Shown here: piece by piece, positions 1 to 64,000 of the stretch
How positions within the stretch are numbered: the first letter of the stretch is position 1
Layout of the letters: each line of letters begins with the position of its first letter
Source of the DNA: Adhaeretor mobilis
GTDB taxonomy: Bacteria; Planctomycetota; Planctomycetia; Pirellulales; Lacipirellulaceae
Direction: 5' to 3'
Assembly (NCBI RefSeq): GCF_007741515.1
Contig: NZ_CP036263.1
Coordinates: 4,451,178 to 4,515,177 of the forward strand
Length of the DNA: 64,000 bases
Position numbers and translations under genes: made by a program
The notes under the pieces: generated by a model
Database searches by the model: none
What the model was told of the DNA's origin: nothing
What the model saw: the letters and a program-made list of their open reading frames with translations, nothing else

Positions 1-4
1 GGGT

Positions 5-56
5 AACTCACTCGAAGTCGTACCTTCGCAACTCACTCGAACGGAGTGCACTCCGT
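5..56. promoter_or_regulatory. Direct repeat and perfect palindrome upstream of the TRAP operon
   Basis: The 12-mer AACTCACTCGAA occurs at 5-16 and again at 30-41. The second copy runs into a perfect 16-base palindrome, ACGGAGTGCACTCCGT, at 41-56. The palindrome lies 67 bases before the GTG start of dctP, where an operator or the stem of an upstream gene's terminator could sit. No T-run follows it on either side, which slightly favours a protein-binding site. Function is inferred. Confidence 0.35.
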
Positions 57-123
57 CCGTCAGATACGATCGTTGTAAACCATAACGTGTCACTCGTCAG
101 CCCAAGATTGAGAAGCAGTTCAA

Positions 124-1146
124 GTGCTGAGCAATAGCAAATCGAATCTCCTGGCTGGCTTTCTCCTGGGCATCTTGCTATCGACAGGAGTTTTTGCTCT
201 CTGCGTGCGACACATCAGCGGCGACCGCCAGAGTGGTGGAGCCGAGATTGTCCTCAAGTTGGGCCATTCTTTGGATCAGCAACACCCGGTCCATCTTTCG
301 CTTGAGCACATGGGGGAACTTCTGCGGAAAAAGTCTAAGGGTAGCGTCGAACTGCAAATCTTCCCCAACGGCCAGCTAGGTTCCGAAACCGAGTGCATCG
401 AGCAACTGCAGCGTGGCGCGTTGGACATGACTAAGACCTCTACAGCACCACTGGAAAGTTTTCTGCCTGAATTTGCCCTGTTCAGCGTGCCCTACCTCTT
501 TCGAAATGAAGATCACGCCTGGCAAGTTTTTACTGGAGAAATCGGCAAAGAATTGCTTCGCAAAGGTGGCGAAGCCGGGCTGCGAGGGCTCTGTTATCTC
601 GATGCCGGCGCCCGCAGTTTTTACACAACTACCAAGCCTATTCTCGCTCCCAAAGACTTGAAGGGTTTAAAGATTCGAGTTCAGTCGAGTCAAACAGCCA
701 TGGAGATGGTTGAGTCGCTTGGTGGCTCACCAACCCCAATGGCTTTTGGTGAGCTCTATACAGGACTTCAACAAGGGATGGTTGACGGGGCCGAGAATAA
801 CCCGCCCAGCTTTTACTCCAACCGACACTTTGAGGTTTGCAAACATCTCTCGCTCGATGAGCATGCCCGCGTCCCCGATATCCTGTTGATTAGTGAATCG
901 ACTTGGTCGAGCCTTCCTGCCCAGGTCCAAACGTGGTTGCAGGAATCTGCTGATGAGGCGTCGGAGTTTCAGCGCAAACTCTGGCAAGAAAAAACGGCCA
1001 AGGTCTTGCTAGACGTCCAAAGCGAGGGCGTAACGGTCCATCGGCCTGAGAAGTCTCTTTTCGCAACTCAAGTGAAGCCAATGGTAGCCAAATTGCAGGG
1101 CACCGCCGTAGGAAAACTCATCGAGCGCGTCCAAGGACTCCCCTAA
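124..1146 (+). CDS. dctP: TRAP transporter substrate-binding protein (DctP family)
   Basis: This is the extracytoplasmic solute receptor of a tripartite ATP-independent periplasmic transporter, which delivers an organic or sugar acid to the DctQ-DctM membrane complex using an ion gradient. The 340 residues match the family's usual length. A hydrophobic signal or anchor segment covers about residues 9-28. The family signature is clear at about residues 180-225: KIRVQSS, then SLGGSPTPMAFGELYTGLQQ and VDGAENNP. The arginine in KIRVQ normally pairs with the substrate carboxylate. The start is GTG. The stop codon overlaps the ATG of dctQ by one base, so the two are translationally coupled. The ligand cannot be read from sequence; the nearby ceramidase-like and FGGY kinase genes may or may not share it. 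Confidence 0.93.
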   Translation: MLSNSKSNLLAGFLLGILLSTGVFALCVRHISGDRQSGGAEIVLKLGHSLDQQHPVHLSLEHMGELLRKKSKGSVELQIFPNGQLGSETECIEQLQRGALDMTKTSTAPLESFLPEFALFSVPYLFRNEDHAWQVFTGEIGKELLRKGGEAGLRGLCYLDAGARSFYTTTKPILAPKDLKGLKIRVQSSQTAMEMVESLGGSPTPMAFGELYTGLQQGMVDGAENNPPSFYSNRHFEVCKHLSLDEHARVPDILLISESTWSSLPAQVQTWLQESADEASEFQRKLWQEKTAKVLLDVQSEGVTVHRPEKSLFATQVKPMVAKLQGTAVGKLIERVQGLP

Positions 1147-1691
1147 TGAGTTCCCTCGCGCCGCTGAAACCGATGAAACGATTCCTGGACAATGTGTTGG
1201 AATCGGCAGTGATCTTCGCCGTTGCGCTTCTTGTGATTGACGTGCTGTGGGGTGTTTTTACGCGATTCATCATGGGATCTCCCAGTCGGTGGACTGAAGA
1301 GATTGCCAGACTGCTACTAATTTGGGTCGCTCTACTTGGTGCGGCGGTGGCATTTGGACGGCGTGAGCACTTAGGATTCGATTATCTTGCCGAACAGCTC
1401 GATCCTGCCGTCAAGAAGATGATGGCGCTTATCACTCAATCCATTGTCATCGCGTTTGCTTTGGTTGTGATGGTCTACGGAGGTAGCATACTGGTCTCCG
1501 AAACACTTGCTGCCAATCAGGTGACACCGGCCCTGGGCTTAAAGATGGGGTACGCCTATTTGGCGTTGCCTTTGAGTGGGCTGTTCATCGTGATCTACGG
1601 TGTTGAGCAGTTCCTGGGAATCTGCTCGACCGATGCGAAGAGTATTGAGCAACCGCAAGATTCAGGCTCCGATCCCCCGCCGCGAAGTTAG
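1146..1691 (+). CDS. dctQ: TRAP transporter small permease (DctQ family)
   Basis: This is the four-helix small membrane subunit that joins DctM in the inner-membrane part of the transporter. The 181 residues have four hydrophobic segments (about 17-35, 54-72, 92-112, 132-152) and the family pattern with WTEEIARLLLIWVALLGAAV at about residues 49-68. It begins at an ATG sharing one base with the dctP stop, and dctM follows 7 bases after its own stop. The last 25 or so residues are polar and probably cytoplasmic. The substrate is unknown. Confidence 0.9.
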   Translation: MSSLAPLKPMKRFLDNVLESAVIFAVALLVIDVLWGVFTRFIMGSPSRWTEEIARLLLIWVALLGAAVAFGRREHLGFDYLAEQLDPAVKKMMALITQSIVIAFALVVMVYGGSILVSETLAANQVTPALGLKMGYAYLALPLSGLFIVIYGVEQFLGICSTDAKSIEQPQDSGSDPPPRS

Positions 1692-1698
1692 ACATGCC

Positions 1699-2997
1699 AT
1701 GGAAATCCAAGTCGCTATCCTGATCATCAGCTTCGTGGTCTTGGTATTGATCAATGTGCCCGTAGCCGTAGCAATTGGCTTGTGCGCATTGCTCACTATT
1801 GTATCGCTGGGGACTGTGCCAGCGACTACCATAGTTGCCCAAAGACTGAGCACAGGTATCGCAAGCTTTCCACTATTGGCGATTCCATTCTTTATCCTAG
1901 CCGGCATCCTCATGGGCGAGGGTGGTATGGCAAGGCGGCTTATTGATTTCGCCTCCGCGGTGGTGGGACAATATCGTGGCGGCTTGTCCTATGTGAGTAC
2001 CATGACTTGTATGATGTTCGGTGCGATTTCCGGATCTGCCACTGCGGCCGTTTCTTCAGTCGGGGGAATGATCATCCCGGAGATGACTCGCAAGGGGTAC
2101 GATCGTCGATTTAGCGTCGCTGTGACGACGACTGCTGCAACGACGGGACTGGTCATCCCTCCTAGCAACATCATGATCGTCTACGCCGTGGTCACTGGGG
2201 GAAATGTTTCCGTCGTGGCTATGTTTCTTGCCGGCATTCTTCCTGGAATTGTGATGGGACTTGCCATCATGCTAGTTTGTCTACTCGTGAGCCGGAATAA
2301 GTCTGAACTTGCGGAAGTAGCGGCCTCCTGGAACCAAATCTTTTGGGCTGCGTTGAGGGCATTGCCAAGCTTGTTATTAGTCGTGATTGTCTTGGCCGGA
2401 ATCCTGTGGGGAGCATTTTCTCCCACTGAAGCGGCAGCGATTGCGGTGCTCTACGCCTTGCTACTGGCGGTCGTTGTTTATCGCGAGATCAAGTTGTCAG
2501 ATCTACCTCGCATTTGCCTTCAAACTGGCGCCACCACCGGTGTGATTTTTCTGCTGATCGGTACCAGCCAAGCGTTGAGTTGGGTGCTAACTTACGAGAA
2601 TATCCCCCAGGCAGTCAGCACAGCCATGTTGTCCTTGTCTGACAACCCTTACGTTATTTTGATGTTGATCAATATTCTGCTCCTCATGGTCGGCACTGTC
2701 ATGGACATGACTCCTGCAGTGCTGATCTTCACGCCGATTTTCTTGCCAGTGGTCACCAAACTCGGGATGCACCCCGTGCATTTTGGAGTGATGATGATTA
2801 TCAACCTTTGCATTGGCTTATGCACTCCCCCAGTAGGAACCTGTCTATTCGTTGGCTGCGGCGTGGGAAAAACCACGATTGCGGAAGTGACTAAACCGAT
2901 GCTGCCATTCTTCCTGGCGATGCTGGCAACCTTGCTACTCACAACCTACTGGGCACCGCTCTCAATGTGGCTGCCAGAGACACTCGGAGCAAACTAA
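1699..2997 (+). CDS. dctM: TRAP transporter large permease (DctM family)
   Basis: This is the multi-helix, ion-coupled translocation subunit. Counted from the ATG at 1699 it has 432 residues, the usual family length, and begins MEIQVAILIISFVVLVLINV. The reading frame is open back to 1600, but the extra 33 residues overlap dctQ and are polar, so I take the inner start. Family patterns include the region PFFILAGILMGEGGMARRL, the GAISGSATAAVSSVG loop at about residues 110-125, and VIPPSNIMIVYA. It closes a three-gene operon with dctP and dctQ. No regulator lies directly next to it; the GntR gene beyond the IS21 scar is the closest. Confidence 0.94.
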   Translation: MEIQVAILIISFVVLVLINVPVAVAIGLCALLTIVSLGTVPATTIVAQRLSTGIASFPLLAIPFFILAGILMGEGGMARRLIDFASAVVGQYRGGLSYVSTMTCMMFGAISGSATAAVSSVGGMIIPEMTRKGYDRRFSVAVTTTAATTGLVIPPSNIMIVYAVVTGGNVSVVAMFLAGILPGIVMGLAIMLVCLLVSRNKSELAEVAASWNQIFWAALRALPSLLLVVIVLAGILWGAFSPTEAAAIAVLYALLLAVVVYREIKLSDLPRICLQTGATTGVIFLLIGTSQALSWVLTYENIPQAVSTAMLSLSDNPYVILMLINILLLMVGTVMDMTPAVLIFTPIFLPVVTKLGMHPVHFGVMMIINLCIGLCTPPVGTCLFVGCGVGKTTIAEVTKPMLPFFLAMLATLLLTTYWAPLSMWLPETLGAN

Positions 2998-3023
2998 CGA
3001 GTAACGTCACCGGCGGTAGATAA

Positions 3024-3227
3024 TCATGCTGATTTTTGCGCCTGCTCGACTACCTTTTCTCCAAGCAGTGTGGCGTCAAATTTCGTTTCCAATGCGGTCC
3101 CAGCAACCCGGCTACCAAGAGCCGATAGTGCTTCATCTTGGGCGGACAGCATGCTCGCAATCAGTTGCAAAGGTAGTTCCGCAACTGGTTCAGGGAATAA
3201 GTGGCCGATAGTTTCATCAGAAAACAT
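3024..3227 (-). CDS. Small hypothetical protein, possibly not real
   Basis: A 67-residue frame beginning MFSDETIGHLFPEP and ending QAQKSA. Its composition is protein-like (acidic, helix-forming, with few rare residues), unlike the arginine- and cysteine-rich shadow frames opposite it. I recognise no family and see no membrane segment. It is convergent with dctM and lies between that gene and the IS21 left end, so it could also be a leftover of a larger gene. Frames on the opposite strand are no more convincing. Confidence 0.3.
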   Translation of the reverse strand: MFSDETIGHLFPEPVAELPLQLIASMLSAQDEALSALGSRVAGTALETKFDATLLGEKVVEQAQKSA

Positions 3228-3457
3228 GGTGTCCTTGGCACTCGTATCGATTGGCGAACGGCCCGTATTGAGAATCTATATATTCACTAGATCTGCCCAC
3301 CCCCAATCACGAGATGGCCTGCTCCCAAAACCTAATCCACATTCTATGAGAGTCTAATACGCATTCTAATCTAAAGTAGCGCGATTGATGTAGGGAGCGG
3401 CAGATACGGTTTGCACGAAAGCTTCATCGAGGCAGGCTGTTTCCTAGGCGGACATGG

Positions 3458-3482
3458 TGTGAATAGCGTTCGAAAAGTGCGG
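3458..3482. repeat. IS21-type terminal repeat, copy A
   Basis: Twenty-five bases beginning TGTGAATAGC are identical to 9033-9057. Their position upstream of the istA start and the leading TG dinucleotide fit the left terminus of an IS21-family element. The two copies diverge immediately outside the 25 bases. Confidence 0.65.
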
Positions 3483-3599
3483 CGCTTGGCGGGGAGATTT
3501 GGCAACTGATCGTTGCAGCGCACAGATGTGCAGTTCTTGGGATTTGGGAAGATAAGCCTTTAGCCCTCATCATTTCCAGATTCTCAGAAAGGCGCAGGA

Positions 3600-4055
3600 G
3601 TGTACGCTGACATGGAACAATGGACTGAAGTACGTCGCCGGGTGTTAACCGGCGAACTATCGAAACGCGCGGCTTGCCGCGAATATGACATCAGCTGGCA
3701 TACGCTAGCGAAGATGCTCACGCATGACGAGCCGCCCGGCTATCGGCAGTGCAAGCCGCGAGGCAAGCCGATCCTCGAACCGTCTACCCATCCTCCACGA
3801 GATCTTGGAAGCCGATAGAAAGGCCCCAAAGAAGCAACGTCACACGGCCACGCGCATCTTTCATCGTCTGCGTGATGAGCATGGTTACCCAGGTGGCTAC
3901 ACGAGTGTCCGCACTGCAGTGCGTGAGTGGAAGCGATCGACCCAGGAAGTCTTCTTGCCGCTGTCCCATCCGCCAGGGCAAGCACAAGTCGATTTCGGCT
4001 ATGCCTACATCGACTTAGCAGGTGCGTGCGAACAAGTTGCCTTCCTGGTGGTTAG
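3600..4055 (+). pseudogene. istA: istA transposase fragment of an IS21 element (frameshifted, truncated)
   Basis: The N-terminal part of an IS21 IstA transposase is readable in two frames. The first (from GTG 3600 or ATG 3612) carries the helix-turn-helix region with LSKRAACREYDISWHTLAKM and continues to KPRGKPILEP. A one-base deletion near 3780-3785 moves the match to the next frame, which continues LPILHEILEADRKAPKKQRH and then LSHPPGQAQVDFG, the start of the DDE catalytic domain. The match ends near 4055, about 150 residues into a protein that is normally around 500. Downstream the sequence is antisense nagA. The gene is dead. Confidence 0.85.
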
Positions 4056-4272
4056 CTTCATAGAGATATTGGTGAATTCCATGGCAATGAATGTCCACCA
4101 AGCCGGGGGTCAGCAAGGCTCCCATTGCATCAACTCGAACTACGGAGCTGTCAATCTGATCCGCTTTCGGATCAATGGCCTTGATGACGCTATCCTTTAT
4201 CAGGATGCTACCTGCACGGCTCCAGTGACCTGGGCGTACTAGCTGCGCGTTCTCTATAAGGGTGGCCAACAT
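4050..4272 (-). pseudogene. 5' fragment of a nagA-type deacetylase gene, cut off by the IS21 remnant
   Basis: The minus-strand frame starts 5 bases after the GntR stop and reads as the N-terminus of an amidohydrolase of the N-acetylglucosamine-6-phosphate deacetylase type. There is a beta-sandwich segment (ENAQLVRPGHWSRAGSILIK), then GALLTPGLVDIHCHGIHQYL at residues 51-70, which includes the metal-binding HxH motif. At about residue 72 the match stops, and the remaining translated residues are only the reverse complement of istA. About 300 residues of catalytic barrel are missing. The layout gntR-nagA is that of an amino-sugar operon whose second gene was destroyed. An N-terminally short but otherwise intact NagA homologue lies at 34441-35367. 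Confidence 0.75.
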
Positions 4273-4277
4273 CGCGT

Positions 4278-5054
4278 TTACTCCAGCCCATTTTCGCTAG
4301 ACGACTGAAGGCGAAATGTCGAAGTAAGGCGGAACAAATCGCTGCGATAGTAACTCGTGAAAAGTCCACACGCTTCGCCTGATGCAAGAAACATCGTGCT
4401 GACTTCCTTGAGTAGCGGGGCACCGACTTTGCCTTTGAGTCGTTTGCGATGCGCTGTTTCGGCGGCTATTGCTTCCACACTTTGTGTCAAATAGTCAATG
4501 TGGATCGACTGGACTTTTTGCCAACGTTCGAGGAATCGGATGTCGCTAAGATCTTGCTTGTCCAATTGATCAGCCACCTGTTCGGGAAGGTAAACTTCGT
4601 CGAACGCAACTGGATCATCCTTGAGTAGGTCAATCCGTCGCGCGAACAAGACACGCCCGTCAGATTTCATCTGAAGTGATGTGGCGACGTTGTCTGGAGC
4701 AGACTGCCATCGCCAAGTTTCCAGACGTCGCCCAAGCTCAGGCGCATGTGCGGCCACCGAACCACTAAAATCCGTGCCAAGAATCGGAATTCTGCGAGAA
4801 GGAGTAGGGCTTACAAAAGTACCACTGCCATGCCGTCGCTGAATGAGCGTTTCATCCGCCAGGATCTGCAAAGCGCGCCGGATCGTGATGCGAGATGCAG
4901 AGAAATTGCCACACAGTTCTCGCTCGGTTGGCAGGCGCTCACCAGCCTTGAGTTCGTTGGCTAGAATCCGTCGTCGCAGAATATCCGCTACGCTCTTATA
5001 GGCAACTTTTGAACTTGTGGCAGTCAATTGGGGCAATGACCTCGAAAGTGGCAA
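4278..5054 (-). CDS. GntR-family transcriptional regulator with UTRA domain (HutC subfamily)
   Basis: A DNA-binding repressor of the HutC subfamily, 258 residues. The winged helix is at about residues 15-85, with the motif LPTERELCGNFSASRITIRR followed by the wing RRHGSGTFV. The C-terminal half is a UTRA effector domain, with the characteristic FARRIDLLKDDPVAFDEVYL and a closing hydrophobic strand region. UTRA regulators near nagA usually sense phosphorylated amino sugars. It is divergent from the ceramidase-like gene at 5123, and a strong palindrome lies between them at 5083-5101. The gene downstream of it is the broken nagA fragment. It is probably still functional and may control the divergent pair. 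Confidence 0.9.
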   Translation of the reverse strand: MPLSRSLPQLTATSSKVAYKSVADILRRRILANELKAGERLPTERELCGNFSASRITIRRALQILADETLIQRRHGSGTFVSPTPSRRIPILGTDFSGSVAAHAPELGRRLETWRWQSAPDNVATSLQMKSDGRVLFARRIDLLKDDPVAFDEVYLPEQVADQLDKQDLSDIRFLERWQKVQSIHIDYLTQSVEAIAAETAHRKRLKGKVGAPLLKEVSTMFLASGEACGLFTSYYRSDLFRLTSTFRLQSSSENGLE

Positions 5055-5082
5055 AAAGGGGCTGCAAACCCATCACGCAAAA

Positions 5083-5101
5083 GGTTATAACCAATATGGT
5101 T
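5083..5101. promoter_or_regulatory. Candidate operator for the GntR regulator
   Basis: Two overlapping dyads fill the gap between the divergent genes. GGTTATAACC (5083-5092) is a perfect 10-base palindrome. AACCA-ATA-TGGTT (5089-5101) is a 5-base-arm inverted repeat that reuses the AACC half-site. The GT-N-TA-N-AC core fits operators described for HutC-subfamily GntR proteins. It sits 29 bases from the regulator start and 22 bases from the 5123 start, so binding could repress both directions. Confidence 0.5.
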
Positions 5102-5122
5102 TGATTATGACCACCTCGCGCA

Positions 5123-6508
5123 ATGTGTCAATCCCTCATGAGTAGCAATTCCAACTACAACGCCTACCTCCACCGAAAGGCTGGGGCGGCCCAAGTGGAT
5201 GTGACTCCGGACACTCCGCAATTTCTATTTGGGTATCCGCACTGCGAACGAACTAGCACAAGTGTTCATGATCCACTGCTCGCTTCCGCGATCTATCTGA
5301 GTGACGGGCAGAGTGGCACTCTATTCGTGGCCGTGGATGTGATTTTCCTGACAAAGGAGCAAGTGGCTGAAGCGCGCGGTGAAATCAGTCAGCAGACGGG
5401 TATGCCGGCTGAGCACATCATGATTACTGCAACGCATACCCACTCCGGTCCGATCACGATGAGTATGCTCAGTAATTCTGAAGATAGGGTAGTCCCTAAG
5501 CCCGATCCGACTTACCTAAGAAAGTTGATAAATGGAATCGTCGACGCAGGCACTCAAGCATTCAAGTACGCTCAGCCAGCGGAGGTGGGACTGGTCGTTT
5601 CTGAAGTGCACGGACTAGGGACAAATCGCCACAATCCCGCAGGGCCTTCGATCCCTGAACTGCCGGTGCTTGTCGCCCGCTCGACTCAAGACCAAAGCTT
5701 GATAGGCCTGATGTGCATCTGCTCCATGCATCCCACCGTCCTGCATGAAGATTCGACATGCATCAGTGGCGACTTTCCGTCTCTTGCAAGACAATATCTA
5801 CAATCCCAAGAGGGGCTCAACGACTTAGTCGTGGTCTACCATATGGGGGCGGCAGGCAATCAAAGCCCGCGGCACGTCACACGCTCAAATACCCTAGAAG
5901 AAGCAACGCGATTAGGAACCATTCTCGGCAAAGCCTTCAAGTCTGCCCTCGAGAATGTTGAGTATGTCTCAGATTGGAACTTAGCGTGCAAAGTTGAATA
6001 TGCGGATTTGCGCTTGCGCGAGTTTCCCTCGATACCAGAAGCGACAGTGGCTCTTGAAGAAGCAAGTGCATTCTTGGAACACTTGCGAACATCAAATGCT
6101 GAGAAAACTGAAATCCGCACAGCGGAATGTAGTTGGTTTGGTGCCCAAGAAACACTGACTCTCGCACGCTCGCACCTGGATGGCCGACTGGAAGATGCCG
6201 TCCGAACGTGCCTCCCCGCCGAGATTCAGATAGTTACCATCGACTCCTGGTCATTTGTCGGTTGGCCGGGAGAAGTCTTTGTAGAATACGCCCTGGAGCT
6301 CCGGCAACGCTATCCAGAAGCCCACTTGATCACACTAGCAAACGGAGAGTTGCAAGGTTATCTAGTGACACCTGAAGCCGTTGAAAGCAAGTGTTACGAA
6401 GCCTCCAATGCGGTGTTTGCCAGCCCCGATTCTCCACGCCGTCTTCTCGATATCACAACAGAAATGCTCCACACCTTGAGTACCGCCAATGCGGGCCCGG
6501 ATGCATGA
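5123..6508 (+). CDS. Neutral/alkaline ceramidase-like protein
   Basis: The protein resembles the N-terminal domain of neutral/alkaline non-lysosomal ceramidases, zinc amidases that planctomycetes carry in many divergent copies with unknown substrates. It has 461 residues, shorter than true ceramidases (about 650), and lacks their C-terminal domain. Motifs include AAQVDVTPDTPQFLFGYP near the start, LFVAVDVIFLTKEQV, the histidine motif TATHTHSGP at about residues 110-118, and CSMHPTVL and HMGAAGNQSPR. There is no signal peptide, so a cytoplasmic location is likely. An inner ATG at 5138 is an alternative start. The FGGY kinase follows 20 bases after its stop, suggesting an operon for a sugar-like or amide-containing substrate. 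Confidence 0.82.
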   Translation: MCQSLMSSNSNYNAYLHRKAGAAQVDVTPDTPQFLFGYPHCERTSTSVHDPLLASAIYLSDGQSGTLFVAVDVIFLTKEQVAEARGEISQQTGMPAEHIMITATHTHSGPITMSMLSNSEDRVVPKPDPTYLRKLINGIVDAGTQAFKYAQPAEVGLVVSEVHGLGTNRHNPAGPSIPELPVLVARSTQDQSLIGLMCICSMHPTVLHEDSTCISGDFPSLARQYLQSQEGLNDLVVVYHMGAAGNQSPRHVTRSNTLEEATRLGTILGKAFKSALENVEYVSDWNLACKVEYADLRLREFPSIPEATVALEEASAFLEHLRTSNAEKTEIRTAECSWFGAQETLTLARSHLDGRLEDAVRTCLPAEIQIVTIDSWSFVGWPGEVFVEYALELRQRYPEAHLITLANGELQGYLVTPEAVESKCYEASNAVFASPDSPRRLLDITTEMLHTLSTANAGPDA

Positions 6509-6528
6509 CCTGACTTACCGGTAGCGCA

Positions 6529-7902
6529 ATGAGCAATATTCTAGTCTTCGATCTTGGCACGAGCTATTTCAAGATATGTCTATTTGACGAATATGGGCAA
6601 ATCGTCGGGCTACAGCGCGTTCCAACCCCAGTGCAGCAAACCGCTGAGATGAGAGCAGAGCTACCTACGACAAGTTTCATTCAATGCCTTACTGATGCAA
6701 CGAAGAGACTGTCCCTGGAAGTAGGCGGCTTGAGTGATGTTGCTGCGGTTAGTTTTGCTACTCAAGCAAATAGCTTTGTACTCTTGGACAAGTTCGACGA
6801 TGCTCTCACATCGATAATCCTATGGAACGATCAGCGGGCGTTGGGCCTGAGTAGTCCACTCGATGAATTACAGGCGACTTCTGAATTCAAAGAAACTACG
6901 GGCCTACCGGGCTTGACTCACGAATTCTTGCCTGCAAAGACGAGCTGGTTTCAGCAGCATCAGCCGCAGGTCATGGAGAAGACCGCGAGAGTAGCTTTAA
7001 TCAGTGATTATCTAACATTGTGGTTGACCGGAAATCATGTCACCGAAGCGGGTACGGCTGGACTGTCTGGCCTGGTAGACATACATCGCCTGCATTGGTG
7101 GACTGAAGCGTGCGATAGAATCAAGCTACCCGTTGACTGGCTTCCTACTATCGTCCGAGCTGGCACTGATGCGGGTTCTCTAAGGCAGGCAGTCGCAGCC
7201 GAGCTTGGATTACCTCTGGGTTGCAAGCTAATCATTGGATGCTTGGACCAATATGCTGGAGCGATTGGTGCTGGCAATACGGAGCCCGGTTCCATTAGCG
7301 AAACGACTGGCACGGTGCTTGCGACAGTTCGTTGCTCCAATCAGTTCGAAAAGAACGCGCCACCAAGCGTATTCCAAGGCCCAACGTTTTCTCAGGATCA
7401 ATACTACCAGATGGTCTTTGGAGAGGTCTCGGCTCAACTCCTAGAAAAGTATCGCAACTCGCTGCCAGACTTGCCTTCCTTTGCTGAACTAGACAAATTG
7501 GCCGACAGCGTCCCAGCGGGTGCAGGAGGAGTCCACTTGCACCCAGACGCTGCTTCGAAAAGTGCAAGCGAGATGTTTCTCGACCGCCAAAGCCATCACA
7601 CGCGTGGGCACGATGTCCGGGCGATTTACGAAGCTGTGGCCAGCGAACTTCAGCAACAAATTGAGCTCCTCTGCAAGGATGAAAAACCGACGGTCATTTA
7701 CTCAGTAGGAGGAGCAGCGAGGAGCGATCTATGGCTCAGAATCAAGAGCGAGACGCTCGGCTGTCCTGTTCGAGTTATGGATTGCTCAGAGCCAACGAGC
7801 TTAGGAGCGGCCATTTTGGCTCAAAGCGGGTTGGCGGGCGTTTCGCCTCAAGAGTTGGAACAGCAGTGGAGGCCACGACAACAAACGCCTCGTCAATTGT
7901 GA
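6529..7902 (+). CDS. FGGY-family carbohydrate kinase
   Basis: An ATP-dependent sugar kinase of the FGGY family, 457 residues (usual length about 480-520). The N-terminal ATPase lobe opens with NILVFDLGTSYFKICLFDEY, the phosphate-1 motif. The middle has a hinge-type GCLDQYAGAIGAGN and SETTGTVLAT. The C-terminal signature is YSVGGAARSDLWLRIKSETL with the adenosine-contacting GG, followed by EPTSLGAAILA. Substrate specificity (xylulose, gluconate, ribulose or another sugar) cannot be assigned. It follows the ceramidase-like gene closely and probably shares its transcript and the GntR control. Confidence 0.9.
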   Translation: MSNILVFDLGTSYFKICLFDEYGQIVGLQRVPTPVQQTAEMRAELPTTSFIQCLTDATKRLSLEVGGLSDVAAVSFATQANSFVLLDKFDDALTSIILWNDQRALGLSSPLDELQATSEFKETTGLPGLTHEFLPAKTSWFQQHQPQVMEKTARVALISDYLTLWLTGNHVTEAGTAGLSGLVDIHRLHWWTEACDRIKLPVDWLPTIVRAGTDAGSLRQAVAAELGLPLGCKLIIGCLDQYAGAIGAGNTEPGSISETTGTVLATVRCSNQFEKNAPPSVFQGPTFSQDQYYQMVFGEVSAQLLEKYRNSLPDLPSFAELDKLADSVPAGAGGVHLHPDAASKSASEMFLDRQSHHTRGHDVRAIYEAVASELQQQIELLCKDEKPTVIYSVGGAARSDLWLRIKSETLGCPVRVMDCSEPTSLGAAILAQSGLAGVSPQELEQQWRPRQQTPRQL

Positions 7903-8374
7903 AGACAGCGGCCACAGCAGTAAGACCAAGGTCAGAGTCTATCGACCTTTGATCGCACTCGCATACGAGGAAGTTGCTCACGCTGCTCCTTGCACGATGA
8001 AGCAGCAGAGTAATGCAACCCACTGTGAGGTATAAGTGAAGTGCTAGATCCACGCCCAAATCGTGGCATAATACGCTGAGGTGGTCCTAGTTTGTCAGCG
8101 AGACGCCGACGGCAACCGACTGTTTCTCCCGTCCACAGATATAGGTAAGCACACGGGGCATCGGTTTTACTTCCCGGCTTGGCACTACGGCTTCCAAATC
8201 CTTTGCAAGCGTTACCATAAAATGTTCGATGATACGGAGTTGCGATCTTCCTATCGCGCGCTGTGGTTTCTCTTCCAGCGTGCAAAGAATATACAGCCCT
8301 TCTACAAACGCAAGTTCACGCACCCGAAGGGCTTCTCTAAGCCGGGAGATTCTGTCGAGGACCTCCGCCCATGA
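7903..8374. other. Intergenic stretch with one doubtful minus-strand frame
   Basis: No convincing gene. A minus-strand frame is open from 8761 down to 8087, but its first half lies opposite the better plus-strand frame at 8375-9037 and reads like a shadow. Its second half (about 8087-8410) has a more protein-like composition, for example WAEVLDRISRLREAL and IIEHFMVTLAKDLEAVV, and might be the tail of a decayed gene. I find no family match and no usable start codon for that part. Confidence 0.25.
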
Positions 8375-9037
8375 GCCGAGAAGCCCGAAGCTCGTAAGCT
8401 TGGGTACCCAACTACGATTGATGGCCTCATAGAAGCAGGCGAGCAACTTGCCGCCGCACAGAAATTCGACAATCCGACTCTTGGCGAGAAAATTGAATAC
8501 GGGCTGTGGCAGGCTGCGCAGTGCGAACCGCGGCAACCGCGCGAAATGAACGACGCTGTTCGGCTGATAAAGCATGTCTCGTTCGATGTCGATCGGCACT
8601 ACGACGATCTCCCGGAGAAGGGCAGGGCAGAAGTTGATAGGGTGGTGCTGGAAGCGATCTGGGCGGGTATCGAAAGTGAGGACAATCAGCGGGACTTTGA
8701 TCAGGGGTTTGCGGGCGCGAAGAGTACGCTTGTGAAAAAAATAGCCCGGAAGCTCCCCCATCTCGATGGGGCTTCCGCCACCGAGCTAGTAACATCGGCC
8801 TTTGTCGACTACGGGTTACGGGCCCACCAGTACCTTGCCGGTTGCATCCAGGCAATCATGCAAGATTTCAGGAATGGCTTAGAGGTGCCACTCAACGAGC
8901 ATGAGAGCAAGGTCTTTGAGTTGCTCTACAACTCCCAGGACGCTTTTGGGGGATTGCCACTGATCTTACTCGGGGAGAGACTCGACACAGTGCGTCTCGT
9001 GATTCGCGAACTGCTCTGCGCGTCTGACGAGCTGTGA
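8375..9037 (+). pseudogene. Hypothetical protein gene, lacking a normal start and cut by an IS21 end
   Basis: The frame is open from just after a TGA at 8372-8374 and gives about 220 residues of ordinary protein character: KLGYPTTIDGLIEAGEQLAA, then NDAVRLIKHVSFDVD, and a helical C-terminal half. No ATG occurs before 8546, well inside the coherent sequence, so the true 5' end seems lost. At the 3' end the stop codon (9035-9037) lies inside the 25-base IS21 terminal sequence that starts at 9033, so the natural C-terminus is probably lost too. I recognise no family. A shorter protein from ATG 8546 (163 residues) could still be made. Confidence 0.5.
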
Positions 9038-9057
9038 ATAGCGTTCGAAAAGTGCGG
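9033..9057. repeat. IS21-type terminal repeat, solo copy B
   Basis: An exact copy of the 25 bases at 3458-3482, here without any transposase sequence after it. It provides the TGA stop of the upstream hypothetical gene. The likely origin is a deleted IS21 element, or a recombination between two element ends that removed the body. Confidence 0.6.
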
Positions 9058-9419
9058 GGCTGATGCTGGTCTTGCTACACGCCGAGGCCTGTCTCCAAAG
9101 AGAGCTCGATAGTGTCGTCTATCATTAGTATTTCCGGAGGACATTGCCAAAGTAACTATCACTGGCTTTAGGCCAAGCTGGGTCTCATCAACCCACTAGG
9201 ACATGCTGAAGAGTAGGTGTGATGGGTAGAGTTTCAACGGATTCGGCTCTTGAAGGTAAACGCAACAATTTTGAACTTTACCAAGTACACGACTAGGCCG
9301 CGTTAGAAGCAGCAGGCAATCCGTGCATCAATATCCGATTTACCTAAGCTACGAAGTTGGTGCGGGATCACGCTTTTACGGAAATCCTCAGGAGGTGGGA
9401 ATTCGCATTTTCGATATTG
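9058..9419. other. Gene-free stretch
   Basis: I see no gene, RNA or clear repeat here. It lies downstream of both the truncated plus-strand frame and the minus-strand SGNH gene, so terminators are expected, but no strong hairpin with a T-run stands out. It may contain further unrecognisable debris of the IS21 element that ends at 9033. Confidence 0.5.
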
Positions 9420-10589
9420 TCACTGTCCAAGAAGAGGCTCCAGCACCTTCCGAAACTCAGAAGCCTGCCTCATGAAGCCCAGGTCGTTTGGATGCGAGCC
9501 ATCGACTGTCCCTTCCCCGTCGTCTCCCAACAGTTGATCGCCCTTGAGGTAATACAGCTCAACGACACCCGCTTCCTGCAATCGCTGGAAAGCACCGTGA
9601 TAGGCTTGACGCGACGTCCGGTGACGCTTGCGATGCGCCAAATTCAGGAAAGCATCCGCATAGGTTCTGTCCTCGACTAGCAAGATGGGAGTGTGGGGAT
9701 GCTTTTCTCGGAGTTTTTTTACAAAGGGTTCGGTACGCTCAGTGATCACCTCGGAGTTAATATTCGGAAGACAATCCAGAACAAAGACCGCCGGGTCGAG
9801 CTCGCTGAGTAGTTCTGCCAATTCGAGCTCCATCTTCCCGTTCCCGGAGAACCCCAAATTGATCACCGGGACATCCAACTGCCTGCCAAGGAGGGCTGTG
9901 TGAACCATGCCAGGACGCGACGCCGCACAGCCTTGGGCAATGGACGTTCCGTAGAACACTAACGGCTTGTCGCGACCAGCAGGCCGTTTGGGTGCGGCCT
10001 GGAATAGCGTCTCATGGGGAACTCCCAATTCCAGCGAAGTTATACCATTATAGAGGGGCAAGTAGAGCAGATATTCCCGCTTCCCCGCTGGCAGGCCTTG
10101 GGCGAGCGGAAGCTCGTTTGTGCGGCCAACCGGCTTGCCGACGGCTAGCCAACGCCAGTTGCCTTGGTCGGCTTTAACGTAAAGGTCCAAGCCACTCACA
10201 CCAGTCGCGGCCATGTGGGGCATTGCTAGGTTGGGTGAATAGAGCGTCCAACGGGCATGAATCTCGCGAGCATCGGTGATAAACCGCACGCACATCCCCG
10301 CAGTATGGTGGCTCAGGCTCCATACCTCTGGGCGGACCAATCCCTCCGCCTTGGCTGGGAGACGGTCGTAAAAATTGCTCGTTTCGCCCCACCCTTTGCC
10401 TTCGATGTCGAGGGATCGAAGATCATGCCATGAAAGCCTTTCTTCAGTCTTACCGTTCTCAACTCGACTGCTTCCAGCAACTGTGGGCTTGGAAACGCCG
10501 GATCGAGCGACCTCCACTGCTACGATGGGCCGAGCCAAGAGCAGGCAGAGGCAGATCAACAGGAAATATCGCAAGGAGCCACTTAGCAT
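9420..10589 (-). CDS. Secreted SGNH/GDSL-type hydrolase with N-terminal SGNH_hydro_2-like domain
   Basis: A probable carbohydrate or acyl esterase of the SGNH superfamily, 389 residues. A signal peptide covers about residues 1-24 (LRYFLLICLCLLLARPIVAV). Residues about 60-190 form the beta-sandwich domain often found before this catalytic domain. The catalytic domain has block I as VFYGTSIAQGCAASR with the nucleophile serine, block II INLGFSGNGKME, block III near LDCLPNINSE, and block V as DGSHPNDLGF with the Asp-His pair. It is the last gene of the 17624-9420 minus-strand cluster, 54 bases after the inactive phosphatase-like gene. The substrate is unknown; an O-acyl group on a polysaccharide is plausible. 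Confidence 0.9.
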   Translation of the reverse strand: MLSGSLRYFLLICLCLLLARPIVAVEVARSGVSKPTVAGSSRVENGKTEERLSWHDLRSLDIEGKGWGETSNFYDRLPAKAEGLVRPEVWSLSHHTAGMCVRFITDAREIHARWTLYSPNLAMPHMAATGVSGLDLYVKADQGNWRWLAVGKPVGRTNELPLAQGLPAGKREYLLYLPLYNGITSLELGVPHETLFQAAPKRPAGRDKPLVFYGTSIAQGCAASRPGMVHTALLGRQLDVPVINLGFSGNGKMELELAELLSELDPAVFVLDCLPNINSEVITERTEPFVKKLREKHPHTPILLVEDRTYADAFLNLAHRKRHRTSRQAYHGAFQRLQEAGVVELYYLKGDQLLGDDGEGTVDGSHPNDLGFMRQASEFRKVLEPLLGQ

Positions 10590-10643
10590 GAGGATCTTCT
10601 AGGTTAGTAATGTTGGCAAAGCGTAACGGACTGTAGGACGCGA

Positions 10644-11840
10644 CTAGGGAATGGCCAGTGTCTTGGTGTCGAGTACGGAACCATCCTCAACATTCTTTAA
10701 CTCGATGACAAGTTGGTGCGTGTCGTTGTTGAACTTCATGAGCACGTAGCTACTCACGCCTGCGCCAAAGGCTTGGTTCTTGTCGAAGTACATGTCCTGG
10801 GGCCGGCCCTTCACCAGTGAAGAGTTGTACCAGGGCAGGCCCTGCATCTCGGCGCGTTCCGCGTAAAGTCCGTAGCCGGTCAGGATAGCAGTGTTCTTCC
10901 GTAGGAACGGCTTCCAGTGTTTGAATACGCCATCAGGATTAGCGACCACGGTATTGCTGCTATTGTACAAGGTGATAAGCGAAGTCTCGGATGTATCCGT
11001 TGTTTCGACGAGATTCTTGTACCAAAGGAACTGTTCCGATTCGGCATCTACATCATGGCAGGCTTGGAGATTGGTGCCGTTGTCTGTGACGTGGGCATTA
11101 TCGATCGCAACCAACCGCAGATGAAACTCTGGCACCTCGAACGACCATTTCCACTCCTCGTCGGGTTGGGCAAGGAAGTGGGTGATGCTTTGCGCGGCGA
11201 TATCGTACACCGGTTCCGGCGCGGGGTCGCCGTGAGCAGTGGGCCGTGGAAGCCACTGTCGGTCGTGATTGCCCATAACGGCCAAGAAAGGCGTGGTCCG
11301 AAACAACTTGGGGTAGCTGTCGATTAAGCCCTCAAACGGCTTGAAACACACCTTCTTCTTGCCGCAAGGTCCATACGTGTCCCAAACATAGTCCCCTAGA
11401 CCGATCACTAGGTGAGGGTCGTCGTCAAGGAGGGCTTGTAAATCGGGCCGGGTTTGCCAATTGCCGGTCAGAGCAACTCGCAATTCCTTGGTGGGGTAAG
11501 CCTTGAAGGATTGCTCGGTCGATTGCTGCTCACCGGTGACAACCTGGAAATAGTAAACGACATCCCTGGCAGGAGTATCTATTTCCACTTGGTGGAGGGT
11601 AGTCGCTTCAGAGTCCTCGGCCGTCTCACCATACTTCAGACTGAGTCCGTAGTTGACTACTGAGGGGCCGGCCTGGGTCGTTTGCCAATTGATAACGGTT
11701 TTGTCGGGATTGTTCGATTGGTGTGAGATCCAAATGCGTTCGACTTGAGCAAACGCAGTAACACTGAACGAAAGACTGCAACTGACCAGCAAGGCTAACG
11801 TAAGCCTACTAGAATTCTTGGAGAGAGTATACTTTATCAT
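10644..11840 (-). CDS. Secreted metallophosphatase-fold protein with most metal ligands lost
   Basis: The 398-residue protein has a signal peptide (about 1-31, ending TAFAQ), then a fibronectin-like N-terminal domain as in purple acid phosphatases (VERIWISHQSNNPDKTVINW), then a calcineurin-like phosphoesterase domain. Two of the five metal-site motifs are intact: GLGDYVWD (GD at 149-150) and MGNHD (190-193). The others are degraded: the first DxG motif reads TGNWQ with Asn 127, the VxxH strand reads LITLYNSS near 288-295, and the GHxH motif reads TGYGLY at 321-326. It is therefore probably catalytically weak or dead. I chose ATG 11840 because the signal peptide begins there; the frame is open to 11957. 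It lies between an intact phosphoesterase and the SGNH gene. Confidence 0.8.
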   Translation of the reverse strand: MIKYTLSKNSSRLTLALLVSCSLSFSVTAFAQVERIWISHQSNNPDKTVINWQTTQAGPSVVNYGLSLKYGETAEDSEATTLHQVEIDTPARDVVYYFQVVTGEQQSTEQSFKAYPTKELRVALTGNWQTRPDLQALLDDDPHLVIGLGDYVWDTYGPCGKKKVCFKPFEGLIDSYPKLFRTTPFLAVMGNHDRQWLPRPTAHGDPAPEPVYDIAAQSITHFLAQPDEEWKWSFEVPEFHLRLVAIDNAHVTDNGTNLQACHDVDAESEQFLWYKNLVETTDTSETSLITLYNSSNTVVANPDGVFKHWKPFLRKNTAILTGYGLYAERAEMQGLPWYNSSLVKGRPQDMYFDKNQAFGAGVSSYVLMKFNNDTHQLVIELKNVEDGSVLDTKTLAIP

Positions 11841-11973
11841 GCAAGTAAGCGGGAGTATTAGCCGCAACGCGATGGCGTCTGGCTTGAGTGAGTGACGGTA
11901 TGAGCGAGTGAAAGTGCAAGAACCGCGAACTGAGGCCCAACCATGCTCAGTCAGCATCGCCTAGTCAAATTCG

Positions 11974-13338
11974 TCAAGCAAGTAGTGCGTAACCTGCCAC
12001 GTAGATTTCCGTATGCTGTCCCGTTAGTCGTGCTACTTCCGCATATAACGTATCCGCGGTCCGCAACTTTCCGGGGATCACAAATTCATAAACACCATGT
12101 TTCGGCAGCGGAATTTTCAAGTCATGCCAGCTCTTGCGATCACCAGAGACTCGGACCGCAGCCTTTGGAGTGCCATCGGCCGAGGGTTTGAAGCTACCTA
12201 GCACGGCAAGGCGACTGGCACCCGTATCCTTCAATGGTAAACCATAGACGAGCTTGCGCACGTAGCACCAGCAAGTGACGTTGTCGTTGGCATCGTGCTC
12301 AATGCGATACGGTTCGTCTCCCTCGCCAACAAGCGTTTTCCAACGAACGTCCTTGGCAAACTGAAACGGTTTCGGAATCGGCACCGCGTGATTGGAATCG
12401 GGTTGCTCTTTCAATCGAAAGCCGTGTTCCATGCTGCGAAAAACTCTGTTGACAATCTTTCCACCCTGCATGAGGAAGTACCAATACCCGGGCTTCTCGG
12501 GGCCGCCCCAAATCCCAGGAGCACTACACACGACCGTCGCTTGGTTAATCGTCGTATGAGGTAGCTGAAATACTTGATCGTGGTTTCGATGCTCATGCCC
12601 GCAAATAGCCCAGACTATGCCGCGATGTTCGACCAACGCATTCTCATAAGCGGGGGCGATCATGCGCTCACGAACCGACGACCCAAGTGATGGTTGATGC
12701 ACAAACGTAATGATCTCCTGATCTCTATCGACGCCAGCAATGTCTGCGGCGAACCAATCGCTTTGCCTGCTGTCGATCCGTCCGTCGCTGTGCCCATTGA
12801 GCAGCACAAAGTGTCCGCCAGCAAGATTGAAGGATTCGTACGCAGGGAATTCGGGAAAGACCTCATGGAACAACTCTGGCTCGTCTTCACCGGGATGGGT
12901 GTCATGGTTGCCGAGTGTTAGCTTAAGAGGAATGGCCGGATCGAGCTGCTCGGCATGCTTCCGAAACGCATTGAATTCATCGATGGTCTTGAGCTTTTCT
13001 TGCTTGTTAGGTCGACGTCCAAAGGAGAGTGAAGCAGTAACCGCCATGTCACCATTGACAAGGAAGAATTCAGGCCTGGGATCAAGCTGATTGATCTCCT
13101 TAATGACCGGTAGCAAGCCATCGCCTGTATTCATGCCGTAGTGGCAATCGGCGGCTACGACAAAGTACGCGCTATCGGTTGCCGTGGGATCGAAGCTGGC
13201 GGCGTGAAACGCTTCGGACACCGTGCGGTAAGGATATCGATTACCAATCGTGGTTAAGGCACGGCTCTCTTTGCCGCCAGCGCTCGATAGGGCTGCCGCC
13301 CCTGCTGCGACTTGCGTTAGAAATTGTCGACGCTGCAT
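11974..13338 (-). CDS. Tat-exported calcineurin-like metallophosphoesterase
   Basis: A phosphoesterase with a dinuclear metal centre, 454 residues, probably exported by the Tat route: it begins MQRRQFLTQVAAGAAALSSA, an RR-x-F-L signal. All five metal motifs are present: AADCHYG (D64, H66), VNGDMA (GD at about 96), TLGNHD (143-146), ITFVHQPS, and ICGHEHRNH. The last 100 or so residues form a separate beta-rich domain. It belongs to the minus-strand secreted-protein cluster, 33 bases after the lipoprotein gene. The substrate is unknown. Related domains cleave phosphodiesters or phosphomonoesters; in this setting a phosphorylated glycan or nucleotide is possible. Confidence 0.9.
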   Translation of the reverse strand: MQRRQFLTQVAAGAAALSSAGGKESRALTTIGNRYPYRTVSEAFHAASFDPTATDSAYFVVAADCHYGMNTGDGLLPVIKEINQLDPRPEFFLVNGDMAVTASLSFGRRPNKQEKLKTIDEFNAFRKHAEQLDPAIPLKLTLGNHDTHPGEDEPELFHEVFPEFPAYESFNLAGGHFVLLNGHSDGRIDSRQSDWFAADIAGVDRDQEIITFVHQPSLGSSVRERMIAPAYENALVEHRGIVWAICGHEHRNHDQVFQLPHTTINQATVVCSAPGIWGGPEKPGYWYFLMQGGKIVNRVFRSMEHGFRLKEQPDSNHAVPIPKPFQFAKDVRWKTLVGEGDEPYRIEHDANDNVTCWCYVRKLVYGLPLKDTGASRLAVLGSFKPSADGTPKAAVRVSGDRKSWHDLKIPLPKHGVYEFVIPGKLRTADTLYAEVARLTGQHTEIYVAGYALLA

Positions 13339-13371
13339 AGATATTCTATCTCGCGATCTAGAAAGCCGCGT

Positions 13372-13770
13372 CTACTTTTTGACCAACTTGAAATCGATCG
13401 TATTTTCCCCAGGAGCAATCTCTTCGGTCAGCGTGGACTTATCGTTGTACTGACTGGGAATGATTTCCCCAGGATAGCCTGGACCCACGGTGCGAATAGT
13501 GATCTCGTGGGTTCCCACTTTGGCACCTTTGATGTCGCGAATATAGGTGACCTCGTAGTTGCCTTCTTGGTTCGTTTTGCCGTGCGACGAACGCCCCAGG
13601 TCCACAGGATTGAAAGTCAGGTAGGCACCTTCCACGGGCTTCCCGCCCAGTGTGACCGTACCCTGGATAGTGCCCAATTCGGGTCGTGTGGAGTTCGAAC
13701 AGCCAGCGTTTGGTAGCATAAAGCAAGCGCAAACCAGACTGATGAGAATTGTCTTAGGGAGGTTCCTCAC
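13372..13770 (-). CDS. Small lipoprotein with carboxypeptidase-regulatory-like beta domain
   Basis: A 132-residue planctomycete-type lipoprotein. The signal peptide ends in a lipobox, MLPNAGCSN, with the Cys at residue 24. The rest is a single transthyretin-like beta-sandwich, recognisable by IQGTVTLGGKPVEGAYLTFN and later TNQEGNYEVTYI. Such lipoproteins commonly accompany DUF1559 genes in planctomycetes, and here the DUF1559 gene lies 121 bases upstream. It is probably a periplasmic or surface structural component rather than an enzyme. Confidence 0.85.
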   Translation of the reverse strand: MRNLPKTILISLVCACFMLPNAGCSNSTRPELGTIQGTVTLGGKPVEGAYLTFNPVDLGRSSHGKTNQEGNYEVTYIRDIKGAKVGTHEITIRTVGPGYPGEIIPSQYNDKSTLTEEIAPGENTIDFKLVKK

Positions 13771-13891
13771 TCGACTTTTCCTTGATCGTAGGCGGAATAG
13801 TTATTTCTTTGGTGTTAGAGATTTAATAATTGCCAACACCCAGGCTCGGAAGCACTTGCAGCAGCTCAAAACACTGCTTCATGAATTCGCA

Positions 13892-14962
13892 TCACAGGTC
13901 GGTAAACTGACCGTCAGCATAGCCACCTAGAAACTTGAAGACATCGGTGTCCGTATCTTCGCTAATATACCGGACAGACCCATCACCCATCCCAAAATTA
14001 CATCCACCAGGGTGAAGACTACCAGGGCTTTCAAAAAAGTCGTTATTCAATCCACCCGGGGTACCACCGGTTGGGAAGTTATCGGTGTCAAACAAGTTGC
14101 TGACACCACCTACCGCCCATCCATCGAAACTCCATTTGGCGCAGTCTTCCAAGTTGTTCAGTCGCTGAAGTTCGCCAACCATAATCGTGTTACTTAATCC
14201 GTCGGTGACCGTCGCTACTTTGACATCGACACCGTACGTGATGATCCCCAGATAGTCCGTGAAACGATCCTGCGCAGTCCTCCCGGACTCACGTCCTCCG
14301 CCCCGTGTAAACATAGAGACGACGTCGTGCGTACAGGAGGCATTTGGCCCCCCTGGATTTCCATCCCCGTTGAAGAAGGAATTAGAAGAGGAGATACATC
14401 CGCCGTAATCGGTACCTCCGGCTGACCACTGTTGGAACATGTTAGGCGAGAATTCTCCGATGTCAGATCTGCGACTGGGACAATAAAAGCTCGGAAGGTC
14501 CTTCTCAGCAAGCGGACGGTTTTCCGCCGAGACGAGGCTCTTGGTGAAATCCCATTGGTCGCGAATGGAACCCTGCTCCATGTATGGAAGCATCCCCAAC
14601 AACCAACTCGTGCCCTTTCCATTGGCACCCGCGGACTTTGCTTCGATCCACAAATAAGCATAGCCAGGGTTTTCTGGTATTTGACCACCTTCTGAATCGT
14701 CGAAAACACTTGTGAATGCCTTAGGGAACTCCCCGAGGGCAGATTCGTAATTCAACACCGATAGCGCAAGTTGCCTGAGATTATTCGTACACTGCATGCG
14801 CCGGGCTGCTTCACGAGCGGCTTGCACGGCAGGCAGGAGTAAGCCGACCAGCACCCCAATAATGGCGATCACGACCAGCAACTCGACGAGCGTGAACGCG
14901 GCCTTGGCTTTCCTGTGAGGATTGCTCCGTGAATCGAGAGAAAAAGAGATTACGGTGTTCAT
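13892..14962 (-). CDS. DUF1559 family protein with type IV pilin-like N-terminus
   Basis: A 356-residue DUF1559 protein, a family greatly expanded in planctomycetes. The N-terminus carries a prepilin cleavage and methylation motif, AAFTLVELLVVIAIIGVLVG, at about residues 22-41, followed by PAVQAAREAARRMQCTNNLR. The C-terminal end has the family's H-x-G-G motif region, LHPGGCNFGMGDGSVRYISE. It is probably a pseudopilin-like surface subunit. I chose ATG 14962, which places the pilin signal at the usual distance; the frame is open to 15028. It lies between a LamG/PEP-CTERM gene and a lipoprotein gene, an arrangement partly repeated at 42821-47610. Confidence 0.93.
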   Translation of the reverse strand: MNTVISFSLDSRSNPHRKAKAAFTLVELLVVIAIIGVLVGLLLPAVQAAREAARRMQCTNNLRQLALSVLNYESALGEFPKAFTSVFDDSEGGQIPENPGYAYLWIEAKSAGANGKGTSWLLGMLPYMEQGSIRDQWDFTKSLVSAENRPLAEKDLPSFYCPSRRSDIGEFSPNMFQQWSAGGTDYGGCISSSNSFFNGDGNPGGPNASCTHDVVSMFTRGGGRESGRTAQDRFTDYLGIITYGVDVKVATVTDGLSNTIMVGELQRLNNLEDCAKWSFDGWAVGGVSNLFDTDNFPTGGTPGGLNNDFFESPGSLHPGGCNFGMGDGSVRYISEDTDTDVFKFLGGYADGQFTDL

Positions 14963-15103
14963 GCTATTGGCCCTGTACAGAGTCCTTACTTCGAGTGATA
15001 CAGTTTTCACTAACGCGGTCTGGAGCAACTGGGCTTTGATGAACCCTTCGCTCTGGCAAACTCGCTAGCGAGCAACAACTAATGCCCGCTAGCGAGAGTC
15101 GTT

Positions 15104-16432
15104 CTAAGCAGTTTGTCGAGTCGTGCGTGCCGTTCCGATGAGCATGGCGGCCAACACGATAGCGAGCGAGATCGACGTAGGCTCTGGGACAGCTGCACCA
15201 CTCACTACGGCAGCAGTCGATCCATACTGTGCGTCCCAGATAGCCAGATCTGTGGCATCGACATTCAAATCTGCATTGCCATCGCCATTGGCTAGTGTAG
15301 CCGTACCAGTGATCCCGAAACCTTGCTGCCAATCGAGGAAGTCTTGTCCATCGACCAGACCACTAGAATTGAAGTCGCCATTCGGGCCGGTCACGCCTGC
15401 CAGTTGCAGAAACTGACTTGGTAGCAGAACGGAGTCCGTATACCGGACCTCATCGAACAGACCATCTAGGCTTGCACCGAAAATATTGTCGGCCATTCCG
15501 ATGATTGCGAAGGCCGCATCATCGGGTGAATCGGTGCTAGAGTCACCGTAGAGCATCGTGCCATTGTTAGACATCTTGAAAGATTCCGTGCTAACCTCGT
15601 CTCCTACGAAAAGGTTCTCTAATTCACCATCGACATAGAACCGGAATTCGCCAGGCGTCGTACCACGTTCGCCATCGGTGTAGGTAAAGGCAATGTGATG
15701 CCATTCGCTGTCGTTGACTGGAACGAACGAAACCCCGGCATCGTTGGCCAGCCCGTTACCATCGCCGGGTAGGAAATAGGGAAACTCCTTGGAATCAGCA
15801 CGGATTCCATAGGTTTGCGATCCTGGGGTCCCAAAAGGACCAATTGACCAAGCGGTCACCGGCGATCCCCCTGGCATGTAGGTGCCATTGCCTACGCCTT
15901 TTCTTATCGAGGCAATACGGGCAAATGGCAGTGTATCGACACTTTTGATGAACGCCTCGTAGGTGAAGTTTCGCGTCTTGAAGATGGTTGGATCCCCGCC
16001 AGCTTCCTGAGCATTGACTGAGAAACTGGCATCGTCGGACCACTCCTCGTTTTCATTGGAAAACGGTCGCCCCGCTTGATCAAGGAGGACCGAGCTAGTA
16101 TTGGCGTAGGTCGTATTAGTAAGCGGGTCAAAAATCATATTCCCGGGGACGTCCGCGCTGTATTGCACTGCAAGTGCCGCCGCAACTTGTGTGTTGGTAC
16201 CGCCGGTTAGACTTCCATCTCCCTGATCCACGAGCACGGCGGTCACCTGTGCAGCAGTCGCACCTGCAGGGACGACATCCGAAGGTATCGAAAGTACAGT
16301 GTCGCCAATGGTGCCTTCACCACGCCAGTATCCCAGGACGTTCTGGGCAGAAGCACTGGGAACGCTGACGAGCGTCAAGAGTCCTGTAGCTACTAAACCT
16401 ACGAGAGTTTGCCTATTCCATATCGATTTCAT
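15104..16432 (-). CDS. LamG-fold surface protein with dockerin-like segment and PEP-CTERM tail
   Basis: A 442-residue exported protein. The signal peptide covers about residues 1-29 (ending PSASAQ). A concanavalin-like LamG jelly-roll fills about 30-340, with the typical WHHIAFTYTDGERGTTPGEF. A dockerin-type calcium motif follows, GDFNSSGLVDGQDFLDWQQG, with a second partial half, NGDGNADLNVDATDLAIWD. The end is a PEP-CTERM sorting tail: AVPEPTSISLAIVLAAML plus basic residues. It is probably anchored or processed at the outer surface by an exosortase-type system. ATG 16432 is preferred over 16450 because it begins the signal peptide. It is followed on the same strand by the DUF1559 gene. Confidence 0.87.
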   Translation of the reverse strand: MKSIWNRQTLVGLVATGLLTLVSVPSASAQNVLGYWRGEGTIGDTVLSIPSDVVPAGATAAQVTAVLVDQGDGSLTGGTNTQVAAALAVQYSADVPGNMIFDPLTNTTYANTSSVLLDQAGRPFSNENEEWSDDASFSVNAQEAGGDPTIFKTRNFTYEAFIKSVDTLPFARIASIRKGVGNGTYMPGGSPVTAWSIGPFGTPGSQTYGIRADSKEFPYFLPGDGNGLANDAGVSFVPVNDSEWHHIAFTYTDGERGTTPGEFRFYVDGELENLFVGDEVSTESFKMSNNGTMLYGDSSTDSPDDAAFAIIGMADNIFGASLDGLFDEVRYTDSVLLPSQFLQLAGVTGPNGDFNSSGLVDGQDFLDWQQGFGITGTATLANGDGNADLNVDATDLAIWDAQYGSTAAVVSGAAVPEPTSISLAIVLAAMLIGTARTTRQTA

Positions 16433-16530
16433 CGGTTTGCCTGTTCGCAAGAGTAAAAACTGCCTGATATTGAATACTTCGACAATCGGTATTAAGTGGT
16501 CGGCGTAAAATGGAACTCGGATTGGGTGCT

Positions 16531-16579
16531 AAAAACACTCCCTCCTCCTGCGCCAGCCGGGAAACCCGGTAGGAGGGAG
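16531..16579 (-). terminator. Rho-independent terminator after the first LamG gene
   Basis: A strong interrupted hairpin: CTCCCTCCT (16538-16546) pairs with AGGAGGGAG (16571-16579), and an inner stem CCGGG-AAA-CCCGG spans 16557-16569. Read on the minus strand, the hairpin is followed by TTTTT (complement of 16531-16535). It lies 95 bases past the stop of the gene at 16674 and before the next LamG gene, so the first LamG gene may be transcribed separately or at a higher level. Confidence 0.75.
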
Positions 16580-16673
16580 CGCGTGCTTCGGAATGCAAAA
16601 TTAAAAAGATCGGTAGTTTGCCAGCAATGCCAGGGGATGCGAGCACATCCCCTGGAGTTGCGTTCACAGAAAC

Positions 16674-17624
16674 CTATCGCCTGCGGACAAACCCCATGCC
16701 GTATACCGACCCAAGCAGGGCAATGACGACTGCGCTCGGCTCGGGGATATTGGTATTAGTAGCAAGCAAGAATTGGTTGGTGGTATCAAACCCATCTATA
16801 TCCGTACTGCCCGACAGCACGACGTCGCTCAGTCGAGATTCGTCAATCAACCCAGCCCAACTGCCTCCATCGCCTCGGCCACCAAGTGTCAGTTCCCCTC
16901 CGTCATATTGCAGAGTGCCGCCATTGCTCGGCGTCATCTTGGCGTTGTTCTGGATGTAATCGATGTACAAGCTGGCTTCATTTGTAGCAGCGTCGTAGGT
17001 TATTGCAACGTGATGCCACTCCTGATCACGCACGCTCGGGCCGCCTCCCCCTGGAGTTGGAAAGTATTGCAGACTTTGATTAAATGCGCCTGAGGCCAAT
17101 GAGCCATCGGGATTATAAACATCAGTATCCATCCTGAAGAATACTCGCCCCTGGCTGTCTTCTGTGATCATCCAGGACCACCTCACTCCACCAGGATCGT
17201 TGACAGCATTTCCCGGGGCGTTTGCTCGTCTCTTGCCGGCAATCACGTCAAAGCCATCGATTTCTGCATCGTCTTTGACAAAGGTTTCAAATGAAAAACT
17301 CGCAGGCTCGAGTGTCGCTCCAGGTGCAGTGGCACGGGCATTCAAATTGGTACCGGGCGAGTTTAGCGACAACGTGTTCGCCACAGTCGTGTTAGCTACG
17401 GGATCGAAGATGAAAGCCCCGGGGACATCCGCGTCGAATACTTGGTCTGGCGCTCCCGGAACTTCGATCGCATTAGGGCCTGCTGTGGCAACCAACGTTC
17501 CGGCACTAGTGCCCACGGGCCCGTCCTCATAACGCCAATATCCAACGGTCCCGGCTGATGCTGTGCTGGCTACCGATAGCAGGATCGCCCCTGCTGCTAG
17601 AAAACTCAAGATGGCAACTCTCAT
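16674..17624 (-). CDS. LamG-fold surface protein with PEP-CTERM tail
   Basis: A 316-residue exported protein. The signal peptide ends STASAG at about residue 25; a LamG-type jelly-roll follows with GYWRYEDGPVGTSAG and QEWHHVAITYDAATNEASLY; and the protein ends with NIPEPSAVVIALLGSVYGMG plus RRR, a PEP-CTERM signal. Unlike the next gene it has no dockerin-like segment. It is the first gene of the minus-strand cluster and is divergent from the XylR-type regulator at 18045. The start at 17624 is preferred to 17642 because the signal peptide begins there. It probably binds or displays carbohydrate at the surface, but no ligand can be read. Confidence 0.85.
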   Translation of the reverse strand: MRVAILSFLAAGAILLSVASTASAGTVGYWRYEDGPVGTSAGTLVATAGPNAIEVPGAPDQVFDADVPGAFIFDPVANTTVANTLSLNSPGTNLNARATAPGATLEPASFSFETFVKDDAEIDGFDVIAGKRRANAPGNAVNDPGGVRWSWMITEDSQGRVFFRMDTDVYNPDGSLASGAFNQSLQYFPTPGGGGPSVRDQEWHHVAITYDAATNEASLYIDYIQNNAKMTPSNGGTLQYDGGELTLGGRGDGGSWAGLIDESRLSDVVLSGSTDIDGFDTTNQFLLATNTNIPEPSAVVIALLGSVYGMGFVRRR

Positions 17625-18044
17625 TGGTCCCTCTCCAATCATGTGAAAAGACTTGAAAAGTCAATCTGAGGCCTTCGGCAACGCACCTGGGCCCAAATAC
17701 AAAAGTGGCTTCCAAAAGTTACTTGCAGGTAAGTAATCGATAAGCGAGGGAGGCGTGACTGCCCCCGACAACCCCAATATGGGCAATAGCTGTGAGCACG
17801 ACAATGCAATAATTAATTCCGCTTGTTATGCAATTCGACATGTGAGTTGTTATGCAAAATGCCGCGGTTATAAAGGTACTGTGAAGGGCGGGTGAAGATA
17901 TTAAGAAATGTCCTTGCACAATATGATACCTGGACTGATACGATAAATTAAATCTACTACCAAGCCTGTAAACTGGGCATCCCCCCTACTGGTCAACCGA
18001 CGAGGCCGATCATCGCTAAGCACCACGACTCTCTGAGGGATGGA
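17625..18044. promoter_or_regulatory. Divergent control region with 11-base direct repeats
   Basis: This 420-base gap separates the LamG cluster from the regulator. TTGTTATGCAA occurs at 17823-17833 and again at 17847-17857, in the same orientation, 24 bases apart start to start. XylR, the AraC-type xylose activator, is known to bind direct repeats, so these are good candidate sites for the adjacent regulator. They lie about 200 bases from either start codon. Nothing else is evident. Confidence 0.45.
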
Positions 18045-19274
18045 TTGCCACCGCACATTGCTGTGATTATCGAGACCAGCACTTCGTTTGGTCGAAATGT
18101 CATTAGCGGTATCGGCCGATTCGCGCGCGAGAATGGCCCCTGGTCGCTGTACTTGGAACAACGCTCCATCTATGACCCGCCCCCGGGTTGGTTAAAAAGC
18201 TGGCACGGACAAGGTGTCATTTGTAATGTGGCCACCGAAGAGATTGATCGTGTTGTTCAAGGCCTCGATACGCCTTTGGTGTCGCTTAATACGCCTAAAG
18301 TGCGTGACTCCGAAGGCGGATTCCCTGGGGAATCAGAAAATCGCAATGAAAAACACAACAAGAGACCACGCGTGCCCTACGTCCTCAACGACGATATTGC
18401 GATTGGTCGCATGGCAGCAGAGCATCTGCTGGAGAATGGCTACCGGCTTTTTGGGTTCGTGGGGCATGAAGGAGTCGCTTGGTCGGACGGACGCCGGGAA
18501 GGATTTCGCCGGACGATCGAAGCAGGGGGCGGCCATTGCGACGTTTTTCAAACGACCGGCCACGACAAGCAAGGATTCGGCCAGAAACCCTGGGAGACCG
18601 AACTAGCTGACATGGTTGCGTGGCTCGATCAGCTTGAGAAACCCGTGGGGGTGATGGCCGCCACCGACTTCCGTGCCTTGCAAGTGCTGGACGCCTGCCG
18701 CCAGGCCAACGCCTTTGTGCCCGAGGGTATCGCGGTGATTGGTGTCGATAACGAGGAGATTGTCCGAGAAGCCGCTATCCCAAACCTCTCCAGCGTCATG
18801 CCCAACGCAGAGCTCGTTGGCTATCATGCTGCTCAAACACTGCACGAACTAATGAGCGGCAGGACCGTTACGAACCTGCTCCAGTACATCGAGCCGGTGC
18901 GTGTCGTTGTGCGCCAGTCGACAAGTTCGCTTGCGATCCAAGATCCGTTTGTCGCCGATGCCATGCAATTCATTAGGCAGAACGCGTGCGACGGCATCAA
19001 CGTCACCGACGTCCTCAAACATATTAGAATTTCGCGAACTGCGCTTCAGCAACGTTTCTTGGATCAGACCAATCACACCATTCATGAAGAAATCGTTGCG
19101 GCAAGAATTCTCAGGATTAAGGAGCTGCTTTCCAAGACGGAAATGGCGATTCCCCTGATCGCCGAACGGGTGGGCATCAATTCGTCGCCTTACTTAAGTG
19201 TCTTATTTAAGAAACACACCGGAATGACTCTAAGCGAGTATCGACGCCAGAAGCAAAGCCGCCGTCGGACTTGA
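18045..19274 (+). CDS. XylR-type transcriptional regulator (LacI-like sensor plus AraC DNA-binding domain)
   Basis: A 409-residue activator with an N-terminal periplasmic-binding-protein-like sugar sensor (about 1-290; IAVIIETSTSFGRNVISGIG, then GFVGHEGVAWSDGRREGF and AVIGVDNEEIVREA) and a C-terminal AraC double helix-turn-helix (about 300-405; FVADAMQFIRQNACDGINVT, ending HTGMTLSEYRRQK). This is the architecture of XylR, but planctomycete genomes hold many such proteins with other ligands. The start is TTG at 18045, preceded by GAGGGA; no ATG is available in frame nearby. It lies between a divergent secreted-protein cluster and a plus-strand transporter and hydrolase set, and probably controls both. 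Confidence 0.9.
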   Translation: MPPHIAVIIETSTSFGRNVISGIGRFARENGPWSLYLEQRSIYDPPPGWLKSWHGQGVICNVATEEIDRVVQGLDTPLVSLNTPKVRDSEGGFPGESENRNEKHNKRPRVPYVLNDDIAIGRMAAEHLLENGYRLFGFVGHEGVAWSDGRREGFRRTIEAGGGHCDVFQTTGHDKQGFGQKPWETELADMVAWLDQLEKPVGVMAATDFRALQVLDACRQANAFVPEGIAVIGVDNEEIVREAAIPNLSSVMPNAELVGYHAAQTLHELMSGRTVTNLLQYIEPVRVVVRQSTSSLAIQDPFVADAMQFIRQNACDGINVTDVLKHIRISRTALQQRFLDQTNHTIHEEIVAARILRIKELLSKTEMAIPLIAERVGINSSPYLSVLFKKHTGMTLSEYRRQKQSRRRT

Positions 19275-19377
19275 GACCGTGGATGGCTCGGCATGAGTCG
19301 TTGTGCGACTCCCCAATGAAGCCCTGTCAAGCAAGCCCCTTCCAAAAAGAACTTCTTCAGGAAAGAAAAAAGTAGTT

Positions 19378-21330
19378 ATGCTCTACCACTCACAACAGCA
19401 GCGTCTTGTGACGTTCGCCATGTTCACTCTCGCCGTGCTCGGCACCGCAGTGACCGGACGCGCAAAGGATCAAGCTCCCTCGACCGACCCGGCGCAGGTC
19501 TTTTACGTTTCCCCCGCGGGCGACGATGCGGCCCCGGGCACTGAAGCAAATCCGTTTGCTACGATTCTTCGCGCCAGAGAGGCGGTACGCCGTCTGAAGT
19601 ACACCGACCAGTACCCCGCCGAAGGCGTTACGGTTTTCCTCAAGCAAGGAAGGTACGAGCTGGACGAACCGCTCAACCTAACGCCCGCCGATTCCGGCCT
19701 GGCCGGCGGCCCGGTGGTTTACGCCTCTGCCCCTGGGGAGCTGGCGACGCTTTGTGGTGGAAGCGAAATCAGCGGCTGGAAACAGCACGGCCGAGGGCTT
19801 TGGCTAGCTCCAACCGATGGGGAGTTTCGTCAGCTTTATGTCAACGGCAAGCGGGCAACCCACGCACGGTCGCCCAATGATGGGAAGCAGTTCTACTTGG
19901 TGAGTAAGTGGCACAAAGAATCCAAAACTCTTGAGATTCCCTGGGACGTCGCGAAAGACCTGGAAGACGTTTCGCAACTCGAAATGCTCCTGCAAAACGA
20001 GTGGTGCCAGTCGATCTTGCGAGTCAAGTCCGTAGAACGGCAAGAGGAGAATCAAGACTTAGCGACGGTGCAACTTCGCAATCCCGGCCAGGACATGATC
20101 TTCTCCCGTCTCGCCCCCTGGATTCTCGACGGAAACGCATTTCGCTGGGAGAACAGCCTTGGATTGCTCGACGTGCCTGGGGAATGGTATCTCGATCAAA
20201 AGAAGCACGTGGTCTACTATCGCCCCCGCGAGGGTGAGGACATGACACAGGCTCGGATAACGGCTCCGCGGATGGAAAGCTTGATCCATATCGCGGGAAC
20301 CGTCCGCCGACCGGTCGAGCATGTCGTCTTCCGCGACTTAGCCTTTGAGGAAACCAATTGGCACCGACCGAGTCGCCTCGGGTTGATCGAAGGGCAAGCC
20401 GGCTTCTTTAATTACACGGCCACTGCAGACAACTTCCAGCTGTTCGGACGCCCCCCGGCGGCGGTCGAACTGACCGGGTGCAAGCATATTCGCTTCGAGC
20501 GGAACCAATTCCGCAATCTGGGTGCTACGGCTCTCGATCTCCTTTTCGCAACCAACGCTTGCGAAGTGGTTGGCAACCGCTTCACTGACATCGCGGGCAC
20601 GGCGATTCGTCATGGTACCTTCTCCCCACCGGAGTACGACCACCACTACGTATTCAATCCCAAGGACGAACGCGAGATCTGCACCAATGATCGCATCGCC
20701 AATAACTACATCACCAACGCAGCGGCGGATTATCTGGGCAACCTTGCCATCGCCTGTGGCTACGTTCGCGGTGCGCGAATCGAGCACAATCAGATCGAAA
20801 ACCTCCCGTACACGGCCATTAGCCTTGGATGGGGCTGGGGTCCAAAGCCCAACGCGATGCTAGGCAACAAAATTCGGTACAACCACATCTCCGATGTAGT
20901 CAAGCAACTTCACGATGGTGCTGCGATTTATACGCTTGCTCCGCAACTAGGCACGGAGATTGCCTTCAATTATATGGCTGACATACAGCCTTCGAATTGG
21001 GTGACCGCCGACAAAGCGTGCGGCGTCTTCTTCGATGAGCAATCGGATCACATCCGGTGCCACGACAACGTGATGTCCAATATCGCTCGCCCTTATCTGC
21101 TGCATGCGATTGGCAACAACAACCAGATGGAAAATGACGTGGTGCTAGACCCGGATTCTGACGAATCCGAAACCACTCGGAGCTTCCCACACTTGGGCGG
21201 CAAAAGAGCGGGGACTCCTGCGTTTTCACTTAAAGTTATGCGTGAACCAACGCCTGCAGTCGAGGAAATCATTTCGCAAGCCGGCTTGGAGCCCGCTTAT
21301 CAGGACCTCCTGGAGCAAGCTCAGCCCTGA
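19378..21330 (+). CDS. Secreted right-handed beta-helix protein, likely polysaccharide-active
   Basis: A 650-residue exported protein. A signal peptide covers about residues 1-29 (LVTFAMFTLAVLGTAVTGRA). Next comes FYVSPAGDDAAPGTEANPFA, the usual opening of secreted parallel beta-helix proteins, then FLKQGRYELDEPLNLTPADS. The middle and C-terminal part hold irregular helix coils rich in Asn, such as RIANNYITNAAADYLGN and RYNHISDVV. Proteins of this type include polysaccharide lyases and glycosidases as well as non-enzymatic binders. I chose ATG 19378; the frame is open from GTG 19303. Its stop overlaps the symporter ATG by one base (TGATG), so the two are coupled, and the product of this protein is a plausible symporter substrate. 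Confidence 0.85.
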   Translation: MLYHSQQQRLVTFAMFTLAVLGTAVTGRAKDQAPSTDPAQVFYVSPAGDDAAPGTEANPFATILRAREAVRRLKYTDQYPAEGVTVFLKQGRYELDEPLNLTPADSGLAGGPVVYASAPGELATLCGGSEISGWKQHGRGLWLAPTDGEFRQLYVNGKRATHARSPNDGKQFYLVSKWHKESKTLEIPWDVAKDLEDVSQLEMLLQNEWCQSILRVKSVERQEENQDLATVQLRNPGQDMIFSRLAPWILDGNAFRWENSLGLLDVPGEWYLDQKKHVVYYRPREGEDMTQARITAPRMESLIHIAGTVRRPVEHVVFRDLAFEETNWHRPSRLGLIEGQAGFFNYTATADNFQLFGRPPAAVELTGCKHIRFERNQFRNLGATALDLLFATNACEVVGNRFTDIAGTAIRHGTFSPPEYDHHYVFNPKDEREICTNDRIANNYITNAAADYLGNLAIACGYVRGARIEHNQIENLPYTAISLGWGWGPKPNAMLGNKIRYNHISDVVKQLHDGAAIYTLAPQLGTEIAFNYMADIQPSNWVTADKACGVFFDEQSDHIRCHDNVMSNIARPYLLHAIGNNNQMENDVVLDPDSDESETTRSFPHLGGKRAGTPAFSLKVMREPTPAVEEIISQAGLEPAYQDLLEQAQP

Positions 21331-22952
21331 TGCCCAACTCTGCCGAACTACAACTGCAGTCCACCGACTACGCCGTGATCGCGGCGTACTTTGTGGGAAT
21401 ATTGGCTGTGGGCGTGTACGTCAGTGTTCAACGGCGCGAGGAGGACGATCATTTCCTCGCAGGTCGCAGCTTTGGGTGGTTCAACGTGGGGCTGTCGGTT
21501 TTCGGCACGAACATCAACCCTTCGTTCCTCATCGCCTCGGCCAGCGCCGCCTACGCGACCGGAATGGCGACGGCCAACTTCGAATGGATGGCTTGGCCTT
21601 TCCTATTGCTGCTGGCTATGGTTTTCGCCCCCCACTACTTAAATACCCGCGTCACGACGATGCCGCAATTCGTCCGCCGCCGTTTTGGCCCAGCCTCGGC
21701 TGAGTTCCTATCTTGGTACGCTTTGCTCTCGACGATCGTCCTCTGGTTAGGCGGCGCCCTCTACACGGGTGGGTTGTTGCTGAGCCAGATTTTGGACATT
21801 CCGCTGTGGGGTGCTGTTGTGGCGCTCACCGGAGTCGCAACCTTCCTGACCGTTGCGGGCGGCTTGGCGGTGATCATGGTGACAGACATGCTGCAATCGT
21901 TGCTGATGATTGCAGGTGCCTCCACGGTGACGTTCCTTGGTCTGTACCACATCGGTGGACTGGAAAACCTTCTTGCCGCGGTGCCCGCTGATCGCTGGGC
22001 ACTCATCCGCCCGGCAAACGATCCGGACTACCCGTGGATTGCCATGGTCTTGGGCTACCCGGTGCTGGGCGTATGGTTTTGGTGTACCGATCAAACAATC
22101 GTGCAGAGGATCCTAGGGGCACGCGATCTCAAACAAGCTCAGTTAGGCGCACTGTTTACGGGTTTCTTGAAGGTCGCTACACCGTTTATTTTCACCCTGC
22201 CCGGCATCATGTGCGCGGTGCTTCACCCAAAGCTCGAAGACTCCGACCAAGCCTTCCTGACGATGGTCAACTACTTGCCGGTGGGAATGGTCGGACTGAT
22301 TGTCGCCGTCCTCATCGCAGCATTGATAAGCACCATCGACTCAGGGTTGAACTCTTTTAGCACGATTTTCACGCTCGATATCTACCAACGCAAATTCCGA
22401 CCCGACGCTTCTCCACAACACATCAAAACGGTTGGCCGAGTGGTGACGATTGGAATTGCCATCGTCTCGATCGGTATCGCCCTGTCGATGCAATCAGTCG
22501 GGAAGAATCTGTTCGACCTACTGCAGAGCATCATCGCCTACTTCGCCCCTCCAATGGCGGCCGTATTTCTGATCGGCATCCTCTGGCGTGGGGCCACTGC
22601 TACCGCTGCCTTGTGGACGCTCGTTTGCGGCTCAGCAGTATCCCTAGGCTTTGGGCTCATCGATTTTTTCAAGGAACCCATCACCTCGCAGTTCGGCATT
22701 GAAATTCAACTGCCTCACTTCCTGATGATGTCCTTTTATCTGTTTTCAGGCATCAGCCTGTTCATGATTTTGCTCTCACTAGTCACCGAGAATGCTTCCT
22801 GTGAGGAGCACTTGCCATCGCCTAACAAAGCGAGCCAGCAACTTGGTTCGAAAACCGGCCTCATCTGGGCCGGCTGGGCACTACTTGCGCTCATCATGAT
22901 TGGGATTTACGTTTTGTTTTCTTCTGCTGAAGGCACGTCCGCACTTAACTGA
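21330..22952 (+). CDS. Sodium:solute symporter (SSS family)
   Basis: A multi-pass inner-membrane transporter of the SSS family, 540 residues with about 13-14 hydrophobic segments. It begins with a short periplasmic leader and DYAVIAAYFVGILAVGVYVS. Other family traits are the HFLAGRSFGWFNVGLSVFGT region (about residues 45-65), and VAVLIAALISTIDSGLNSFS near residues 328-347, the sodium-site region. Members carry sugars, sialic acid, amino acids or nucleosides. It is translationally coupled to the beta-helix gene and 64 bases upstream of the GH57-like gene, so a sugar released outside the cell is the likely cargo. Confidence 0.92.
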   Translation: MPNSAELQLQSTDYAVIAAYFVGILAVGVYVSVQRREEDDHFLAGRSFGWFNVGLSVFGTNINPSFLIASASAAYATGMATANFEWMAWPFLLLLAMVFAPHYLNTRVTTMPQFVRRRFGPASAEFLSWYALLSTIVLWLGGALYTGGLLLSQILDIPLWGAVVALTGVATFLTVAGGLAVIMVTDMLQSLLMIAGASTVTFLGLYHIGGLENLLAAVPADRWALIRPANDPDYPWIAMVLGYPVLGVWFWCTDQTIVQRILGARDLKQAQLGALFTGFLKVATPFIFTLPGIMCAVLHPKLEDSDQAFLTMVNYLPVGMVGLIVAVLIAALISTIDSGLNSFSTIFTLDIYQRKFRPDASPQHIKTVGRVVTIGIAIVSIGIALSMQSVGKNLFDLLQSIIAYFAPPMAAVFLIGILWRGATATAALWTLVCGSAVSLGFGLIDFFKEPITSQFGIEIQLPHFLMMSFYLFSGISLFMILLSLVTENASCEEHLPSPNKASQQLGSKTGLIWAGWALLALIMIGIYVLFSSAEGTSALN

Positions 22953-23016
22953 CCCCAGGGCTCACAGAGGCTCTCTGGCCGCTTTAGAAATAACTTAGGA
23001 CACGAAGTGATCTACT

Positions 23017-24567
23017 ATGAAATACCTCAATATTTTTCACGCCAATCTGAACTACGCTTACTTAACCCCCGAAAGCTATGAATTCGTAATCCGCCACTCG
23101 TACGAAATGATGTTCGATACGATGGCGGAACATTTCCCAGGGGTAAAGTACGTATTTGAGGCGTCTGGATTCACAATCGAGCAGATGGCGGAGCGAACCC
23201 CTGATGTACTGGCAAAGCTCAATGCGGCTATTGCCGATGGCTCGTGCGAGTTCATGGGCAGCCCGTACGCGCATCCCATGCTTCCCAATTTCCCTGAGGA
23301 GGATGGGCTATGGACACTGCGATTTTCCAACGACATTTACCAGCAACATTTAGGCTTCCAGCCGCGTAGTTTCTGGAACCCGGAATGCGGCTGGCGGAGT
23401 TACGTGCCCAAAATGGTGCACGATGCTGGGTATGCCAACTTGATCGGCGATTTCGAGGCTTACAGCCGCTCTCTTAAGTCAGACGGAACGCCGCAGCGTC
23501 CAGAGATTTATGAGGCAGAGCACTCCAACGAAGCGGCTTTCTACAACTTCGCCTTCCGCTACGATCTCCCCGGCTCGGAGCCGGCGATCCATTTCCCCTT
23601 CAATCAGCTCCAAGGCCTTGAGAAAGACCAGTTGCGCATGCTCTTGCGTTCTGATCGGATTGCACAGCACGGTGTACGATACTTCATGGGGATGGACGGC
23701 TACACGCTTGAATCCTATCTTGAGCTGATTCGCAAATATTCCTCCCAGAGCGAAGGCGAATCTGAAGGTGCCATGATCGTCTTCGCCGACGATGCCGAAT
23801 ACGTTGGCACCAACGGCTGGTTCCGCTTGAAGTACGAGAACCGCCCGGACAATGTGTTCGAGCACACGCCCAAGTCGAGAGAGAAGCTGATCGATTTGGT
23901 GGCTGCGTGCCTAGAAATGGGCGAATTCATCACTTTCGACGAGGCCTGCGCCACCTTGCCAGCGATTGAGGAACCGATCACTTTCGATGACGACTCCGCC
24001 TGGCACGGGGCCTTTGCCTCGACTTGGGCCAATACCCCAATGGCTCGTATTCTCAGGCCGTGGCAGGACTTGGTTCGTGAGAAGCTCAACGCGAGCGAAG
24101 ACCTCACCGAGTCAACCGAGCGCCAAGCGTGGTATCATTTGACCAATTCGTATAACTCTGATGGGCAGTGGCCGCCGACACTTCCTGAGTCCCCGCATAT
24201 CGTTCATCCCTACAACTACCAATACTGCTTCGATAACTTGTTGGAAGCAGAAAAGTTGGTGGGTGGCGTCGATCATTCACGGCTCGAAACCGATGCCAAA
24301 AACACCTTGAACGAAATCCTTTCCCTGCAGCAAAACCTCGTACTCAAGAAAGCCGAGGCCGCGATGACTTCTGGTATTGCCAACCAGAACACTAGCGCAC
24401 AGCAAGCGAAGCAGCTCATCGAATCTTCGCGAGATATTTCTTTCCGTTTAGACTCCGGCCATCAAATTCGACCCGATACGTACGCCCAACTTGCCGCCGC
24501 TCTCACAGAGGCTCGGCAACTGGTTGGCGGGATTGAAATTGAGCGATCTGAAGAGGCTGTTAACTAA
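23017..24567 (+). CDS. GH57-like glycoside hydrolase
   Basis: A 516-residue protein without signal peptide that resembles family 57 glycoside hydrolases (alpha-amylase and branching-enzyme type). The N-terminal barrel opens KYLNIFHANLNYAYLTPESY. The likely nucleophile is Glu 123 in SFWNPECGWRSYVP, and the likely acid is Asp 258 or 259 in MIVFADDAEYVGTNGW. The C-terminal 170 or so residues are helical. Intracellular action on an oligosaccharide brought in by the symporter just upstream is plausible. The start at 23017 is a clean ATG after a purine-rich stretch. A distant member of the related GH38/GH57-like superfamily is an alternative. Confidence 0.75.
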   Translation: MKYLNIFHANLNYAYLTPESYEFVIRHSYEMMFDTMAEHFPGVKYVFEASGFTIEQMAERTPDVLAKLNAAIADGSCEFMGSPYAHPMLPNFPEEDGLWTLRFSNDIYQQHLGFQPRSFWNPECGWRSYVPKMVHDAGYANLIGDFEAYSRSLKSDGTPQRPEIYEAEHSNEAAFYNFAFRYDLPGSEPAIHFPFNQLQGLEKDQLRMLLRSDRIAQHGVRYFMGMDGYTLESYLELIRKYSSQSEGESEGAMIVFADDAEYVGTNGWFRLKYENRPDNVFEHTPKSREKLIDLVAACLEMGEFITFDEACATLPAIEEPITFDDDSAWHGAFASTWANTPMARILRPWQDLVREKLNASEDLTESTERQAWYHLTNSYNSDGQWPPTLPESPHIVHPYNYQYCFDNLLEAEKLVGGVDHSRLETDAKNTLNEILSLQQNLVLKKAEAAMTSGIANQNTSAQQAKQLIESSRDISFRLDSGHQIRPDTYAQLAAALTEARQLVGGIEIERSEEAVN

Positions 24568-24580
24568 GGAGAACCATGCA

Positions 24581-25578
24581 ATGGCTACAACTGATCGAAG
24601 AAACGTCCTGCTTGGCTTAGGGCTTTCAGCTGCAACGTTTGCCTGCAAAATACCGGGCCTACGAGCTGGCGAGCGATCGCCAAATTCAGAACCCGGCAAA
24701 CTTACTCTGGGGCTGGTGGCAGATGTCCATCAAGATGTGATTCAGGATGCCCACGAGCGACTTCGGATGTTCATCGACCAGATGAAGCAGGACAAGCCGG
24801 ATGCCATTATCCAATTGGGCGATTTTGCCATACCCATCTCGAATAACCAACCATTCCTTGATACTTGGAATTCGTTTGACGGGCCGAAGTATCATGTGCT
24901 CGGCAACCACGATACCGATGGCGGTTACAGGAAGCAACAGACGATGGAATGGTGGGGGATGCCCGAGCGGTACTACTCATTCGACAAGCATGGATTTCAC
25001 ATCGTCGTACTCGACGGCAACGATTCCAACCCAGAACCTTGGGAAGGGTACCCCAGATATATCGACGCCGAGCAGCAGGACTGGCTCGCTCAAGACATTG
25101 AGGGTACCGGTCTGCCAACGCTGGTGATTTGCCACCAGAGCCTTGAGGCCGAACGAGGTGTCGACAATCGAGACCAGATTCGCAAGATACTTGAGGCGGC
25201 CAACGCCAAAGCTGGGCATAGCAAGGTGTTCGCCTGCCTTAGCGGACACCACCATATTGATTACCAAAAACGATCCAAGGCATCGTCTATATCCAGATCA
25301 ATAGCATGTCTTATCATTGGGTGGGAAGTGCATACGAGCACACGCGGTTCCGTCCTCATGTTGAAGAGGCATTTCCTTACATCAAATTTACCTGTCCCTA
25401 TCGCGATCCATTGTTCTCCACCTTAATCCTTGATCGAGAATCTGAAACTCTCACGCTGAACGGTCGCAGCTCGGAGTTCATTCCGCCATCTCCTCAGGAG
25501 TTAGGCGTGCCCGACAGTGATACGCTTTCGGCGACGATTAGCGACCGTGAAATACAGTTCCGCCAACAGACAAATTAG
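24581..25578 (+). pseudogene. Metallophosphoesterase gene with a single frameshift in an A-run
   Basis: Preceded by AAGGAG, the frame from 24581 begins MATTDRRNVLLGLGLSAATF, a Tat-like signal. It carries intact phosphoesterase motifs: LVADVHQDV, QLGDFAIP, VLGNHDTDGG, VICHQSLEAE and CLSGHHHIDY. Just after this last motif the frame breaks. The continuation, TIQGIVYIQINSMSYHWVGS, lies in another frame and runs to 25578. Adding one A to the five-A run at 25266-25270 restores one open frame of about 332 codons. Everything essential for catalysis is before the break, so either a short variant protein exists, the gene is a very recent pseudogene, or the base is a sequencing error. It ends the plus-strand operon. 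Confidence 0.8.
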
Positions 25579-25585
25579 CACAAGG

Positions 25586-26512
25586 TCACTTACCAGTCCG
25601 CTCTGTACTCACCTCATAGTGCTGACCGTCAGAAACGATCTGCACTTGGCCGTGTATCTTGTTGGAATACACTGCTGAGCCAATGTCGCCGTAAACCTTT
25701 TTCGCTCGCTGCCCATCGCCGTAGCGATTGAGACAACTGATCACAACAACCTCAGGTTGGACGGACTTAGCGAACTTTAGATCGGCATGCAGGCCGTGCC
25801 CTGGGGCAGACATGATCGTCGCCTTGAGATCCTCAGGCTTGTAGTACTCTTGCATAAACTCTCCTTGATCTTGCTCCTGGATGTCCCCTGGGAGCAGGAT
25901 GGTGACCTTGCCGTGTCGAATCCTGAGCGTTATTGAGTTTTTATTGGCCATGTAGTGCCACGCGTGATCGTAGCTGGCTCGTTTCTCGGGATTCGCCTCC
26001 TTGAAAAACCCCGCTGGGGGTGCCAGTACATCAACCTGGAGCTGCTCGTCCAGCACAAGCGGACTGCCGGCAAGAATCGGATGATAGTCGCCCCCCTCTT
26101 CGACAAATTTGTCGATGGAATCCTGATAGGCAGGAGCATATCCTGAGTCGAATAGTCGGTCGATTTTGTAATTATTCAAAAGCCACTCAAGGCCGCCATA
26201 ATGATCGTTGTGCGGATGGCTAATGATGATGCCATCGATTCGCTCAATACCTTCACGCTTCAAGTATGGCGCGATCACATCTCGCCCAGCGTTGAAGGAC
26301 TCTTGCTCATCAACCGAGACACCCGTATCGTAGAGCCATGTCTGGCCGGCAGGAGTTTGAATTGCTATCGCCAGACCGCAACCGATACCAATGTCCTGCA
26401 TCTCAAAGAAAGTCAGCTTGAGTGGTTTACCATTCGGCTTTTCAGCGGCTTGGCTAGTTGACCAGCTGTGCGCCGAAATGAAACTGGCGACAAGAAGGAT
26501 GAACAATCGCAT
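25586..26512 (-). CDS. Secreted metallo-beta-lactamase-fold hydrolase (ComEC/Rec2 C-domain type)
   Basis: A 308-residue exported hydrolase with a signal peptide (about 1-22, ending TSQAAE). The metallo-beta-lactamase fold is shown by the metal motif ISHPHNDHYGG at about residues 91-101 and TILLPGDIQEQDQGEF later, like the stand-alone relatives of the ComEC C-terminal domain. The substrate is unknown; relatives act on phosphodiesters. ATG 26512 starts the signal peptide, whereas the open frame from 26566 adds 18 unlikely residues. It is convergent with the frameshifted phosphoesterase, 7 bases apart, and divergent from the beta-helix gene at 26848. Confidence 0.85.
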   Translation of the reverse strand: MRLFILLVASFISAHSWSTSQAAEKPNGKPLKLTFFEMQDIGIGCGLAIAIQTPAGQTWLYDTGVSVDEQESFNAGRDVIAPYLKREGIERIDGIIISHPHNDHYGGLEWLLNNYKIDRLFDSGYAPAYQDSIDKFVEEGGDYHPILAGSPLVLDEQLQVDVLAPPAGFFKEANPEKRASYDHAWHYMANKNSITLRIRHGKVTILLPGDIQEQDQGEFMQEYYKPEDLKATIMSAPGHGLHADLKFAKSVQPEVVVISCLNRYGDGQRAKKVYGDIGSAVYSNKIHGQVQIVSDGQHYEVSTERTGK

Positions 26513-26847
26513 GTTGCTTCTCCAGTGTGCGAGGGATAGCCTGTGCGGCCCCCTTTGAGGTTGCATGTATCCTCGAGAGATTGTAGCCCAATGGCGCAGC
26601 TAGCCCGCGTTATTCAAGCCCGATTGGTAATTAGCGTAGGAATGGGTGTGGAATAGTAAATCGCCTAGAATGGACTTTTTGACAAGAATAATGTGGTGAG
26701 GGATACGGCTGATCGCTTGCCGTCAGAGAGGCAATTTCCACCGGCTAGAACGCCTACGGTGCTTCTCGTAGCTATGTCTTGACTCACTACTCAGTGGTCC
26801 TTGCTATGCAAGCGACTCCCGGAACAGAGAAGCAGAAAGACGAGTCA
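26513..26847. other. Divergent intergenic region
   Basis: No gene is evident. This gap must hold the promoters of the divergent metallo-beta-lactamase-fold gene and the second beta-helix gene, but I see no convincing -35/-10 pair or operator dyad. A TTG-started frame from 26779 would extend the beta-helix gene by 23 residues; I consider it upstream leader. Confidence 0.4.
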
Positions 26848-29124
26848 ATGTCTCTACCTATACGGTCTAGATTCTCCCTCGCAACAAGACGATTGCTCAT
26901 CTTGTTCGTAGGTGCGTGTAGTTGGCTGCTCGCCTCCTCCGCAGCGCCGGCGGCAACCTACTACGTGGCCAACAACGGCAACGACTTTCGATCGTTTTCG
27001 CAGGCACAGAACCCAGACACTCCCTGGAAAACTCTAGACAAAATCAACGGGCTCAATCTCAACCCGGGTGACAACGTCCTCTTCAATCGGGGCGACACTT
27101 GGAGAGAGTCTTTAGTGGCTTCCAATTCTGGGGTAACTGGAAGCCCGATCACTTACGGTGCCTACGGTTTGGGAGCCAACCCCACGATTAGCGCTTCGTC
27201 GGTGATCTCTGACTGGACACCTCATCAGGGCAACATTTACGTGGCCAACACTCCCGCTCCTGTCAATCAGCTATTCTTTAACGACGCCCCTCTCACCTTG
27301 GCACGGACTCCGAATGAGGGTTACCTGAAAATGGATTACAAAACAGATGCTACGACTTTTGTCGACGCAGCGCTAGGCACGGACATCGACTGGACTGGCG
27401 CAACGGCCCACATTCGTACTTTGCAGTGGAACATCGCCACCGAACCGGTGGCGGCTTTCAACCCATCGAACAAAGCAGTGACCCTGGCCAGCGAACCCAC
27501 CTATGGCTTACCCGACCAATCAGGCTGGGGGTACTTTCTGAATAACAAACTCGAGGCATTAGATTCCCCAGGCGAATGGTACTATGACGCGCCGACGCAA
27601 CAAACCTATGTGTGGATGCCCGACGGGGATTCCCCGGCCAACTATCTGATCGAAGGATCGGCGTTGGACTACGGGGTCGAGCTGTCTGCCAATACGCATG
27701 ACATCAAAATATCCGACCTTACGATCAAGCATGCCGCCAAGCATGGCATTTTTGCGGATCGGTCCTCGGACATCAGCGTCGAGAATAACGAAATCCTCTA
27801 CCCCGATGCCGTTGCTGTTTTCGTCGGCACCGAATTCTCACGCCAGGGAAGCGACAGCCTCATCGACGGCAATCTGATTGTGGGTGCGAACCACGCCGCC
27901 ATTTACTCGTCCAATGATGCTACCACGATTACAAACAACACCGTTAGAGACACCGGCGAATTCCAACGCATTAATGCAAGTGGGATCGGCAGCAATATCT
28001 ACGGCGCTATCGGAACCAAGTTGCGCGGCAACGACAATGTGGTAAGCAACAACCATTTCAGTGACACCGGCTACAGCACCATCACCTTTTCTGGCGAAAA
28101 CACACTAATCGAACAGAACCTGATCGAGAACAGCAACAAGATCAAAGATGACGGTGCTGCCATCTATACGTACAATCCCAATGGGGCACTGCCGGGTTCG
28201 GCCGGCTCGATTATTCGCTTCAATATCATCCTGGACACACAAGGGGCACCCGAGGGGACTGCGAATGAGAATTTTCGTTCCACGTCGGCTGGCATTTATT
28301 TAGATGAGAACACCCATGATGTGCTCGTCGCAAACAACACCGTATCAAATAGCTATGAGCGCGGAATCTTCGTCCATCGTTCTTTTGACAACCAAGTTAT
28401 CGACAATACTCTCTACGATAATGAAGGCGGACAATTAAGGTTTTCTGAAGGCAACAATATCCCCGTCAGTGGCCATACCGCTACCGGCAACATATTCTTT
28501 TCCCTTACGCCTGAACAAATTGGACTCTCCTTATCAAGCCAATTATCGAATCCCGATTTCGGTACTTTCGATGACAACTATTTCGGCAATCCATACTCAG
28601 AAGATGTGGTTGAGCATAAAGCGGGTTCAGCAGGCAACGCCACTTTCACCTTAGCAGAGTGGCAAGCATTCAGTAGCCAAGATTCCAATTCAGCAACGAA
28701 CAATTTTTCCTTCGATCCTGAGGACGGAGACCCGCACGGCCTGGCGATGCTGTTCATCAATCCAACGACAACTGATTCCGTTATCGACTTAGCCGGCTTA
28801 ACTTACCTCGACCTGCAGGGAAACACCGTAAGCGGCAGTATCACACTTTCTCCATTCGCCTCTCAAATCCTCATTTTCGACGCCACCGGAGGACTTGCTG
28901 GAGACTTTACCGGCGACGGCAACGTCGATGGCATTGATTTTCTCGACTGGCAAGCCAATCCCACGATCGGCAACTTGGCAGACTGGCAGCAGAACTATGG
29001 CATGAGCACGTCAAGTTCAGCTTCCACTTCTACGGCTGTGCCTGAACCAATTTCAGCGGTACTATTGGCCCTGACGGGATTGTTTGCGTTGCGACAGCGG
29101 AGTGCTAGGTCAGAGCGTTCCTAA
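26848..29124 (+). CDS. Secreted right-handed beta-helix protein with dockerin-like segment and PEP-CTERM tail
   Basis: A 758-residue exported protein. The signal peptide is at about 1-35 (RLLILFVGACSWLLASSAAP). It opens ATYYVANNGNDFRSFSQAQN and continues with beta-helix coils rich in Asn: ISVENNEILYPDA, TTITNNTVRDTGEF, VLVANNTVSNSYERGIFVHR. A dockerin-type calcium loop, GDFTGDGNVDGIDFLDW, precedes NLADWQQNYGM, and the protein ends AVPEPISAVLLALTGLFALR plus basic residues. It probably acts on, or binds, a polysaccharide outside the cell and is held there by the PEP-CTERM system. It resembles the product at 19378 but has the extra sorting modules. It seems to be a single-gene unit, followed by an integration scar. 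Confidence 0.87.
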   Translation: MSLPIRSRFSLATRRLLILFVGACSWLLASSAAPAATYYVANNGNDFRSFSQAQNPDTPWKTLDKINGLNLNPGDNVLFNRGDTWRESLVASNSGVTGSPITYGAYGLGANPTISASSVISDWTPHQGNIYVANTPAPVNQLFFNDAPLTLARTPNEGYLKMDYKTDATTFVDAALGTDIDWTGATAHIRTLQWNIATEPVAAFNPSNKAVTLASEPTYGLPDQSGWGYFLNNKLEALDSPGEWYYDAPTQQTYVWMPDGDSPANYLIEGSALDYGVELSANTHDIKISDLTIKHAAKHGIFADRSSDISVENNEILYPDAVAVFVGTEFSRQGSDSLIDGNLIVGANHAAIYSSNDATTITNNTVRDTGEFQRINASGIGSNIYGAIGTKLRGNDNVVSNNHFSDTGYSTITFSGENTLIEQNLIENSNKIKDDGAAIYTYNPNGALPGSAGSIIRFNIILDTQGAPEGTANENFRSTSAGIYLDENTHDVLVANNTVSNSYERGIFVHRSFDNQVIDNTLYDNEGGQLRFSEGNNIPVSGHTATGNIFFSLTPEQIGLSLSSQLSNPDFGTFDDNYFGNPYSEDVVEHKAGSAGNATFTLAEWQAFSSQDSNSATNNFSFDPEDGDPHGLAMLFINPTTTDSVIDLAGLTYLDLQGNTVSGSITLSPFASQILIFDATGGLAGDFTGDGNVDGIDFLDWQANPTIGNLADWQQNYGMSTSSSASTSTAVPEPISAVLLALTGLFALRQRSARSERS

Positions 29125-29156
29125 ACGAACATCTATCACAGACAGGTTACGCACCT

Positions 29157-29603
29157 GGAGCGATTGTCGTTGAACTGGGCGGACGTAGGTCGATGCTGCG
29201 GATCCCTGCCGAAGCCGAGAAGGGCGGAACCCACTGGCTACTTCCGATTACCCCTGAGTTTTCCGAGCTCCTGGAATCGGTCCCTGAGGATGAGCGGCGC
29301 GGGCGAGTGTTCCGGCTTCTATCTAAGCATGGCGAACCAATGAAGCCAAGCCGACCCGCCATAGGACCCAGAGTAGGGGATATTGGCGAAGCGGCTGGGG
29401 GAATCGTCGATCACCGTGAGAAGAAAGGCGAGTTACTGAAAGTGTTTGCCAGTGCTCACGATCTGCGGCGCAGCTTCGGTTTCCGCTGGTCCCGCCGGGT
29501 AATGCCTACGGTCCTGCGGGAGCTCATGCGGCACGCTTCGATTGGAACGACGATGAAATACTACGTTGGCGTGAATGCCGAAGCGACCGCCGATGAACTA
29601 TGA
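29157..29603 (+). pseudogene. Tyrosine recombinase (phage-type integrase) remnant
   Basis: The C-terminal catalytic half of an integrase is readable: LRIPAEAEKGGTHWLLPITP, a middle region, then SAHDLRRSFGFRWSRRV and LRELMRHASIGTTMKYYV. HDLRRSF and LMRHASIGTTMKYY contain the usual H-x-x-R and H motifs and the nucleophile Tyr. A short piece of the preceding segment, LSLNWADV, appears in another frame just upstream, so the middle has suffered a deletion, and the whole N-terminal half is absent. The stop codon is about 90 bases from a partial tRNA-Leu, the usual place for an integrase at an attachment site. Confidence 0.8.
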
Positions 29604-29693
29604 AAAGCCGTGAGAAAGTCTCAAGGTAACACTGTAGGTAACATTCAGGGCGACGATGAAAAGCAGGTTTCAGAGAACACTGCTATTTAAGTA

Positions 29694-29748
29694 CCGGAGG
29701 GGGGACTTGAACCCCCACGAGGTTGCCCTCACTGGATTTTGAATCCAG
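29694..29748 (-). tRNA. Partial tRNA-Leu(CAA), 3' half only; likely attachment-site remnant
   Basis: On the minus strand one reads an anticodon arm CTGGA-TTCAAAA-TCCAG (29732-29748, anticodon CAA), a long variable arm TGAGGGCAACCTCGT, a T arm GGGGGTTCAAGTCCCCC and an acceptor strand CTCCGGT ending near 29694. No D arm or 5' acceptor strand lies further right, so this is not a complete gene. A fragment running from the anticodon arm to the 3' end is what a tyrosine recombinase leaves as one attachment site, and the integrase remnant is immediately next to it. Confidence 0.75.
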
Positions 29749-29943
29749 ATGTCTCAACTTTCTTGACTCTTCACTTGCATGGGAACTGTGTTGCGTCTCT
29801 GTTGGAAACCGCTTGCCTCACTGTGTTTAAAGCCGGGTAGTAGGAATGTCCTGCGGTGCTTGGATTGTATCCGCATGGGAGTTGTGTGGCCAGTATCTGC
29901 CCCAATTTTGCCCCCAGTTTGAGACACGCCTTGGAAGATCGAT

Positions 29944-30177
29944 TTACTTCGTTCCCAGCTTCTTGATCGCCTTGCTCAGCGGCAAGAACAGTGACCTTGG
30001 ATCGCGGGCAAGCTCTAAGAACCCAAAGTGCTCATAGAACTCAGCAGAGCTATTGTCTTTGGCGTCAACGACGATGGCATACGCGGCAATCTCGGACTGG
30101 GCTGTCCTGGAATCGCTTTCGCCAGCAAGATGCCGCTCAGCTTTCGCCCCCAATAATTTACGCCCGCTGCTAGCCAT
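29944..30177 (-). pseudogene. C-terminal remnant of a GNAT acetyltransferase (TacT-like toxin type)
   Basis: The minus-strand frame ends with the conserved tail of a GNAT acetyltransferase: SEIAAYAIVVDAKDNSSAEF, then YEHFGFLELARDPRSLFLPL. This tail is typical of TacT/AtaT-like toxins that pair with DUF1778 antitoxins. The residues before SEIAAYA do not fit the family, so the acetyl-CoA-binding region and the N-terminus are missing, and no antitoxin gene is present. It belongs to the debris of an integrated element together with the recombinase and the tRNA fragment. Confidence 0.65.
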
Positions 30178-30261
30178 CCCAGTCGAGCGACGCTATTACA
30201 GCGTTAGTTTCTCGTTGATTCCACGAACGCTGTGCATTTCCGGAGATTTGTTACGATCGTC

Positions 30262-32550
30262 TTAGGTGATAGTAGACGCCGCCGCGTCAGCAACTTGATC
30301 CTGCTTGCCCCTCCAGCATCCTGACTCTCCTCGTGTGAACTTCTCGGTAAGATGGCTTTCAATCTGCCGACGCTTCCACCCCCTGGAGATTCTCTTGTCG
30401 ATTGCTTCTAGCGAAATAGCTTCAACAACCGGATCCGACGCCTCGACACTCATAGCACCAACTGCGACAGCCTTTTCGAGGGCCTCACCAGGGTTTGCAT
30501 CCCGGGATATCGCGGCAAGAAATCCTGCGATCGTTCGATCGCCGGCCCCATTGGTGGAGGCAACTTCCACCTCGAAGCACGGAGCATACAGCTCGCGGGC
30601 CACCCACTCTGCTAGGTCTCGTTTCCCATCATAGAATCCGTGAGTAATCCTCTCTGCGTCCGAGGAGCTTTTCAAATAGAGGCCGTGCGAACCAAGTTTC
30701 AATACGACAATACCTGCTCCCAACGAAATCAAGCGATCCGCAGTTTGACTCAACAGGTCATGATCGAAGGTATCAACTTGCCCCGCTTCTGCCAGCTCGT
30801 GATGACGTGTGGGATCAAGCATGAAGAGGACCTCTTCGAGGCTCGGCATAAATAGAGCTACATGGGGCAACACGCGTTCTAGCCATGCGCTCCAGTTAAT
30901 TTCTCCAGCCGGAGCAGTCGGGTCGGGCATCGCCATGTCGAGCGATGTCATGGGGCCCTGCTCTTTGACACTTCGAAAGAGCCTTGCCATTGCTGTTCCG
31001 CCATCCTCCCAGAATCGCTGCATGAGCGGTGGATAGCCAAAGTGAAATAGCTTTGCGCCTTTGAGCAGCTCAAGCTGAATGTCTTCTGCCGAGAAAGTAT
31101 CATTCGCCGCTGGAAAATGCAGGAAGGAACGATCAACACCCGATGGCATAATCACGAGCGAATAACTGGCATGCTCACCTGGAGCAACAATCATCCCGTC
31201 TGCAAGGTCACCGCTGGTGTTCTGCAGAATGTTGAGTATCTCATTCCCAAAAGAGTCATCGCCGATTTTTCCCATCAGGGATGTTCGCACGCCAAGCTGG
31301 TGTAGTGTCAGACCTACATTGGCAACACAACCTCCGGTAACATGAGCTGCCGGGCCAATTACTTTTAACTTGCCCGGTTCAATAAGGGCGTTCGCTGAAA
31401 CGGTCTCTTGAGGGAACTCTGGAATAATGTCCAAGCAGATGTGGCCGGCGACAACGACTTCAGGCCTCGGCCTCTCGGGCCCTTTTCCCTGACTCTCTCG
31501 CCTCGAAACGGCTGAGGTCGTCTTGCTGGAATAGTCGAAGTAGCGATTGGTCGCATGTAGGTCTTCTTCTAGGGTGCGAAACGGCCTTATGCCAAGACCT
31601 GCTAGGTCGTTGTGGTAAGAGCGAACTGCTTCTGCCGCATCGGTAAGCTGGCCATCAGCCAAGTAGCGGAGATGCTTGATAAAGGTGAGTTGATGCTCGG
31701 AATTGTTGATCATTCGACCATAAAGGGCCACACGAGCACCATATTTTTTGGCTTCCCACAACTGCTGGAAGGCGTCGTAGGTTGTGCCGGACGAACCTCC
31801 GAGAATCCCCACCACGAGCGAAGAATCGTAACTGACCAGCTCCTCTAGCGATGCGGGGCCGTGATAAACCATCTTCAGAAACAGTGGACGACCTCGCTCC
31901 GTGACGCCAGCCAGTGCTCTCACGATATGGTCGTTTACAAACGAACCTACGTCTGCGATAGGATTGACGGGGCAGTTCGGATCAAAGATTTCCAGAAAGT
32001 GGCGAAATCCTTTGCGTTCGGCTTCCAGACAGAATTCGCGATAAGCTGAAAGAGCTTGTGCATCGAGCACGGTGTCGTTATTGAAGGTGATCGAATAGAG
32101 ACCCAGGTCTGCTCCAAGCTGACGTTCTTCCCGCTGGCAGTCCGCCTTACCGCACATGGCATGGTCGATCGAGGCAGAACGAAATGGACGTGACGGTTGC
32201 TCCGAGTAGATGCCTCCCCGTGCCAGCCAGATATCGGTCGTGTCATTAGCACGAATTGCAGGGGTGACACGACTTTGGTCAAACAGACGCTCGTTGAGGG
32301 TGAGCACTTCGTTGGTACTCGCACTCATCAGCATGATGTCGATGAGACCTTGCTGAGTGTTTTGGCGAATGATGTCGCGATACTCTTGCAACGATCGGAA
32401 TTGTTTCGATTCTAAGTTCTTGCCGGGAGCAGCAATCCCGAAGGCCATGTCCGCATCCTTAGCGTCGGCAAGAAGGAACTCATCGCAGGAAGGATCGTCG
32501 AGAATGCGAGTTAGCTTCTCATCCAACGTCTTATTGGCATGGTCTGGCAT
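30262..32550 (-). CDS. Fusion protein: aldolase-type TIM barrel plus PfkB-family sugar kinase
   Basis: A 762-residue two-domain cytoplasmic enzyme. Residues about 1-345 look like a class I aldolase barrel, with LGLYSITFNNDTVLDAQALS, a candidate Schiff-base lysine at 226 in PLFLKMVYHG, and a phosphate-binding GGSSGTTYDAF at 251-261. A charged linker follows, about 345-364. The rest is a PfkB (ribokinase-type) kinase, with VVVAGHICLDIIP, GGCVANVGLTLHQLGVRTSL and the catalytic NGAGD at about 667-671. The domain order is the reverse of known IolC-type fusions, in which the kinase comes first. It ends an amino-sugar operon, so phosphorylation and cleavage of a keto-sugar phosphate is a fair guess. 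The substrate is not proven. Confidence 0.82.
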   Translation of the reverse strand: MPDHANKTLDEKLTRILDDPSCDEFLLADAKDADMAFGIAAPGKNLESKQFRSLQEYRDIIRQNTQQGLIDIMLMSASTNEVLTLNERLFDQSRVTPAIRANDTTDIWLARGGIYSEQPSRPFRSASIDHAMCGKADCQREERQLGADLGLYSITFNNDTVLDAQALSAYREFCLEAERKGFRHFLEIFDPNCPVNPIADVGSFVNDHIVRALAGVTERGRPLFLKMVYHGPASLEELVSYDSSLVVGILGGSSGTTYDAFQQLWEAKKYGARVALYGRMINNSEHQLTFIKHLRYLADGQLTDAAEAVRSYHNDLAGLGIRPFRTLEEDLHATNRYFDYSSKTTSAVSRRESQGKGPERPRPEVVVAGHICLDIIPEFPQETVSANALIEPGKLKVIGPAAHVTGGCVANVGLTLHQLGVRTSLMGKIGDDSFGNEILNILQNTSGDLADGMIVAPGEHASYSLVIMPSGVDRSFLHFPAANDTFSAEDIQLELLKGAKLFHFGYPPLMQRFWEDGGTAMARLFRSVKEQGPMTSLDMAMPDPTAPAGEINWSAWLERVLPHVALFMPSLEEVLFMLDPTRHHELAEAGQVDTFDHDLLSQTADRLISLGAGIVVLKLGSHGLYLKSSSDAERITHGFYDGKRDLAEWVARELYAPCFEVEVASTNGAGDRTIAGFLAAISRDANPGEALEKAVAVGAMSVEASDPVVEAISLEAIDKRISRGWKRRQIESHLTEKFTRGESGCWRGKQDQVADAAASTIT

Positions 32551-32627
32551 ATCGTTGACTGTACAGTTCTTTCAGAAAGCTAAGCTAACAGGAGTGCTAT
32601 TACCGTGCTGATTACGTCACCATTGCT

Positions 32628-33554
32628 TCAATGCATCTCTGTTTCGACGCTGCCGATTCCACCACGATAGAAGTTGAAACGGACTTGGGGATGATCGGCC
32701 AGCAGCGACATCGGTACAGAACTATCGGGGATCTGTTTCGCAATCATCAAGGCACTCAATCGCATGCCAAACGGGTTGTCGTGGTGACCCGGATGCCAAA
32801 TCGACACACAATCGGCCTTCCAAGTCTCTACGGGGCCGACCGTTGCGGCGCGAATGGGCACTTGGGGAACGTAGCCCCCTCCTGAGGTACGCGCATTCTG
32901 GATGACCGTCATGGGATGCAAGTCGGTGATGCGGGTTCCTAACTGGCGATACTCTTCAGGTGTTGGTGGTGCATCCTGATAATCGCCTTCTCGCTTAGGC
33001 GGATCGTTAAATGCCCAATGCTTGACTTCGCCTTGTCCACCTTGCATCAGTGCGCATCGCACTTCATCGTAGCTCTTGGAGTAGGCCTCCAAGTCCGTCG
33101 GGAAGTGTATGTTTTCTGTGGGCATCAAGAGTTCAGGTCGAATGCGGTTAAAGCAAAGTTCCATGTCGGCTTTGGCAAACGAGAGAGGATGATCGGTGGC
33201 GACCGGCTTACCATCTTCGATCCATTCATCCATCCCCCAAAAGTGAGCGTCATGGAGTTTGAGGTCGAGCGCGTTAACCATCCGTGCCACGAGAGGCAAT
33301 TGTTCCGTCGGACCAATCGGACCGCAAATCCCTACAGGATTGTCGGGGGTCGCTTGCCGCCAAACCTGAATGTATTCGAGTGCTTCGGCGCAGAAGAATT
33401 CCTCCAGGGTGTCGTAGAGGGTCACGACGAATCCGTCTCGCGATAGCCCCGTCAGATCGTCAGCCGTTAGTCGAGCCGCATCTTTGAGAATCTCCGAGTC
33501 GAGTGTCGTATAGTCCCACCAGCCAGGTGCCACTTTGCTTATTGGACGTCCCAT
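32628..33554 (-). CDS. Divergent glucosamine-6-phosphate isomerase/6-phosphogluconolactonase-family protein
   Basis: A 308-residue protein of the NagB/SugarP-isomerase fold. NagB-like signatures are present in altered form: [20 protein letters not shown] (compare the FHLDEY motif in the NagB at 35382) and [12 protein letters not shown] (compare HLAFNDPP). It is longer than NagB and clearly a separate subgroup. Its start overlaps the end of the PIG-L deacetylase gene by 16 bases, so it is co-translated with it, and it lies 77 bases before the fusion gene. It probably isomerises or deaminates a modified hexosamine phosphate; the exact reaction is unknown. Confidence 0.82.
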
Positions 33555-34336
33555 CGTTCTAACTTGCCTCCTAATAGTTCGTGCAGAATGTCGGTTTGAG
33601 GAAACGGATGTCCCCGGTGTTGGATGAAGGCTTCGGCATACTCGGTGCCAAGTTCGGTGCCTCGCTGCTTACTGTGCCGTTTCATCGACTCAATGTATTC
33701 ATCCATGCCGTGGTGGGAGCGTAGCCACTCACGCTGCGAAGCGTGACAGGCGAGCATCTCGCTCTTCCGGTCAATCTGTTCTGAAATATCGATTCGAACA
33801 GACGGCTTCACCAGCTCTCCAGAGTAGGGGTCGCTCCCCTCGATCGGATCGCAATAGTAGAGCCAAGGGATAGTCGAGCCTGCCAGAAGAGGCAATGGTG
33901 ACGCATTGGGTATCGGGAAACCAAAAGCGGCACTGCGAGCCAGTTGATGCACTTGCTCGTGGTCGAGCATGTAGTCGTGACGCGGATGCGTGAAGACCAG
34001 GGAGGGGGCTACTCGACGGAACAAGTCAATTGCCTTTCGATTCGTCTCTTTCTCAAACACGACATTGACATCGCGTTCCTCCAGGCAGTGATAAGTGGCG
34101 CCGAGTACCCGAGCGGCAGCGACCCCTTCGGCGCGACGTATCTTTGCTATTTCTTCTGGAGGCAAGGAGGCTGACCCGCAATCACCGGGAGTCGCGGTCG
34201 CAATGTGCGTTTCCCAGCCCAGCTTGGCAAGACGTAGCAGGGTGCCAGCACAGAGAATCTCCGCGTCGTCGGGATGTGCTAGGAAGGCTAATGCGACACG
34301 TCGGGTTGTCAGGGTGGAACTGGCCATAGAATCCAT
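33539..34336 (-). CDS. PIG-L/LmbE family deacetylase
   Basis: A zinc-dependent deacetylase of the LmbE-like family, 265 residues, that removes N-acetyl groups from glucosamine derivatives in known members. The metal motif [14 protein letters not shown] is at about residues 18-31, and the second histidine motif region [15 protein letters not shown] at about 117-131. There is no signal peptide. A second in-frame ATG three codons in is an alternative start. It follows nagA and overlaps the NagB-like gene, within an amino-sugar operon that therefore has two different deacetylase types. Confidence 0.9.
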
Positions 34337-34440
34337 GACTCAAATCTTTTGGTAGGTAGGTGGTATCACTCTGAGCTAATTCACTGGAAGCCACCTTTGT
34401 CGTGGCCTGCGCACTTGAGAAGCAAGTGCACGAGTCTCGC

Positions 34441-35367
34441 CTAGGTTAGTGAAAGAGCCTTTTGGGGATTGAGAGAGGTAAGCATGCATATCGAATCTTC
34501 ATCGAGATGTAGGTGATTGCGAAGGTTATCAGCACTCGTAGTCATGGTTGCAACCGAACCTGCCAAATGAGATTTGTCACCAGCAATCGATGTCACTCCA
34601 TACTCGTCAACATCGACCTGTTGCCCTCCGATGGTGTACTGCCCTGGCCCCAGGCCGGCGGCGGAGATCGCATCTGTCACAACAATCGATCGATCAACGC
34701 CTGCGACTTGGAGGTAGTTGCCAAGTGCATAGAACGGAATGTGTACTCCATCGGCGATAAAACAGCACCAGAGGTGATCTGCAAAACTGAGTACTCGCTG
34801 AATGACATTGTCGTGGCGGTCAATCTCCTTGGGACATCCATTGCCTACATGAGTGAACATGGACAGTCCTGAATCGACTGCTGCTCGCAAGACATCAAGC
34901 GGTGCTTCGCAATGTCCGGCTGAGACGATTACTCCCTCCTGAGAAAGTCGTTGAGTTACCTTTAGTCCGCCGTCACGCTCAGGTGCCAGTGTCACTATGC
35001 GGGTTAGTCCTTCTGCCGCCTCCAGCAGTTGGAGCATCACCTCGGTATCCGCAGGCCGAACAGAATTTGCCGGATGGGCACCAACATACCCTGTTCGTTC
35101 GTTGATGAAAGGTCCCTCAATGTGAATGCCTTGTATGACCTTACGTACGATCTCATCTTCGTCGCGAGCCCGAACAATTCGCCGGAGTCGCGAAACCATG
35201 GCATCGATATCATCCGTAATGACCGTAGCCAGGATCCCTTCCACGCCATCGTTCGCTAAGCGTGTACACGCGCGGTGATAGTCTCTACCACTAGCATCGT
35301 CGGAATTGAAATCAACGCCGTCGTAGCCGTTGACTTGCAGGTCAAAGTATTGGGGGCCGTTAATCAT
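34441..35367 (-). CDS. nagA: N-acetylglucosamine-6-phosphate deacetylase, N-terminally short
   Basis: An amidohydrolase-fold deacetylase, 308 residues against about 380 in well-studied NagA proteins. The N-terminal small beta-sandwich (about 50 residues) is absent and the protein begins at the barrel, INGPQYFDLQVNGYDGVDFN. Catalytic features are present: IQGIHIEGPFINE, SAGHCEAPLD, FTHVGNGCP, and VVTDAISAAGLGPG with the catalytic Asp. The frame could not be extended to supply the missing part. It follows nagB by 14 bases. Its product GlcN-6-P is the substrate of the neighbouring NagB. Confidence 0.85.
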   Translation of the reverse strand: MINGPQYFDLQVNGYDGVDFNSDDASGRDYHRACTRLANDGVEGILATVITDDIDAMVSRLRRIVRARDEDEIVRKVIQGIHIEGPFINERTGYVGAHPANSVRPADTEVMLQLLEAAEGLTRIVTLAPERDGGLKVTQRLSQEGVIVSAGHCEAPLDVLRAAVDSGLSMFTHVGNGCPKEIDRHDNVIQRVLSFADHLWCCFIADGVHIPFYALGNYLQVAGVDRSIVVTDAISAAGLGPGQYTIGGQQVDVDEYGVTSIAGDKSHLAGSVATMTTSADNLRNHLHLDEDSICMLTSLNPQKALSLT

Positions 35368-35381
35368 GGATTCCTTGCTTC

Positions 35382-36137
35382 CTAGCGGGTGGCAGACATG
35401 GATTCTGACAGTTTGCTTGCGGCGGGTGGATCCAGGAAGATGGTCGTTGCCAGGTGCGATTGCAAGATAGATGCAGGAACATCCTGGGTAATCGGCCCTT
35501 CAATGACCTTCGCCGTTGCATCTGCCTTCCGTTCGTCGGGAACGCTACAGACAATGGCGTTTGACTTGAGGATTTGCCGAACAGACATGCTAATTGCCTG
35601 AGTTGGGATCTCTTCAAACGTCGAAAACCAGCCTTCGCCAAGTTGTTGGCGACGACATGCCTCGTCCAGCGAAACCACCAAGTAAGGTACTTCCGTATCA
35701 AAATCGGCAGGAGGATCGTTGAAGGCAAGATGGCCGTTTTCGCCTATGCCTATCAGGGCAACATCAATCGGATGAGCTGTTATCAGATCGGATAGGCGAG
35801 AACATTCATCGGCAACTTGCTTAGCCATTCCATCGATAAAATGGAAAGCTTTCAACGGCACCTTGGAAACAAAGCGTTCGCTAAGGTACTTGCAAAACGA
35901 GGCCGGGTGATCTGTGGAAATCCCAATATATTCATCCAGGTGAAATCCCGTAACTTGCTCCCAAGGAATATCCTTCTGCGCTATCAATGCAGCCAACGTT
36001 TCAAATTGGGAGGCTCCCGTGGCAACGACAATATTGGCAGAGCCTCGTTCGGCAACGGCCTGCTTAATCAACTCACCAGCTTTGGAAGCAGCCAGTTCTC
36101 CCATTTCTCTTGTGTCTTTTGAAATAACAACGTTCAT
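35382..36137 (-). CDS. nagB: Glucosamine-6-phosphate deaminase
   Basis: This enzyme converts glucosamine-6-phosphate to fructose-6-phosphate and ammonia. It has 251 residues, close to family length. Key motifs are [15 protein letters not shown] (phosphate loop region), [11 protein letters not shown] with the catalytic Asp, and [17 protein letters not shown] with the ring-opening His. As in the Bacillus enzyme, the residue before GH is Asn rather than Asp. It is the first gene of the minus-strand amino-sugar operon (nagB, nagA, PIG-L deacetylase, NagB-like, aldolase-kinase fusion), with its promoter presumably in 36138-36577. Confidence 0.92.
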
Positions 36138-36577
36138 CTTTCTCGTCCTTTCGCGGTTAAGTTTAGTAGGTCAAACCTTGACTTGTTGTGCAGGTTGTTG
36201 CGTGTGAATTGGTTTTATACTCGCAACACGGTTCCCAGCTGCTCACATATTGCATTGCTTGATTTTCGAATTCTGATTGCCATTTCATTTGTGCAAGCAC
36301 CAGAAACTCCACTTCTCACTTCGTATGGATCTCTCCTGCAAGCAGTTACGGTATCACATTGCCAGAATTCTCCATTTCAGTCTGTTGCAGAGTTGAGAGC
36401 GGTTATCGGAGCAACCTAACATTGAAGCAACTTAATTTGACTCCCGCTCAAAACTGCGCTGAACAATTTATTGAGGTGGGCCTGCAATGTCCGGGATCCG
36501 TTCTTCAACAGGTGTTTTCAGCTGTCGATTAGTGACGATAACTTCAGTCTCGGTACCTTGTGTTCCTTGCGAAGTAG
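36138..36577. other. Intergenic region upstream of the nagB operon
   Basis: No gene, RNA or repeat is evident. It must carry the promoter of the operon starting at 36137 and the 3' end of the carbon-nitrogen hydrolase transcript. An AT-rich TTTTATA block near 36214 could be part of a minus-strand promoter, but no matching -35 box is clear. Confidence 0.4.
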
Positions 36578-37930
36578 CTATTCGTCTCCAAATTCACTCC
36601 AAACGGGGCGATGCCTTGGCAACTCAGCGCGAAAATCGCCGAGACTGTTCCAATTGAGTGGCCTGGCTAGGTCAACTTCGGCAAGGACAACTGTGCCAAA
36701 CTCGTCTCCCTTAGAAAGCGGTTGTCCCGTGTGGTCCCACACAGCCGATAACATCCAATCCTGACTTGGCGAACAATAAGTGCTGCTCACAAGGTAGACT
36801 TGGTTTTCACAAGATCGAGCCGAAGCTAATGTGGGATTGCATCCCCAAACCGGCCATGCGATTACTTCGGCTCCGCGATTAGTCAACTTTCGGGCTACCT
36901 CAGGAAAAAAGCCGTCGTAACACACCATCATCCCGATTTTGCCAAAGCGGGTTTCGAAAACTGGATATTCGTTTCCGGTTGCAATTCCCTTTTCGACTTC
37001 TTCGCGAGGAAGACATACTTTTCGATACTTGCCGACTATTTCTCCTTCTGGCCCGAGCAACACAGCGCAATTATAAATCAAATGACCTGATCGCTCATAA
37101 AGGCCGACAACGATATAAAGGTCGTGTTGTTTGGCAAGAGAAGCGAAGTAATCGGTCGATGGACCCGGTATTGCCTCTGCCACTTCGTCACACGTTTTGC
37201 CCAAGCCGAAGTAATTGATCGTTTCTGGCAGAACCACGAGATCGGCCTCTTGGTTGGCCGCCGCTTCGATCAATGGGGCAAATTGTTGGCTATTGTCACT
37301 TGGGATCTCGCCTCCGTGAGGGCGGTAGTGAACTGCGGCAAGGCGAATCGTGCGACTTGGAGGCGCATCGGATTCGACAAGTGAGACCTCTCGATACTCC
37401 ACCGCACCGTTAGGTGCCCATTGCAAGTGCAGTTCGACGACTGCCCGCGTTGCGCGCCGCGGGGCACAATAGTTGCCCGACAATTCACACCAACCTTCGC
37501 TATCTACCTGGCCGTCACGCGGATGTTCTGCTTCCACAATGCCGAGCGATTTTGGCAAATATCCGACACCTGGAGGCTCGTCACGTGGTACCTTCCGCCC
37601 CAGATCGTCGGTCCAGACAATGCGGACCAAGCAACTTCGTCGTGGCACTGCCACGTTTCTCGTTTTTCGTAGAGCGGTAAAGCGATACCACTTGCCACCC
37701 TTGATCGGAATCGTATTGGTCCAATAACCGTCGAGCCCTGGTCGCTGGTCATGCTCGACATTTAGCACCGGCTGGCCAACGGTATCAGTCGAAAATGAAA
37801 ACTTAGGCTTAAGTTCATCTCGAGGTGCGGCTGGTATCCAGCCGCCTGAATCATTGCTTGTCTCGTCGCCGCGAGCGGCAAGAGTTGCAAAGAACAGAAT
37901 CAATGCAAACCAATAACACTTGTAAGACAT
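36578..37930 (-). CDS. Exported carbon-nitrogen hydrolase with N-terminal beta domain
   Basis: A 450-residue nitrilase-superfamily amidase with a signal peptide (about 1-20, [17 protein letters not shown]). Residues about 30-195 are a beta-rich domain, probably carbohydrate-binding. The catalytic domain carries the Glu-Lys-Cys triad: Glu in [14 protein letters not shown], Lys in [16 protein letters not shown], and Cys in [16 protein letters not shown]. The substrate, presumably an amide or nitrile bond outside the cytoplasm, is unknown. ATG 37930 is chosen as the start of the signal peptide; the frame is open to 37978. It appears to stand alone, between the nag operon and the Gfo/Idh gene. 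Confidence 0.88.
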
Positions 37931-38163
37931 GCTCGACCTCCATTCGGAAGATGGTTTCATGTTAGCACGGGGCGACAATCCAAATTCTACTCAACCTACG
38001 CTTCGGAATTCGTCGCGCGGGCCGCTACAAAATAACTCTTCGCACATTCGGTTGACTTTGGCATCAAATAATACTAGGGCACAATTGTGTATTTCGAAGA
38101 CCTTTCGGACGATTGCATTTCGTCACCGAAACTAGAGAGTGTCCTCATTCCTCCGGCGTGTTC

Positions 38164-39537
38164 CTATATTTCCCACGGCTCACGCTTGGGTCTCTTCAGC
38201 ATCCCAGCGGCTTCGTCGTCGCCGATGATCTGCTCCGATTCCGGATCCCATTTGATCTTTCGTTTCAGTTTCATCGCGATATTTCCCAAGTGACAAATTG
38301 TTGCAGTACGGTGGCCGACTTCGACTGGTTCGATAGGGTCTTGCCTTGATTTCACTGCGTCTAAGAAGTTCCGCACATGTTGTGGCGATACACGGTCATA
38401 TCTAGTAACCGGCTTGCCGGGCACGGCTACAGGTAAGTGAAACTCGTCGGGACCGATTACCGAAGTGAGCAGAGACTTCGGCGAGGCGTGTACACCGCTT
38501 GAATCGACCTGCACCCAGCCCTCACTGCCTTCGAATCTCGCACCGAATCCAGGAGGTCGGGTTTCGCAGATTAGCTCAACACCATCAGCGTAACGTGCGT
38601 GAAATGCAACTCTCGTTGCAGTAGTAAACAGCGAACCTGACTCTGGCCACTCTGAACCGGCATCGGTGAACTCTAATGGTCCGGTGAGCTCACTACCGTG
38701 TCCGAGCTGAGCCAGATCAAGCGAATGGGCACCAAAGTTTGTCGTCTGACCACCAGAATACTCTTCGATGAAGCGGAACTTGTAGAGGCAGCGGTCCTCA
38801 TGATAGGGTGCCTTTGGGGCGGGGCCGAGCCACATGGCGTAGTCAAAGCCTTTTGGCACAGGCATCGGCATCCAACTAGTACCGGGACCGGTGAAATTGT
38901 TCTCGGCGATGTATGCAGTTATTCGTTCCAAATCGCCGATGCGTCCGTTGCGCACCAACTCGCAACCGCGGCGCATGTTATCGTTTGAGCGATGCTGACT
39001 ACCCGTCTGCAAAATACGCTTATGCTCTCTCACGGCCTTGACCATCGCCTTTCCATCTTCGACTGTGAGTGACAGCGGCTTCTCGCAGTAGATGTCTTTG
39101 CCCGCCCTCGCCGCAGCAATGGTCATCGTGGCGTGCCAATGGTCCGGCGTGATGATGACCACTGCGTCGATGTCGTCTCGCCCCAAGACTTCGCGAAAGT
39201 CAGTATATGCAGCGCAGCCTTTGTAAGAACCTGAATGAGACTTGTCGGCGTAGTACGCTTCCACACTTTGCTTGCCTGGCTCTCTACCGAGAAAGTCTTC
39301 CGGTACGCGATAACCGATGCTGCCAGTGTTTACATCGCATACGGCCAAGACTTGCACGTCATCGTTTTCCAAAAACGCGGGCAGATCGACTTTGCTCTGG
39401 TTGCCCAGGCCAATGAAGCCAACGTTGATGCGATTGCTGGGAGCATTTGCCCCAAATACACTGCGCGGAACAATAGTCGGAGCGGCAACGGCGCACGCAG
39501 CGGATTTGATGAATGTACGGCGGGTTGATTGGGACAT
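38164..39537 (-). CDS. Tat-exported Gfo/Idh/MocA-family oxidoreductase
   Basis: An NAD(P)-dependent sugar-type oxidoreductase, 457 residues, with a Tat signal (STRRTFIKSAACAVAAPTIV). The Rossmann fold opens NVGFIGLGNQSKVDLPAF, and the catalytic Lys is in the family motif YCEKPLSLTVEDG at about residues 150-162. The C-terminal half is the usual substrate-binding domain, including FRFIEEYSGGQTTNFGAHSL. Planctomycetes hold many exported members with tightly bound cofactor and unknown substrates. A perfect inverted repeat sits 47 bases upstream of its start. Its neighbours suggest a role in glycan or polyol turnover. Confidence 0.9.
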   Translation of the reverse strand: MSQSTRRTFIKSAACAVAAPTIVPRSVFGANAPSNRINVGFIGLGNQSKVDLPAFLENDDVQVLAVCDVNTGSIGYRVPEDFLGREPGKQSVEAYYADKSHSGSYKGCAAYTDFREVLGRDDIDAVVIITPDHWHATMTIAAARAGKDIYCEKPLSLTVEDGKAMVKAVREHKRILQTGSQHRSNDNMRRGCELVRNGRIGDLERITAYIAENNFTGPGTSWMPMPVPKGFDYAMWLGPAPKAPYHEDRCLYKFRFIEEYSGGQTTNFGAHSLDLAQLGHGSELTGPLEFTDAGSEWPESGSLFTTATRVAFHARYADGVELICETRPPGFGARFEGSEGWVQVDSSGVHASPKSLLTSVIGPDEFHLPVAVPGKPVTRYDRVSPQHVRNFLDAVKSRQDPIEPVEVGHRTATICHLGNIAMKLKRKIKWDPESEQIIGDDEAAGMLKRPKREPWEI

Positions 39538-39583
39538 GATAGGACACTCCTTTTTTGGGATAGTAAACTTTGTTCACTCAGAG

Positions 39584-39609
39584 ATTCACTCGAAGTTGTT
39601 CGAGTGAAT
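39584..39609. promoter_or_regulatory. Perfect 11-base inverted repeat upstream of the Gfo/Idh gene
   Basis: ATTCACTCGAA (39584-39594), a 4-base loop GTTG, then TTCGAGTGAAT (39599-39609). No T-run follows on either strand, so it is more likely an operator or an RNA leader hairpin than a terminator. The CACTCGAA core also appears twice in the first 41 bases of the window. Confidence 0.4.
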
Positions 39610-40233
39610 GAGATGGCATGAGAAGACTTTTCGCTCTACCCGTTGGAAGTAGCGTATGAAATTGATTCCAGGAGAAAAATGCACAAGCCATTAATCTGTG
39701 GATCAAGAAGTATTCAAACATAGCAAAAACTATAAGGTTGCGTTGATCGAAAAGGCTCGGATCGAACGTAGGAGACATAGTCCCAGTGCCTATCCCGGAA
39801 AGGTTCTGGCTCCGCAGTTGAAGGGCCAATTCGCGTGCAGGAGTATTGCCAACAACGCCACCACCAACGATCAACGCTTCAATCGTACTCATTGTTATCA
39901 GATTCAAAGCTTGAGAATTCAATTGATATCGCTTCCCGTACTAAACTTGAGAATCGGTCGCTGCTTTCTCAATGAGCAGGCTGACTAGGAGGCCATCCGT
40001 TGTTCCCACTGCAACCGAGATATGCAAAGTCCAAACAAGACAGTACTCAATGATCTCACGAGCAAGGAAGGCCTACGCCTCCGACGATACTCGCGAACGC
40101 TGCATTAGTAGTGTCTGACTATGTCGCTGAAGGAATGCGTGCCGTCCAAACAGCTACAACATATACAAAGTGCCAATTTAGGATTTGTTGAGTCCATTAA
40201 ATTAGAGTCCAGATGATGATTGATACAGGCCCA
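39610..40233. other. Gene-poor stretch with possible FAD-oxidoreductase debris
   Basis: The minus-strand frame beginning at 39922 reads MSTIEALIVGGGVVGNTPAR and then ELALQL, close to the dinucleotide-binding start of FAD-dependent oxidoreductases (GGGVVG), but after about 35 residues the sequence no longer fits that family and the frame runs on without sense. Just upstream on the same strand is an unrelated readable end, AVGTTDGLLVSLLIEKAA. These look like relics of lost genes. I see no intact gene, and the symporter's downstream region must be here. Confidence 0.3.
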
Positions 40234-41760
40234 TTAAGTTGACGAACCAGCGAGCGGGTATTTTGGAAAGCATCTAGAAACGAGTACTCCGATGGAAATC
40301 TGAACTATTAGTCCCAAGGGCATAGCCCATAGAAAATTTATGCCTTGTTGGCCAGTAATCTCTTCCCAGTAATTCACTGTCACGACGACAATCAGACCAC
40401 ATAGTGCACCAAGATGGGTACCCAATACTGTCGATCTAGGAACGAACATGGCCATGAAGAAAAGACCGAATAGAGGAGCAGTAAAAAGGTTGCATATTTT
40501 GAACGATAATTCCAAGAGATTGCCCTTAACGGAGCCAACGACTGTGCTCAACAGTACCACGATTAGGCCGACGCCCACCGATATCCACATTGATTGAACA
40601 ACGTCCTTCCGTTGACTCTTGGAGGGCGAGCGACTTAGCCGATCAAAGAAGTCGATCTTTATAACTGAACAAGACGAGTTGATCCCTGAGGAAAGACTAG
40701 ACATAGCCACGGCCAAGAGGCCTGCCACCACTAGGCCACTGACGCCGGGTGGCAAATTGGTCATGATAAAATCCGGAAATAGTCGATCCGCTCGAGCCAG
40801 CAATGCAATCGATTCAGAAGGCTGGCTTACATTGGCTCGATAGTACGACCATACTGCTAGTCCAACTAAAGCGAGCAGTATGGCTGAGAAGGCACTGGAG
40901 ACTAATGCTGCTATTAGAGTTCGCCTGGCGGTTTTAACATCGCGGTTGGCCAAGAATCGCTGTACTGCCATTTGGTCCGAAGCTTGAGTACAAACGTACC
41001 AAACCAAAGTACCGATCAAGGCGCCAAGAAAGGTTCGTGTGTCAGGATCGTTGTCGTATCCCCACCGTGGTTCGGGCCAGTGCGTGAGCCAATCGTCAGG
41101 CCACCAACTACTAATGCCGCCAGAAAGATAGGTTATCAGTGCCAATGTCAGCAACGCTCCGCTGAAGAGAATTGCACTTTGTAGTACGTCGGTAGCGACC
41201 ACAGCTCGCAGTCCTCCTAGTGATGTGTATGCTATCGTCACAGCACCGAGAACTAAGCTTATCCAGGGAGTAGCCCATTCTTCGATTCCTAACATCGGGA
41301 CCAGCACCATCGCCGCAGTTGCGTAGACGACCACCGCCATCCACATCAAACGCAACGACAAGAATAGGAACGCACCAAGTAATCGAATGCTAAGTCCCAG
41401 TCGAATCTCAAGGATCTCGTAGGCACTGGTTACCCGCATCTGCATGATTCGAGGAATAATCCACCATCCGACAATGAGAGCAACCAACGGATAGGCAGCT
41501 AACTTACCCATCACAAAAACGGGCCCATAGAGTGCTGTCTCACCAGGAATTGCTAGGTAAGTAATCGCACTTAGCATGGTTGCGAAGAGCGATATCCCCA
41601 GATTGAACCAGTTCATCTCTCGACCGCCGAGGAGATACTCTTCGGTCGAGGTTGTTTTGCGAGAGTAGTACCATCCGATCGCCAACACTAGCAGCATATA
41701 GGCTGCGATGACGAGCCAATCGAGTGGCCCTAGTCCAGGAGTTGTCTTTAAATCAGGCAT
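40234..41760 (-). CDS. Sodium:solute symporter (SSS family)
   Basis: A multi-pass transporter of 508 residues with about 13 membrane segments. It opens GPLDWLVIAAYMLLVLAIGW and has STEEYLLGGREMNWFNLGIS, the family's first cytoplasmic loop and unwound helix. LLAVAMSSLSSGINSSCSVI at about residues 353-372 is the sodium-site helix. The sequence is clearly different from the symporter at 21330, so the two probably carry different solutes. It lies upstream of the relic region and downstream of the SASA esterase, all on the minus strand; a shared locus with the esterase and the GH32/43-like gene is plausible. Confidence 0.91.
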   Translation of the reverse strand: MPDLKTTPGLGPLDWLVIAAYMLLVLAIGWYYSRKTTSTEEYLLGGREMNWFNLGISLFATMLSAITYLAIPGETALYGPVFVMGKLAAYPLVALIVGWWIIPRIMQMRVTSAYEILEIRLGLSIRLLGAFLFLSLRLMWMAVVVYATAAMVLVPMLGIEEWATPWISLVLGAVTIAYTSLGGLRAVVATDVLQSAILFSGALLTLALITYLSGGISSWWPDDWLTHWPEPRWGYDNDPDTRTFLGALIGTLVWYVCTQASDQMAVQRFLANRDVKTARRTLIAALVSSAFSAILLALVGLAVWSYYRANVSQPSESIALLARADRLFPDFIMTNLPPGVSGLVVAGLLAVAMSSLSSGINSSCSVIKIDFFDRLSRSPSKSQRKDVVQSMWISVGVGLIVVLLSTVVGSVKGNLLELSFKICNLFTAPLFGLFFMAMFVPRSTVLGTHLGALCGLIVVVTVNYWEEITGQQGINFLWAMPLGLIVQISIGVLVSRCFPKYPLAGSST

Positions 41761-41891
41761 TAATAAAAAAAGGAGCCCGTCAATGAGCCTAGCTCACCGC
41801 TGAAGGGACTTAGCGATGGCTCGAACAGAGAGTGGTTGACAACTTACCCAAGGTGTTAGCGCAATACTCGCGCAGTGAATTTGGAGCCATA

Positions 41892-42692
41892 TCACTTGGG
41901 AGGGCGTTTCTGAAGTTGGAGCATGGCCTGAGCGAAGCGATTGCCCAATTCTTTGGCCGAGGCGGCGTCAAAATGAACCGCGTCTTCTTGCGATTTTAAA
42001 CCACTTGCTTCTACACTAGCGGTTGCCGGAACGCGATGTGGCAATGACTTAAGGGCATCGTTCACCATGGCCGTGAATGGAAACTGCTTTTTACTTAGGA
42101 AATCGCCTAGCTGGCCGACGACGATTGGTAGTCTTGCGTTTTTCAGGTCACGGCGTAAATCGTTAATTAGCGAGTCTAAACGCTTGGCGTAGCTTTCCGC
42201 TTTTTCCTTTGTCATCGAATCATTTTCGCCTTGATGCCAGAGCACTCCCTTCAGTGTTCCGTGCTGCAGTGCCGTTTCAGCGCGTTGGAGGGCCTGTTTG
42301 TACAGATCGCCTCCCTTTTCCCAACGAGAAAGCGGTGTGCCCCCAACAGCACACGGTACTAAGCCGATAGTTGCCGACAGGTCGACCGCAGCCATCACAT
42401 TGCCGAACGAAAGGCCAGGTCCAACCCCCGCCGTCGGCTTGTCGAAATGCAGAGGATCTCTCGCAATTGCCCAACGATCCTGTTGGTTCAATACCAACAC
42501 GCGTGGGCTGGGCTGATCGTCTTCCTGACAAATCGCAGCACGTCCCGCCATATTGGACTGGCCCATCAATAGGTAAATGTGAAAGCTCTTCTTCGAAGGA
42601 AGCGTGCTGTGATCCTCAGCCGATGCTTGTTTCAAGAACAACATTGATATTGAGACGCACAGCAATAAGAGAAAGCATATTAACCGATTCAT
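41892..42692 (-). CDS. Secreted SASA-domain carbohydrate esterase (sialate O-acetylesterase-like)
   Basis: A 266-residue exported esterase with a signal peptide (about 1-26, RLICFLLLLCVSISMLFLKQ). The SASA domain (carbohydrate esterase family 6 type) shows YLLMGQSNMAGRAA with the nucleophile Ser, GVLWHQGENDSMT and the Asp-His block DAVHFDAASAKELG. Members remove O-acetyl groups from sialic acid or xylan. ATG 42692 begins the signal peptide; the longer frame would start at a GTG, 42722. Its neighbours include a lipoprotein and a GH32/43-like protein, and a sialidase lies in the adjacent array. Confidence 0.9.
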   Translation of the reverse strand: MNRLICFLLLLCVSISMLFLKQASAEDHSTLPSKKSFHIYLLMGQSNMAGRAAICQEDDQPSPRVLVLNQQDRWAIARDPLHFDKPTAGVGPGLSFGNVMAAVDLSATIGLVPCAVGGTPLSRWEKGGDLYKQALQRAETALQHGTLKGVLWHQGENDSMTKEKAESYAKRLDSLINDLRRDLKNARLPIVVGQLGDFLSKKQFPFTAMVNDALKSLPHRVPATASVEASGLKSQEDAVHFDAASAKELGNRFAQAMLQLQKRPPK

Positions 42693-42820
42693 GAATTGTG
42701 ACCGCAAGTCCTGTTTGTTCACTGTTGTATCTACTGTTGGTACTAGAAATATCGAGTAAGCGGTGATCTTGCCGCAAGACAGCCTGCGCAGGACTCGGAT
42801 GCTATGCGGTGGGCATTTTG

Positions 42821-43294
42821 CTAATGACTTTGCAGTTCGAAGTTAAATCGATTGGGCCCATCCGACGTCACCTCTAAGGTCAATTCACTATCGCTGTTAT
42901 ATCGTGGTGGCAACAATTGCCGCGTTCCTTCAACTTGTTCCAATTTGCCGGTGTTAAAGTCAATGTCCGCTTGCTTTCTGCCTGTGGTAGTTTGAGCAGC
43001 CGTGACTTCGACGCGAAACTTCCCTGCCAGCGGCCCTCCGCTAGATGCTATGGAGAATTCGCCGTCAACAATCTCGGCACCGGCTGTTGGACCACGAGTT
43101 CCTTGAAGTGGTACGAGGACAATTTGACCGCTAGCGAGCGGTTCACCGTCGACGGTCACCGTCCCTTTCACGGGCAGGCGAAGTGGATTGTCACTGCAGC
43201 CACTCGTTGCTACCACCATGAGCGTACAAGCGATAAAGTAACCGACAGGACTTCGCCGGCAAGCCCAGTGAAGTGGTAGAGGGTAGATAGGCAT
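42821..43294 (-). CDS. Small lipoprotein with carboxypeptidase-regulatory-like beta domain
   Basis: A 157-residue lipoprotein with its lipobox at VVATSGCSD (Cys at about residue 33) and one beta-sandwich domain starting PVKGTVTVDGEPLASGQIVL. It is a relative of the lipoprotein at 13372. An AAAGGAG sequence 9 bases before ATG 43294 decides the start; the open frame from 43363 is rejected. It follows the GH32/43-like gene by 78 bases and precedes the SASA esterase. Confidence 0.85.
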   Translation of the reverse strand: MPIYPLPLHWACRRSPVGYFIACTLMVVATSGCSDNPLRLPVKGTVTVDGEPLASGQIVLVPLQGTRGPTAGAEIVDGEFSIASSGGPLAGKFRVEVTAAQTTTGRKQADIDFNTGKLEQVEGTRQLLPPRYNSDSELTLEVTSDGPNRFNFELQSH

Positions 43295-43372
43295 TTGCGT
43301 TAACTCCTTTCGACTAGAATTGCTACGGTATTCCGCGACTGCTTCTGGCATGTCCATCCTCACGCGTCTGCA

Positions 43373-44941
43373 CTATCGGAAGGCAAAACTATACAATTCA
43401 GCATCGTGTATGTTTAATCGCAATATTATCGGTCGACCTCGCAGCTCTGACACGTCTTTCTTATTGTTGAATGTCACTACGTGACGAATCTCGTCGCCCG
43501 AAAAAGGATCGGACTCTTCCCACCCCTTTAGTGTTTGCCCAGCAGCATCCAGGATCTCGACGGTAATCAAACCACCAGCTTTGGTTAACGCGTTAATCTC
43601 CAATCGCTCGCCTTCGAAAGTAATGGGCACGGTTGTCAATGTTCCGCCCTCCTTAGGACCGTTGACCGACATGAAGCCATCAAGCCTCCATGTTGCCAGA
43701 CCGATGGACCCCCTTAATGGCTGTCGTCCGACACCAGGAATGTTGAGGTACCCTTTTTTCTTGGCTTCCCCGACGCCATGAGTCTGATTGCCTCCGCCAT
43801 AATAGACCCAGATCTCGTCGTTTACTCTTAGAGCGCTAGAAGGACTTGTTATGTTTACTGAATCCCAATCGCTTATCTTCCCGAACTCAATAATCGGCGT
43901 GCGGAAAGGACGCTCCCAGTTGAGAAGATCGCGAGAAGCTGCCAACTGGACCTCCATGGTACCTTGGTCGTTGCCATAGCGTGCTTTGGCATTGGTCGTC
44001 AATATCCAAGGCAATGCGACGGTGCAGCTCTCGGATTCATAGACTCCAATTCCATAAAACTCAGAACGCATCATGGAAGGGTCATCCGGCATATCTAGCA
44101 ACGCTCGGACCGGTTCAATTTTGAGCAAACAATTCGCGTCGTCTCTTAAGTCGTTGGTAAATGACAACTTAGGCTTTGTCCAATTCTCAAAGTCGTCGCT
44201 AAAAATGGTCGCGAACGATCTGCGTTGAAAACCTCTTACGGTCGTGTTGTGTTTTGGAAAGCCCACATACTGGCTTAATCGGTGGTCATAGTAGCCTGTT
44301 GCGACATCGCTGCTTCGAGAGATTGGTTTTTCGCTTAGCATTGTCCAATTCAAGCCGTCAGGGGAAATATACGAATAGAAGCCGTGCGTTGTCGAGTCTT
44401 GACGCCAGCCGATCATTTTGTACCGCCGATTAGGGTCTGCATCCTTATTGTCTTTGAGTACTGATCCGTGGGTCATCAGTCTAATGGCATTGTGAGGCTC
44501 GCCATTTTTCGAAACGATTGTCCCGATAAGCGGCTTTTCCCAATGAATTCCGTCTTTACTAGTGGCGTAGCATACCGTCCCGTAGTCGAAGTAGTCGTTC
44601 GCCTTCCATGGGGATGTATTCTTAAAGGAATAGTTTGAATACCACATCTTGAAGAGCTTTTCTTCTTCATCGTAGATAGCAGTATTGCACTTGACCAACC
44701 AGGGTTCCCATGGTTGATCTGCGACTATTATTGGATTGGCGGGATGCTTTGTGCCTGTGTGTTGCTTAAGCCAAACACCATCCATTTCTTGAACGATTAC
44801 TTTGTCAATGAATAACTGCGCCTTGTTCCCGACATCGAAAGGTGAATTTGCAGCGATAACACTCCCACCTAGAGTGATTAGTATGACAAAGCAATAGCAC
44901 GATAGCACCCGTGCGGGGTTGAGTTGTACTGGTTTTCTCAT
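43373..44941 (-). CDS. Exported GH32/43-type five-bladed propeller protein, likely glycoside hydrolase
   Basis: A 522-residue exported protein. After a signal peptide (about 1-30, YCFVILITLGGSVIAANS) comes a beta-propeller with repeated blades seen in GH32/43/68-like proteins: EKLFKMWYSNYSFKN, YATSKDGIHWEKP, YKMIGWRQDSTTHGFYSYIS, and SRDLLNWERPF. The C-terminal 120 residues form a beta-sandwich. I cannot point to the acidic catalytic pair with certainty, so a binding role is possible. Related uncharacterised proteins are common in planctomycetes. ATG 44941 begins the signal peptide. The duplicated 1,431-bp block begins 126 bases upstream of it. Confidence 0.72.
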   Translation of the reverse strand: MRKPVQLNPARVLSCYCFVILITLGGSVIAANSPFDVGNKAQLFIDKVIVQEMDGVWLKQHTGTKHPANPIIVADQPWEPWLVKCNTAIYDEEEKLFKMWYSNYSFKNTSPWKANDYFDYGTVCYATSKDGIHWEKPLIGTIVSKNGEPHNAIRLMTHGSVLKDNKDADPNRRYKMIGWRQDSTTHGFYSYISPDGLNWTMLSEKPISRSSDVATGYYDHRLSQYVGFPKHNTTVRGFQRRSFATIFSDDFENWTKPKLSFTNDLRDDANCLLKIEPVRALLDMPDDPSMMRSEFYGIGVYESESCTVALPWILTTNAKARYGNDQGTMEVQLAASRDLLNWERPFRTPIIEFGKISDWDSVNITSPSSALRVNDEIWVYYGGGNQTHGVGEAKKKGYLNIPGVGRQPLRGSIGLATWRLDGFMSVNGPKEGGTLTTVPITFEGERLEINALTKAGGLITVEILDAAGQTLKGWEESDPFSGDEIRHVVTFNNKKDVSELRGRPIILRLNIHDAELYSFAFR

Positions 44942-45115
44942 ACATAGCTCCAAGCTGCTCTGATTAGCAATGTAAATTTGACTAAATAGGTTCGCTGTAT
45001 GGGGTGAATCAGCAAGCTGGATAATCCTATTGATTGCCCCGGGTCGATTTCTGCAAGGAGGGGGGCGCTCGGTCACAACTCATGGTCGCGGCCTGCAGTT
45101 GTGTTGCAGGTCGGT

Positions 45116-46156
45116 TCACTGTGTCGGCGCGACTTCGCCTTGGTCAATCGTCGAGATTCCTCGCCAAGGGATTAGATCAACCGTGTCGCTGTAGAAACTC
45201 ACATGACCGTCGACAAACAATACATTCACGCCTCCGGTGTGCATGCTTCTGGCAGCAGCATGTTCGTTTTGTCGGTCCACGCCCGCCGTGGTATCGCAAG
45301 GCATTTGTGGCTGCGAAATACACGCAGTACGATCGATGCGGTCGCCAACACTTGTATTAGGGGTATTACGATGCGTGTAAATGGACTTGCCCATCCATGC
45401 CAGCGCCCAGATGCCACGAGTTTCGTAGGGCTTACTGCTACCGTCATCAGATTCGCCGACTAACAGTTCACTTGCAGCGGCGGTATTGGAAGTTCCGTCT
45501 GTAAAGTCTTTTAAACGACGCCCAACAAGCATGCGAAAAGCGCCGTCTGTGTCATGATCGGAGTCATCTCCACTGCAATAGGCAAGTGTGCTCCACGAGG
45601 CCTTTCCAGTTGGTAACAATATATCGGAACCAAAGGAGACGACATAATTGGACCGGGCACGGCGATCAGCTGAATTCGAAGCTTGGAAATAACGTCCCGC
45701 TGCGTCATCGCTGGGACAAATGAACGTCGCGATGCTCGCGCCAATGGACTGCCTGTTTTGTCCACTATAAACCAGTCGATTAAAATCAAAGTCAGCAGCC
45801 AAATTGGCCTGTTCTAAGAAGGGCAACATATAAACAAACGCGGAAGCACCTGTCCATGACAGGGTGACCGTACTGCACCCCGAAGAGCCTGGCGGCAGAT
45901 TGCTGTTTGCACTCTCGTAACTGTGTATGGCCAAGCCAACTTGCTTCTGATTATTTACGCATTGCGCTCTTCGAGCGGCTTCTCGCGCCGCCTGAACGGC
46001 CGGCAACAGCAGTCCGACCAAAACGCCGATGATCGCGATGACAACCAACAATTCCACTAAGGTGAAACCACCTTCTATTTGCACCTTGCAGGTACGCTCT
46101 TTCGACTTTTCACAAATCGCGGATAAGTCTGAACGTCGCGTCAGTCTTGACTTCAT
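45116..46156 (-). CDS. DUF1559 family protein with type IV pilin-like N-terminus (copy 1)
   Basis: A 346-residue DUF1559 protein. The prepilin signal GGFTLVELLVVIAIIGVLVG is at about residues 29-48, followed by PAVQAAREAARRAQCVNNQK. The C-terminal block is SMHTGGVNVLFVDGHVSFYS, the family's usual end. TAGGAGAT lies just before ATG 46156. The sequence is identical to the product of 48187-49227 and unlike the one at 13892. It lies downstream of a LamG/PEP-CTERM gene, and a hairpin lies between them (46201-46240). Confidence 0.94.
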   Translation of the reverse strand: MKSRLTRRSDLSAICEKSKERTCKVQIEGGFTLVELLVVIAIIGVLVGLLLPAVQAAREAARRAQCVNNQKQVGLAIHSYESANSNLPPGSSGCSTVTLSWTGASAFVYMLPFLEQANLAADFDFNRLVYSGQNRQSIGASIATFICPSDDAAGRYFQASNSADRRARSNYVVSFGSDILLPTGKASWSTLAYCSGDDSDHDTDGAFRMLVGRRLKDFTDGTSNTAAASELLVGESDDGSSKPYETRGIWALAWMGKSIYTHRNTPNTSVGDRIDRTACISQPQMPCDTTAGVDRQNEHAAARSMHTGGVNVLFVDGHVSFYSDTVDLIPWRGISTIDQGEVAPTQ

Positions 46157-46200
46157 GGGAATCTCCTAGAGCACGATCCAACAGAATTCACACAAATCAA

Positions 46201-46240
46201 CCACGACCAGCCGCTGCCCCGGCCTGGGAACTGATCGTGG
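46201..46240 (-). terminator. Hairpin between LamG gene 1 and DUF1559 copy 1
   Basis: CCACGACCAG (46201-46210) pairs with CTGATCGTGG (46231-46240), nine Watson-Crick pairs plus one G-T. The flanking minus-strand sequence TTGATTTGTG is only weakly T-rich, so it may attenuate or process a joint LamG-DUF1559 transcript rather than end it. An identical copy is at 49272-49311. Confidence 0.4.
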
Positions 46241-46287
46241 CTGAATTGTTCATGTCCGTTCACCAAACTAAGTAAAGAGAAAGCCAA

Positions 46288-47610
46288 TCAGCAGTTGCGA
46301 TTCCGATAACAAAGCAACATGAAATTGCACCCTACGATCAAAGCGAGGCAGCTAGGCTCCGGAACCGCTTGGACAGCGGAGAGGGGATAAAAACTTTCTC
46401 CGTAGTTGGATTGCCAATCCGCCAGGCTCCCCACTCCGGGATCTCGCTGCCATGCGAGGAAATCCTGGCCGTCCACGTCGAAATCTGCGTCGAAGTCACC
46501 CGGTACCAGCGCAACGGAGTCCGTTGTGACCCCCCCGACTCCGTTGCTATCCAAAACCAAACCGATACCGGCTGCACCCAAGTTGATTAAGCTGCCAGGC
46601 GTGCCGGAGATTTCGGCATCGAACTCCCAAGTCTTTCCATCGATAGTGACGTCAGTCAGGGAGCCGTCGTACACTTGCCAGAGGCTGTCGGCCTGACTCG
46701 CGTTGTAATTCACGCTTGGATTATTGGCAAAGCTGACAAGCGAGTTGATCTCCGCCGAATTGAGCGCCTTATCCCAAACAGTGAAGTCATCGAGGAATCC
46801 AGGAAAGGGTGCCTTTGCAGAACTACTAACATACCAACGATCGCCCAAGTTGAGGCTGTATTCTGTGGCAAAGCTCGTGCCGTCGGCATAGCCATTGCCT
46901 ATAACGTTACTGGGAGCCGTCACCCACCCGTTTTCAAGTTCTTGATCCGTACCCGACACGGTGGCATTGCCGGAACCAGCGCCGTTGAAGTAGCCGACCA
47001 GAACATCGTTGTCATCGTCAAATACAAGTGCCACATGATTCCAAGTATTCGCTTGAAGGACACCGTATAGCCTCATTCCGACACGATTGTCTCTGATTCC
47101 TTCATCGGGGTTCGCCGTAATCTGCACAAAACCACCTGAGGTGGCGTTCAGATCAATTGCAAAGCCTTGATTTGTACTCCCCATAGCGCCTTTTTTTAAC
47201 AGAGCACCTGTCCGAATGCTGGTCGGGTTAAACCACAACGATGCGGTATATCCGTTTCCAGGAACAGGATTGGCAACGTCTCCGAAATCGACGTGACGAT
47301 CCAGTCCCGCAGTAATGCTATGCCCCACGAACTGCAGACTCTCGCCAATTATGCCGGCTTGACCGGAAATGACCTTCTGTGTCGATTCGCTAGGTCCTGT
47401 AGCTAAACCATCCAAGCTATTCCCAGACGTGTCAAAAACAGTAAAGCCTGCCACGCTAGTATCGCCGCTACCGCCATCGCTTACATCGGCATTATCCATG
47501 GTGGCATGAATCAATGGATCGGCGTGGACGGCGACTGTTCCGGCAAGCAGAGACAATACTCCGATGGTCAAGCCCATTAGCTTGGCACTTGACTCTTGGA
47601 TCAACCCCAT
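46288..47610 (-). CDS. LamG-fold surface protein with dockerin-like segment and PEP-CTERM tail (paralogue 1)
   Basis: A 440-residue exported protein. The signal peptide ends TVAVHA at about residue 30. A LamG jelly-roll follows (LIHATMDNADVSDGGSGDTS; later ANTWNHVALVFDDDNDVLVG and FLDDFTVWDKALNSAEINSL). A dockerin-type loop, GDFDADFDVDGQDFLAWQ, and NLADWQ-like GSLADWQSNYG precede a PEP-CTERM tail (AVPEPSCLALIVGCNFMLLC). ATG 47610 follows GGGAGACC. Its 3' end lies in the duplicated block and a 190-bp 5' part is identical to paralogue 2, with a diverged middle. It is probably the first gene of a LamG-DUF1559 pair. Confidence 0.88.
   Translation of the reverse strand: MGLIQESSAKLMGLTIGVLSLLAGTVAVHADPLIHATMDNADVSDGGSGDTSVAGFTVFDTSGNSLDGLATGPSESTQKVISGQAGIIGESLQFVGHSITAGLDRHVDFGDVANPVPGNGYTASLWFNPTSIRTGALLKKGAMGSTNQGFAIDLNATSGGFVQITANPDEGIRDNRVGMRLYGVLQANTWNHVALVFDDDNDVLVGYFNGAGSGNATVSGTDQELENGWVTAPSNVIGNGYADGTSFATEYSLNLGDRWYVSSSAKAPFPGFLDDFTVWDKALNSAEINSLVSFANNPSVNYNASQADSLWQVYDGSLTDVTIDGKTWEFDAEISGTPGSLINLGAAGIGLVLDSNGVGGVTTDSVALVPGDFDADFDVDGQDFLAWQRDPGVGSLADWQSNYGESFYPLSAVQAVPEPSCLALIVGCNFMLLCYRNRNC
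47353..47542. repeat. 190-bp block identical between LamG paralogues 1 and 2 (copy 1)
   Basis: This part of LamG gene 1, coding for the region after the signal peptide, is identical to 50433-50622. The bases on both sides differ. The same region of paralogue 3 (about 53960-54150) is similar but has many substitutions. Confidence 0.85.
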
Positions 47611-47995
47611 AATTGGTCTCCCTTTCAACGATGTGAATATCAGGACAAGGATGGCATGTGCATTACACACATGCCCGACGAGCTTCTCTCCATACCGTAA
47701 AGCCGCAATCATTCCCTCCGTTCAGGATTCACCATCGAGGCGTAAACTGAACAGCGAACTAATAAAGTGTTAGTGAAAGAAAACACGACTAATACATCAC
47801 AACTCTCGTTTCTATCAAGTAATGACGTACGCCTCATGTTCTGTCAATTATTACGAAAATCGTGCAAACTGTCAATGGGCCAGTTGTGATTAGCTGTTTT
47901 TATGCAAGCAAATGATTTTCTCAGGTTTTAAGCCCAATGCATTACTACGAAACCTGGCAATAAGATCGCTGCTGATTTCGGTTTGCTGGGGTGGC
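47611..47995. other. Upstream region of LamG gene 1
   Basis: A 385-base gap holding the leader and promoter of LamG gene 1. The first 200 bases are clearly homologous to the region upstream of LamG gene 3 (54230-54440), including AGTGAAAGAAAACACG and TCAAGTAATG. The next part resembles the sialidase promoter. No gene is seen. Confidence 0.55.
47847..47875 (-). promoter_or_regulatory. Candidate sigma70-type promoter upstream of LamG gene 1
   Basis: On the minus strand TTGACA (complement of 47870-47875), a 17-base spacer and AATAAT (complement of 47847-47852). The surrounding 38 bases align well with the promoter region of the sialidase gene at 55747-55784, including TGTCAATTAT and ACGAAAA. 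The distance to the LamG start is about 235 bases, implying a long leader. Confidence 0.5.
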
Positions 47996-48137
47996 TCAGA
48001 GTACTGATGTCTGATCTCGTCGACCGTGTGGCATTCCGCCAGAGGTGCGAGAGTAGGCCACCTGCACATCGCCGTTCGGGAGGTGCACGCCATTTGGGCG
48101 TCAAGAGGCGATCACCGTGGTAAAGATAGTGGCTGCT
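47996..48137 (-). pseudogene. 3'-terminal remnant of a sialidase paralogue
   Basis: On the minus strand this reads RPNGVHLPNGDVQVAYSRTS, then GGMPHGRRDQTSVL and a stop. It aligns with the last 37 residues of the sialidase at 54458 (GRPNGVLLPNGDVLVAYF and so on). Just before, TTVIAS matches NTVIAF, but a TGA replaces the Gly codon, so the frame is dead. Its 5' limit, 48137, is exactly the edge of duplicated block copy 2, so the rest of the gene was replaced or removed in the rearrangement. Confidence 0.75.
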
Positions 48138-48186
48138 GCTCGGTCACAACTCATGGTCGCGGCCTGCAGTTGTGTTGCAGGTCGGT

Positions 48187-49227
48187 TCACTGTGTCGGCG
48201 CGACTTCGCCTTGGTCAATCGTCGAGATTCCTCGCCAAGGGATTAGATCAACCGTGTCGCTGTAGAAACTCACATGACCGTCGACAAACAATACATTCAC
48301 GCCTCCGGTGTGCATGCTTCTGGCAGCAGCATGTTCGTTTTGTCGGTCCACGCCCGCCGTGGTATCGCAAGGCATTTGTGGCTGCGAAATACACGCAGTA
48401 CGATCGATGCGGTCGCCAACACTTGTATTAGGGGTATTACGATGCGTGTAAATGGACTTGCCCATCCATGCCAGCGCCCAGATGCCACGAGTTTCGTAGG
48501 GCTTACTGCTACCGTCATCAGATTCGCCGACTAACAGTTCACTTGCAGCGGCGGTATTGGAAGTTCCGTCTGTAAAGTCTTTTAAACGACGCCCAACAAG
48601 CATGCGAAAAGCGCCGTCTGTGTCATGATCGGAGTCATCTCCACTGCAATAGGCAAGTGTGCTCCACGAGGCCTTTCCAGTTGGTAACAATATATCGGAA
48701 CCAAAGGAGACGACATAATTGGACCGGGCACGGCGATCAGCTGAATTCGAAGCTTGGAAATAACGTCCCGCTGCGTCATCGCTGGGACAAATGAACGTCG
48801 CGATGCTCGCGCCAATGGACTGCCTGTTTTGTCCACTATAAACCAGTCGATTAAAATCAAAGTCAGCAGCCAAATTGGCCTGTTCTAAGAAGGGCAACAT
48901 ATAAACAAACGCGGAAGCACCTGTCCATGACAGGGTGACCGTACTGCACCCCGAAGAGCCTGGCGGCAGATTGCTGTTTGCACTCTCGTAACTGTGTATG
49001 GCCAAGCCAACTTGCTTCTGATTATTTACGCATTGCGCTCTTCGAGCGGCTTCTCGCGCCGCCTGAACGGCCGGCAACAGCAGTCCGACCAAAACGCCGA
49101 TGATCGCGATGACAACCAACAATTCCACTAAGGTGAAACCACCTTCTATTTGCACCTTGCAGGTACGCTCTTTCGACTTTTCACAAATCGCGGATAAGTC
49201 TGAACGTCGCGTCAGTCTTGACTTCAT
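48187..49227 (-). CDS. DUF1559 family protein with type IV pilin-like N-terminus (copy 2)
   Basis: Its 346 residues are identical to those of the product of 45116-46156, with the prepilin signal FTLVELLVVIAIIGVLVG at about residues 31-48 and the terminal VNVLFVDGHVSFYS block. It lies downstream of LamG gene 2 with the same spacing and hairpin as copy 1. Identity at the nucleotide level, including silent sites and flanks, means the duplication is very recent or kept uniform by gene conversion. Confidence 0.94.
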   Translation of the reverse strand: MKSRLTRRSDLSAICEKSKERTCKVQIEGGFTLVELLVVIAIIGVLVGLLLPAVQAAREAARRAQCVNNQKQVGLAIHSYESANSNLPPGSSGCSTVTLSWTGASAFVYMLPFLEQANLAADFDFNRLVYSGQNRQSIGASIATFICPSDDAAGRYFQASNSADRRARSNYVVSFGSDILLPTGKASWSTLAYCSGDDSDHDTDGAFRMLVGRRLKDFTDGTSNTAAASELLVGESDDGSSKPYETRGIWALAWMGKSIYTHRNTPNTSVGDRIDRTACISQPQMPCDTTAGVDRQNEHAAARSMHTGGVNVLFVDGHVSFYSDTVDLIPWRGISTIDQGEVAPTQ

Positions 49228-49271
49228 GGGAATCTCCTAGAGCACGATCCAACAGAATTCACACAAATCAA

Positions 49272-49311
49272 CCACGACCAGCCGCTGCCCCGGCCTGGGA
49301 ACTGATCGTGG
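49272..49311 (-). terminator. Hairpin between LamG gene 2 and DUF1559 copy 2
   Basis: Identical to the hairpin at 46201-46240: arms CCACGACCAG and CTGATCGTGG around a 20-base loop. It has the same weak T-tail and the same uncertain role. Confidence 0.4.
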
Positions 49312-49358
49312 CTGAATTGTTCATGTCCGTTCACCAAACTAAGTAAAGAGAAAGCCAA

Positions 49359-50690
49359 TCAGCAGTTGCGATTCCGATAACAAAGCAACATGAAATTGCA
49401 CCCTACGATCAAAGCGAGGCAGCTAGGCTCCGGAACCGCTTGGACAGCGGAGAGGGGATAAAAACTTTCTCCGTAGTTGGATTGCCAATCCGCCAGGCTC
49501 CCCACTCCGGGATCTCGCTGCCATGCGAGGAAATCCTGGCCGTCCACGTCGAAATCTGCGTCGAAGTCGCCCGGTGTCAGCGACACGGAATCCGTCGTGA
49601 CCCCCCCGACTCCGTTGCTACCCAAGACCAAACCTGTACCGGCCGCACCCAAATCGACGACGCTGCCAGGCGTGCCGGAGATTTCGGCATCGAACTCCCA
49701 AGTCTTTCCATCGATAGTGACGTCAGTCAGGGAGCCGTCGTACACTTGCCAGAGGCTGTCGGCATGACTTGCGTTGTATTTTAGTCCGGGGTGATTGGCC
49801 AAGCTGACAAGCGAGTTGATCTCCGCCGAATTGAGCGCCTTGTCCCAGACAGCAAAGTCATCGAGATACCCAGGGAAGGGGGCCTTAATGGGACGAGTAT
49901 CATACCATCTATCACCCAAGTTGAGACTGTAATCCGTTGCAAAGCTCGTGCCGTCAGCATAGCCGTTCCCTACCACACTAGATGGAGCCGTCACCCACCC
50001 GTTTTCAAGTTCTTGATCCGTACCCGACACGGTGGCATTGCCGGAACCAGCGCCGTTGAAGTAGCCGATCAGAACATCGTTGTCATCATCAAACACTAAC
50101 GCCACATGAAACCAGGTATTCGTTTGAAGAGCACCGTACAATCTCATGCCGACACGATTGTCCCTGCTCCCATCATCATCGGGGTTCGCTGCAATCTGTA
50201 CAAAACCACCTGAAGTGGCGTTCAGGTCAATTCCAAAGCCTTGATCTGTGCTCGCCATAGCGCCTTTCTTAAGCAGCGCGGGGGCAGTAGGAATAGGGCT
50301 GGTCTGCTGAAACCACAGCGATGCGGTATAACCGTTTCCAGGAACTGGATTGGCAACGTTGCCGAAATCAATATGACGCTCTTCCCCGGGCAATATACTC
50401 GCTTCTGTAAGCTGCAGGCTTTCGCCGATCGCGCCGGCTTGACCGGAAATGACCTTCTGTGTCGATTCGCTAGGTCCTGTAGCTAAACCATCCAAGCTAT
50501 TCCCAGACGTGTCAAAAACAGTAAAGCCTGCCACGCTAGTATCGCCGCTACCGCCATCGCTTACATCGGCATTATCCATGGTGGCATGAATCAATGGATC
50601 GGCGTGGACGGCGACTGTTCCGATAAGCAGAAACAGAACTGCTATGGTGATGTCCGTCACAATGGCACCTGACATTCGGATCGAACTCAT
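49359..50690 (-). CDS. LamG-fold surface protein with dockerin-like segment and PEP-CTERM tail (paralogue 2)
   Basis: A 443-residue paralogue of the product of 46288. It has a signal peptide (about 1-30, ITIAVLFLLIGTVAVHA), a LamG jelly-roll (TNTWFHVALVFDDDNDVLIG; YLDDFAVWDKALNSAEINSL), a dockerin-type loop (GDFDADFDVDGQDFLAWQ) and a PEP-CTERM tail (AVPEPSCLALIVGCNFMLLC). ATG 50690 is chosen; the open frame to 50834 has an extension that is conserved among paralogues only because the leader DNA is. The 5' block and the 3' end are identical to paralogue 1 while the middle has diverged. Confidence 0.88.
   Translation of the reverse strand: MSSIRMSGAIVTDITIAVLFLLIGTVAVHADPLIHATMDNADVSDGGSGDTSVAGFTVFDTSGNSLDGLATGPSESTQKVISGQAGAIGESLQLTEASILPGEERHIDFGNVANPVPGNGYTASLWFQQTSPIPTAPALLKKGAMASTDQGFGIDLNATSGGFVQIAANPDDDGSRDNRVGMRLYGALQTNTWFHVALVFDDDNDVLIGYFNGAGSGNATVSGTDQELENGWVTAPSSVVGNGYADGTSFATDYSLNLGDRWYDTRPIKAPFPGYLDDFAVWDKALNSAEINSLVSLANHPGLKYNASHADSLWQVYDGSLTDVTIDGKTWEFDAEISGTPGSVVDLGAAGTGLVLGSNGVGGVTTDSVSLTPGDFDADFDVDGQDFLAWQRDPGVGSLADWQSNYGESFYPLSAVQAVPEPSCLALIVGCNFMLLCYRNRNC
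50433..50622. repeat. 190-bp block identical between LamG paralogues 1 and 2 (copy 2)
   Basis: Matches 47353-47542 without visible differences (offset 3,080, not the 3,071 of the large block, so insertions or deletions lie between the two identical zones). Confidence 0.85.
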
Positions 50691-50863
50691 GACTGGTCTC
50701 CCTTTCAACGAAGTGAACACTAAGACAATAGCGCTGCGCGCAACTAGCACATGCCCGACAAGCCTCTCTCTAGACCTTAAAGCCGCAATCCGTTTCTTCC
50801 GTCCACGATTGTCGGCAGGGCAAAAGCCAAACAACCAGCGAATAGAAAATTCTTCGCCATCCT

Positions 50864-52690
50864 TTATTTCGGGAGCAAACTCATCACCCCAGAGTCAACG
50901 CCAGTGTAGAACAGGTCGCGTCGACTCATATCAGGCGAAAGTAATCTCTTCCGGTAAATAAACACCAACAAGTGACAACCTACAATCAACACGAAACCGC
51001 TAGGCTCTGGCACTGCATCAACGACGACTGATGGCAAGCTCATTCCGTAGTTTGTTTGCCAGTCCGCTAGGCTTCCAACTCCAGGATTGCTCTGCCACAC
51101 GAGAAAATCATTGCCATCCACCTGGTTATCTATATCGAAGTCCCCGAGCATGAGACCAAATTCGACGGTCGACAGCTGGTCGACCGGCAAGTCAAAGAGT
51201 ACTTGAGAAGCCCCGCCTGGCCAGAATATCTCCAGATCGACAGGCGCGGTATGGCCCCCCAGACCGAAGTGGAGAGTCGACTCATTTTGATTGCCCTCAC
51301 CGGTGCCGAACTCGACCTGTCGGAGGAGCGTGTGGTTGCCGAGATCAATGCGGACTTGTGCACCGACCGCGTCCCGATTGATCGACTGCCCATCACCGAC
51401 AAGCTTAACCTTTAGCCAATGGTTGTTGTTGCCTTGGTTTTGAAAAAGCTTGCCTTCGGTGACCAGGTCCAGGTCGCCATCGTTGTCGTAGTCGGCAAAG
51501 CCGGCTTGGTAAGTCACACCAAGTCCAGCCAGACCGGCGATACTGGTTACGTCGGTAAAGCTCCAATCTCCATTATTGCGATAGAGCCGTGGATGGTCGC
51601 CGCTGTAGACGGCGGTGAAGTACAAGTCGAGGTAGCCGTCGTTGTCGTAGTCGCCTACCACCGGAGAGGCATACGACTCCTGCCAACCTACGCCACCTTG
51701 CCCCATGTCTTCGAAGGTATACCCGCCAGCCGCTCCCCGATTTCTCAGGAATTGGGATTCAGGTTGGCCGGGATGAGCGAAGTGTCCGGCGAACAAGTCA
51801 ATCTCGCCGTCATTATTAAAGTCGCCCCAGGCCGCCCCGATGGCATGTCCCCAGGTGCCACCCCACCGCCCCCCCTGGACGCCGCGCGTTGCTGCTTGGT
51901 CGCTAAAGATGCCATTGCCACCATTCACGTGCAATTGATTTGGCTCCAAGCGGTAGTTCGAAACGTAGACATCCAGGTCTCCATCGCGGTCGAAGTCGGC
52001 AGAGGTCACTCCGCGGCCCGGTCGTGGTCGACCGCTGGTGACGATGGCGTCGTTTGGCTGCATCCAAGTTTGTGAAAAAGAGGTTCCCTGATTGTTCTGC
52101 AAAATGACATCAGAATAGTAGGCATCAGGATAGTTTTCATAGCCTCCCGTATAGAGATCTAGGAAGCCGTCATTGTTGAAGTCGCCCCAACTTGCCCCAC
52201 GGCTGGCTTGGACGGGCAGCGACGGCAGGGTGGTGAGTACAAAACTGTTTCCCGACTGGCTTCGGAAGAGCTGCTGATTGTTATACGCATAATAGTCGAG
52301 CCATCCATCGTTGTTGTAATCGCCCCATAAGCCAGATGCCTCCAAGCTCCTTTCGGGAATAAAAGTGAAGCCACCGTTATTGCGCCAGAGAGTGCCACCG
52401 GCTTGGAAATCTACCCACCCGTCGTTGTTGTAGTCACCCCACGCGACCTTCGCTCCGCCTGGGGCAGCTACTGCCTGAAAAGTCGCTGCCACCGTCCTGG
52501 CAGGTAGAAATGCGGCAAGCAGCCCAACTGCAAGTGCGACGAAAGGGCTTGGGTGGATTCCAATAGTGTTCGCCGTGTCCCGCCTCAACATATTTCGCCA
52601 CAATTCTTTCTTGCTGGAATTTGACAATTCGACGACTGCCTCCGCGGCGTGTGATACCACCACCTTGTTCTTGGGTTTTACAACTTTCAT
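50864..52690 (-). CDS. FG-GAP/VCBS repeat surface protein (CRTAC1-like) with dockerin-like segment and PEP-CTERM tail
   Basis: A 608-residue exported protein. The N-terminus is long before the hydrophobic signal (about 47-69, PFVALAVGLLAAFLPARTVA). Then come at least seven FG-GAP/VCBS blades with calcium loops such as WGDYNNDGWVDF, WGDFNNDGFLDLY and ADFDRDGDLDVYVSNY. An ASPIC/UnbV-type segment follows (NNHWLKVKLVGDGQSINRDA, LEIFWPGGASQVL), then GDFDIDNQVDGNDFLVWQ and VPEPSGFVLIVGCHLLV, with a 25-residue tail. The start ATG overlaps the stop of LamG gene 3 (ATGA) and has GGAG upstream; an inner ATG at 52591 would give a more usual signal peptide. It is probably a surface adhesin or scaffold. 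Confidence 0.85.
   Translation of the reverse strand: MKVVKPKNKVVVSHAAEAVVELSNSSKKELWRNMLRRDTANTIGIHPSPFVALAVGLLAAFLPARTVAATFQAVAAPGGAKVAWGDYNNDGWVDFQAGGTLWRNNGGFTFIPERSLEASGLWGDYNNDGWLDYYAYNNQQLFRSQSGNSFVLTTLPSLPVQASRGASWGDFNNDGFLDLYTGGYENYPDAYYSDVILQNNQGTSFSQTWMQPNDAIVTSGRPRPGRGVTSADFDRDGDLDVYVSNYRLEPNQLHVNGGNGIFSDQAATRGVQGGRWGGTWGHAIGAAWGDFNNDGEIDLFAGHFAHPGQPESQFLRNRGAAGGYTFEDMGQGGVGWQESYASPVVGDYDNDGYLDLYFTAVYSGDHPRLYRNNGDWSFTDVTSIAGLAGLGVTYQAGFADYDNDGDLDLVTEGKLFQNQGNNNHWLKVKLVGDGQSINRDAVGAQVRIDLGNHTLLRQVEFGTGEGNQNESTLHFGLGGHTAPVDLEIFWPGGASQVLFDLPVDQLSTVEFGLMLGDFDIDNQVDGNDFLVWQSNPGVGSLADWQTNYGMSLPSVVVDAVPEPSGFVLIVGCHLLVFIYRKRLLSPDMSRRDLFYTGVDSGVMSLLPK
50891..51150. repeat. C-terminal cassette shared with LamG gene 3 (copy in the VCBS gene)
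   Basis: About 260 bases coding for the dockerin-like segment, the PEP-CTERM tail and the post-tail residues align without gaps to 52852-53111 of LamG gene 3, with scattered substitutions. The two proteins have unrelated N-terminal domains, so the cassette moved as a unit. Confidence 0.75.
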
Positions 52691-54219
52691 GCTTTTGGCT
52701 CCACAAATTCGAGCCGAACGATTACATTTGCGTTCGCACGCTCGGGCCCTAATTCGAGTCGCTGATTGTTGTGACGATACGGCTTCATAATAAATTCACC
52801 ATCGCCATTGGCAGTCGTAATGCGCGCCAGACTCGCCAGTCCTATTATCGCAGAGTCGACGCCAGTTCGGATCGGGTCGCGGCGACTCATATCAGGCGAA
52901 AGCAATCTCTTCCGGTAAATAAACACCAACAGATGACAACCTACAAGCAACACGAAACCACTAGGCTCCGGCACTGCATCAACGGCGACTGTCGACAAGT
53001 TCATCCCATAGTTTGTTTGCCAGTGCGCTAGGCTTCCAACTCCAGAATCATGCTGCCAAACGAGGTAATCATTACCATCCACGTCGTTATCCATGTCGAA
53101 GTCCCCAAGCACAAATGTCACGAAATCCGTCGTGACCCCCCCGACTCCGTCGCTGTCCAAGACCAAACCAAAGTTGCCAGCGCCTAAGTCAATCACACTG
53201 CCGGGAGTACCTAAGAGGGCGGGGTCTGACTGCCAAGTCTTGTTGCCAATCGTGACCTCAGCCAGATCCCCAGCGAATACCTGCCACAGCAAATCAGCTT
53301 GGCCGGCGTCATAGTTCAGGTTACCTTCCGTCGCCAGCGTATTCAGCGATTGAATCTCGATCGGGCTGAGTGCCCGATTCCACACGGAAAAGTCATCAAG
53401 GTATCCAGGAAAGGGCGCTTTAGAAGAACTGCCAACATACCATCTATCGCCCAAGTTGAGACTGTAATCCGTGGCGAAACTCGCGCCGCCTGCATAGCCG
53501 TTGCCTACGACATTGCTGGGAGCCGTTACCCAGCCATTAGCTAAATTCTCATGATTGCCCGTCACAGTAGTAGTGCCAGAACCAGCACCGTTGAAGTAGC
53601 CAACTAAAACATCATTGTTATCATCAAGCACAAGAGCAATGTGATACCAAGTATCCACTTCAAGGATATGGTAATACCTCATGCCGACACGGTTGTCGCG
53701 AATCCCCTCATTGGGGTTTGCTGTAATCTGCACGAAACCACCTGAAGAGGCATTCAAATCAATGGCAAAGCCTTGATTGGTGCTCCCCATAGCCCCTTTT
53801 TTGAGCAGCGCGGGAGCGAGAGGGGCGCTTGTCGGATTAAACCACAACGATGCAGTGTATCCGTTCCCAGGAACTGGATTGGCAACGTCTCCGAAATCGA
53901 CGTGACGCTCTAGCCCCGGATCAATGCTCGCTTCTAGTAATTGCAGGCTTTCGCCGATCATGCCGGCTTGACCGGAAACGACCTTCTGTGTCGATTCGCT
54001 AGGTCCTGTAGCTAGACCATCCAAGTTATTTCCAGACGAATCGAAAACAGTAAAGTCTGCCACGCTAGTATCGCCGCTACCGCCTCCACTCACATTGGCA
54101 TTATCCATGGTGGCATGGATTAATGGGGCGGCGTGGACGACGACTGTTCCGGCATGTAAAAACAAAATTGTCATGGTGATGCCCGTCAGCCTGACACTTG
54201 ACTTTTGGATTGGCCCCAT
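52687..54219 (-). CDS. LamG-fold surface protein with dockerin-like segment, PEP-CTERM and an unusual C-terminal extension (paralogue 3)
   Basis: A 510-residue paralogue of the products of 46288 and 49359. The signal peptide ends TVVVHA, the LamG domain covers about 30-350 (VDTWYHIALVLDDNNDVLVG), and the dockerin-type loop is GDFDMDNDVDGNDYLVWQ. The PEP-CTERM motif (AVPEPSGFVLLVGCHLLVFI) is followed by about 75 further residues instead of a stop, ending RLEFVEPKA. That tail has no family match and seems to be captured sequence. The stop overlaps the VCBS start by four bases (ATGA). ATG 54219 is chosen as the signal-peptide start. Confidence 0.85.
   Translation of the reverse strand: MGPIQKSSVRLTGITMTILFLHAGTVVVHAAPLIHATMDNANVSGGGSGDTSVADFTVFDSSGNNLDGLATGPSESTQKVVSGQAGMIGESLQLLEASIDPGLERHVDFGDVANPVPGNGYTASLWFNPTSAPLAPALLKKGAMGSTNQGFAIDLNASSGGFVQITANPNEGIRDNRVGMRYYHILEVDTWYHIALVLDDNNDVLVGYFNGAGSGTTTVTGNHENLANGWVTAPSNVVGNGYAGGASFATDYSLNLGDRWYVGSSSKAPFPGYLDDFSVWNRALSPIEIQSLNTLATEGNLNYDAGQADLLWQVFAGDLAEVTIGNKTWQSDPALLGTPGSVIDLGAGNFGLVLDSDGVGGVTTDFVTFVLGDFDMDNDVDGNDYLVWQHDSGVGSLAHWQTNYGMNLSTVAVDAVPEPSGFVLLVGCHLLVFIYRKRLLSPDMSRRDPIRTGVDSAIIGLASLARITTANGDGEFIMKPYRHNNQRLELGPERANANVIVRLEFVEPKA
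52852..53111. repeat. C-terminal cassette shared with the VCBS gene (copy in LamG gene 3)
   Basis: Partner of 50891-51150. Both copies carry the LSPDMSRRD post-tail sequence, not present in LamG paralogues 1 and 2, whose tails end at the RNRNC residues. Confidence 0.75.
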
Positions 54220-54457
54220 GCTTGGTCTCTCGTGCAACGATGTGAACACTAGGGCAAGGGTGCGACCTGCACTACACCCATGCTCGACGAGTTTCTCTCT
54301 GGACCGCAAAGCCGCAATCTTTCTCGCCGCCCAGGATTGCCCGCCGAGGCGTTTGCTGAACAGGTGACGAATAAGATATCAGTGAAAGAAAACACGGCTT
54401 GTACATAACCCATTTCGTTTCTCTCAAGTAATGTCGCACGCCTCAAAAAGTGGTGGT

Positions 54458-55699
54458 TCAGGGAACTGACACCTGTGCCCAGCGACCGTGTGTCACTCCG
54501 CCCGTTGTGCAAAAATAAGCCACCAGCACATCGCCGTTTGGCAGAAGCACGCCATTTGGACGCCCAAAGGCAATTACAGTGTTCTTGGCGATTACAGTGT
54601 TGTTGGCCGCCTTTTGAGTCGAGGTTTCACTACCAGCGTCGAAGACGACAACTTCGTTTTCAAGGTCGTACTCCGAGAAATTGTTGCTCACCGCCAGGCG
54701 AACCCCCTGAGGTTTGTGCCGGTAATTGTAAATTACTGCAATGCGACCATCCGAAAGTGCAATTGGGCAACAAACTTGCCCGCGTAGATTCGTTGGCTGC
54801 GGTGACGACCACGAGCGACCACAATCGCGTGATATGGCCCAGTGATTGGTCAGATCGGACTGCTTTGTCCAGTCAATGGCCCAAAACATGGTGTATAAAT
54901 CACCATTGCTAAGTAGCGTGCTATTTTGGTCGTGGTATTCGATTCGATCATCGGTGTCATCGGCGACGATGGTGAAATCGCTCCAGGTTTTGCCGGCGTC
55001 TTCCGTGAACACTGCAGCCGCCTTGTGGTCGCGATTGGCGTAACCTTTGGGCATTCCTACTTGCAAGGGATACATCCAGCGATTGGGCTTCAACACCATC
55101 AACCGCCCCATGCCATGGCAAGTATATTTGTCGGCGGGAAGATCGGCGGGCACAACCTGCGGTGCCGACCAGCTATGCCCAGCGTCTGAAGACCACAGCA
55201 CCAATCGCTCGCTCTCGGGCATGGCGCCAGTCTTCAAATCGGCGAGAGTTTTTCCTGAGAATCGAAAGCGATTTACCAACATCGCCAGACGGCCATCAGG
55301 AAGCTCGGTAGTTGACGGACTGCGATACGACCAGGGGTTGTCGCTCGATTCCAGATTCAATCCCGGCAAACGTTCCCAGTGACGCCCTTCATCTCGGGAG
55401 AGCAATACCTGCACTTCCGTATCAGGAGCGGCGAGCGACGAGGCAGTGTATTGCGTCGCAATCCACGTGCCATCAGAGAGCGGCGTGATGTAAGGCATAA
55501 ACGCCGACTCACTCGGGTCACGCGTGATGAATCCGTCCGCGACGATATGTGGCTTCTTAGCGAGCGTTGAAGTGTCACCTTGTTCGGCTTCATTCTTTGA
55601 TGAGCGTTCCTTCGCAGGAACGCTCCCCAGTAATCCAAATACAAGCTGAGTCGCTAGGGCCGCTTGAACAAAGATGCGACGAGTAACTTTCACATGCAT
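54458..55699 (-). CDS. Exported sialidase-family protein (BNR/Asp-box exo-alpha-sialidase type)
   Basis: A 413-residue six-bladed propeller with an export signal (about 1-29, RRIFVQAALATQLVFGLLGS). At least four Asp-boxes are clear: SRDEGRHW, SSDAGHSW, TEDAGKTW and SRDCGRSW. A likely arginine and acidic site is in WSYRSPSTTELPDGRLAM. Many planctomycete proteins of this fold act on sugars other than sialic acid or have no known activity, so the name is a fold-level call. An 18-base tandem repeat near the 3' end encodes NTVIAK-NTVIAF. ATG 55699 begins the signal. It lies upstream of LamG gene 3, and a 3' remnant of a paralogue lies at 47996. Confidence 0.85.
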   Translation of the reverse strand: MHVKVTRRIFVQAALATQLVFGLLGSVPAKERSSKNEAEQGDTSTLAKKPHIVADGFITRDPSESAFMPYITPLSDGTWIATQYTASSLAAPDTEVQVLLSRDEGRHWERLPGLNLESSDNPWSYRSPSTTELPDGRLAMLVNRFRFSGKTLADLKTGAMPESERLVLWSSDAGHSWSAPQVVPADLPADKYTCHGMGRLMVLKPNRWMYPLQVGMPKGYANRDHKAAAVFTEDAGKTWSDFTIVADDTDDRIEYHDQNSTLLSNGDLYTMFWAIDWTKQSDLTNHWAISRDCGRSWSSPQPTNLRGQVCCPIALSDGRIAVIYNYRHKPQGVRLAVSNNFSEYDLENEVVVFDAGSETSTQKAANNTVIAKNTVIAFGRPNGVLLPNGDVLVAYFCTTGGVTHGRWAQVSVP

Positions 55700-56006
55700 G
55701 ATCGAAAAAGTGCTAAGAATCGATGAGGGTGATGGATTCCTTGTAGTGTCAATTATCACGAAAACGGAGCATTCAGTCAAGCGTTCTAGGCCTCATTTTC
55801 TGATTTATGTGCCAAATCCCTGCGCCAATGGCATATGCACTTTACTTTTAATACGATACCTGAGATAATTAGCTACGCGATGTTGGTGCTAGAGGGGAGA
55901 GATTGCTTCAAAGGGATCTACTAAACACAAGTGCGAGCCGACTCATCGCCTCCTATTAGGCTCGCTTCATACTCCTCTTTCTTTAGCAGGCGGTAACGCA
56001 ATTATT
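55700..56006. other. Divergent region between the sialidase and ROK genes
   Basis: About 307 bases without a gene. The sialidase promoter is at 55752-55780. No clear operator for the ROK regulator stands out, although the region from 55840 to 56000 is AT-rich and must hold its promoter. Confidence 0.45.
55752..55780 (-). promoter_or_regulatory. Candidate sigma70-type promoter of the sialidase gene
   Basis: On the minus strand TTGACT (complement of 55775-55780), a 17-base spacer and GATAAT (complement of 55752-55757). The -10 box is about 50 bases before the start codon. The same element, with TTGACA and AATAAT, precedes LamG gene 1. Confidence 0.55.
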
Positions 56007-57212
56007 ATGAGCAACCTTTCTGACCGCAGTATTCTCGATTTAATTCGTGCTGGACGTGCCCAAACCCAAGCCGAAGTCTGCCGACTTACGGGAATGCGAA
56101 GCTCTACGATTTCATGTGTTCTGAAACGTTTACGCGAGGCGGGGCTAGTAGAAACCGTTGGGAAACGAGTCGTGGGTCCCGGTAAGCCGGCGACGGTTTT
56201 CCGGTTTGCTCCCCCCGGAGAGGTGTTGGCAGTGCACATCGACGGCTCGCACGCAGAAGTCGGTATTGTGACTTTGGCGGGGACTGTGCTTACTGAGTGT
56301 TCCGTCGAGCTAGGCAAGTCGCCCGAGCCCCATGCGCTTCTGCAGGAACTCTCGGGGAGAGCCCGCCAATTGGCGGAGCAGTCGGACATCAAGTGGGGAG
56401 GTTTACGAGCACTGGGATTGAGCGTTAATGGCTATGTGTCTCCGGATGGTGTGTTGCAATTTTCTACTGTACTTCCCTGGCGCGACGTTTCTGTAGTGCA
56501 GTTGGCACGCGAGGCCTTTGGCTTGACGGTTTATTGTTCCGATGGTCGTAGTCGGGCTGTAGCGGAATACCGTCACGGAGCCGGGCAGGGAAGCGAGGTA
56601 ATGCTGTTTTTCAATGCTGCCGATGGAGTGAGCGCCAGACCCGTGGTTCGTGGCGAGTTGTTTCGTGGCGCTCGGAGTCATAGCGGGGAGATCGGTCATA
56701 TTGTTGTAACACCCAATGGCCCACATTGTGGATGTGGCCAACGTGGTTGTTTGGAAGCCACTATTAGTGGACCTGCTCTGGTACGACGAATTATTGCGGA
56801 TACTGCGGCAGATTCAAAGCTTGCCCAAGAGCCGGCTATTGCACGATTGGTACATTTAGCTGAGAACAGCCGCGCATCCAAGGTGGTCGATGAGTTGGTG
56901 CGATTGGCGACCGAAGAGCAGTTTGCCTATGCCCAGAGAATGGTCGACGAGGTGGTTTCTTCGGCTGGCCGTGCGCTGGGAACGGCTGTAGCTTGCTTCG
57001 ACCCGGATTGCATCGTCATTGATGGCTACATATTTCGGAATCGACCTGCGCTACTGCATCGACTGTGGCAGTCAGCGAACACGCATTTCAATCCGGATTA
57101 TTCAGAAGTCGTCCGGCTGACACCAGCCATGCTCGGCGCCAGCGCTGAACTTATTTCACTGGCCACGTTTGTCGGAGACAGTTTAGCTTACACCCCCGAA
57201 TTGACTGGGTGA
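56007..57212 (+). CDS. ROK-family transcriptional regulator (NagC/XylR type)
   Basis: A 401-residue repressor or activator. The N-terminal winged helix (about 5-65) has LIRAGRAQTQAEVCRLTGMR and SSTISCVLKRLREAGLV. The ROK domain has the zinc site GEIGH (His 231) and CGCGQRGCLE (Cys 241, 243, 248). The kinase features are lost: the DxGGT motif reads HIDGSHAEV and the catalytic ND motif reads SDGRS, so it is a sensor and not an enzyme. It is divergent from the sialidase gene and upstream of a five-gene operon on the same strand, 87 bases before the aldolase gene, and so probably controls it by sensing a sugar or a sugar phosphate. Confidence 0.9.
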   Translation: MSNLSDRSILDLIRAGRAQTQAEVCRLTGMRSSTISCVLKRLREAGLVETVGKRVVGPGKPATVFRFAPPGEVLAVHIDGSHAEVGIVTLAGTVLTECSVELGKSPEPHALLQELSGRARQLAEQSDIKWGGLRALGLSVNGYVSPDGVLQFSTVLPWRDVSVVQLAREAFGLTVYCSDGRSRAVAEYRHGAGQGSEVMLFFNAADGVSARPVVRGELFRGARSHSGEIGHIVVTPNGPHCGCGQRGCLEATISGPALVRRIIADTAADSKLAQEPAIARLVHLAENSRASKVVDELVRLATEEQFAYAQRMVDEVVSSAGRALGTAVACFDPDCIVIDGYIFRNRPALLHRLWQSANTHFNPDYSEVVRLTPAMLGASAELISLATFVGDSLAYTPELTG

Positions 57213-57299
57213 TGCACATCTGCAAGCAGAGCAAGGACAACTAGAAGTGGCATATGCCTTGGCGTTCGAAGCTAGGGATGAAGCAATCAAGGAAATTCG

Positions 57300-58130
57300 A
57301 TGACAAGTCGCACTAATCAATTGTCGGAGCGCCTACGCAACAAGGAGCCGTTGCTGGGGTTTTATTATGGCTACCCGGCCGAAGGGATTTTGGAAACCAT
57401 AGGACCAGGATGGGATTTTGTGTGGATCGATGGGCAACACGGTCAGTTGTCATTCGGCGATGCCCTGAGCGCGGTACGTGCTGCATCGTGGCTTGGGTTG
57501 GAGACGGTGCTGCGTGTGCCGACGCACGACCCTGGCTTGTTGTCACAGTATGCCGATACTGCGCCGTCCGCAATGATGATTCCGCAGGTTGACTCTGCCG
57601 AGATGGCGACTGCGATCGTGCGCGCCTTGCGATTCCCTCCGCAGGGGAATCGATCGTACGGAGGTCGCAGGGTGATCGACGTCAATGGCCATGATTATTA
57701 CCGATCCAGTGAACCGTTGATTATGGCGCAGATCGAATCCCGTATCGGCTTAAAAAATGTAGAGCAGATTGTCGCAGTTGACGGCATTGATGGTCTGTTC
57801 TTCGGTTGCGACGATTTCAAATTAAGCCTGGGACTGCCTATTGAAACTTGTGCAGCGGAAAACGAGTCAATCCAAATCGCACGGGGTAATACCGCTCGGG
57901 CCGCACAGTCCGCCGATAAGTGGAGCGGCACGAGCATCGGCGTTAGCGAACTGTCGGCGCATCTCGATATGGGATATCAATTGCTTGCGATTGGCAGCGA
58001 TGTTGGCTTCCTCCGCCAAGGAAGCCGGCAAGCCCTTAATGAGGGTCGGAGCATTCTTCATAAGAGTTCGGCCGAAGAAAGCGCTGATGGTGATCGAGTC
58101 CAAACAGCTTCCAACACAGTGAATTCATAG
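57300..58130 (+). CDS. HpcH/HpaI-family aldolase
   Basis: A metal-dependent class II aldolase of 276 residues that cleaves or forms 2-keto-3-deoxy-type acids in known members. The catalytic His is in DFVWIDGQHGQLSF (about residues 39-52). Metal ligands are Glu in MAQIESRIGL and Asp in FFGCDDFKLSLGL. The usual PPQGNRSYGGRR loop is present. There is no signal peptide. It is the first structural gene after the ROK regulator, followed by the deacetylase gene after only 6 bases. In an operon with an aminotransferase and a dehydrogenase, it could shorten or build an unusual sugar acid. Confidence 0.88.
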   Translation: MTSRTNQLSERLRNKEPLLGFYYGYPAEGILETIGPGWDFVWIDGQHGQLSFGDALSAVRAASWLGLETVLRVPTHDPGLLSQYADTAPSAMMIPQVDSAEMATAIVRALRFPPQGNRSYGGRRVIDVNGHDYYRSSEPLIMAQIESRIGLKNVEQIVAVDGIDGLFFGCDDFKLSLGLPIETCAAENESIQIARGNTARAAQSADKWSGTSIGVSELSAHLDMGYQLLAIGSDVGFLRQGSRQALNEGRSILHKSSAEESADGDRVQTASNTVNS

Positions 58131-58136
58131 GTCGAC

Positions 58137-59006
58137 ATGAGTACAGAAATCTACGTTAGCTGGACTTTGGACTGTGAGGCGACGCAACGCGCAGTCAACG
58201 ACATAGAGTTGGGGTGCCGCTCGGCGCGAGCATTTGTTGATCTAACGATGGCCGCGGGCATGATGCCCACATTGTTCGTGCTGCCAGGAGATGCGCAGGC
58301 CTATCCAAAGTTATTGAATACGTTTGCTGAAGAAGGAGTGGAGATAGGCTTGCATTATCATCCACAAGAAGAAGGGTACGATGACTTCTGCGGTGCCTAT
58401 ACCGCAGATGAACAACACGAGATGTATCGAACTGCCGTTCTTCAATTTGCCAACGCCTTAGGTTTCGAGCCGCGAACATTCCGCACCGGAAGCTGCTCGG
58501 CCAACGACGCCACCTTTGCCGTCACGGCTGAGTTGGGATTCACTAGTTGCTCTCACTCAATGCCGGGTCGCAAAATAATGAAATTGCGTAGTAATTGGAC
58601 AGGTGCACCCGATCATGTGCATTATGCACACCCGGCAAATCGACTGCTGGAGAGTGGGCTGGACTTGGTGGAAGTTCCGGTGTCCACCGATCCCGACTCG
58701 ATGCTCTGGTCGGGTGGACATCCGCAAGACTTGCGTGTGGAATTATTTGACGCCAAAAATCAGAAGTTTCTCATCGACAAAATCCTGCAACGTGAAAAAC
58801 TTCGTCTCGGACCGATCAAGTCAATTGTGGGGTTGAGCCACAACATATTCCGTTACGACGAGCCAAACGATTTCCGCCGTCAGACATTCAAACAGATGTT
58901 GAGTGATTTCTCAATGCTGGCTGACCGATACGAGGTGCGGCTTAAGTCTGCAACAGTCAGCGAGCTTGCAACTGCCTATCGGGCGGCGGCTCCACATAGG
59001 CAGTGA
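58137..59006 (+). CDS. NodB-like polysaccharide deacetylase
   Basis: A 289-residue NodB-homology protein without signal peptide. The barrel begins IYVSWTLDCEATQRAV, with the catalytic Asp in LDCE (residue 12). GVEIGLHYHPQEEGYDDF carries the metal histidines, and FEPRTFRTGSCSAND is the R-x-G motif. Late VGLSHNIFRYDEP supplies the last conserved His. A cytoplasmic location suggests a small molecule substrate, such as an N-acetylated sugar or sugar nucleotide, rather than a polymer. It is tightly coupled to the aldolase gene. Confidence 0.87.
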   Translation: MSTEIYVSWTLDCEATQRAVNDIELGCRSARAFVDLTMAAGMMPTLFVLPGDAQAYPKLLNTFAEEGVEIGLHYHPQEEGYDDFCGAYTADEQHEMYRTAVLQFANALGFEPRTFRTGSCSANDATFAVTAELGFTSCSHSMPGRKIMKLRSNWTGAPDHVHYAHPANRLLESGLDLVEVPVSTDPDSMLWSGGHPQDLRVELFDAKNQKFLIDKILQREKLRLGPIKSIVGLSHNIFRYDEPNDFRRQTFKQMLSDFSMLADRYEVRLKSATVSELATAYRAAAPHRQ

Positions 59007-59064
59007 CTTACCTGTTTTTTCTTTATTATCACATTTACCCGCAAGAACTTGATCTTTTAGACCC

Positions 59065-60237
59065 ATGAAAACATCACCCGCGATCCGAGAAATTCCATTT
59101 GCCGCTTTAGGTGGCGTTTTTGAACAGGACGATATTGAGGCTGCGTTGGCAGTCATGCAGGGCGCAGCTGAACCCAGCGGTAGTTTCTTTCCATTGCCCG
59201 AGGAAAACGATTTTCAGCAGGCGCTAGCCAAGCACGAGGGAGCTGCGAAAGCGGTGTCGGTTAATAGTTGCGGCACCGCTCTCGATCTATGCATGATGGC
59301 ATTGGAAATCGCACCCGGCGATGAAGTCATCACTACACCCTTGAGCTTTGTCTGCACCGCGACGTGTGCCATCGCGCTTGGAGCAAAGGTTGTCTTTGCC
59401 GATATCGATCCGAATACCATGTGCCTCGACCCCCAAGATGTGCGAAGACGTATTACACCGCGCACCAAGGCGATCCTGCCCGTACACTTTGCAGGATTGG
59501 CAGCGGACTGTGGCGGTTTCGACGCCATATCGGACGAAACCGGCATCCCGATTATTTACGACGCCGCTCATGCCGTCGGAACAAAGTATCGCGGAGCTCC
59601 TATTGGCGGACGTGGACGCGCCAACTGCTATAGCTTTCAGTCAAACAAGAATATGACGACCCTCGGTGAAGGTGGTGCCGTAACCAGTAATGATGAAGAG
59701 TTTGCTGAGGTGGTTCGCCAAAAGAAAACCTTTGGCTACGTTTATGGCCCACAGTTGCGTGTGGCCTCAGTAGGATTCAACTATAGGATGACCAAGCCCC
59801 AGTCTGCGGTGGGACTCACCCAGCTTGCGAAAATAGATCGTGTGATCAGCCGTCGGCTCGAAGTGTTTCAGGTCATGCATCGGATGCTGGAAGGAGTGGA
59901 AGAGTTGATTCTCCCAGACGGTATCGAAGATGGGCACGGCTGCCATCTATACATAGTTCGCCTCAACACCGACCGCTTTCCGCTGGATCGAGCGGAGTTC
60001 TTAAGTGTACTCAAGAACAAATATCGCGTCTCATGTGGCATGCACTATCCTGCGATTTGGACTTGGGACGCGATGAGTGAACTGGGTTATTCCGAAGCAG
60101 GATCTGACTGTCCAATCGCCGCCAAAGCCTCTCGGCAAGTTGTCAGCCTTCCGCTCTTTCCAAAGACCACTTCCGATGACTGCGAGTATCTCGCATGGGC
60201 AATTAAATCGTCCTTAGCGGAAATACAAAAGTCGTGA
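59065..60237 (+). CDS. DegT/DnrJ/EryC1/StrS-family sugar aminotransferase
   Basis: A PLP-dependent aminotransferase of 390 residues, normal family length. The PLP-binding lysine is Lys 195 in FQSNKNMTTLGEGGAV, the cofactor Asp is 166 in IYDAAHAVGTKYRG, and VNSCGTALDLCMMALEI at 66-82 is the cofactor-phosphate region. This family usually aminates keto sugars bound to a nucleotide, as in deoxy-aminosugar synthesis; a few members act on free cyclitols. In this operon it could make or remove an amino group on a sugar whose acetyl group is handled by the NodB protein. Confidence 0.92.
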   Translation: MKTSPAIREIPFAALGGVFEQDDIEAALAVMQGAAEPSGSFFPLPEENDFQQALAKHEGAAKAVSVNSCGTALDLCMMALEIAPGDEVITTPLSFVCTATCAIALGAKVVFADIDPNTMCLDPQDVRRRITPRTKAILPVHFAGLAADCGGFDAISDETGIPIIYDAAHAVGTKYRGAPIGGRGRANCYSFQSNKNMTTLGEGGAVTSNDEEFAEVVRQKKTFGYVYGPQLRVASVGFNYRMTKPQSAVGLTQLAKIDRVISRRLEVFQVMHRMLEGVEELILPDGIEDGHGCHLYIVRLNTDRFPLDRAEFLSVLKNKYRVSCGMHYPAIWTWDAMSELGYSEAGSDCPIAAKASRQVVSLPLFPKTTSDDCEYLAWAIKSSLAEIQKS

Positions 60238-60279
60238 GCAGCTTAGAATTAGTGTGCGTACAAAAAAAAGTGAACCACA

Positions 60280-61284
60280 ATGACATCAATGGAAAAACTG
60301 CGTTGGGCAATCGTCGGCTTGGGGGATATTGTTCGCAAACGTGTAGGTCCAGCCATCCTCGAACAGCCACAAAGTGTTCTCCAAGCCTGCGTCACACGTG
60401 ATCCAGATCGCCGAACTGATGAGCTGCGTGCTCTAGTGCCTGGCAAGGTGTATACGGATTTCGAACAAATGCTCACGGACACGGAGGTTGACGCGGTCTA
60501 CATTGCGACTCCGGTATTTCTGCACGCTCCGCAAGCGATCGCCGCGCTGCGTGCTGGGAAGCACGTCTTAGTGGAAAAGCCGATGGCACTCGACGCAAGT
60601 GAGGCCGAGGCGATGAATGTCGCTGCCAAGCAGGCCGGCCGCAGGTTATCCGTTGCATATTACCGCCGCTTTTGGCCGACCTTTCAGCGGGTTCACAGCA
60701 TGCTGGAGCAGGGTGATTTTGGCCAAATTGTTTTGGCCCGTGTTGCGCTGCATAGTTGGTACGCGCCGTCGCCGAATGATTCGAATGCCTGGCGCGTTCG
60801 ACCGGAGTACTCGGGAGGCGGAGTCCTGAGCGACGTCGGGTCGCACAGGCTCGATCTACTGGCATGGTGGTTCGGCTTGCCTCAAAAGACGGTGAGCGAC
60901 GTTCGCACTCGCACTCAAGACTATTCAGTGGAAGACTCTGCTACTGGGATCTTGGTCTTCGCAGACGGTTTTCCATGTACGTTGTCGTTTCAATGGAATA
61001 GCAAGACATGGACCGACGAACTGCACATCGTGGGTAGCGAAACGAAAGTTTCTCTTACGCCGACCGACAGTGATGAGATGAAAATCACGTGCGGTCGTGA
61101 GACTACCACTTCACGATTGAACCGGCATCCCAATGCGCATTATGGACTGATCGATGATTTCGCGACAAGCATTCTCGAAGGTCGTGCACCCAGATTCAGT
61201 GGTGATGACGGCATAGCGGCAACCCAAATGATGGATTGGATCAAGCAAGCGGCAACTTGCCGGACATGGATCGAAGGCGGATGA
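60280..61284 (+). CDS. Gfo/Idh/MocA-family dehydrogenase
   Basis: A cytoplasmic NAD(P)-dependent dehydrogenase, 334 residues. The Rossmann fold opens RWAIVGLGDIVRKRVGPAIL, and the catalytic Lys is in VLVEKPMALDASEA at about residues 94-107. The C-terminal domain has GGVLSDVGSHRLDLLAWWFG with the conserved His. Members oxidise or reduce hydroxyl groups of sugars, inositols and sugar nucleotides. A keto sugar made here would be the natural substrate of the aminotransferase 42 bases upstream. The start at 60280 has a second in-frame ATG three codons in. Confidence 0.91.
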   Translation: MTSMEKLRWAIVGLGDIVRKRVGPAILEQPQSVLQACVTRDPDRRTDELRALVPGKVYTDFEQMLTDTEVDAVYIATPVFLHAPQAIAALRAGKHVLVEKPMALDASEAEAMNVAAKQAGRRLSVAYYRRFWPTFQRVHSMLEQGDFGQIVLARVALHSWYAPSPNDSNAWRVRPEYSGGGVLSDVGSHRLDLLAWWFGLPQKTVSDVRTRTQDYSVEDSATGILVFADGFPCTLSFQWNSKTWTDELHIVGSETKVSLTPTDSDEMKITCGRETTTSRLNRHPNAHYGLIDDFATSILEGRAPRFSGDDGIAATQMMDWIKQAATCRTWIEGG

Positions 61285-61288
61285 GAAT

Positions 61289-62662
61289 ATGACAACAACT
61301 AGTGAACTGGGTAAATTACAAGCGCAGTTTGGGGACGTTGCTGAATACATTGGCAATCGGCTTTCGGCTGCGAACCCGTGTGTAGTGGCTTTGATTAGCA
61401 AGTGGCCGACGGGCGACTTAGTGCCGGGACTGAGCGATATGGACTTCCGTGTGGTCTGCGACAAGACGACCACCGCCTCAGACTGGGTCCAAATTGACTG
61501 GCACGTTGGTCGCATCCACCGTGAAATGGTCGAACACCATCCAGAATGGAACCGGATCAATGAACATACCCCCGGAGCGGGTATCTCTTTGACAGAACTC
61601 GATCACGAGCGGCTTCACCACCCCGAGTATTCGGTATGGAATGTGTGGTGGGGCAGTGGCGAGTGGCTAAGTCGCCTAAAATCGCGAACGCTGCCAAGAC
61701 CACTATGCGCAATCGACGAACAATACCATTTGGCGAGATTCTTAACATACTATTCTCCCTACATTCACGGCATTGACCCGCCCATTAATCTTGGCGCATA
61801 TGAACCAAAATATGCGCTACACTCGCGCTGTTGGCATTATTATGCGCCTCCGATGCTCTCTGCCGCTACGTTGCTAGCCCGCAGGCATTTTGTGGGCAAA
61901 CGAGAGTCGCTGAGGTGGCTGATCGAGAATGATTTTGCCAAGAGGCAAACCCAAGCGATGCTACAACAAGTTGATGCTCACTACGATACTCCGGAGCTAT
62001 CGGATCCGTCACGTTTGGATCGCTTTGAACAACTGCTGTGGACTGGGTTTCAAGAGTTGTTCGAACCGGTGTGCCGGTCTGTAGAGCATTTGGAATTACC
62101 AAGCCCTTTTTCGCTAGTGGACTTGAAGCAGCAAGTTAACGATTTGACTGTGGATCCATTAATGGAACTCTTGGAGAATGTCCGCTTTCTTCGCATTCGC
62201 GCTTCCCGGTGCTACTTTTACCTAAACGCACCAGCACATTTCTCCGCGAACCTTCAACTGGTCCAGGAACAACCTTGGATGCAAAAACTCGTAACTCGAA
62301 CGCTCCAATTGCTCTGTCGTTTGCTAGGTGGGCAGGGGCGGAGCTTTGAGGAATGCATGGACGTGCTAGGGGTCGATCTTGACCAGCAACAGCGATCAGC
62401 ACTGCGGTTCGTCACAACATTGACCGCAACGCCAACCTCCGATACGAAGCTTCGAGAGAATTTTGCAGCGGCAGTTGAGATTCTGCCGCACTATTCTCGC
62501 ACGATGGAGCAGGCATTCTCAATACTCTCAATGCGTTCCGACGGCGCTGTCGGCAAACAGCGTGAGGGATCGCTCATACGCCTGGATGCAGTCCATAAAA
62601 CCGCCAAGTCATCTATAATATCCATGCCAGGATTGGAGCCGAAACCAAGTGAAAACTTCTGA
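61289..62662 (+). CDS. Uncharacterised protein with a nucleotidyltransferase-like motif
   Basis: A 457-residue cytoplasmic protein that I cannot place in a named family. Its N-terminus has ALISKWPTGDLVPGLSDMDF (residues 34-53), which fits the GSxxxG...SDxD pattern of the DNA polymerase beta-type nucleotidyltransferase fold, with Asp 50 and Asp 52 as candidate metal ligands and Asp 69 (VQIDWHV) as a possible third. The rest, about 130-450, is mainly helical and rich in Trp and His (SVWNVWWGSGEWL). It starts 4 bases after the dehydrogenase stop, so it belongs to the operon. Transfer of a nucleotide to a sugar or a protein is possible but unproven. Confidence 0.7.
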   Translation: MTTTSELGKLQAQFGDVAEYIGNRLSAANPCVVALISKWPTGDLVPGLSDMDFRVVCDKTTTASDWVQIDWHVGRIHREMVEHHPEWNRINEHTPGAGISLTELDHERLHHPEYSVWNVWWGSGEWLSRLKSRTLPRPLCAIDEQYHLARFLTYYSPYIHGIDPPINLGAYEPKYALHSRCWHYYAPPMLSAATLLARRHFVGKRESLRWLIENDFAKRQTQAMLQQVDAHYDTPELSDPSRLDRFEQLLWTGFQELFEPVCRSVEHLELPSPFSLVDLKQQVNDLTVDPLMELLENVRFLRIRASRCYFYLNAPAHFSANLQLVQEQPWMQKLVTRTLQLLCRLLGGQGRSFEECMDVLGVDLDQQQRSALRFVTTLTATPTSDTKLRENFAAAVEILPHYSRTMEQAFSILSMRSDGAVGKQREGSLIRLDAVHKTAKSSIISMPGLEPKPSENF

Positions 62663-63047
62663 TATTAGATCCTTGCCGCAAACTACGCGATCATTAGGAG
62701 AGCGGTAATCCGGTGACAATTATCGGCCGTATTGAAAGTATGCTCGCGCAAAGGTACTTCTCCGCATACGCTGTTTTGCGTCCCGAGCGACCCCAAAATG
62801 TCATATCGGCCTGCCGTCAGATTGACGCTCGTGGCAGCGACCTTTGTGACTGCCAAGAGCGATACCTTTCGCGGGAGCTTGCCTGCGTAGTTGGAGAACA
62901 GTATTGCGTCTCACTGCTTATGCTCTAGGGGTTCTTGGTTGTCCCGAGCCCCGGCTCGCCTAATGCAATGAAAATCGGTTTGACAGCATACCTGACCTGA
63001 TGAGAGCGTAGATATTCTAATCACAATGTAGCATTTAGAGGAGTAGC
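62663..63047. other. Stretch after the ROK operon with one doubtful small frame
   Basis: A GTG-started frame at 62713-62928 would give 71 residues (start MTIIGRIESMLAQRYFSAYA). It follows AGGAG by about 12 bases and is on the operon strand, but it matches nothing I know and is Cys- and Arg-rich in its second half. It may be an unreal frame or a small relic. The rest holds the promoter and AGAGGAG ribosome site of the gene at 63048. Confidence 0.3.
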
Positions 63048-64000
63048 ATGGACCACAATATCAGTACCTCGCGAAGACAGTTTCTTGCAGCCAGCGCATT
63101 TTCCGCGTCAGTTTCCGCTTTCTCAGCCGAAAGCTATGCTCGAATATTGGGCAGCAATGAACGAATAGGTGTTGGTTTTATAGGTGCCGGCGGCATGGGC
63201 ACCAACCATCTCAATGCCTGCCAAGACTTGAAGGCAACTAATAATCTCCACTTTCACGGTGTTGCCGACTGCTGGAGAACTCGCGCGGAGCATGGTGCGG
63301 CCATCGTGAAGACGGAAGCCATCGTCGACTATCGCAAGCTGCTGGATAAGAAGGAAATTGATTACGTAGTGATTGCAACGCCGGAACATCGACATGCGCA
63401 AATGGTTCTCGATACTTTGGATGCTGGCAAAGCGAGTTATTGCGAAAAGCCTTTGGCTCACACCATTAGAGAAGGTCAGGCTATTGCCAAGAAGCAAGAA
63501 GAAACTGGGCGGGCTCTCCAAGTGGGAGTTCAGTCGATGTCGGATGATTGCTACACCTCCGCAGCAAAAGCTATCGCTGAAGGGGTCATCGGCCAGGTCG
63601 TGCAGGCGCAAATCGAATACGTCCGCCGATATGATAAGCAAGGCCTGTTTCGCAAGCAGGATCTGGATCACCAGATGCCTAAGCCCGAGGATCTGGACTG
63701 GGCTGCTTGGCTTGGAGACGCGCCAAGCGTCCCTTGGAATCCGCAGCACTATTTCGAATGGCGTTGCTACTCGGCCTATTCCGGCTCCATCGCAACCGAT
63801 CTCTTCATCCATCGTATATCGAGAATAATTAAAGCTTGTAATCTCGACTTTCCGCGCAGGGTTGTAGGGATGGGGGGCATATGGCAATGGAATGATGGTC
63901 GCGATTTACCCGACAACTTCGAGATGATCGCCGAATACCCACGAGGCATGACGGTATACGTGCTGGGCACGCAAAGCAACCGTGTGGGTTTTGATCACTT
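63048..64000 (+). CDS. Tat-exported Gfo/Idh/MocA-family oxidoreductase, 3' end beyond the window
   Basis: The first 317 codons are present. AGAGGAG precedes ATG 63048. A Tat signal (STSRRQFLAASAFSASVSAF) is followed by the Rossmann start IGVGFIGAGGMGTNHLNACQ, and the catalytic Lys lies in YCEKPLAHTIREG. WAAWLGDAPSVPWNPQHYFE belongs to the substrate domain. It resembles the exported member at 38164 in type but is a separate protein. It follows the ROK operon by 385 bases and may be a separate unit. Its true end and downstream partners are not visible. Confidence 0.9.
   Translation, partial: MDHNISTSRRQFLAASAFSASVSAFSAESYARILGSNERIGVGFIGAGGMGTNHLNACQDLKATNNLHFHGVADCWRTRAEHGAAIVKTEAIVDYRKLLDKKEIDYVVIATPEHRHAQMVLDTLDAGKASYCEKPLAHTIREGQAIAKKQEETGRALQVGVQSMSDDCYTSAAKAIAEGVIGQVVQAQIEYVRRYDKQGLFRKQDLDHQMPKPEDLDWAAWLGDAPSVPWNPQHYFEWRCYSAYSGSIATDLFIHRISRIIKACNLDFPRRVVGMGGIWQWNDGRDLPDNFEMIAEYPRGMTVYVLGTQSNRVGFDH

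Follow-up and report, generated by a model that had tools for sequence, protein, structure and literature searches.

A single gene of Adhaeretor mobilis encodes a protein that joins an N-terminal half with the predicted fold of a class I aldolase to a C-terminal PfkB kinase, two parts that would plausibly phosphorylate and then cleave a ketose derived from an amino sugar. The idea of a kinase–aldolase fusion is already known, and the more interesting part is the family to which the aldolase half belongs (hereafter the N family), which is modeled by no library that we searched and is linked to microcompartments. Positions below refer to a window of 64,000 nucleotides, the whole stretch of DNA that was analyzed.

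One reading frame for an aldolase-like barrel and a kinase

The gene occupies positions 30262–32550 of the minus strand as one open frame of 762 codons with an ATG start, and the plus strand of the same interval has many stops. A chance reading frame is ruled out by a second genomic copy and by the same single-ORF architecture in Rhodopirellula solitaria (locus L004) and at locus L170, and the 762-residue fusion gene is thereby confirmed as real. All of its parts are read from the minus strand: the aldolase half, a class I aldolase-like barrel by its structural model (residues 1–345, 31516–32550), a linker (residues 337–362, 31465–31542) at the place where free-standing relatives have a linker and a C-terminal peptide, and the PfkB kinase half (residues 363–735, 30346–31464). 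An earlier reading of this DNA, made from the letters alone (the sequence-only reading), had singled out Lys226, a GGSSG loop, and a GAGD motif, and each was found at the position it gave: Lys226, the candidate Schiff-base lysine, has its codon at 31873–31875, GGSSG spans residues 251–255, and the GAGD catalytic motif of the kinase spans residues 668–671 (30538–30549).

Structurally, the class I aldolase-like barrel proposed by that reading agrees with the AlphaFold model of the N-terminal half (pLDDT 88.2), for which class I aldolases ranked top in both Foldseek and VIA-align. The VIA-align matches include ADH synthase (2qji, Z 23.6), LsrF (4p2v, Z 22.9), archaeal class I FBP aldolase (1ojx/1w8s, Z about 22–22.7), sulfohexulose-1-phosphate aldolase (Z 20.8), YihT (Z 20.6), and LacD (Z about 20), and the listed rows, from Z 23.6 down to Z 18.5, belong to class I aldolases or their close relatives, one of them (3fok) without a name. 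Like LsrF, the ADH synthase MJ0400, and the archaeal class I FBP aldolase (DhnA-type), with which it superposes at an rmsd of 2.7–3.1 over 241–252 residues, the model has a strand-6 lysine and glycine-rich loops after strands 7 and 8, but it shares 15–18% identity with these enzymes, lacks a PF01791 match, and has an invariant Glu187.

By sequence, a search of residues 1–347 against the families that the sequence-only reading had proposed, DeoC, LacD, and DUF2090, returned zero Pfam matches even at E ≤ 10 (PF01791, which covers DeoC/LacD, and DUF2090 included), and no Pfam or NCBIfam model covers residues 1–345; the aldolase fold was recognized from the predicted structure instead. A profile of the N family found no natural aldolase among its matches in PDB sequences and was not significantly similar to an alignment of the Paenibacillus PF01791 aldolase (probability 0.35, E 0.17), and searches of PADLOC and PHROGs gave nothing useful. 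Designed TIM-barrels atop the phmmer list were set aside, as they match through one repeated 24-residue stretch. Below the significance threshold, the microcompartment-linked member L122 gave matches in this region to two sequence models, that of LsrF (1.4e-5) and that of ADH synthase (6.7e-5), and phmmer paired Lys226 with the lysine within IIKTYY of LsrF in a weak match (E 0.6).

Lys226 lies on predicted strand 225–227 (strand 6) of the model and is a lysine in all 60 alignment rows (59 distinct genes), irrespective of whether the protein carries the C-terminal tail described below, and 28 aligned N homologues share about 100 invariant positions, one of which is Lys226. The sequence-only reading had named two kinds of counterevidence, membership in a family other than the aldolases and variation of the lysine among homologues; both were looked for, and what emerged was an aldolase fold and an invariant lysine. 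Fold and Lys226 together thus make the N-terminal half a predicted class I (Schiff-base) aldolase that would be catalytically active. Asp29, Glu187, and Arg279 presumably correspond to residues of class I aldolases and may have catalytic roles, and we take the invariant Glu187 on strand 5 to be a feature of LacD-type rather than archaeal enzymes.

The identity of the C-terminal half as a PfkB kinase, also anticipated, was borne out by a PF00294 match over residues 402–705 (8.9e-26; 91.4 bits versus a cut-off of 25.8). The GG motif and G-x-GD are invariant among 34 aligned kinase homologues and appear in the fusion as GGxVxN at 406 and GAGD at 668. The model of this half (pLDDT 91.5) has a ribokinase fold, matching YdjH (3in1) with Z 35.7 and an rmsd of 2.7 over 310 residues, ribokinases with Z about 33, and IolC (2qcv) with Z 32.8. 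E. coli YdjH (3h49/3in1) is the nearest solved kinase by sequence as well as by fold (best match of the kinase profile among solved structures, 1.6e-22), but it is only 22% identical to the kinase half and is not fused; its gene, presumably, lies next to the aldolase gene ydjI. KDG kinases are also among the PDB matches of the profile, and the best NCBIfam match of the kinase half is IolC_N, at 77.8 bits far under its cut-off of 300. In Paenibacillus, a kinase of this family lies next to an LsrF-type aldolase of PF01791.

A duplicated amino-sugar operon

The fusion is the last gene of a closely packed minus-strand run, and gene order and domain matches agree with its earlier placement at the end of a NagA/NagB amino-sugar operon. 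The run opens with a NagB-like glucosamine-6-phosphate deaminase (35382–36137; PF01182, 9.9e-20; TIGR00502, 140 bits, below cut-off) and continues with a NagA-like protein of 308 aa (34441–35367; TIGR00221, 185 bits over model positions 56–347 of 380, cut-off of 225.65 not reached), a PIG-L family deacetylase (cluster 17; 33539–34336; PF02585, 4.3e-27), and, directly upstream of the fusion, a NagB-superfamily protein (cluster 15; 32628–33554). This last protein has no Pfam match and was assigned by hhalign, in which its family profile aligned to the NagB of the operon (probability 88.5, E 2.7e-6). The whole operon forms a duplicated unit (30287–36283), whose second copy in the same genome (G000:C1:2939032-2945028) differs by 22 mismatches and no gap over 5,997 bp (99.63% identity). 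At other loci, the PIG-L deacetylase and/or the NagB-like cluster 15 protein accompany this kinase as well (L016, L021, L022, L032, L037, L174, L180, L203, and L204).

Relation to catalogued fusions

The IolC–DUF2090 fusion (NF047869) resembles the A. mobilis protein in combining a PfkB kinase with a class I-type aldolase barrel in a single polypeptide. In the passages of Price et al. 2022 (PMC9007349) that treat it, its 5-dehydro-2-deoxygluconokinase and 2-deoxy-5-keto-gluconate-6-phosphate aldolase are proposed to act at consecutive steps of one catabolic pathway, and the DUF2090 aldolase is described as LacD-like. By the coordinates of NF047869 its kinase is N-terminal, and its pathway is that of inositol, whereas the A. 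mobilis fusion has the aldolase first and an amino-sugar setting. The view of the latter as an IolC-type fusion turned round does not hold, as it scores 25 bits against NF047869 (cut-off 600), has no DUF2090 match, and draws its aldolase from another family. The reverse order claimed by the sequence-only reading therefore stands against IolC–DUF2090 only: in NF041633, named "KHG/KDPG aldolase/sugar kinase fusion protein", the kinase-matching part lies at 513–548 of 580, so that, judged by this position, an aldolase-first fusion with the same order as in A. mobilis is already catalogued. The aldolase of NF041633 is by name of the KDPG type, and NF041633 is absent from the 17 NCBIfam matches of the fusion at E ≤ 0.001. 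Our literature search found no paper on this fusion.

Distribution and origin of the fusion

The fusion is rare, and elsewhere its halves are neighbors or apart, as became clear when separate homologues of the two were sought in other genomes (a scan of genome contigs that kept 80 of the 125 relatives found). Among 30 loci with the N half, the one-ORF form was seen only in the two A. mobilis copies and in R. solitaria, whose protein is 81% identical to that of A. mobilis in the N half and 70% in the kinase half; the third fused species (L170) is of the same genus as the genome carrying the R. solitaria sequence. Within the same 30 loci, N followed by the kinase as a separate adjoining gene was found at L005, L006, L016, L018, L021, L022, and L028. 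N also adjoins the same kinase family at L128 and L180, and the order is reversed, kinase before N, at L174, L203, and L204.

Evolutionarily, the three fused rows need one change on the N tree. A smaller N tree has L016/18/21/22 as the sister group of the fused pair (SH-aLRT 83), and the kinase tree groups the fused sequences with the adjacent-gene loci L005/16/18/21/22 (SH-aLRT 96). The fusion has one origin on the tree, from neighboring aldolase and kinase genes, with adjacency presumably preceding fusion. Its occurrence is patchy, since A. mobilis and the Rhodopirellula-type genomes sit in different families (f1 and f2) and another genome from the genus of A. mobilis (G516) carries N as a separate gene next to a different PfkB; horizontal transfer of the fusion is possible.

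The N family and microcompartments

Across the order, the N family is present in 233 of 396 genomes. Its free-standing members are mostly about 395 aa long and consist of the barrel, a variable Pro/Ala/Ser-rich linker, and the conserved peptide DFxxM(S/T)xxEK; a tail extension of at least 30 residues occurs in 75 of the 123 assessed members, and most of these tails end in the conserved peptide. The hydrophobic moment of the peptide is not above that of shuffles as a rule per sequence, nor is it per column (p 0.26–0.33), and an amphipathic-helix claim was dropped in favor of a conserved C-terminal peptide behind a variable linker.

Many N genes lie between genes for the shell protein BMC-P (PF03319), aldehyde dehydrogenase, class II aldolase, and DeoR, and this neighborhood of the tailed relatives is that of a PVM-type microcompartment, agreeing with the organelle composition given in the PVM passages of Axen et al. 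2014 (PMC4207490) and Sutter et al. 2021 (PMC8217296). Those passages name a class II aldolase as the signature enzyme, and we saw no further aldolase, of class I type, described in them. Nor did our search turn up other papers that place a class I-type aldolase in this organelle; Erbilgin et al. 2014 and the supplementary tables lie outside the coverage of this search and may list the gene as hypothetical.

In an even sample of the phylum, N was found in 31 of 392 genomes, and BMC-P accompanied it in 29 of these 31 versus 123 of 392 genomes overall (Fisher p 5e-14). Within the order the link is weaker, since BMC-P is present in 329 of the 396 genomes; a cross-count by eye from two tables gives 31 of the 233 N-bearing genomes of the order as lacking it. 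Genomes with BMC-P had a tailed N in 45 cases, a tailless N in 4, and an N cut at a contig end in 2 (L026 and L114), and those without BMC-P had a tailed N in 1 case (L031, a 1.6 Mb MAG), a tailless N in 6, and a masked N in 1 (L009). By genome, this association is significant (Fisher p 4e-5), but on the tree it comes down to only 4 independent pairs and is not significant, and we therefore reject a correlation of tail and BMC-P proven across lineages. At the level of gene neighborhoods, BMC-type genes lie within 4 kb of N at 28 of 75 tailed and 0 of 48 tailless loci.

In contrast to the genomic setting of the tailed relatives, the A. mobilis genome holds no BMC-P gene (PF03319), and its fusion protein lacks the linker and terminal encapsulation peptide, the kinase occupying the position of the tag. 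R. solitaria has only one copy of N, which is part of the fusion, and keeps three BMC-P genes, which indicates that the tag is not lost strictly in step with the organelle. The aldolase ancestor of the fusion probably carried a C-terminal tag, presumably for targeting to a microcompartment, that has since been lost, and the fusion may thus represent a former organelle enzyme, stripped of this tag and joined to its kinase.

Kinases and isomerases beside tailless members

We examined 126 loci for tails and kinases and counted 123, dropping L009 (masked) and L026 and L137 (cut). In 48 of the 123, the N protein is tailless, that is, it ends near residue 340 or runs into a kinase. A kinase found by the KIN/KHK profiles is fused or within 4 kb at 23 of these 48 versus 4 of 75 tailed loci, in a sample that is non-random (L170–L209 come mainly from BMC-P-lacking or tailless genomes, L210–L249 are a tailed comparison) and whose related rows are not independent; at 25 of the 48 tailless loci there is no kinase within 4 kb. 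When counting is restricted to flanks of at least 1.5 kb (18 loci dropped), the figures are 21 of 45 tailless versus 4 of 60 tailed, and a sign test across independent pairs gave no significant result, with 4 usable pairs, a median p of 1, and no power.

Besides members of the fusion's own kinase family, the neighboring kinases include the prokaryotic ketohexokinase Khk (PF25270; L131, L172, and L206) and other PfkBs (L134, L171, L184, L185, L192, L202, L207, L208, and L209), and the 11 of these 12 that were compared with Pfam (all except L208) were confirmed as kinases. The presence of a kinase neighbor changes 15 times on the N tree, which implies that the pairing of N and kinase came and went many times. 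Isomerases are found near N as well, of the D-lyxose-isomerase type at L006, L028, L128, L131, L172, and L174, and XylA-like at ten loci (L005, L016, L018, L186–L190, L194, and L202). At L131, isomerase, Khk, and N form an overlapping run, and L128 holds N, kinase, isomerase, and a GH38 alpha-mannosidase.

Proposed function and alternatives

Functionally, the recurrent pairing of a class I aldolase with a kinase, and with an isomerase to feed the two, suggests a route to DHAP and an aldehyde, and we consider it reasonably likely that the A. mobilis fusion is a two-step enzyme, a ketose kinase and ketose-phosphate aldolase whose starting compound would be a ketose derived from an amino sugar. 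In the operon, the PIG-L deacetylase and the NagB-superfamily enzyme would turn an N-acetylamino sugar into a ketose, the C-terminal PfkB kinase would phosphorylate this ketose (D-fructose or a close amino-sugar-derived relative), most likely at C1, and the N-terminal class I aldolase would form a Schiff base through Lys226 and split the ketose phosphate into DHAP and an aldehyde, which would be glyceraldehyde in the case of fructose-1-phosphate. The overall route would thus lead from an aldose or amino sugar to a ketose, its phosphate, and finally DHAP plus aldehyde. Phosphorylation and cleavage in one polypeptide, as surmised by the sequence-only reading, are supported as the likely logic of the protein by its domains and by the repeated pairing of N with kinases.

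Fructose-1-phosphate is the single most likely substrate of the aldolase, with something under an even chance of being the right one, and C1 rather than C6 is the position that we infer for the phosphate, none of the computed evidence fixing it. A Khk beside N leaves the substrate of N unsettled, since in Haloarcula hispanica, as given in the pertinent passages of PMC11519228, Khk makes fructose-1-phosphate and a second kinase, 1-PFK, converts it to FBP ahead of the class I aldolase.

The archaeal FBP aldolases among the closest folds (1ojx/1w8s, Z 22), together with NagA-like and NagB-like genes that by the phosphorylated route would deliver fructose-6-phosphate, lend some weight to a glycolytic pair, in which the kinase half would be a PfkB-type 6-phosphofructokinase acting on fructose-6-phosphate from the operon's NagB, and the N half a class I FBP aldolase yielding DHAP and glyceraldehyde-3-phosphate. 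We consider this unlikely, as the kinase family elsewhere accompanies isomerases of unphosphorylated aldoses, N pairs in three loci with Khk, a kinase of free fructose, and the linkage of N to microcompartments would suit the release of a free aldehyde better than that of glyceraldehyde-3-phosphate.

Somewhat more doubtful still is a kinase for an amino sugar or a keto-deoxy sugar acid (IolC/KDG-kinase-like), with an aldolase for the matching phosphate and no role for neutral ketoses. IolC_N as the best, if far sub-threshold, NCBIfam match, the KDG kinases among the PDB matches, and a Gfo/Idh/MocA dehydrogenase gene upstream (38164–39537) all fit such a substrate, but the nine neighboring proteins scanned include no dehydratase or inositol genes, and the free-standing homologues neighbor aldose–ketose isomerases. 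Finally, that the barrel is no longer an aldolase and only regulates or scaffolds a kinase that does the work is highly improbable given the invariant positions and the lysine kept in every tailed and tailless row, even though no activity is known for any N-family member and none of the libraries searched offers a curated model of it.

Implications for the organelle and its enzymes

Returning to the two-step ketose kinase and aldolase, we tentatively propose, with rather more doubt than for the enzyme itself, that planctomycete PVM organelles hold a second, so far unrecognized signature enzyme in the form of a class I-type ketose-phosphate aldolase with a C-terminal encapsulation peptide of its own. 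In lineages that gave up the organelle or put the enzyme to another use, the tag would have been lost and the aldolase coupled to a sugar kinase of the cytosol (Khk or one of several PfkB subfamilies), in one lineage by outright fusion, such that channeling within a single polypeptide would replace sequestration. The N family, which 233 of the 396 genomes of the order carry and none of the libraries searched models, is in its tailed form tied to a well-known organelle, and should N prove to be encapsulated as an aldolase, PVM organelles would handle more substrates than the fucose and rhamnose named in the PVM passages. Its tailed and tailless forms constitute a natural experiment on organelle replacement, with a tag on one side and a neighboring or fused kinase on the other.

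Copies of the amino-sugar operon

The whole five-gene amino-sugar operon is present a second time in the A. mobilis genome, with window positions 30287-36283 aligning to G000:C1:2939032-2945028 (the window's own genome) at 99.63% identity across 5,997 bp and free of gaps. The duplication boundary lies within the final codons of the aldolase-kinase fusion gene, and the C-termini of the two fusion proteins therefore differ. A third, partial copy, at G000:C1:2846014-2847921, comprises NagB and the NagA-like gene only (99.79% identity across 1,900 bp); it adjoins a gene that, judged by eye, resembles an ISAs1-type transposase, and a gene resembling N-acylglucosamine 2-epimerase, likewise judged by eye, lies nearby. 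The NagA-like protein itself (window 34441-35367) is only 308 aa long, had no match in a Pfam search, and covers positions 56-347 of the 380 in model TIGR00221 with a score under the cut-off.

The NagB-superfamily protein of the operon (cluster 15; window 32628-33554) had no match in Pfam or NCBIfam, and further members of its group occur at loci L016, L021, L022, L032, L037, L065, L174, L180, L181, L203 and L204, with identities of 71-84% among the seven members aligned. Genes of this group accompany PIG-L deacetylases and the PfkB kinase, and the proteins are possibly deaminases acting on unphosphorylated amino sugars.

Loci of the aldolase and kinase families in other genomes

One genome, G587, carries two loci (L180 and L181) of the family of the fusion's aldolase half, here N aldolase; at both, the gene sits behind PIG-L and NagB-like genes, and a kinase lies within 4 kb of it at only one. 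The planctomycete microcompartment locus holds two more conserved proteins, one (cluster 31, L013:5765-6622) without a match in a Pfam search and the other (cluster 48; L122, L125, L126) encoded between the class II aldolase and N aldolase genes.

The window's kinase family also occurs in a conserved locus of Paenibacillus and Cohnella (L034-L072), where its partners are an LsrF-type aldolase (PF01791), a cupin resembling D-lyxose isomerase, a Gfo/Idh dehydrogenase and a DUF4432 protein, along with a GlcD-like FAD oxidase, so named by eye. This locus probably encodes an uncharacterised sugar catabolic pathway.

Follow-up and report, generated by a model that had tools for sequence, protein, structure and literature searches.

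A conserved four-gene module, found under several bacterial phylum labels, that includes an orphan protein of probable nucleotidyltransferase fold

Six co-directional open reading frames, all on the forward strand, form a single run in the window (the whole 64-kb stretch of DNA that was analysed). The preliminary description had proposed a tight five-gene run behind a ROK regulator, and its coordinates, gene families and gaps of 6, 58, 42 and 4 bases are all upheld; a further 87 bases separate the ROK gene from the first gene of that run. Pfam and NCBIfam likewise support the ROK, HpcH/HpaI, polysaccharide deacetylase, DegT and Gfo/Idh assignments. The last gene encodes a 457-residue orphan protein, referred to here as NTF. 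The features are as follows.

56007..57212, + strand: ROK-family repressor-like regulator with an N-terminal winged helix (Pfam ROK, 3e-33); accessory
57300..58130, + strand: HpcH/HpaI class II pyruvate aldolase (Pfam HpcH_HpaI, 1.5e-28); accessory
58137..59006, + strand: NodB-like (CE4) amide hydrolase (Pfam Polysacc_deac_1, 1.1e-6); core
59065..60237, + strand: DegT/DnrJ/EryC1/StrS PLP aminotransferase (Pfam DegT, 6.9e-96); core
60280..61284, + strand: Gfo/Idh/MocA NAD(P)-dependent dehydrogenase (Pfam Gfo/Idh, 1.3e-25); core
61289..62662, + strand: NTF, 457 aa (no Pfam or NCBIfam match); core
61400..61447, + strand: active-site-like segment of NTF, from K38 to the F after D52 (family alignment and hhalign)

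The NTF gene is single-copy in the 6.0-Mb genome. Promoter-like and terminator-like matches at the operon showed no excess over shuffled sequence. NagA, NagB and PIG-L amino-sugar genes lie 20 kb from the operon, inside the window.

With NTF alone as query, an initial genome-wide scan found nothing, and a four-sequence NTF alignment then yielded 14 loci from 84,980 species genomes, or 15 including the window. All 14 are from metagenome-assembled genomes, and three carry a second record name (L015 is G463, L025 is G386 and L027 is G793). The loci bear seven phylum-level labels: Planctomycetota, Acidobacteriota, Actinomycetes, Aminicenantes, Chloroflexi, Lentisphaeria and Spartobacteria. The contigs labelled Actinomycetes and Aminicenantes are short and possibly misbinned; the NTF of L020 is 93% identical to that of the Acidobacteriota locus L018. 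The longer Acidobacteriota, Chloroflexi and planctomycete loci lie on contigs that reach 37-155 kb. NTF relatives were not found on viral contigs or plasmids, and a match in G414 was rejected as a relative, given that it spans 54 residues with an internal stop.

The closest counterpart to the window operon is in G463, from another family of the same order, where the complete HpaI-NodB-DegT-Gfo-NTF order is kept, with identities of 61, 66, 72, 61 and 56%, respectively. Only the two ends of the ROK gene remain in G463, by decay or by assembly collapse. The order is DegT-Gfo-NTF-propeller-NodB in G386, and DegT-Gfo-NTF followed by the contig end in G793, where the sequence stops inside NTF. By tblastn, NodB lies near NTF at 12 of the 14 other loci (L015-L021, L023-L026 and L028) as well as in the window. 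The NodB proteins of L023 and L024 share no more than 20-29% identity with the rest, indicating that the partnership with NTF holds even for distant NodB proteins. L022 has a separate WbmS-like deacetylase just downstream that is weakly recognisable (E 0.0026, below cutoff). Same-clade DegT and clearly related Gfo/Idh proteins are each present in 12 of the 15 loci, with more distant Gfo/Idh proteins in L022 and two Gfo genes each in L019 and L021. In the available sequence, L024 is without DegT and Gfo and L022 is without a DegT of the module clade; both lie near contig ends, which makes these absences provisional.

The remaining neighbours vary. HpaI occurs in two of the 15 loci, the window and L015 (61% identity), and is accessory. 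A ROK gene is near the module in the window and in L026 and is truncated in L015/L007, and LacI-type regulators take the regulator's place in L025 and L027. L016 has an eight-gene co-directional run, composed of an AAC(3)-type acetyltransferase, MttB, a propeller protein, an SSF symporter, NodB, DegT, Gfo and NTF. An SSF symporter is also found at L024, where, as at L016, the AAC(3) acetyltransferase adjoins the module. Although it first suggested a telling aminoglycoside link, this acetyltransferase was given little weight: related genomes carry several copies of such genes (five in G386), and the window genome has none. The window genome also lacks the cytoplasmic propeller protein present at L016, L022, L025 and L026, which was therefore rejected as a core gene. 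The module core contains no glycosyltransferase, sugar-1-phosphate nucleotidyltransferase or kinase.

The set of NodB, DegT, Gfo and the orphan gene thus recurs in several phyla, and the grouping is far beyond chance. The conserved unit is these four genes, and that it is a real conserved module is as good as certain. The preliminary description had proposed searching related genomes for a conserved neighbourhood, and one is found, in 15 loci labelled as seven phyla. It had also proposed looking for co-occurrence across planctomycete genomes, which bears out the pairing of NTF with NodB and DegT: the DegT clade (membership at E below 1e-110) and NTF occur in exactly the same two of 392 planctomycete genomes, and NodB and NTF in the same two of 98 relatives. 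Each count amounts to a single independent confirmation, because one of the two genomes is the window genome itself, and stronger evidence comes from adjacency in other phyla. In the NTF tree there are two deep groups with phyla mixed in each, and trees are discordant with the hosts, the pattern expected of a module that moves horizontally. Identities of NTF and DegT correlate across loci (Spearman 0.70, for pairs that are not independent). The gene set is a rare, mobile module, of which the window operon is a host variant.

The active sites of NodB, DegT, Gfo/Idh and HpaI look intact, judging by sequence comparison with known families, from which the residues given here are presumed to be catalytic. 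NodB has no signal peptide and retains D12-C-E14, H73-x-H75 and H235 (in LSHN); the divergent proteins of L023 and L024 lack the second His. The Schiff-base (PLP) lysine K195 and D166 of DegT are invariant in 12 sequences. Gfo/Idh keeps E99-K-P and D185-x-G-x-H189-x2-D192, and HpaI keeps H47, R72, E146 and D172. Among the core genes DegT is conserved best, with an identity of 56% or more between any two loci, suggesting one common substrate. Its nearest solved relatives include ArnB (the best PDB match), scyllo-inositol transaminase, WbpE and NtdA, and for Gfo the nearest structures are those of sugar dehydrogenases and reductases. Together, DegT and Gfo/Idh enzymes follow a known two-step logic from CH-OH to CH-NH2, as in NtdC/NtdA, WbpB/WbpE and SpcB/SpcS2. 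The four core enzymes look soluble.

NTF is the hallmark of the module. None of the 15 members matches a nucleotidyltransferase Pfam model, NTF has no sequence relatives among PDB entries, and a PDB profile search gave coiled-coil-like chance matches only. A motif in NTF had been read as GD-x8-SDMDF; that spacing is wrong, and the sequence is GD-x5-SDMDF (GDLVPGLSDMDF), within the segment K38-W39-x3-D43-L-V-P-G47-L-S-D50-M-D52-F. G42 is not conserved across the family, and the 15-sequence alignment gives the core as [SAG]KW-x3-DL[VI]PGLSD[MLFY]D[FT]R. K38, W39, D50, D52, E92 and E103 are invariant in all 15 proteins, which makes both E92 and E103 candidates for the third catalytic carboxylate expected on a later strand. 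The two acidic residues of a Dh[DE] motif are present as D50 and D52 and align with SDID of P0005, a bona fide NTP_transf_2 protein that matched in an early profile search. The GS/GG signature of nucleotidyltransferases (PMC11646218) is missing, and its position is occupied by SK, AK or GK (S37-K38 in the window), followed by the invariant W. A basic residue there has precedent, as RelA/SpoT synthetases have GR at this position (PMC11646218). By its sequence, NTF appears to belong to an undescribed enzyme family.

An AlphaFold model of NTF built with the 15 aligned sequences (pLDDT 83.7, pTM 0.84) has a nucleotidyltransferase-like N-terminal domain, at about residues 1-133, followed by an all-helical C-terminal domain of about 300 residues. 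In a Foldseek search of the PDB, matches 1-16 of the full chain are all aminoglycoside nucleotidyltransferases, each individually weak (best E 0.042, 0.04-0.6 among the top matches, probability up to 0.96), and the next recognisable ones are HalB, CdnC and MntA. The N-terminal 133 residues alone match MNT antitoxins, a Sulfolobus nucleotidyltransferase, CdnC, AAD(9), Cid1 and AadA, with E 0.13 upwards. Most of the top matches are therefore nucleotidyltransferases, at weak E-values: every PDB match falls short of E 0.001, and the TM-scores, about 0.2 for the whole chain and 0.3-0.4 for the N-terminal domain, are low. A BFVD structure search found nothing. In one hhalign comparison, the NTF family aligned with P0005 over the motif (87.6%, E 3.5e-6), pairing the family motif AAKWxxEDLIPGLSDxD with LKGSYARREHVPGISDID of P0005. 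Although no single line is decisive, the predicted structure with its Foldseek matches and the P0005 alignment together make it highly probable that NTF has a nucleotidyltransferase fold, and the model appears most like polymerase-beta-type nucleotidyltransferases, especially aminoglycoside-modifying ones. The structure prediction and profile-profile comparison that the preliminary description had suggested thus point, distantly, to this fold. Its portrayal of the last protein as nucleotidyltransferase-like probably stands for the fold; the GS half of the signature is missing, and activity is at present an interpretation.

From these data we infer a set of reactions, their order and direction, a substrate and a catalytic activity for NTF. 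The substrate is probably an amino sugar or aminocyclitol. It can be proposed, tentatively, that the module acts on such a small molecule by oxidation, amination, de-N-acylation and nucleotidyl transfer. Gfo/Idh would oxidise a ring hydroxyl of the sugar or cyclitol to a ketone, which DegT would convert to an amine using PLP, and NodB would remove an N-acyl group, probably N-acetyl. NTF, whose site of the polymerase-beta type would have two aspartates and depend on metal, would then use an NTP to place a nucleotidyl group on the amino sugar or cyclitol product, at a hydroxyl or a phosphate; that it nucleotidylates such a molecule is a plausible proposal held with less than even confidence. In the window version, the ROK regulator would sense the sugar, and HpaI would add or remove a pyruvate-derived unit. 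The more specific idea, that the NTF family, in which Lys replaces the GS serine, performs a dedicated metabolic nucleotidylation of an amino sugar or aminocyclitol in a horizontally spread pathway not described before, is rather unlikely. An "amino keto sugar acid" had been suggested as the substrate; that keto-acid argument is weak, as it overstates the role of HpaI, an accessory gene. The earlier statement that no described pathway has this gene combination agrees with a search of the open-access literature, which found none.

The direction of the pathway can be read in two ways, as the regulators, symporters and HpaI lean towards catabolism and the NTP-consuming step towards biosynthesis or tailoring. 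If the operon is catabolic, its substrate, an N-acetylated amino sugar or aminocyclitol, would be imported and deacetylated by NodB, DegT would deaminate it towards a ketone, Gfo/Idh would reduce or oxidise it, HpaI would cleave it to pyruvate and an aldehyde, and NTF would trap or tag an intermediate. HpaI-class aldolases are usually degradative, ROK or LacI regulators adjoin four loci, an SSF symporter is co-directional with the module in L016 and another is at L024, and the window carries the NagA/NagB/PIG-L genes at 20 kb. However, spending an NTP on nucleotidyl transfer is unusual in catabolism, and neither HpaI nor the transporters are conserved with the core, and this reading is rather unlikely.

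Two other explanations concern NTF itself. The preliminary description also allowed for modification of a target, and NTF might modify a macromolecule, by AMPylating a protein or altering the 3' end of an RNA, while drawing on the pathway product or regulating its enzymes. The large helical C-terminal region and the matches of the N-terminal domain alone to MNT antitoxins, which AMPylate a HEPN toxin, and to CdnC and Cid1 are consistent with such a target, but the best full-chain matches are ANT enzymes that modify small molecules, and NTF is constantly partnered with small-molecule enzymes, making a macromolecular target improbable. It is more improbable still that NTF has the fold with altered or no catalysis, transferring another part of the NTP or serving as a sensor or scaffold: [SAG]K-W is found in 15 of 15 proteins, with a Lys for the GS Ser that is comparable to the GR of RelA/SpoT (PMC11646218), but the family shows no variation at either motif aspartate or at two further Glu, arguing for metal-dependent catalysis. 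Least likely of all is an Arn-like module making an amino sugar for a surface lipid or polysaccharide (ArnB aminotransferase with ArnD deformylase), to which the ArnB match of DegT and the NodB-type enzyme of the Arn pathway would point, given that the core neighbourhoods examined contain no membrane transferase, glycosyltransferase, formyltransferase or polyprenyl-phosphate enzyme.

The module is best regarded as an undescribed pathway that contains a new enzyme family, and not as a categorically new system. It is conserved across phyla, and domain libraries fail to recognise the new family to which its hallmark protein belongs. If NTF does nucleotidylate an amino sugar as part of ordinary metabolism, it would provide a metabolic setting for chemistry known so far mainly from antibiotic resistance, and would demonstrate a nucleotidyltransferase that works without the GS signature.

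Kanosamine, Arn and NagAB pathways were each rejected as the identity of the operon, as the gene set does not fit. HEPN/MNT antitoxins share the fold of the NTF N-terminal domain; unlike them, NTF carries 300 residues of helical C-terminal region, sits among metabolic genes and has no HEPN partner. The Arn (4-amino-4-deoxy-L-arabinose) pathway also uses a DegT aminotransferase, ArnB, and a NodB-like amide hydrolase, ArnD, but homologues of ArnA, ArnC and ArnT are absent from the window operon and from the neighbour genes annotated, and Gfo/Idh and NTF are found instead. In the NtdABC kanosamine operon of Bacillus subtilis, DegT and Gfo/Idh enzymes make an amino sugar, and NtdA is among the PDB relatives of DegT, although not the closest; that operon has neither a NodB deacetylase nor a nucleotidyltransferase, and its NtdB phosphatase has no counterpart in the window run, which has no phosphatase gene. 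The aminoglycoside nucleotidyltransferases (AAD(9), ANT(4')-Ia/KNTase and AadA), which attach AMP to a hydroxyl of aminoglycosides, are the best structural matches. NTF differs from them in its missing GS signature, in about 200 additional residues with extra helices, in an identity of about 13% in structural alignments and in its metabolic operon. In both, a helical domain follows the nucleotidyltransferase domain and two motif aspartates are present, and the substrates of the resistance enzymes are amino sugars and aminocyclitols; if the proposed activity is correct, NTF would be their metabolic cousin.

Genes for a propeller-like family are found beside the module, the mobile set of NodB, DegT, Gfo/Idh and NTF genes, in four of the loci that carry the NTF family, as follows:

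L016:3736-4938, propeller-like protein, adjoining the module
L022:8557-9708, propeller-like protein, adjoining the module
L025:11197-12348, propeller-like protein, adjoining the module
L026:1022-2179, propeller-like protein, adjoining the module

The propeller-like family has no confident match in Pfam. Paralogues are present at other sites in the genomes G386 and G793; the window genome has none. The propeller gene of L016 belongs to a longer run:

L016:1258-6704, genes for an acetyltransferase of the AAC(3) type, an MttB-type methyltransferase, the propeller protein and an SSF symporter, all running in the same direction as the module

The AAC(3) and SSF genes again adjoin the module in L024, as in L016.

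Two features of the window are located near the operon:

30262-36137, minus strand, amino-sugar catabolism cluster, about 20 kb from the operon
54458-55780, minus strand, BNR_2 (sialidase-like) protein, divergent from the ROK gene

Besides NagB-like and NagA-like proteins, the cluster encodes a PIG-L (BshB1-like) deacetylase, a PfkB-type kinase that is extended at its N terminus, and a 308-aa protein of unknown kind. The BNR_2 protein is probably secreted, and other BNR_2 genes are close to the module in L019, directly upstream of NodB, and in L028.

Genome G463 has a shortened ROK gene:

L007:11622-11928, shortened ROK gene

About 24 first and 66 last residues are left, with a large deletion between them.

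Elsewhere in the window, a 1431-base stretch is present in two copies (45067-46497 and 48138-49568, spaced by 3071 bases), each containing a gene for a 346-aa pseudopilin-like H-X9-DG protein. The two copies are identical: a very recent duplication.

Among the canonical nucleotidyltransferases found, the closest to the NTF family is P0005:

L014:9453-10559, P0005, NTP_transf_2 protein of 368 aa
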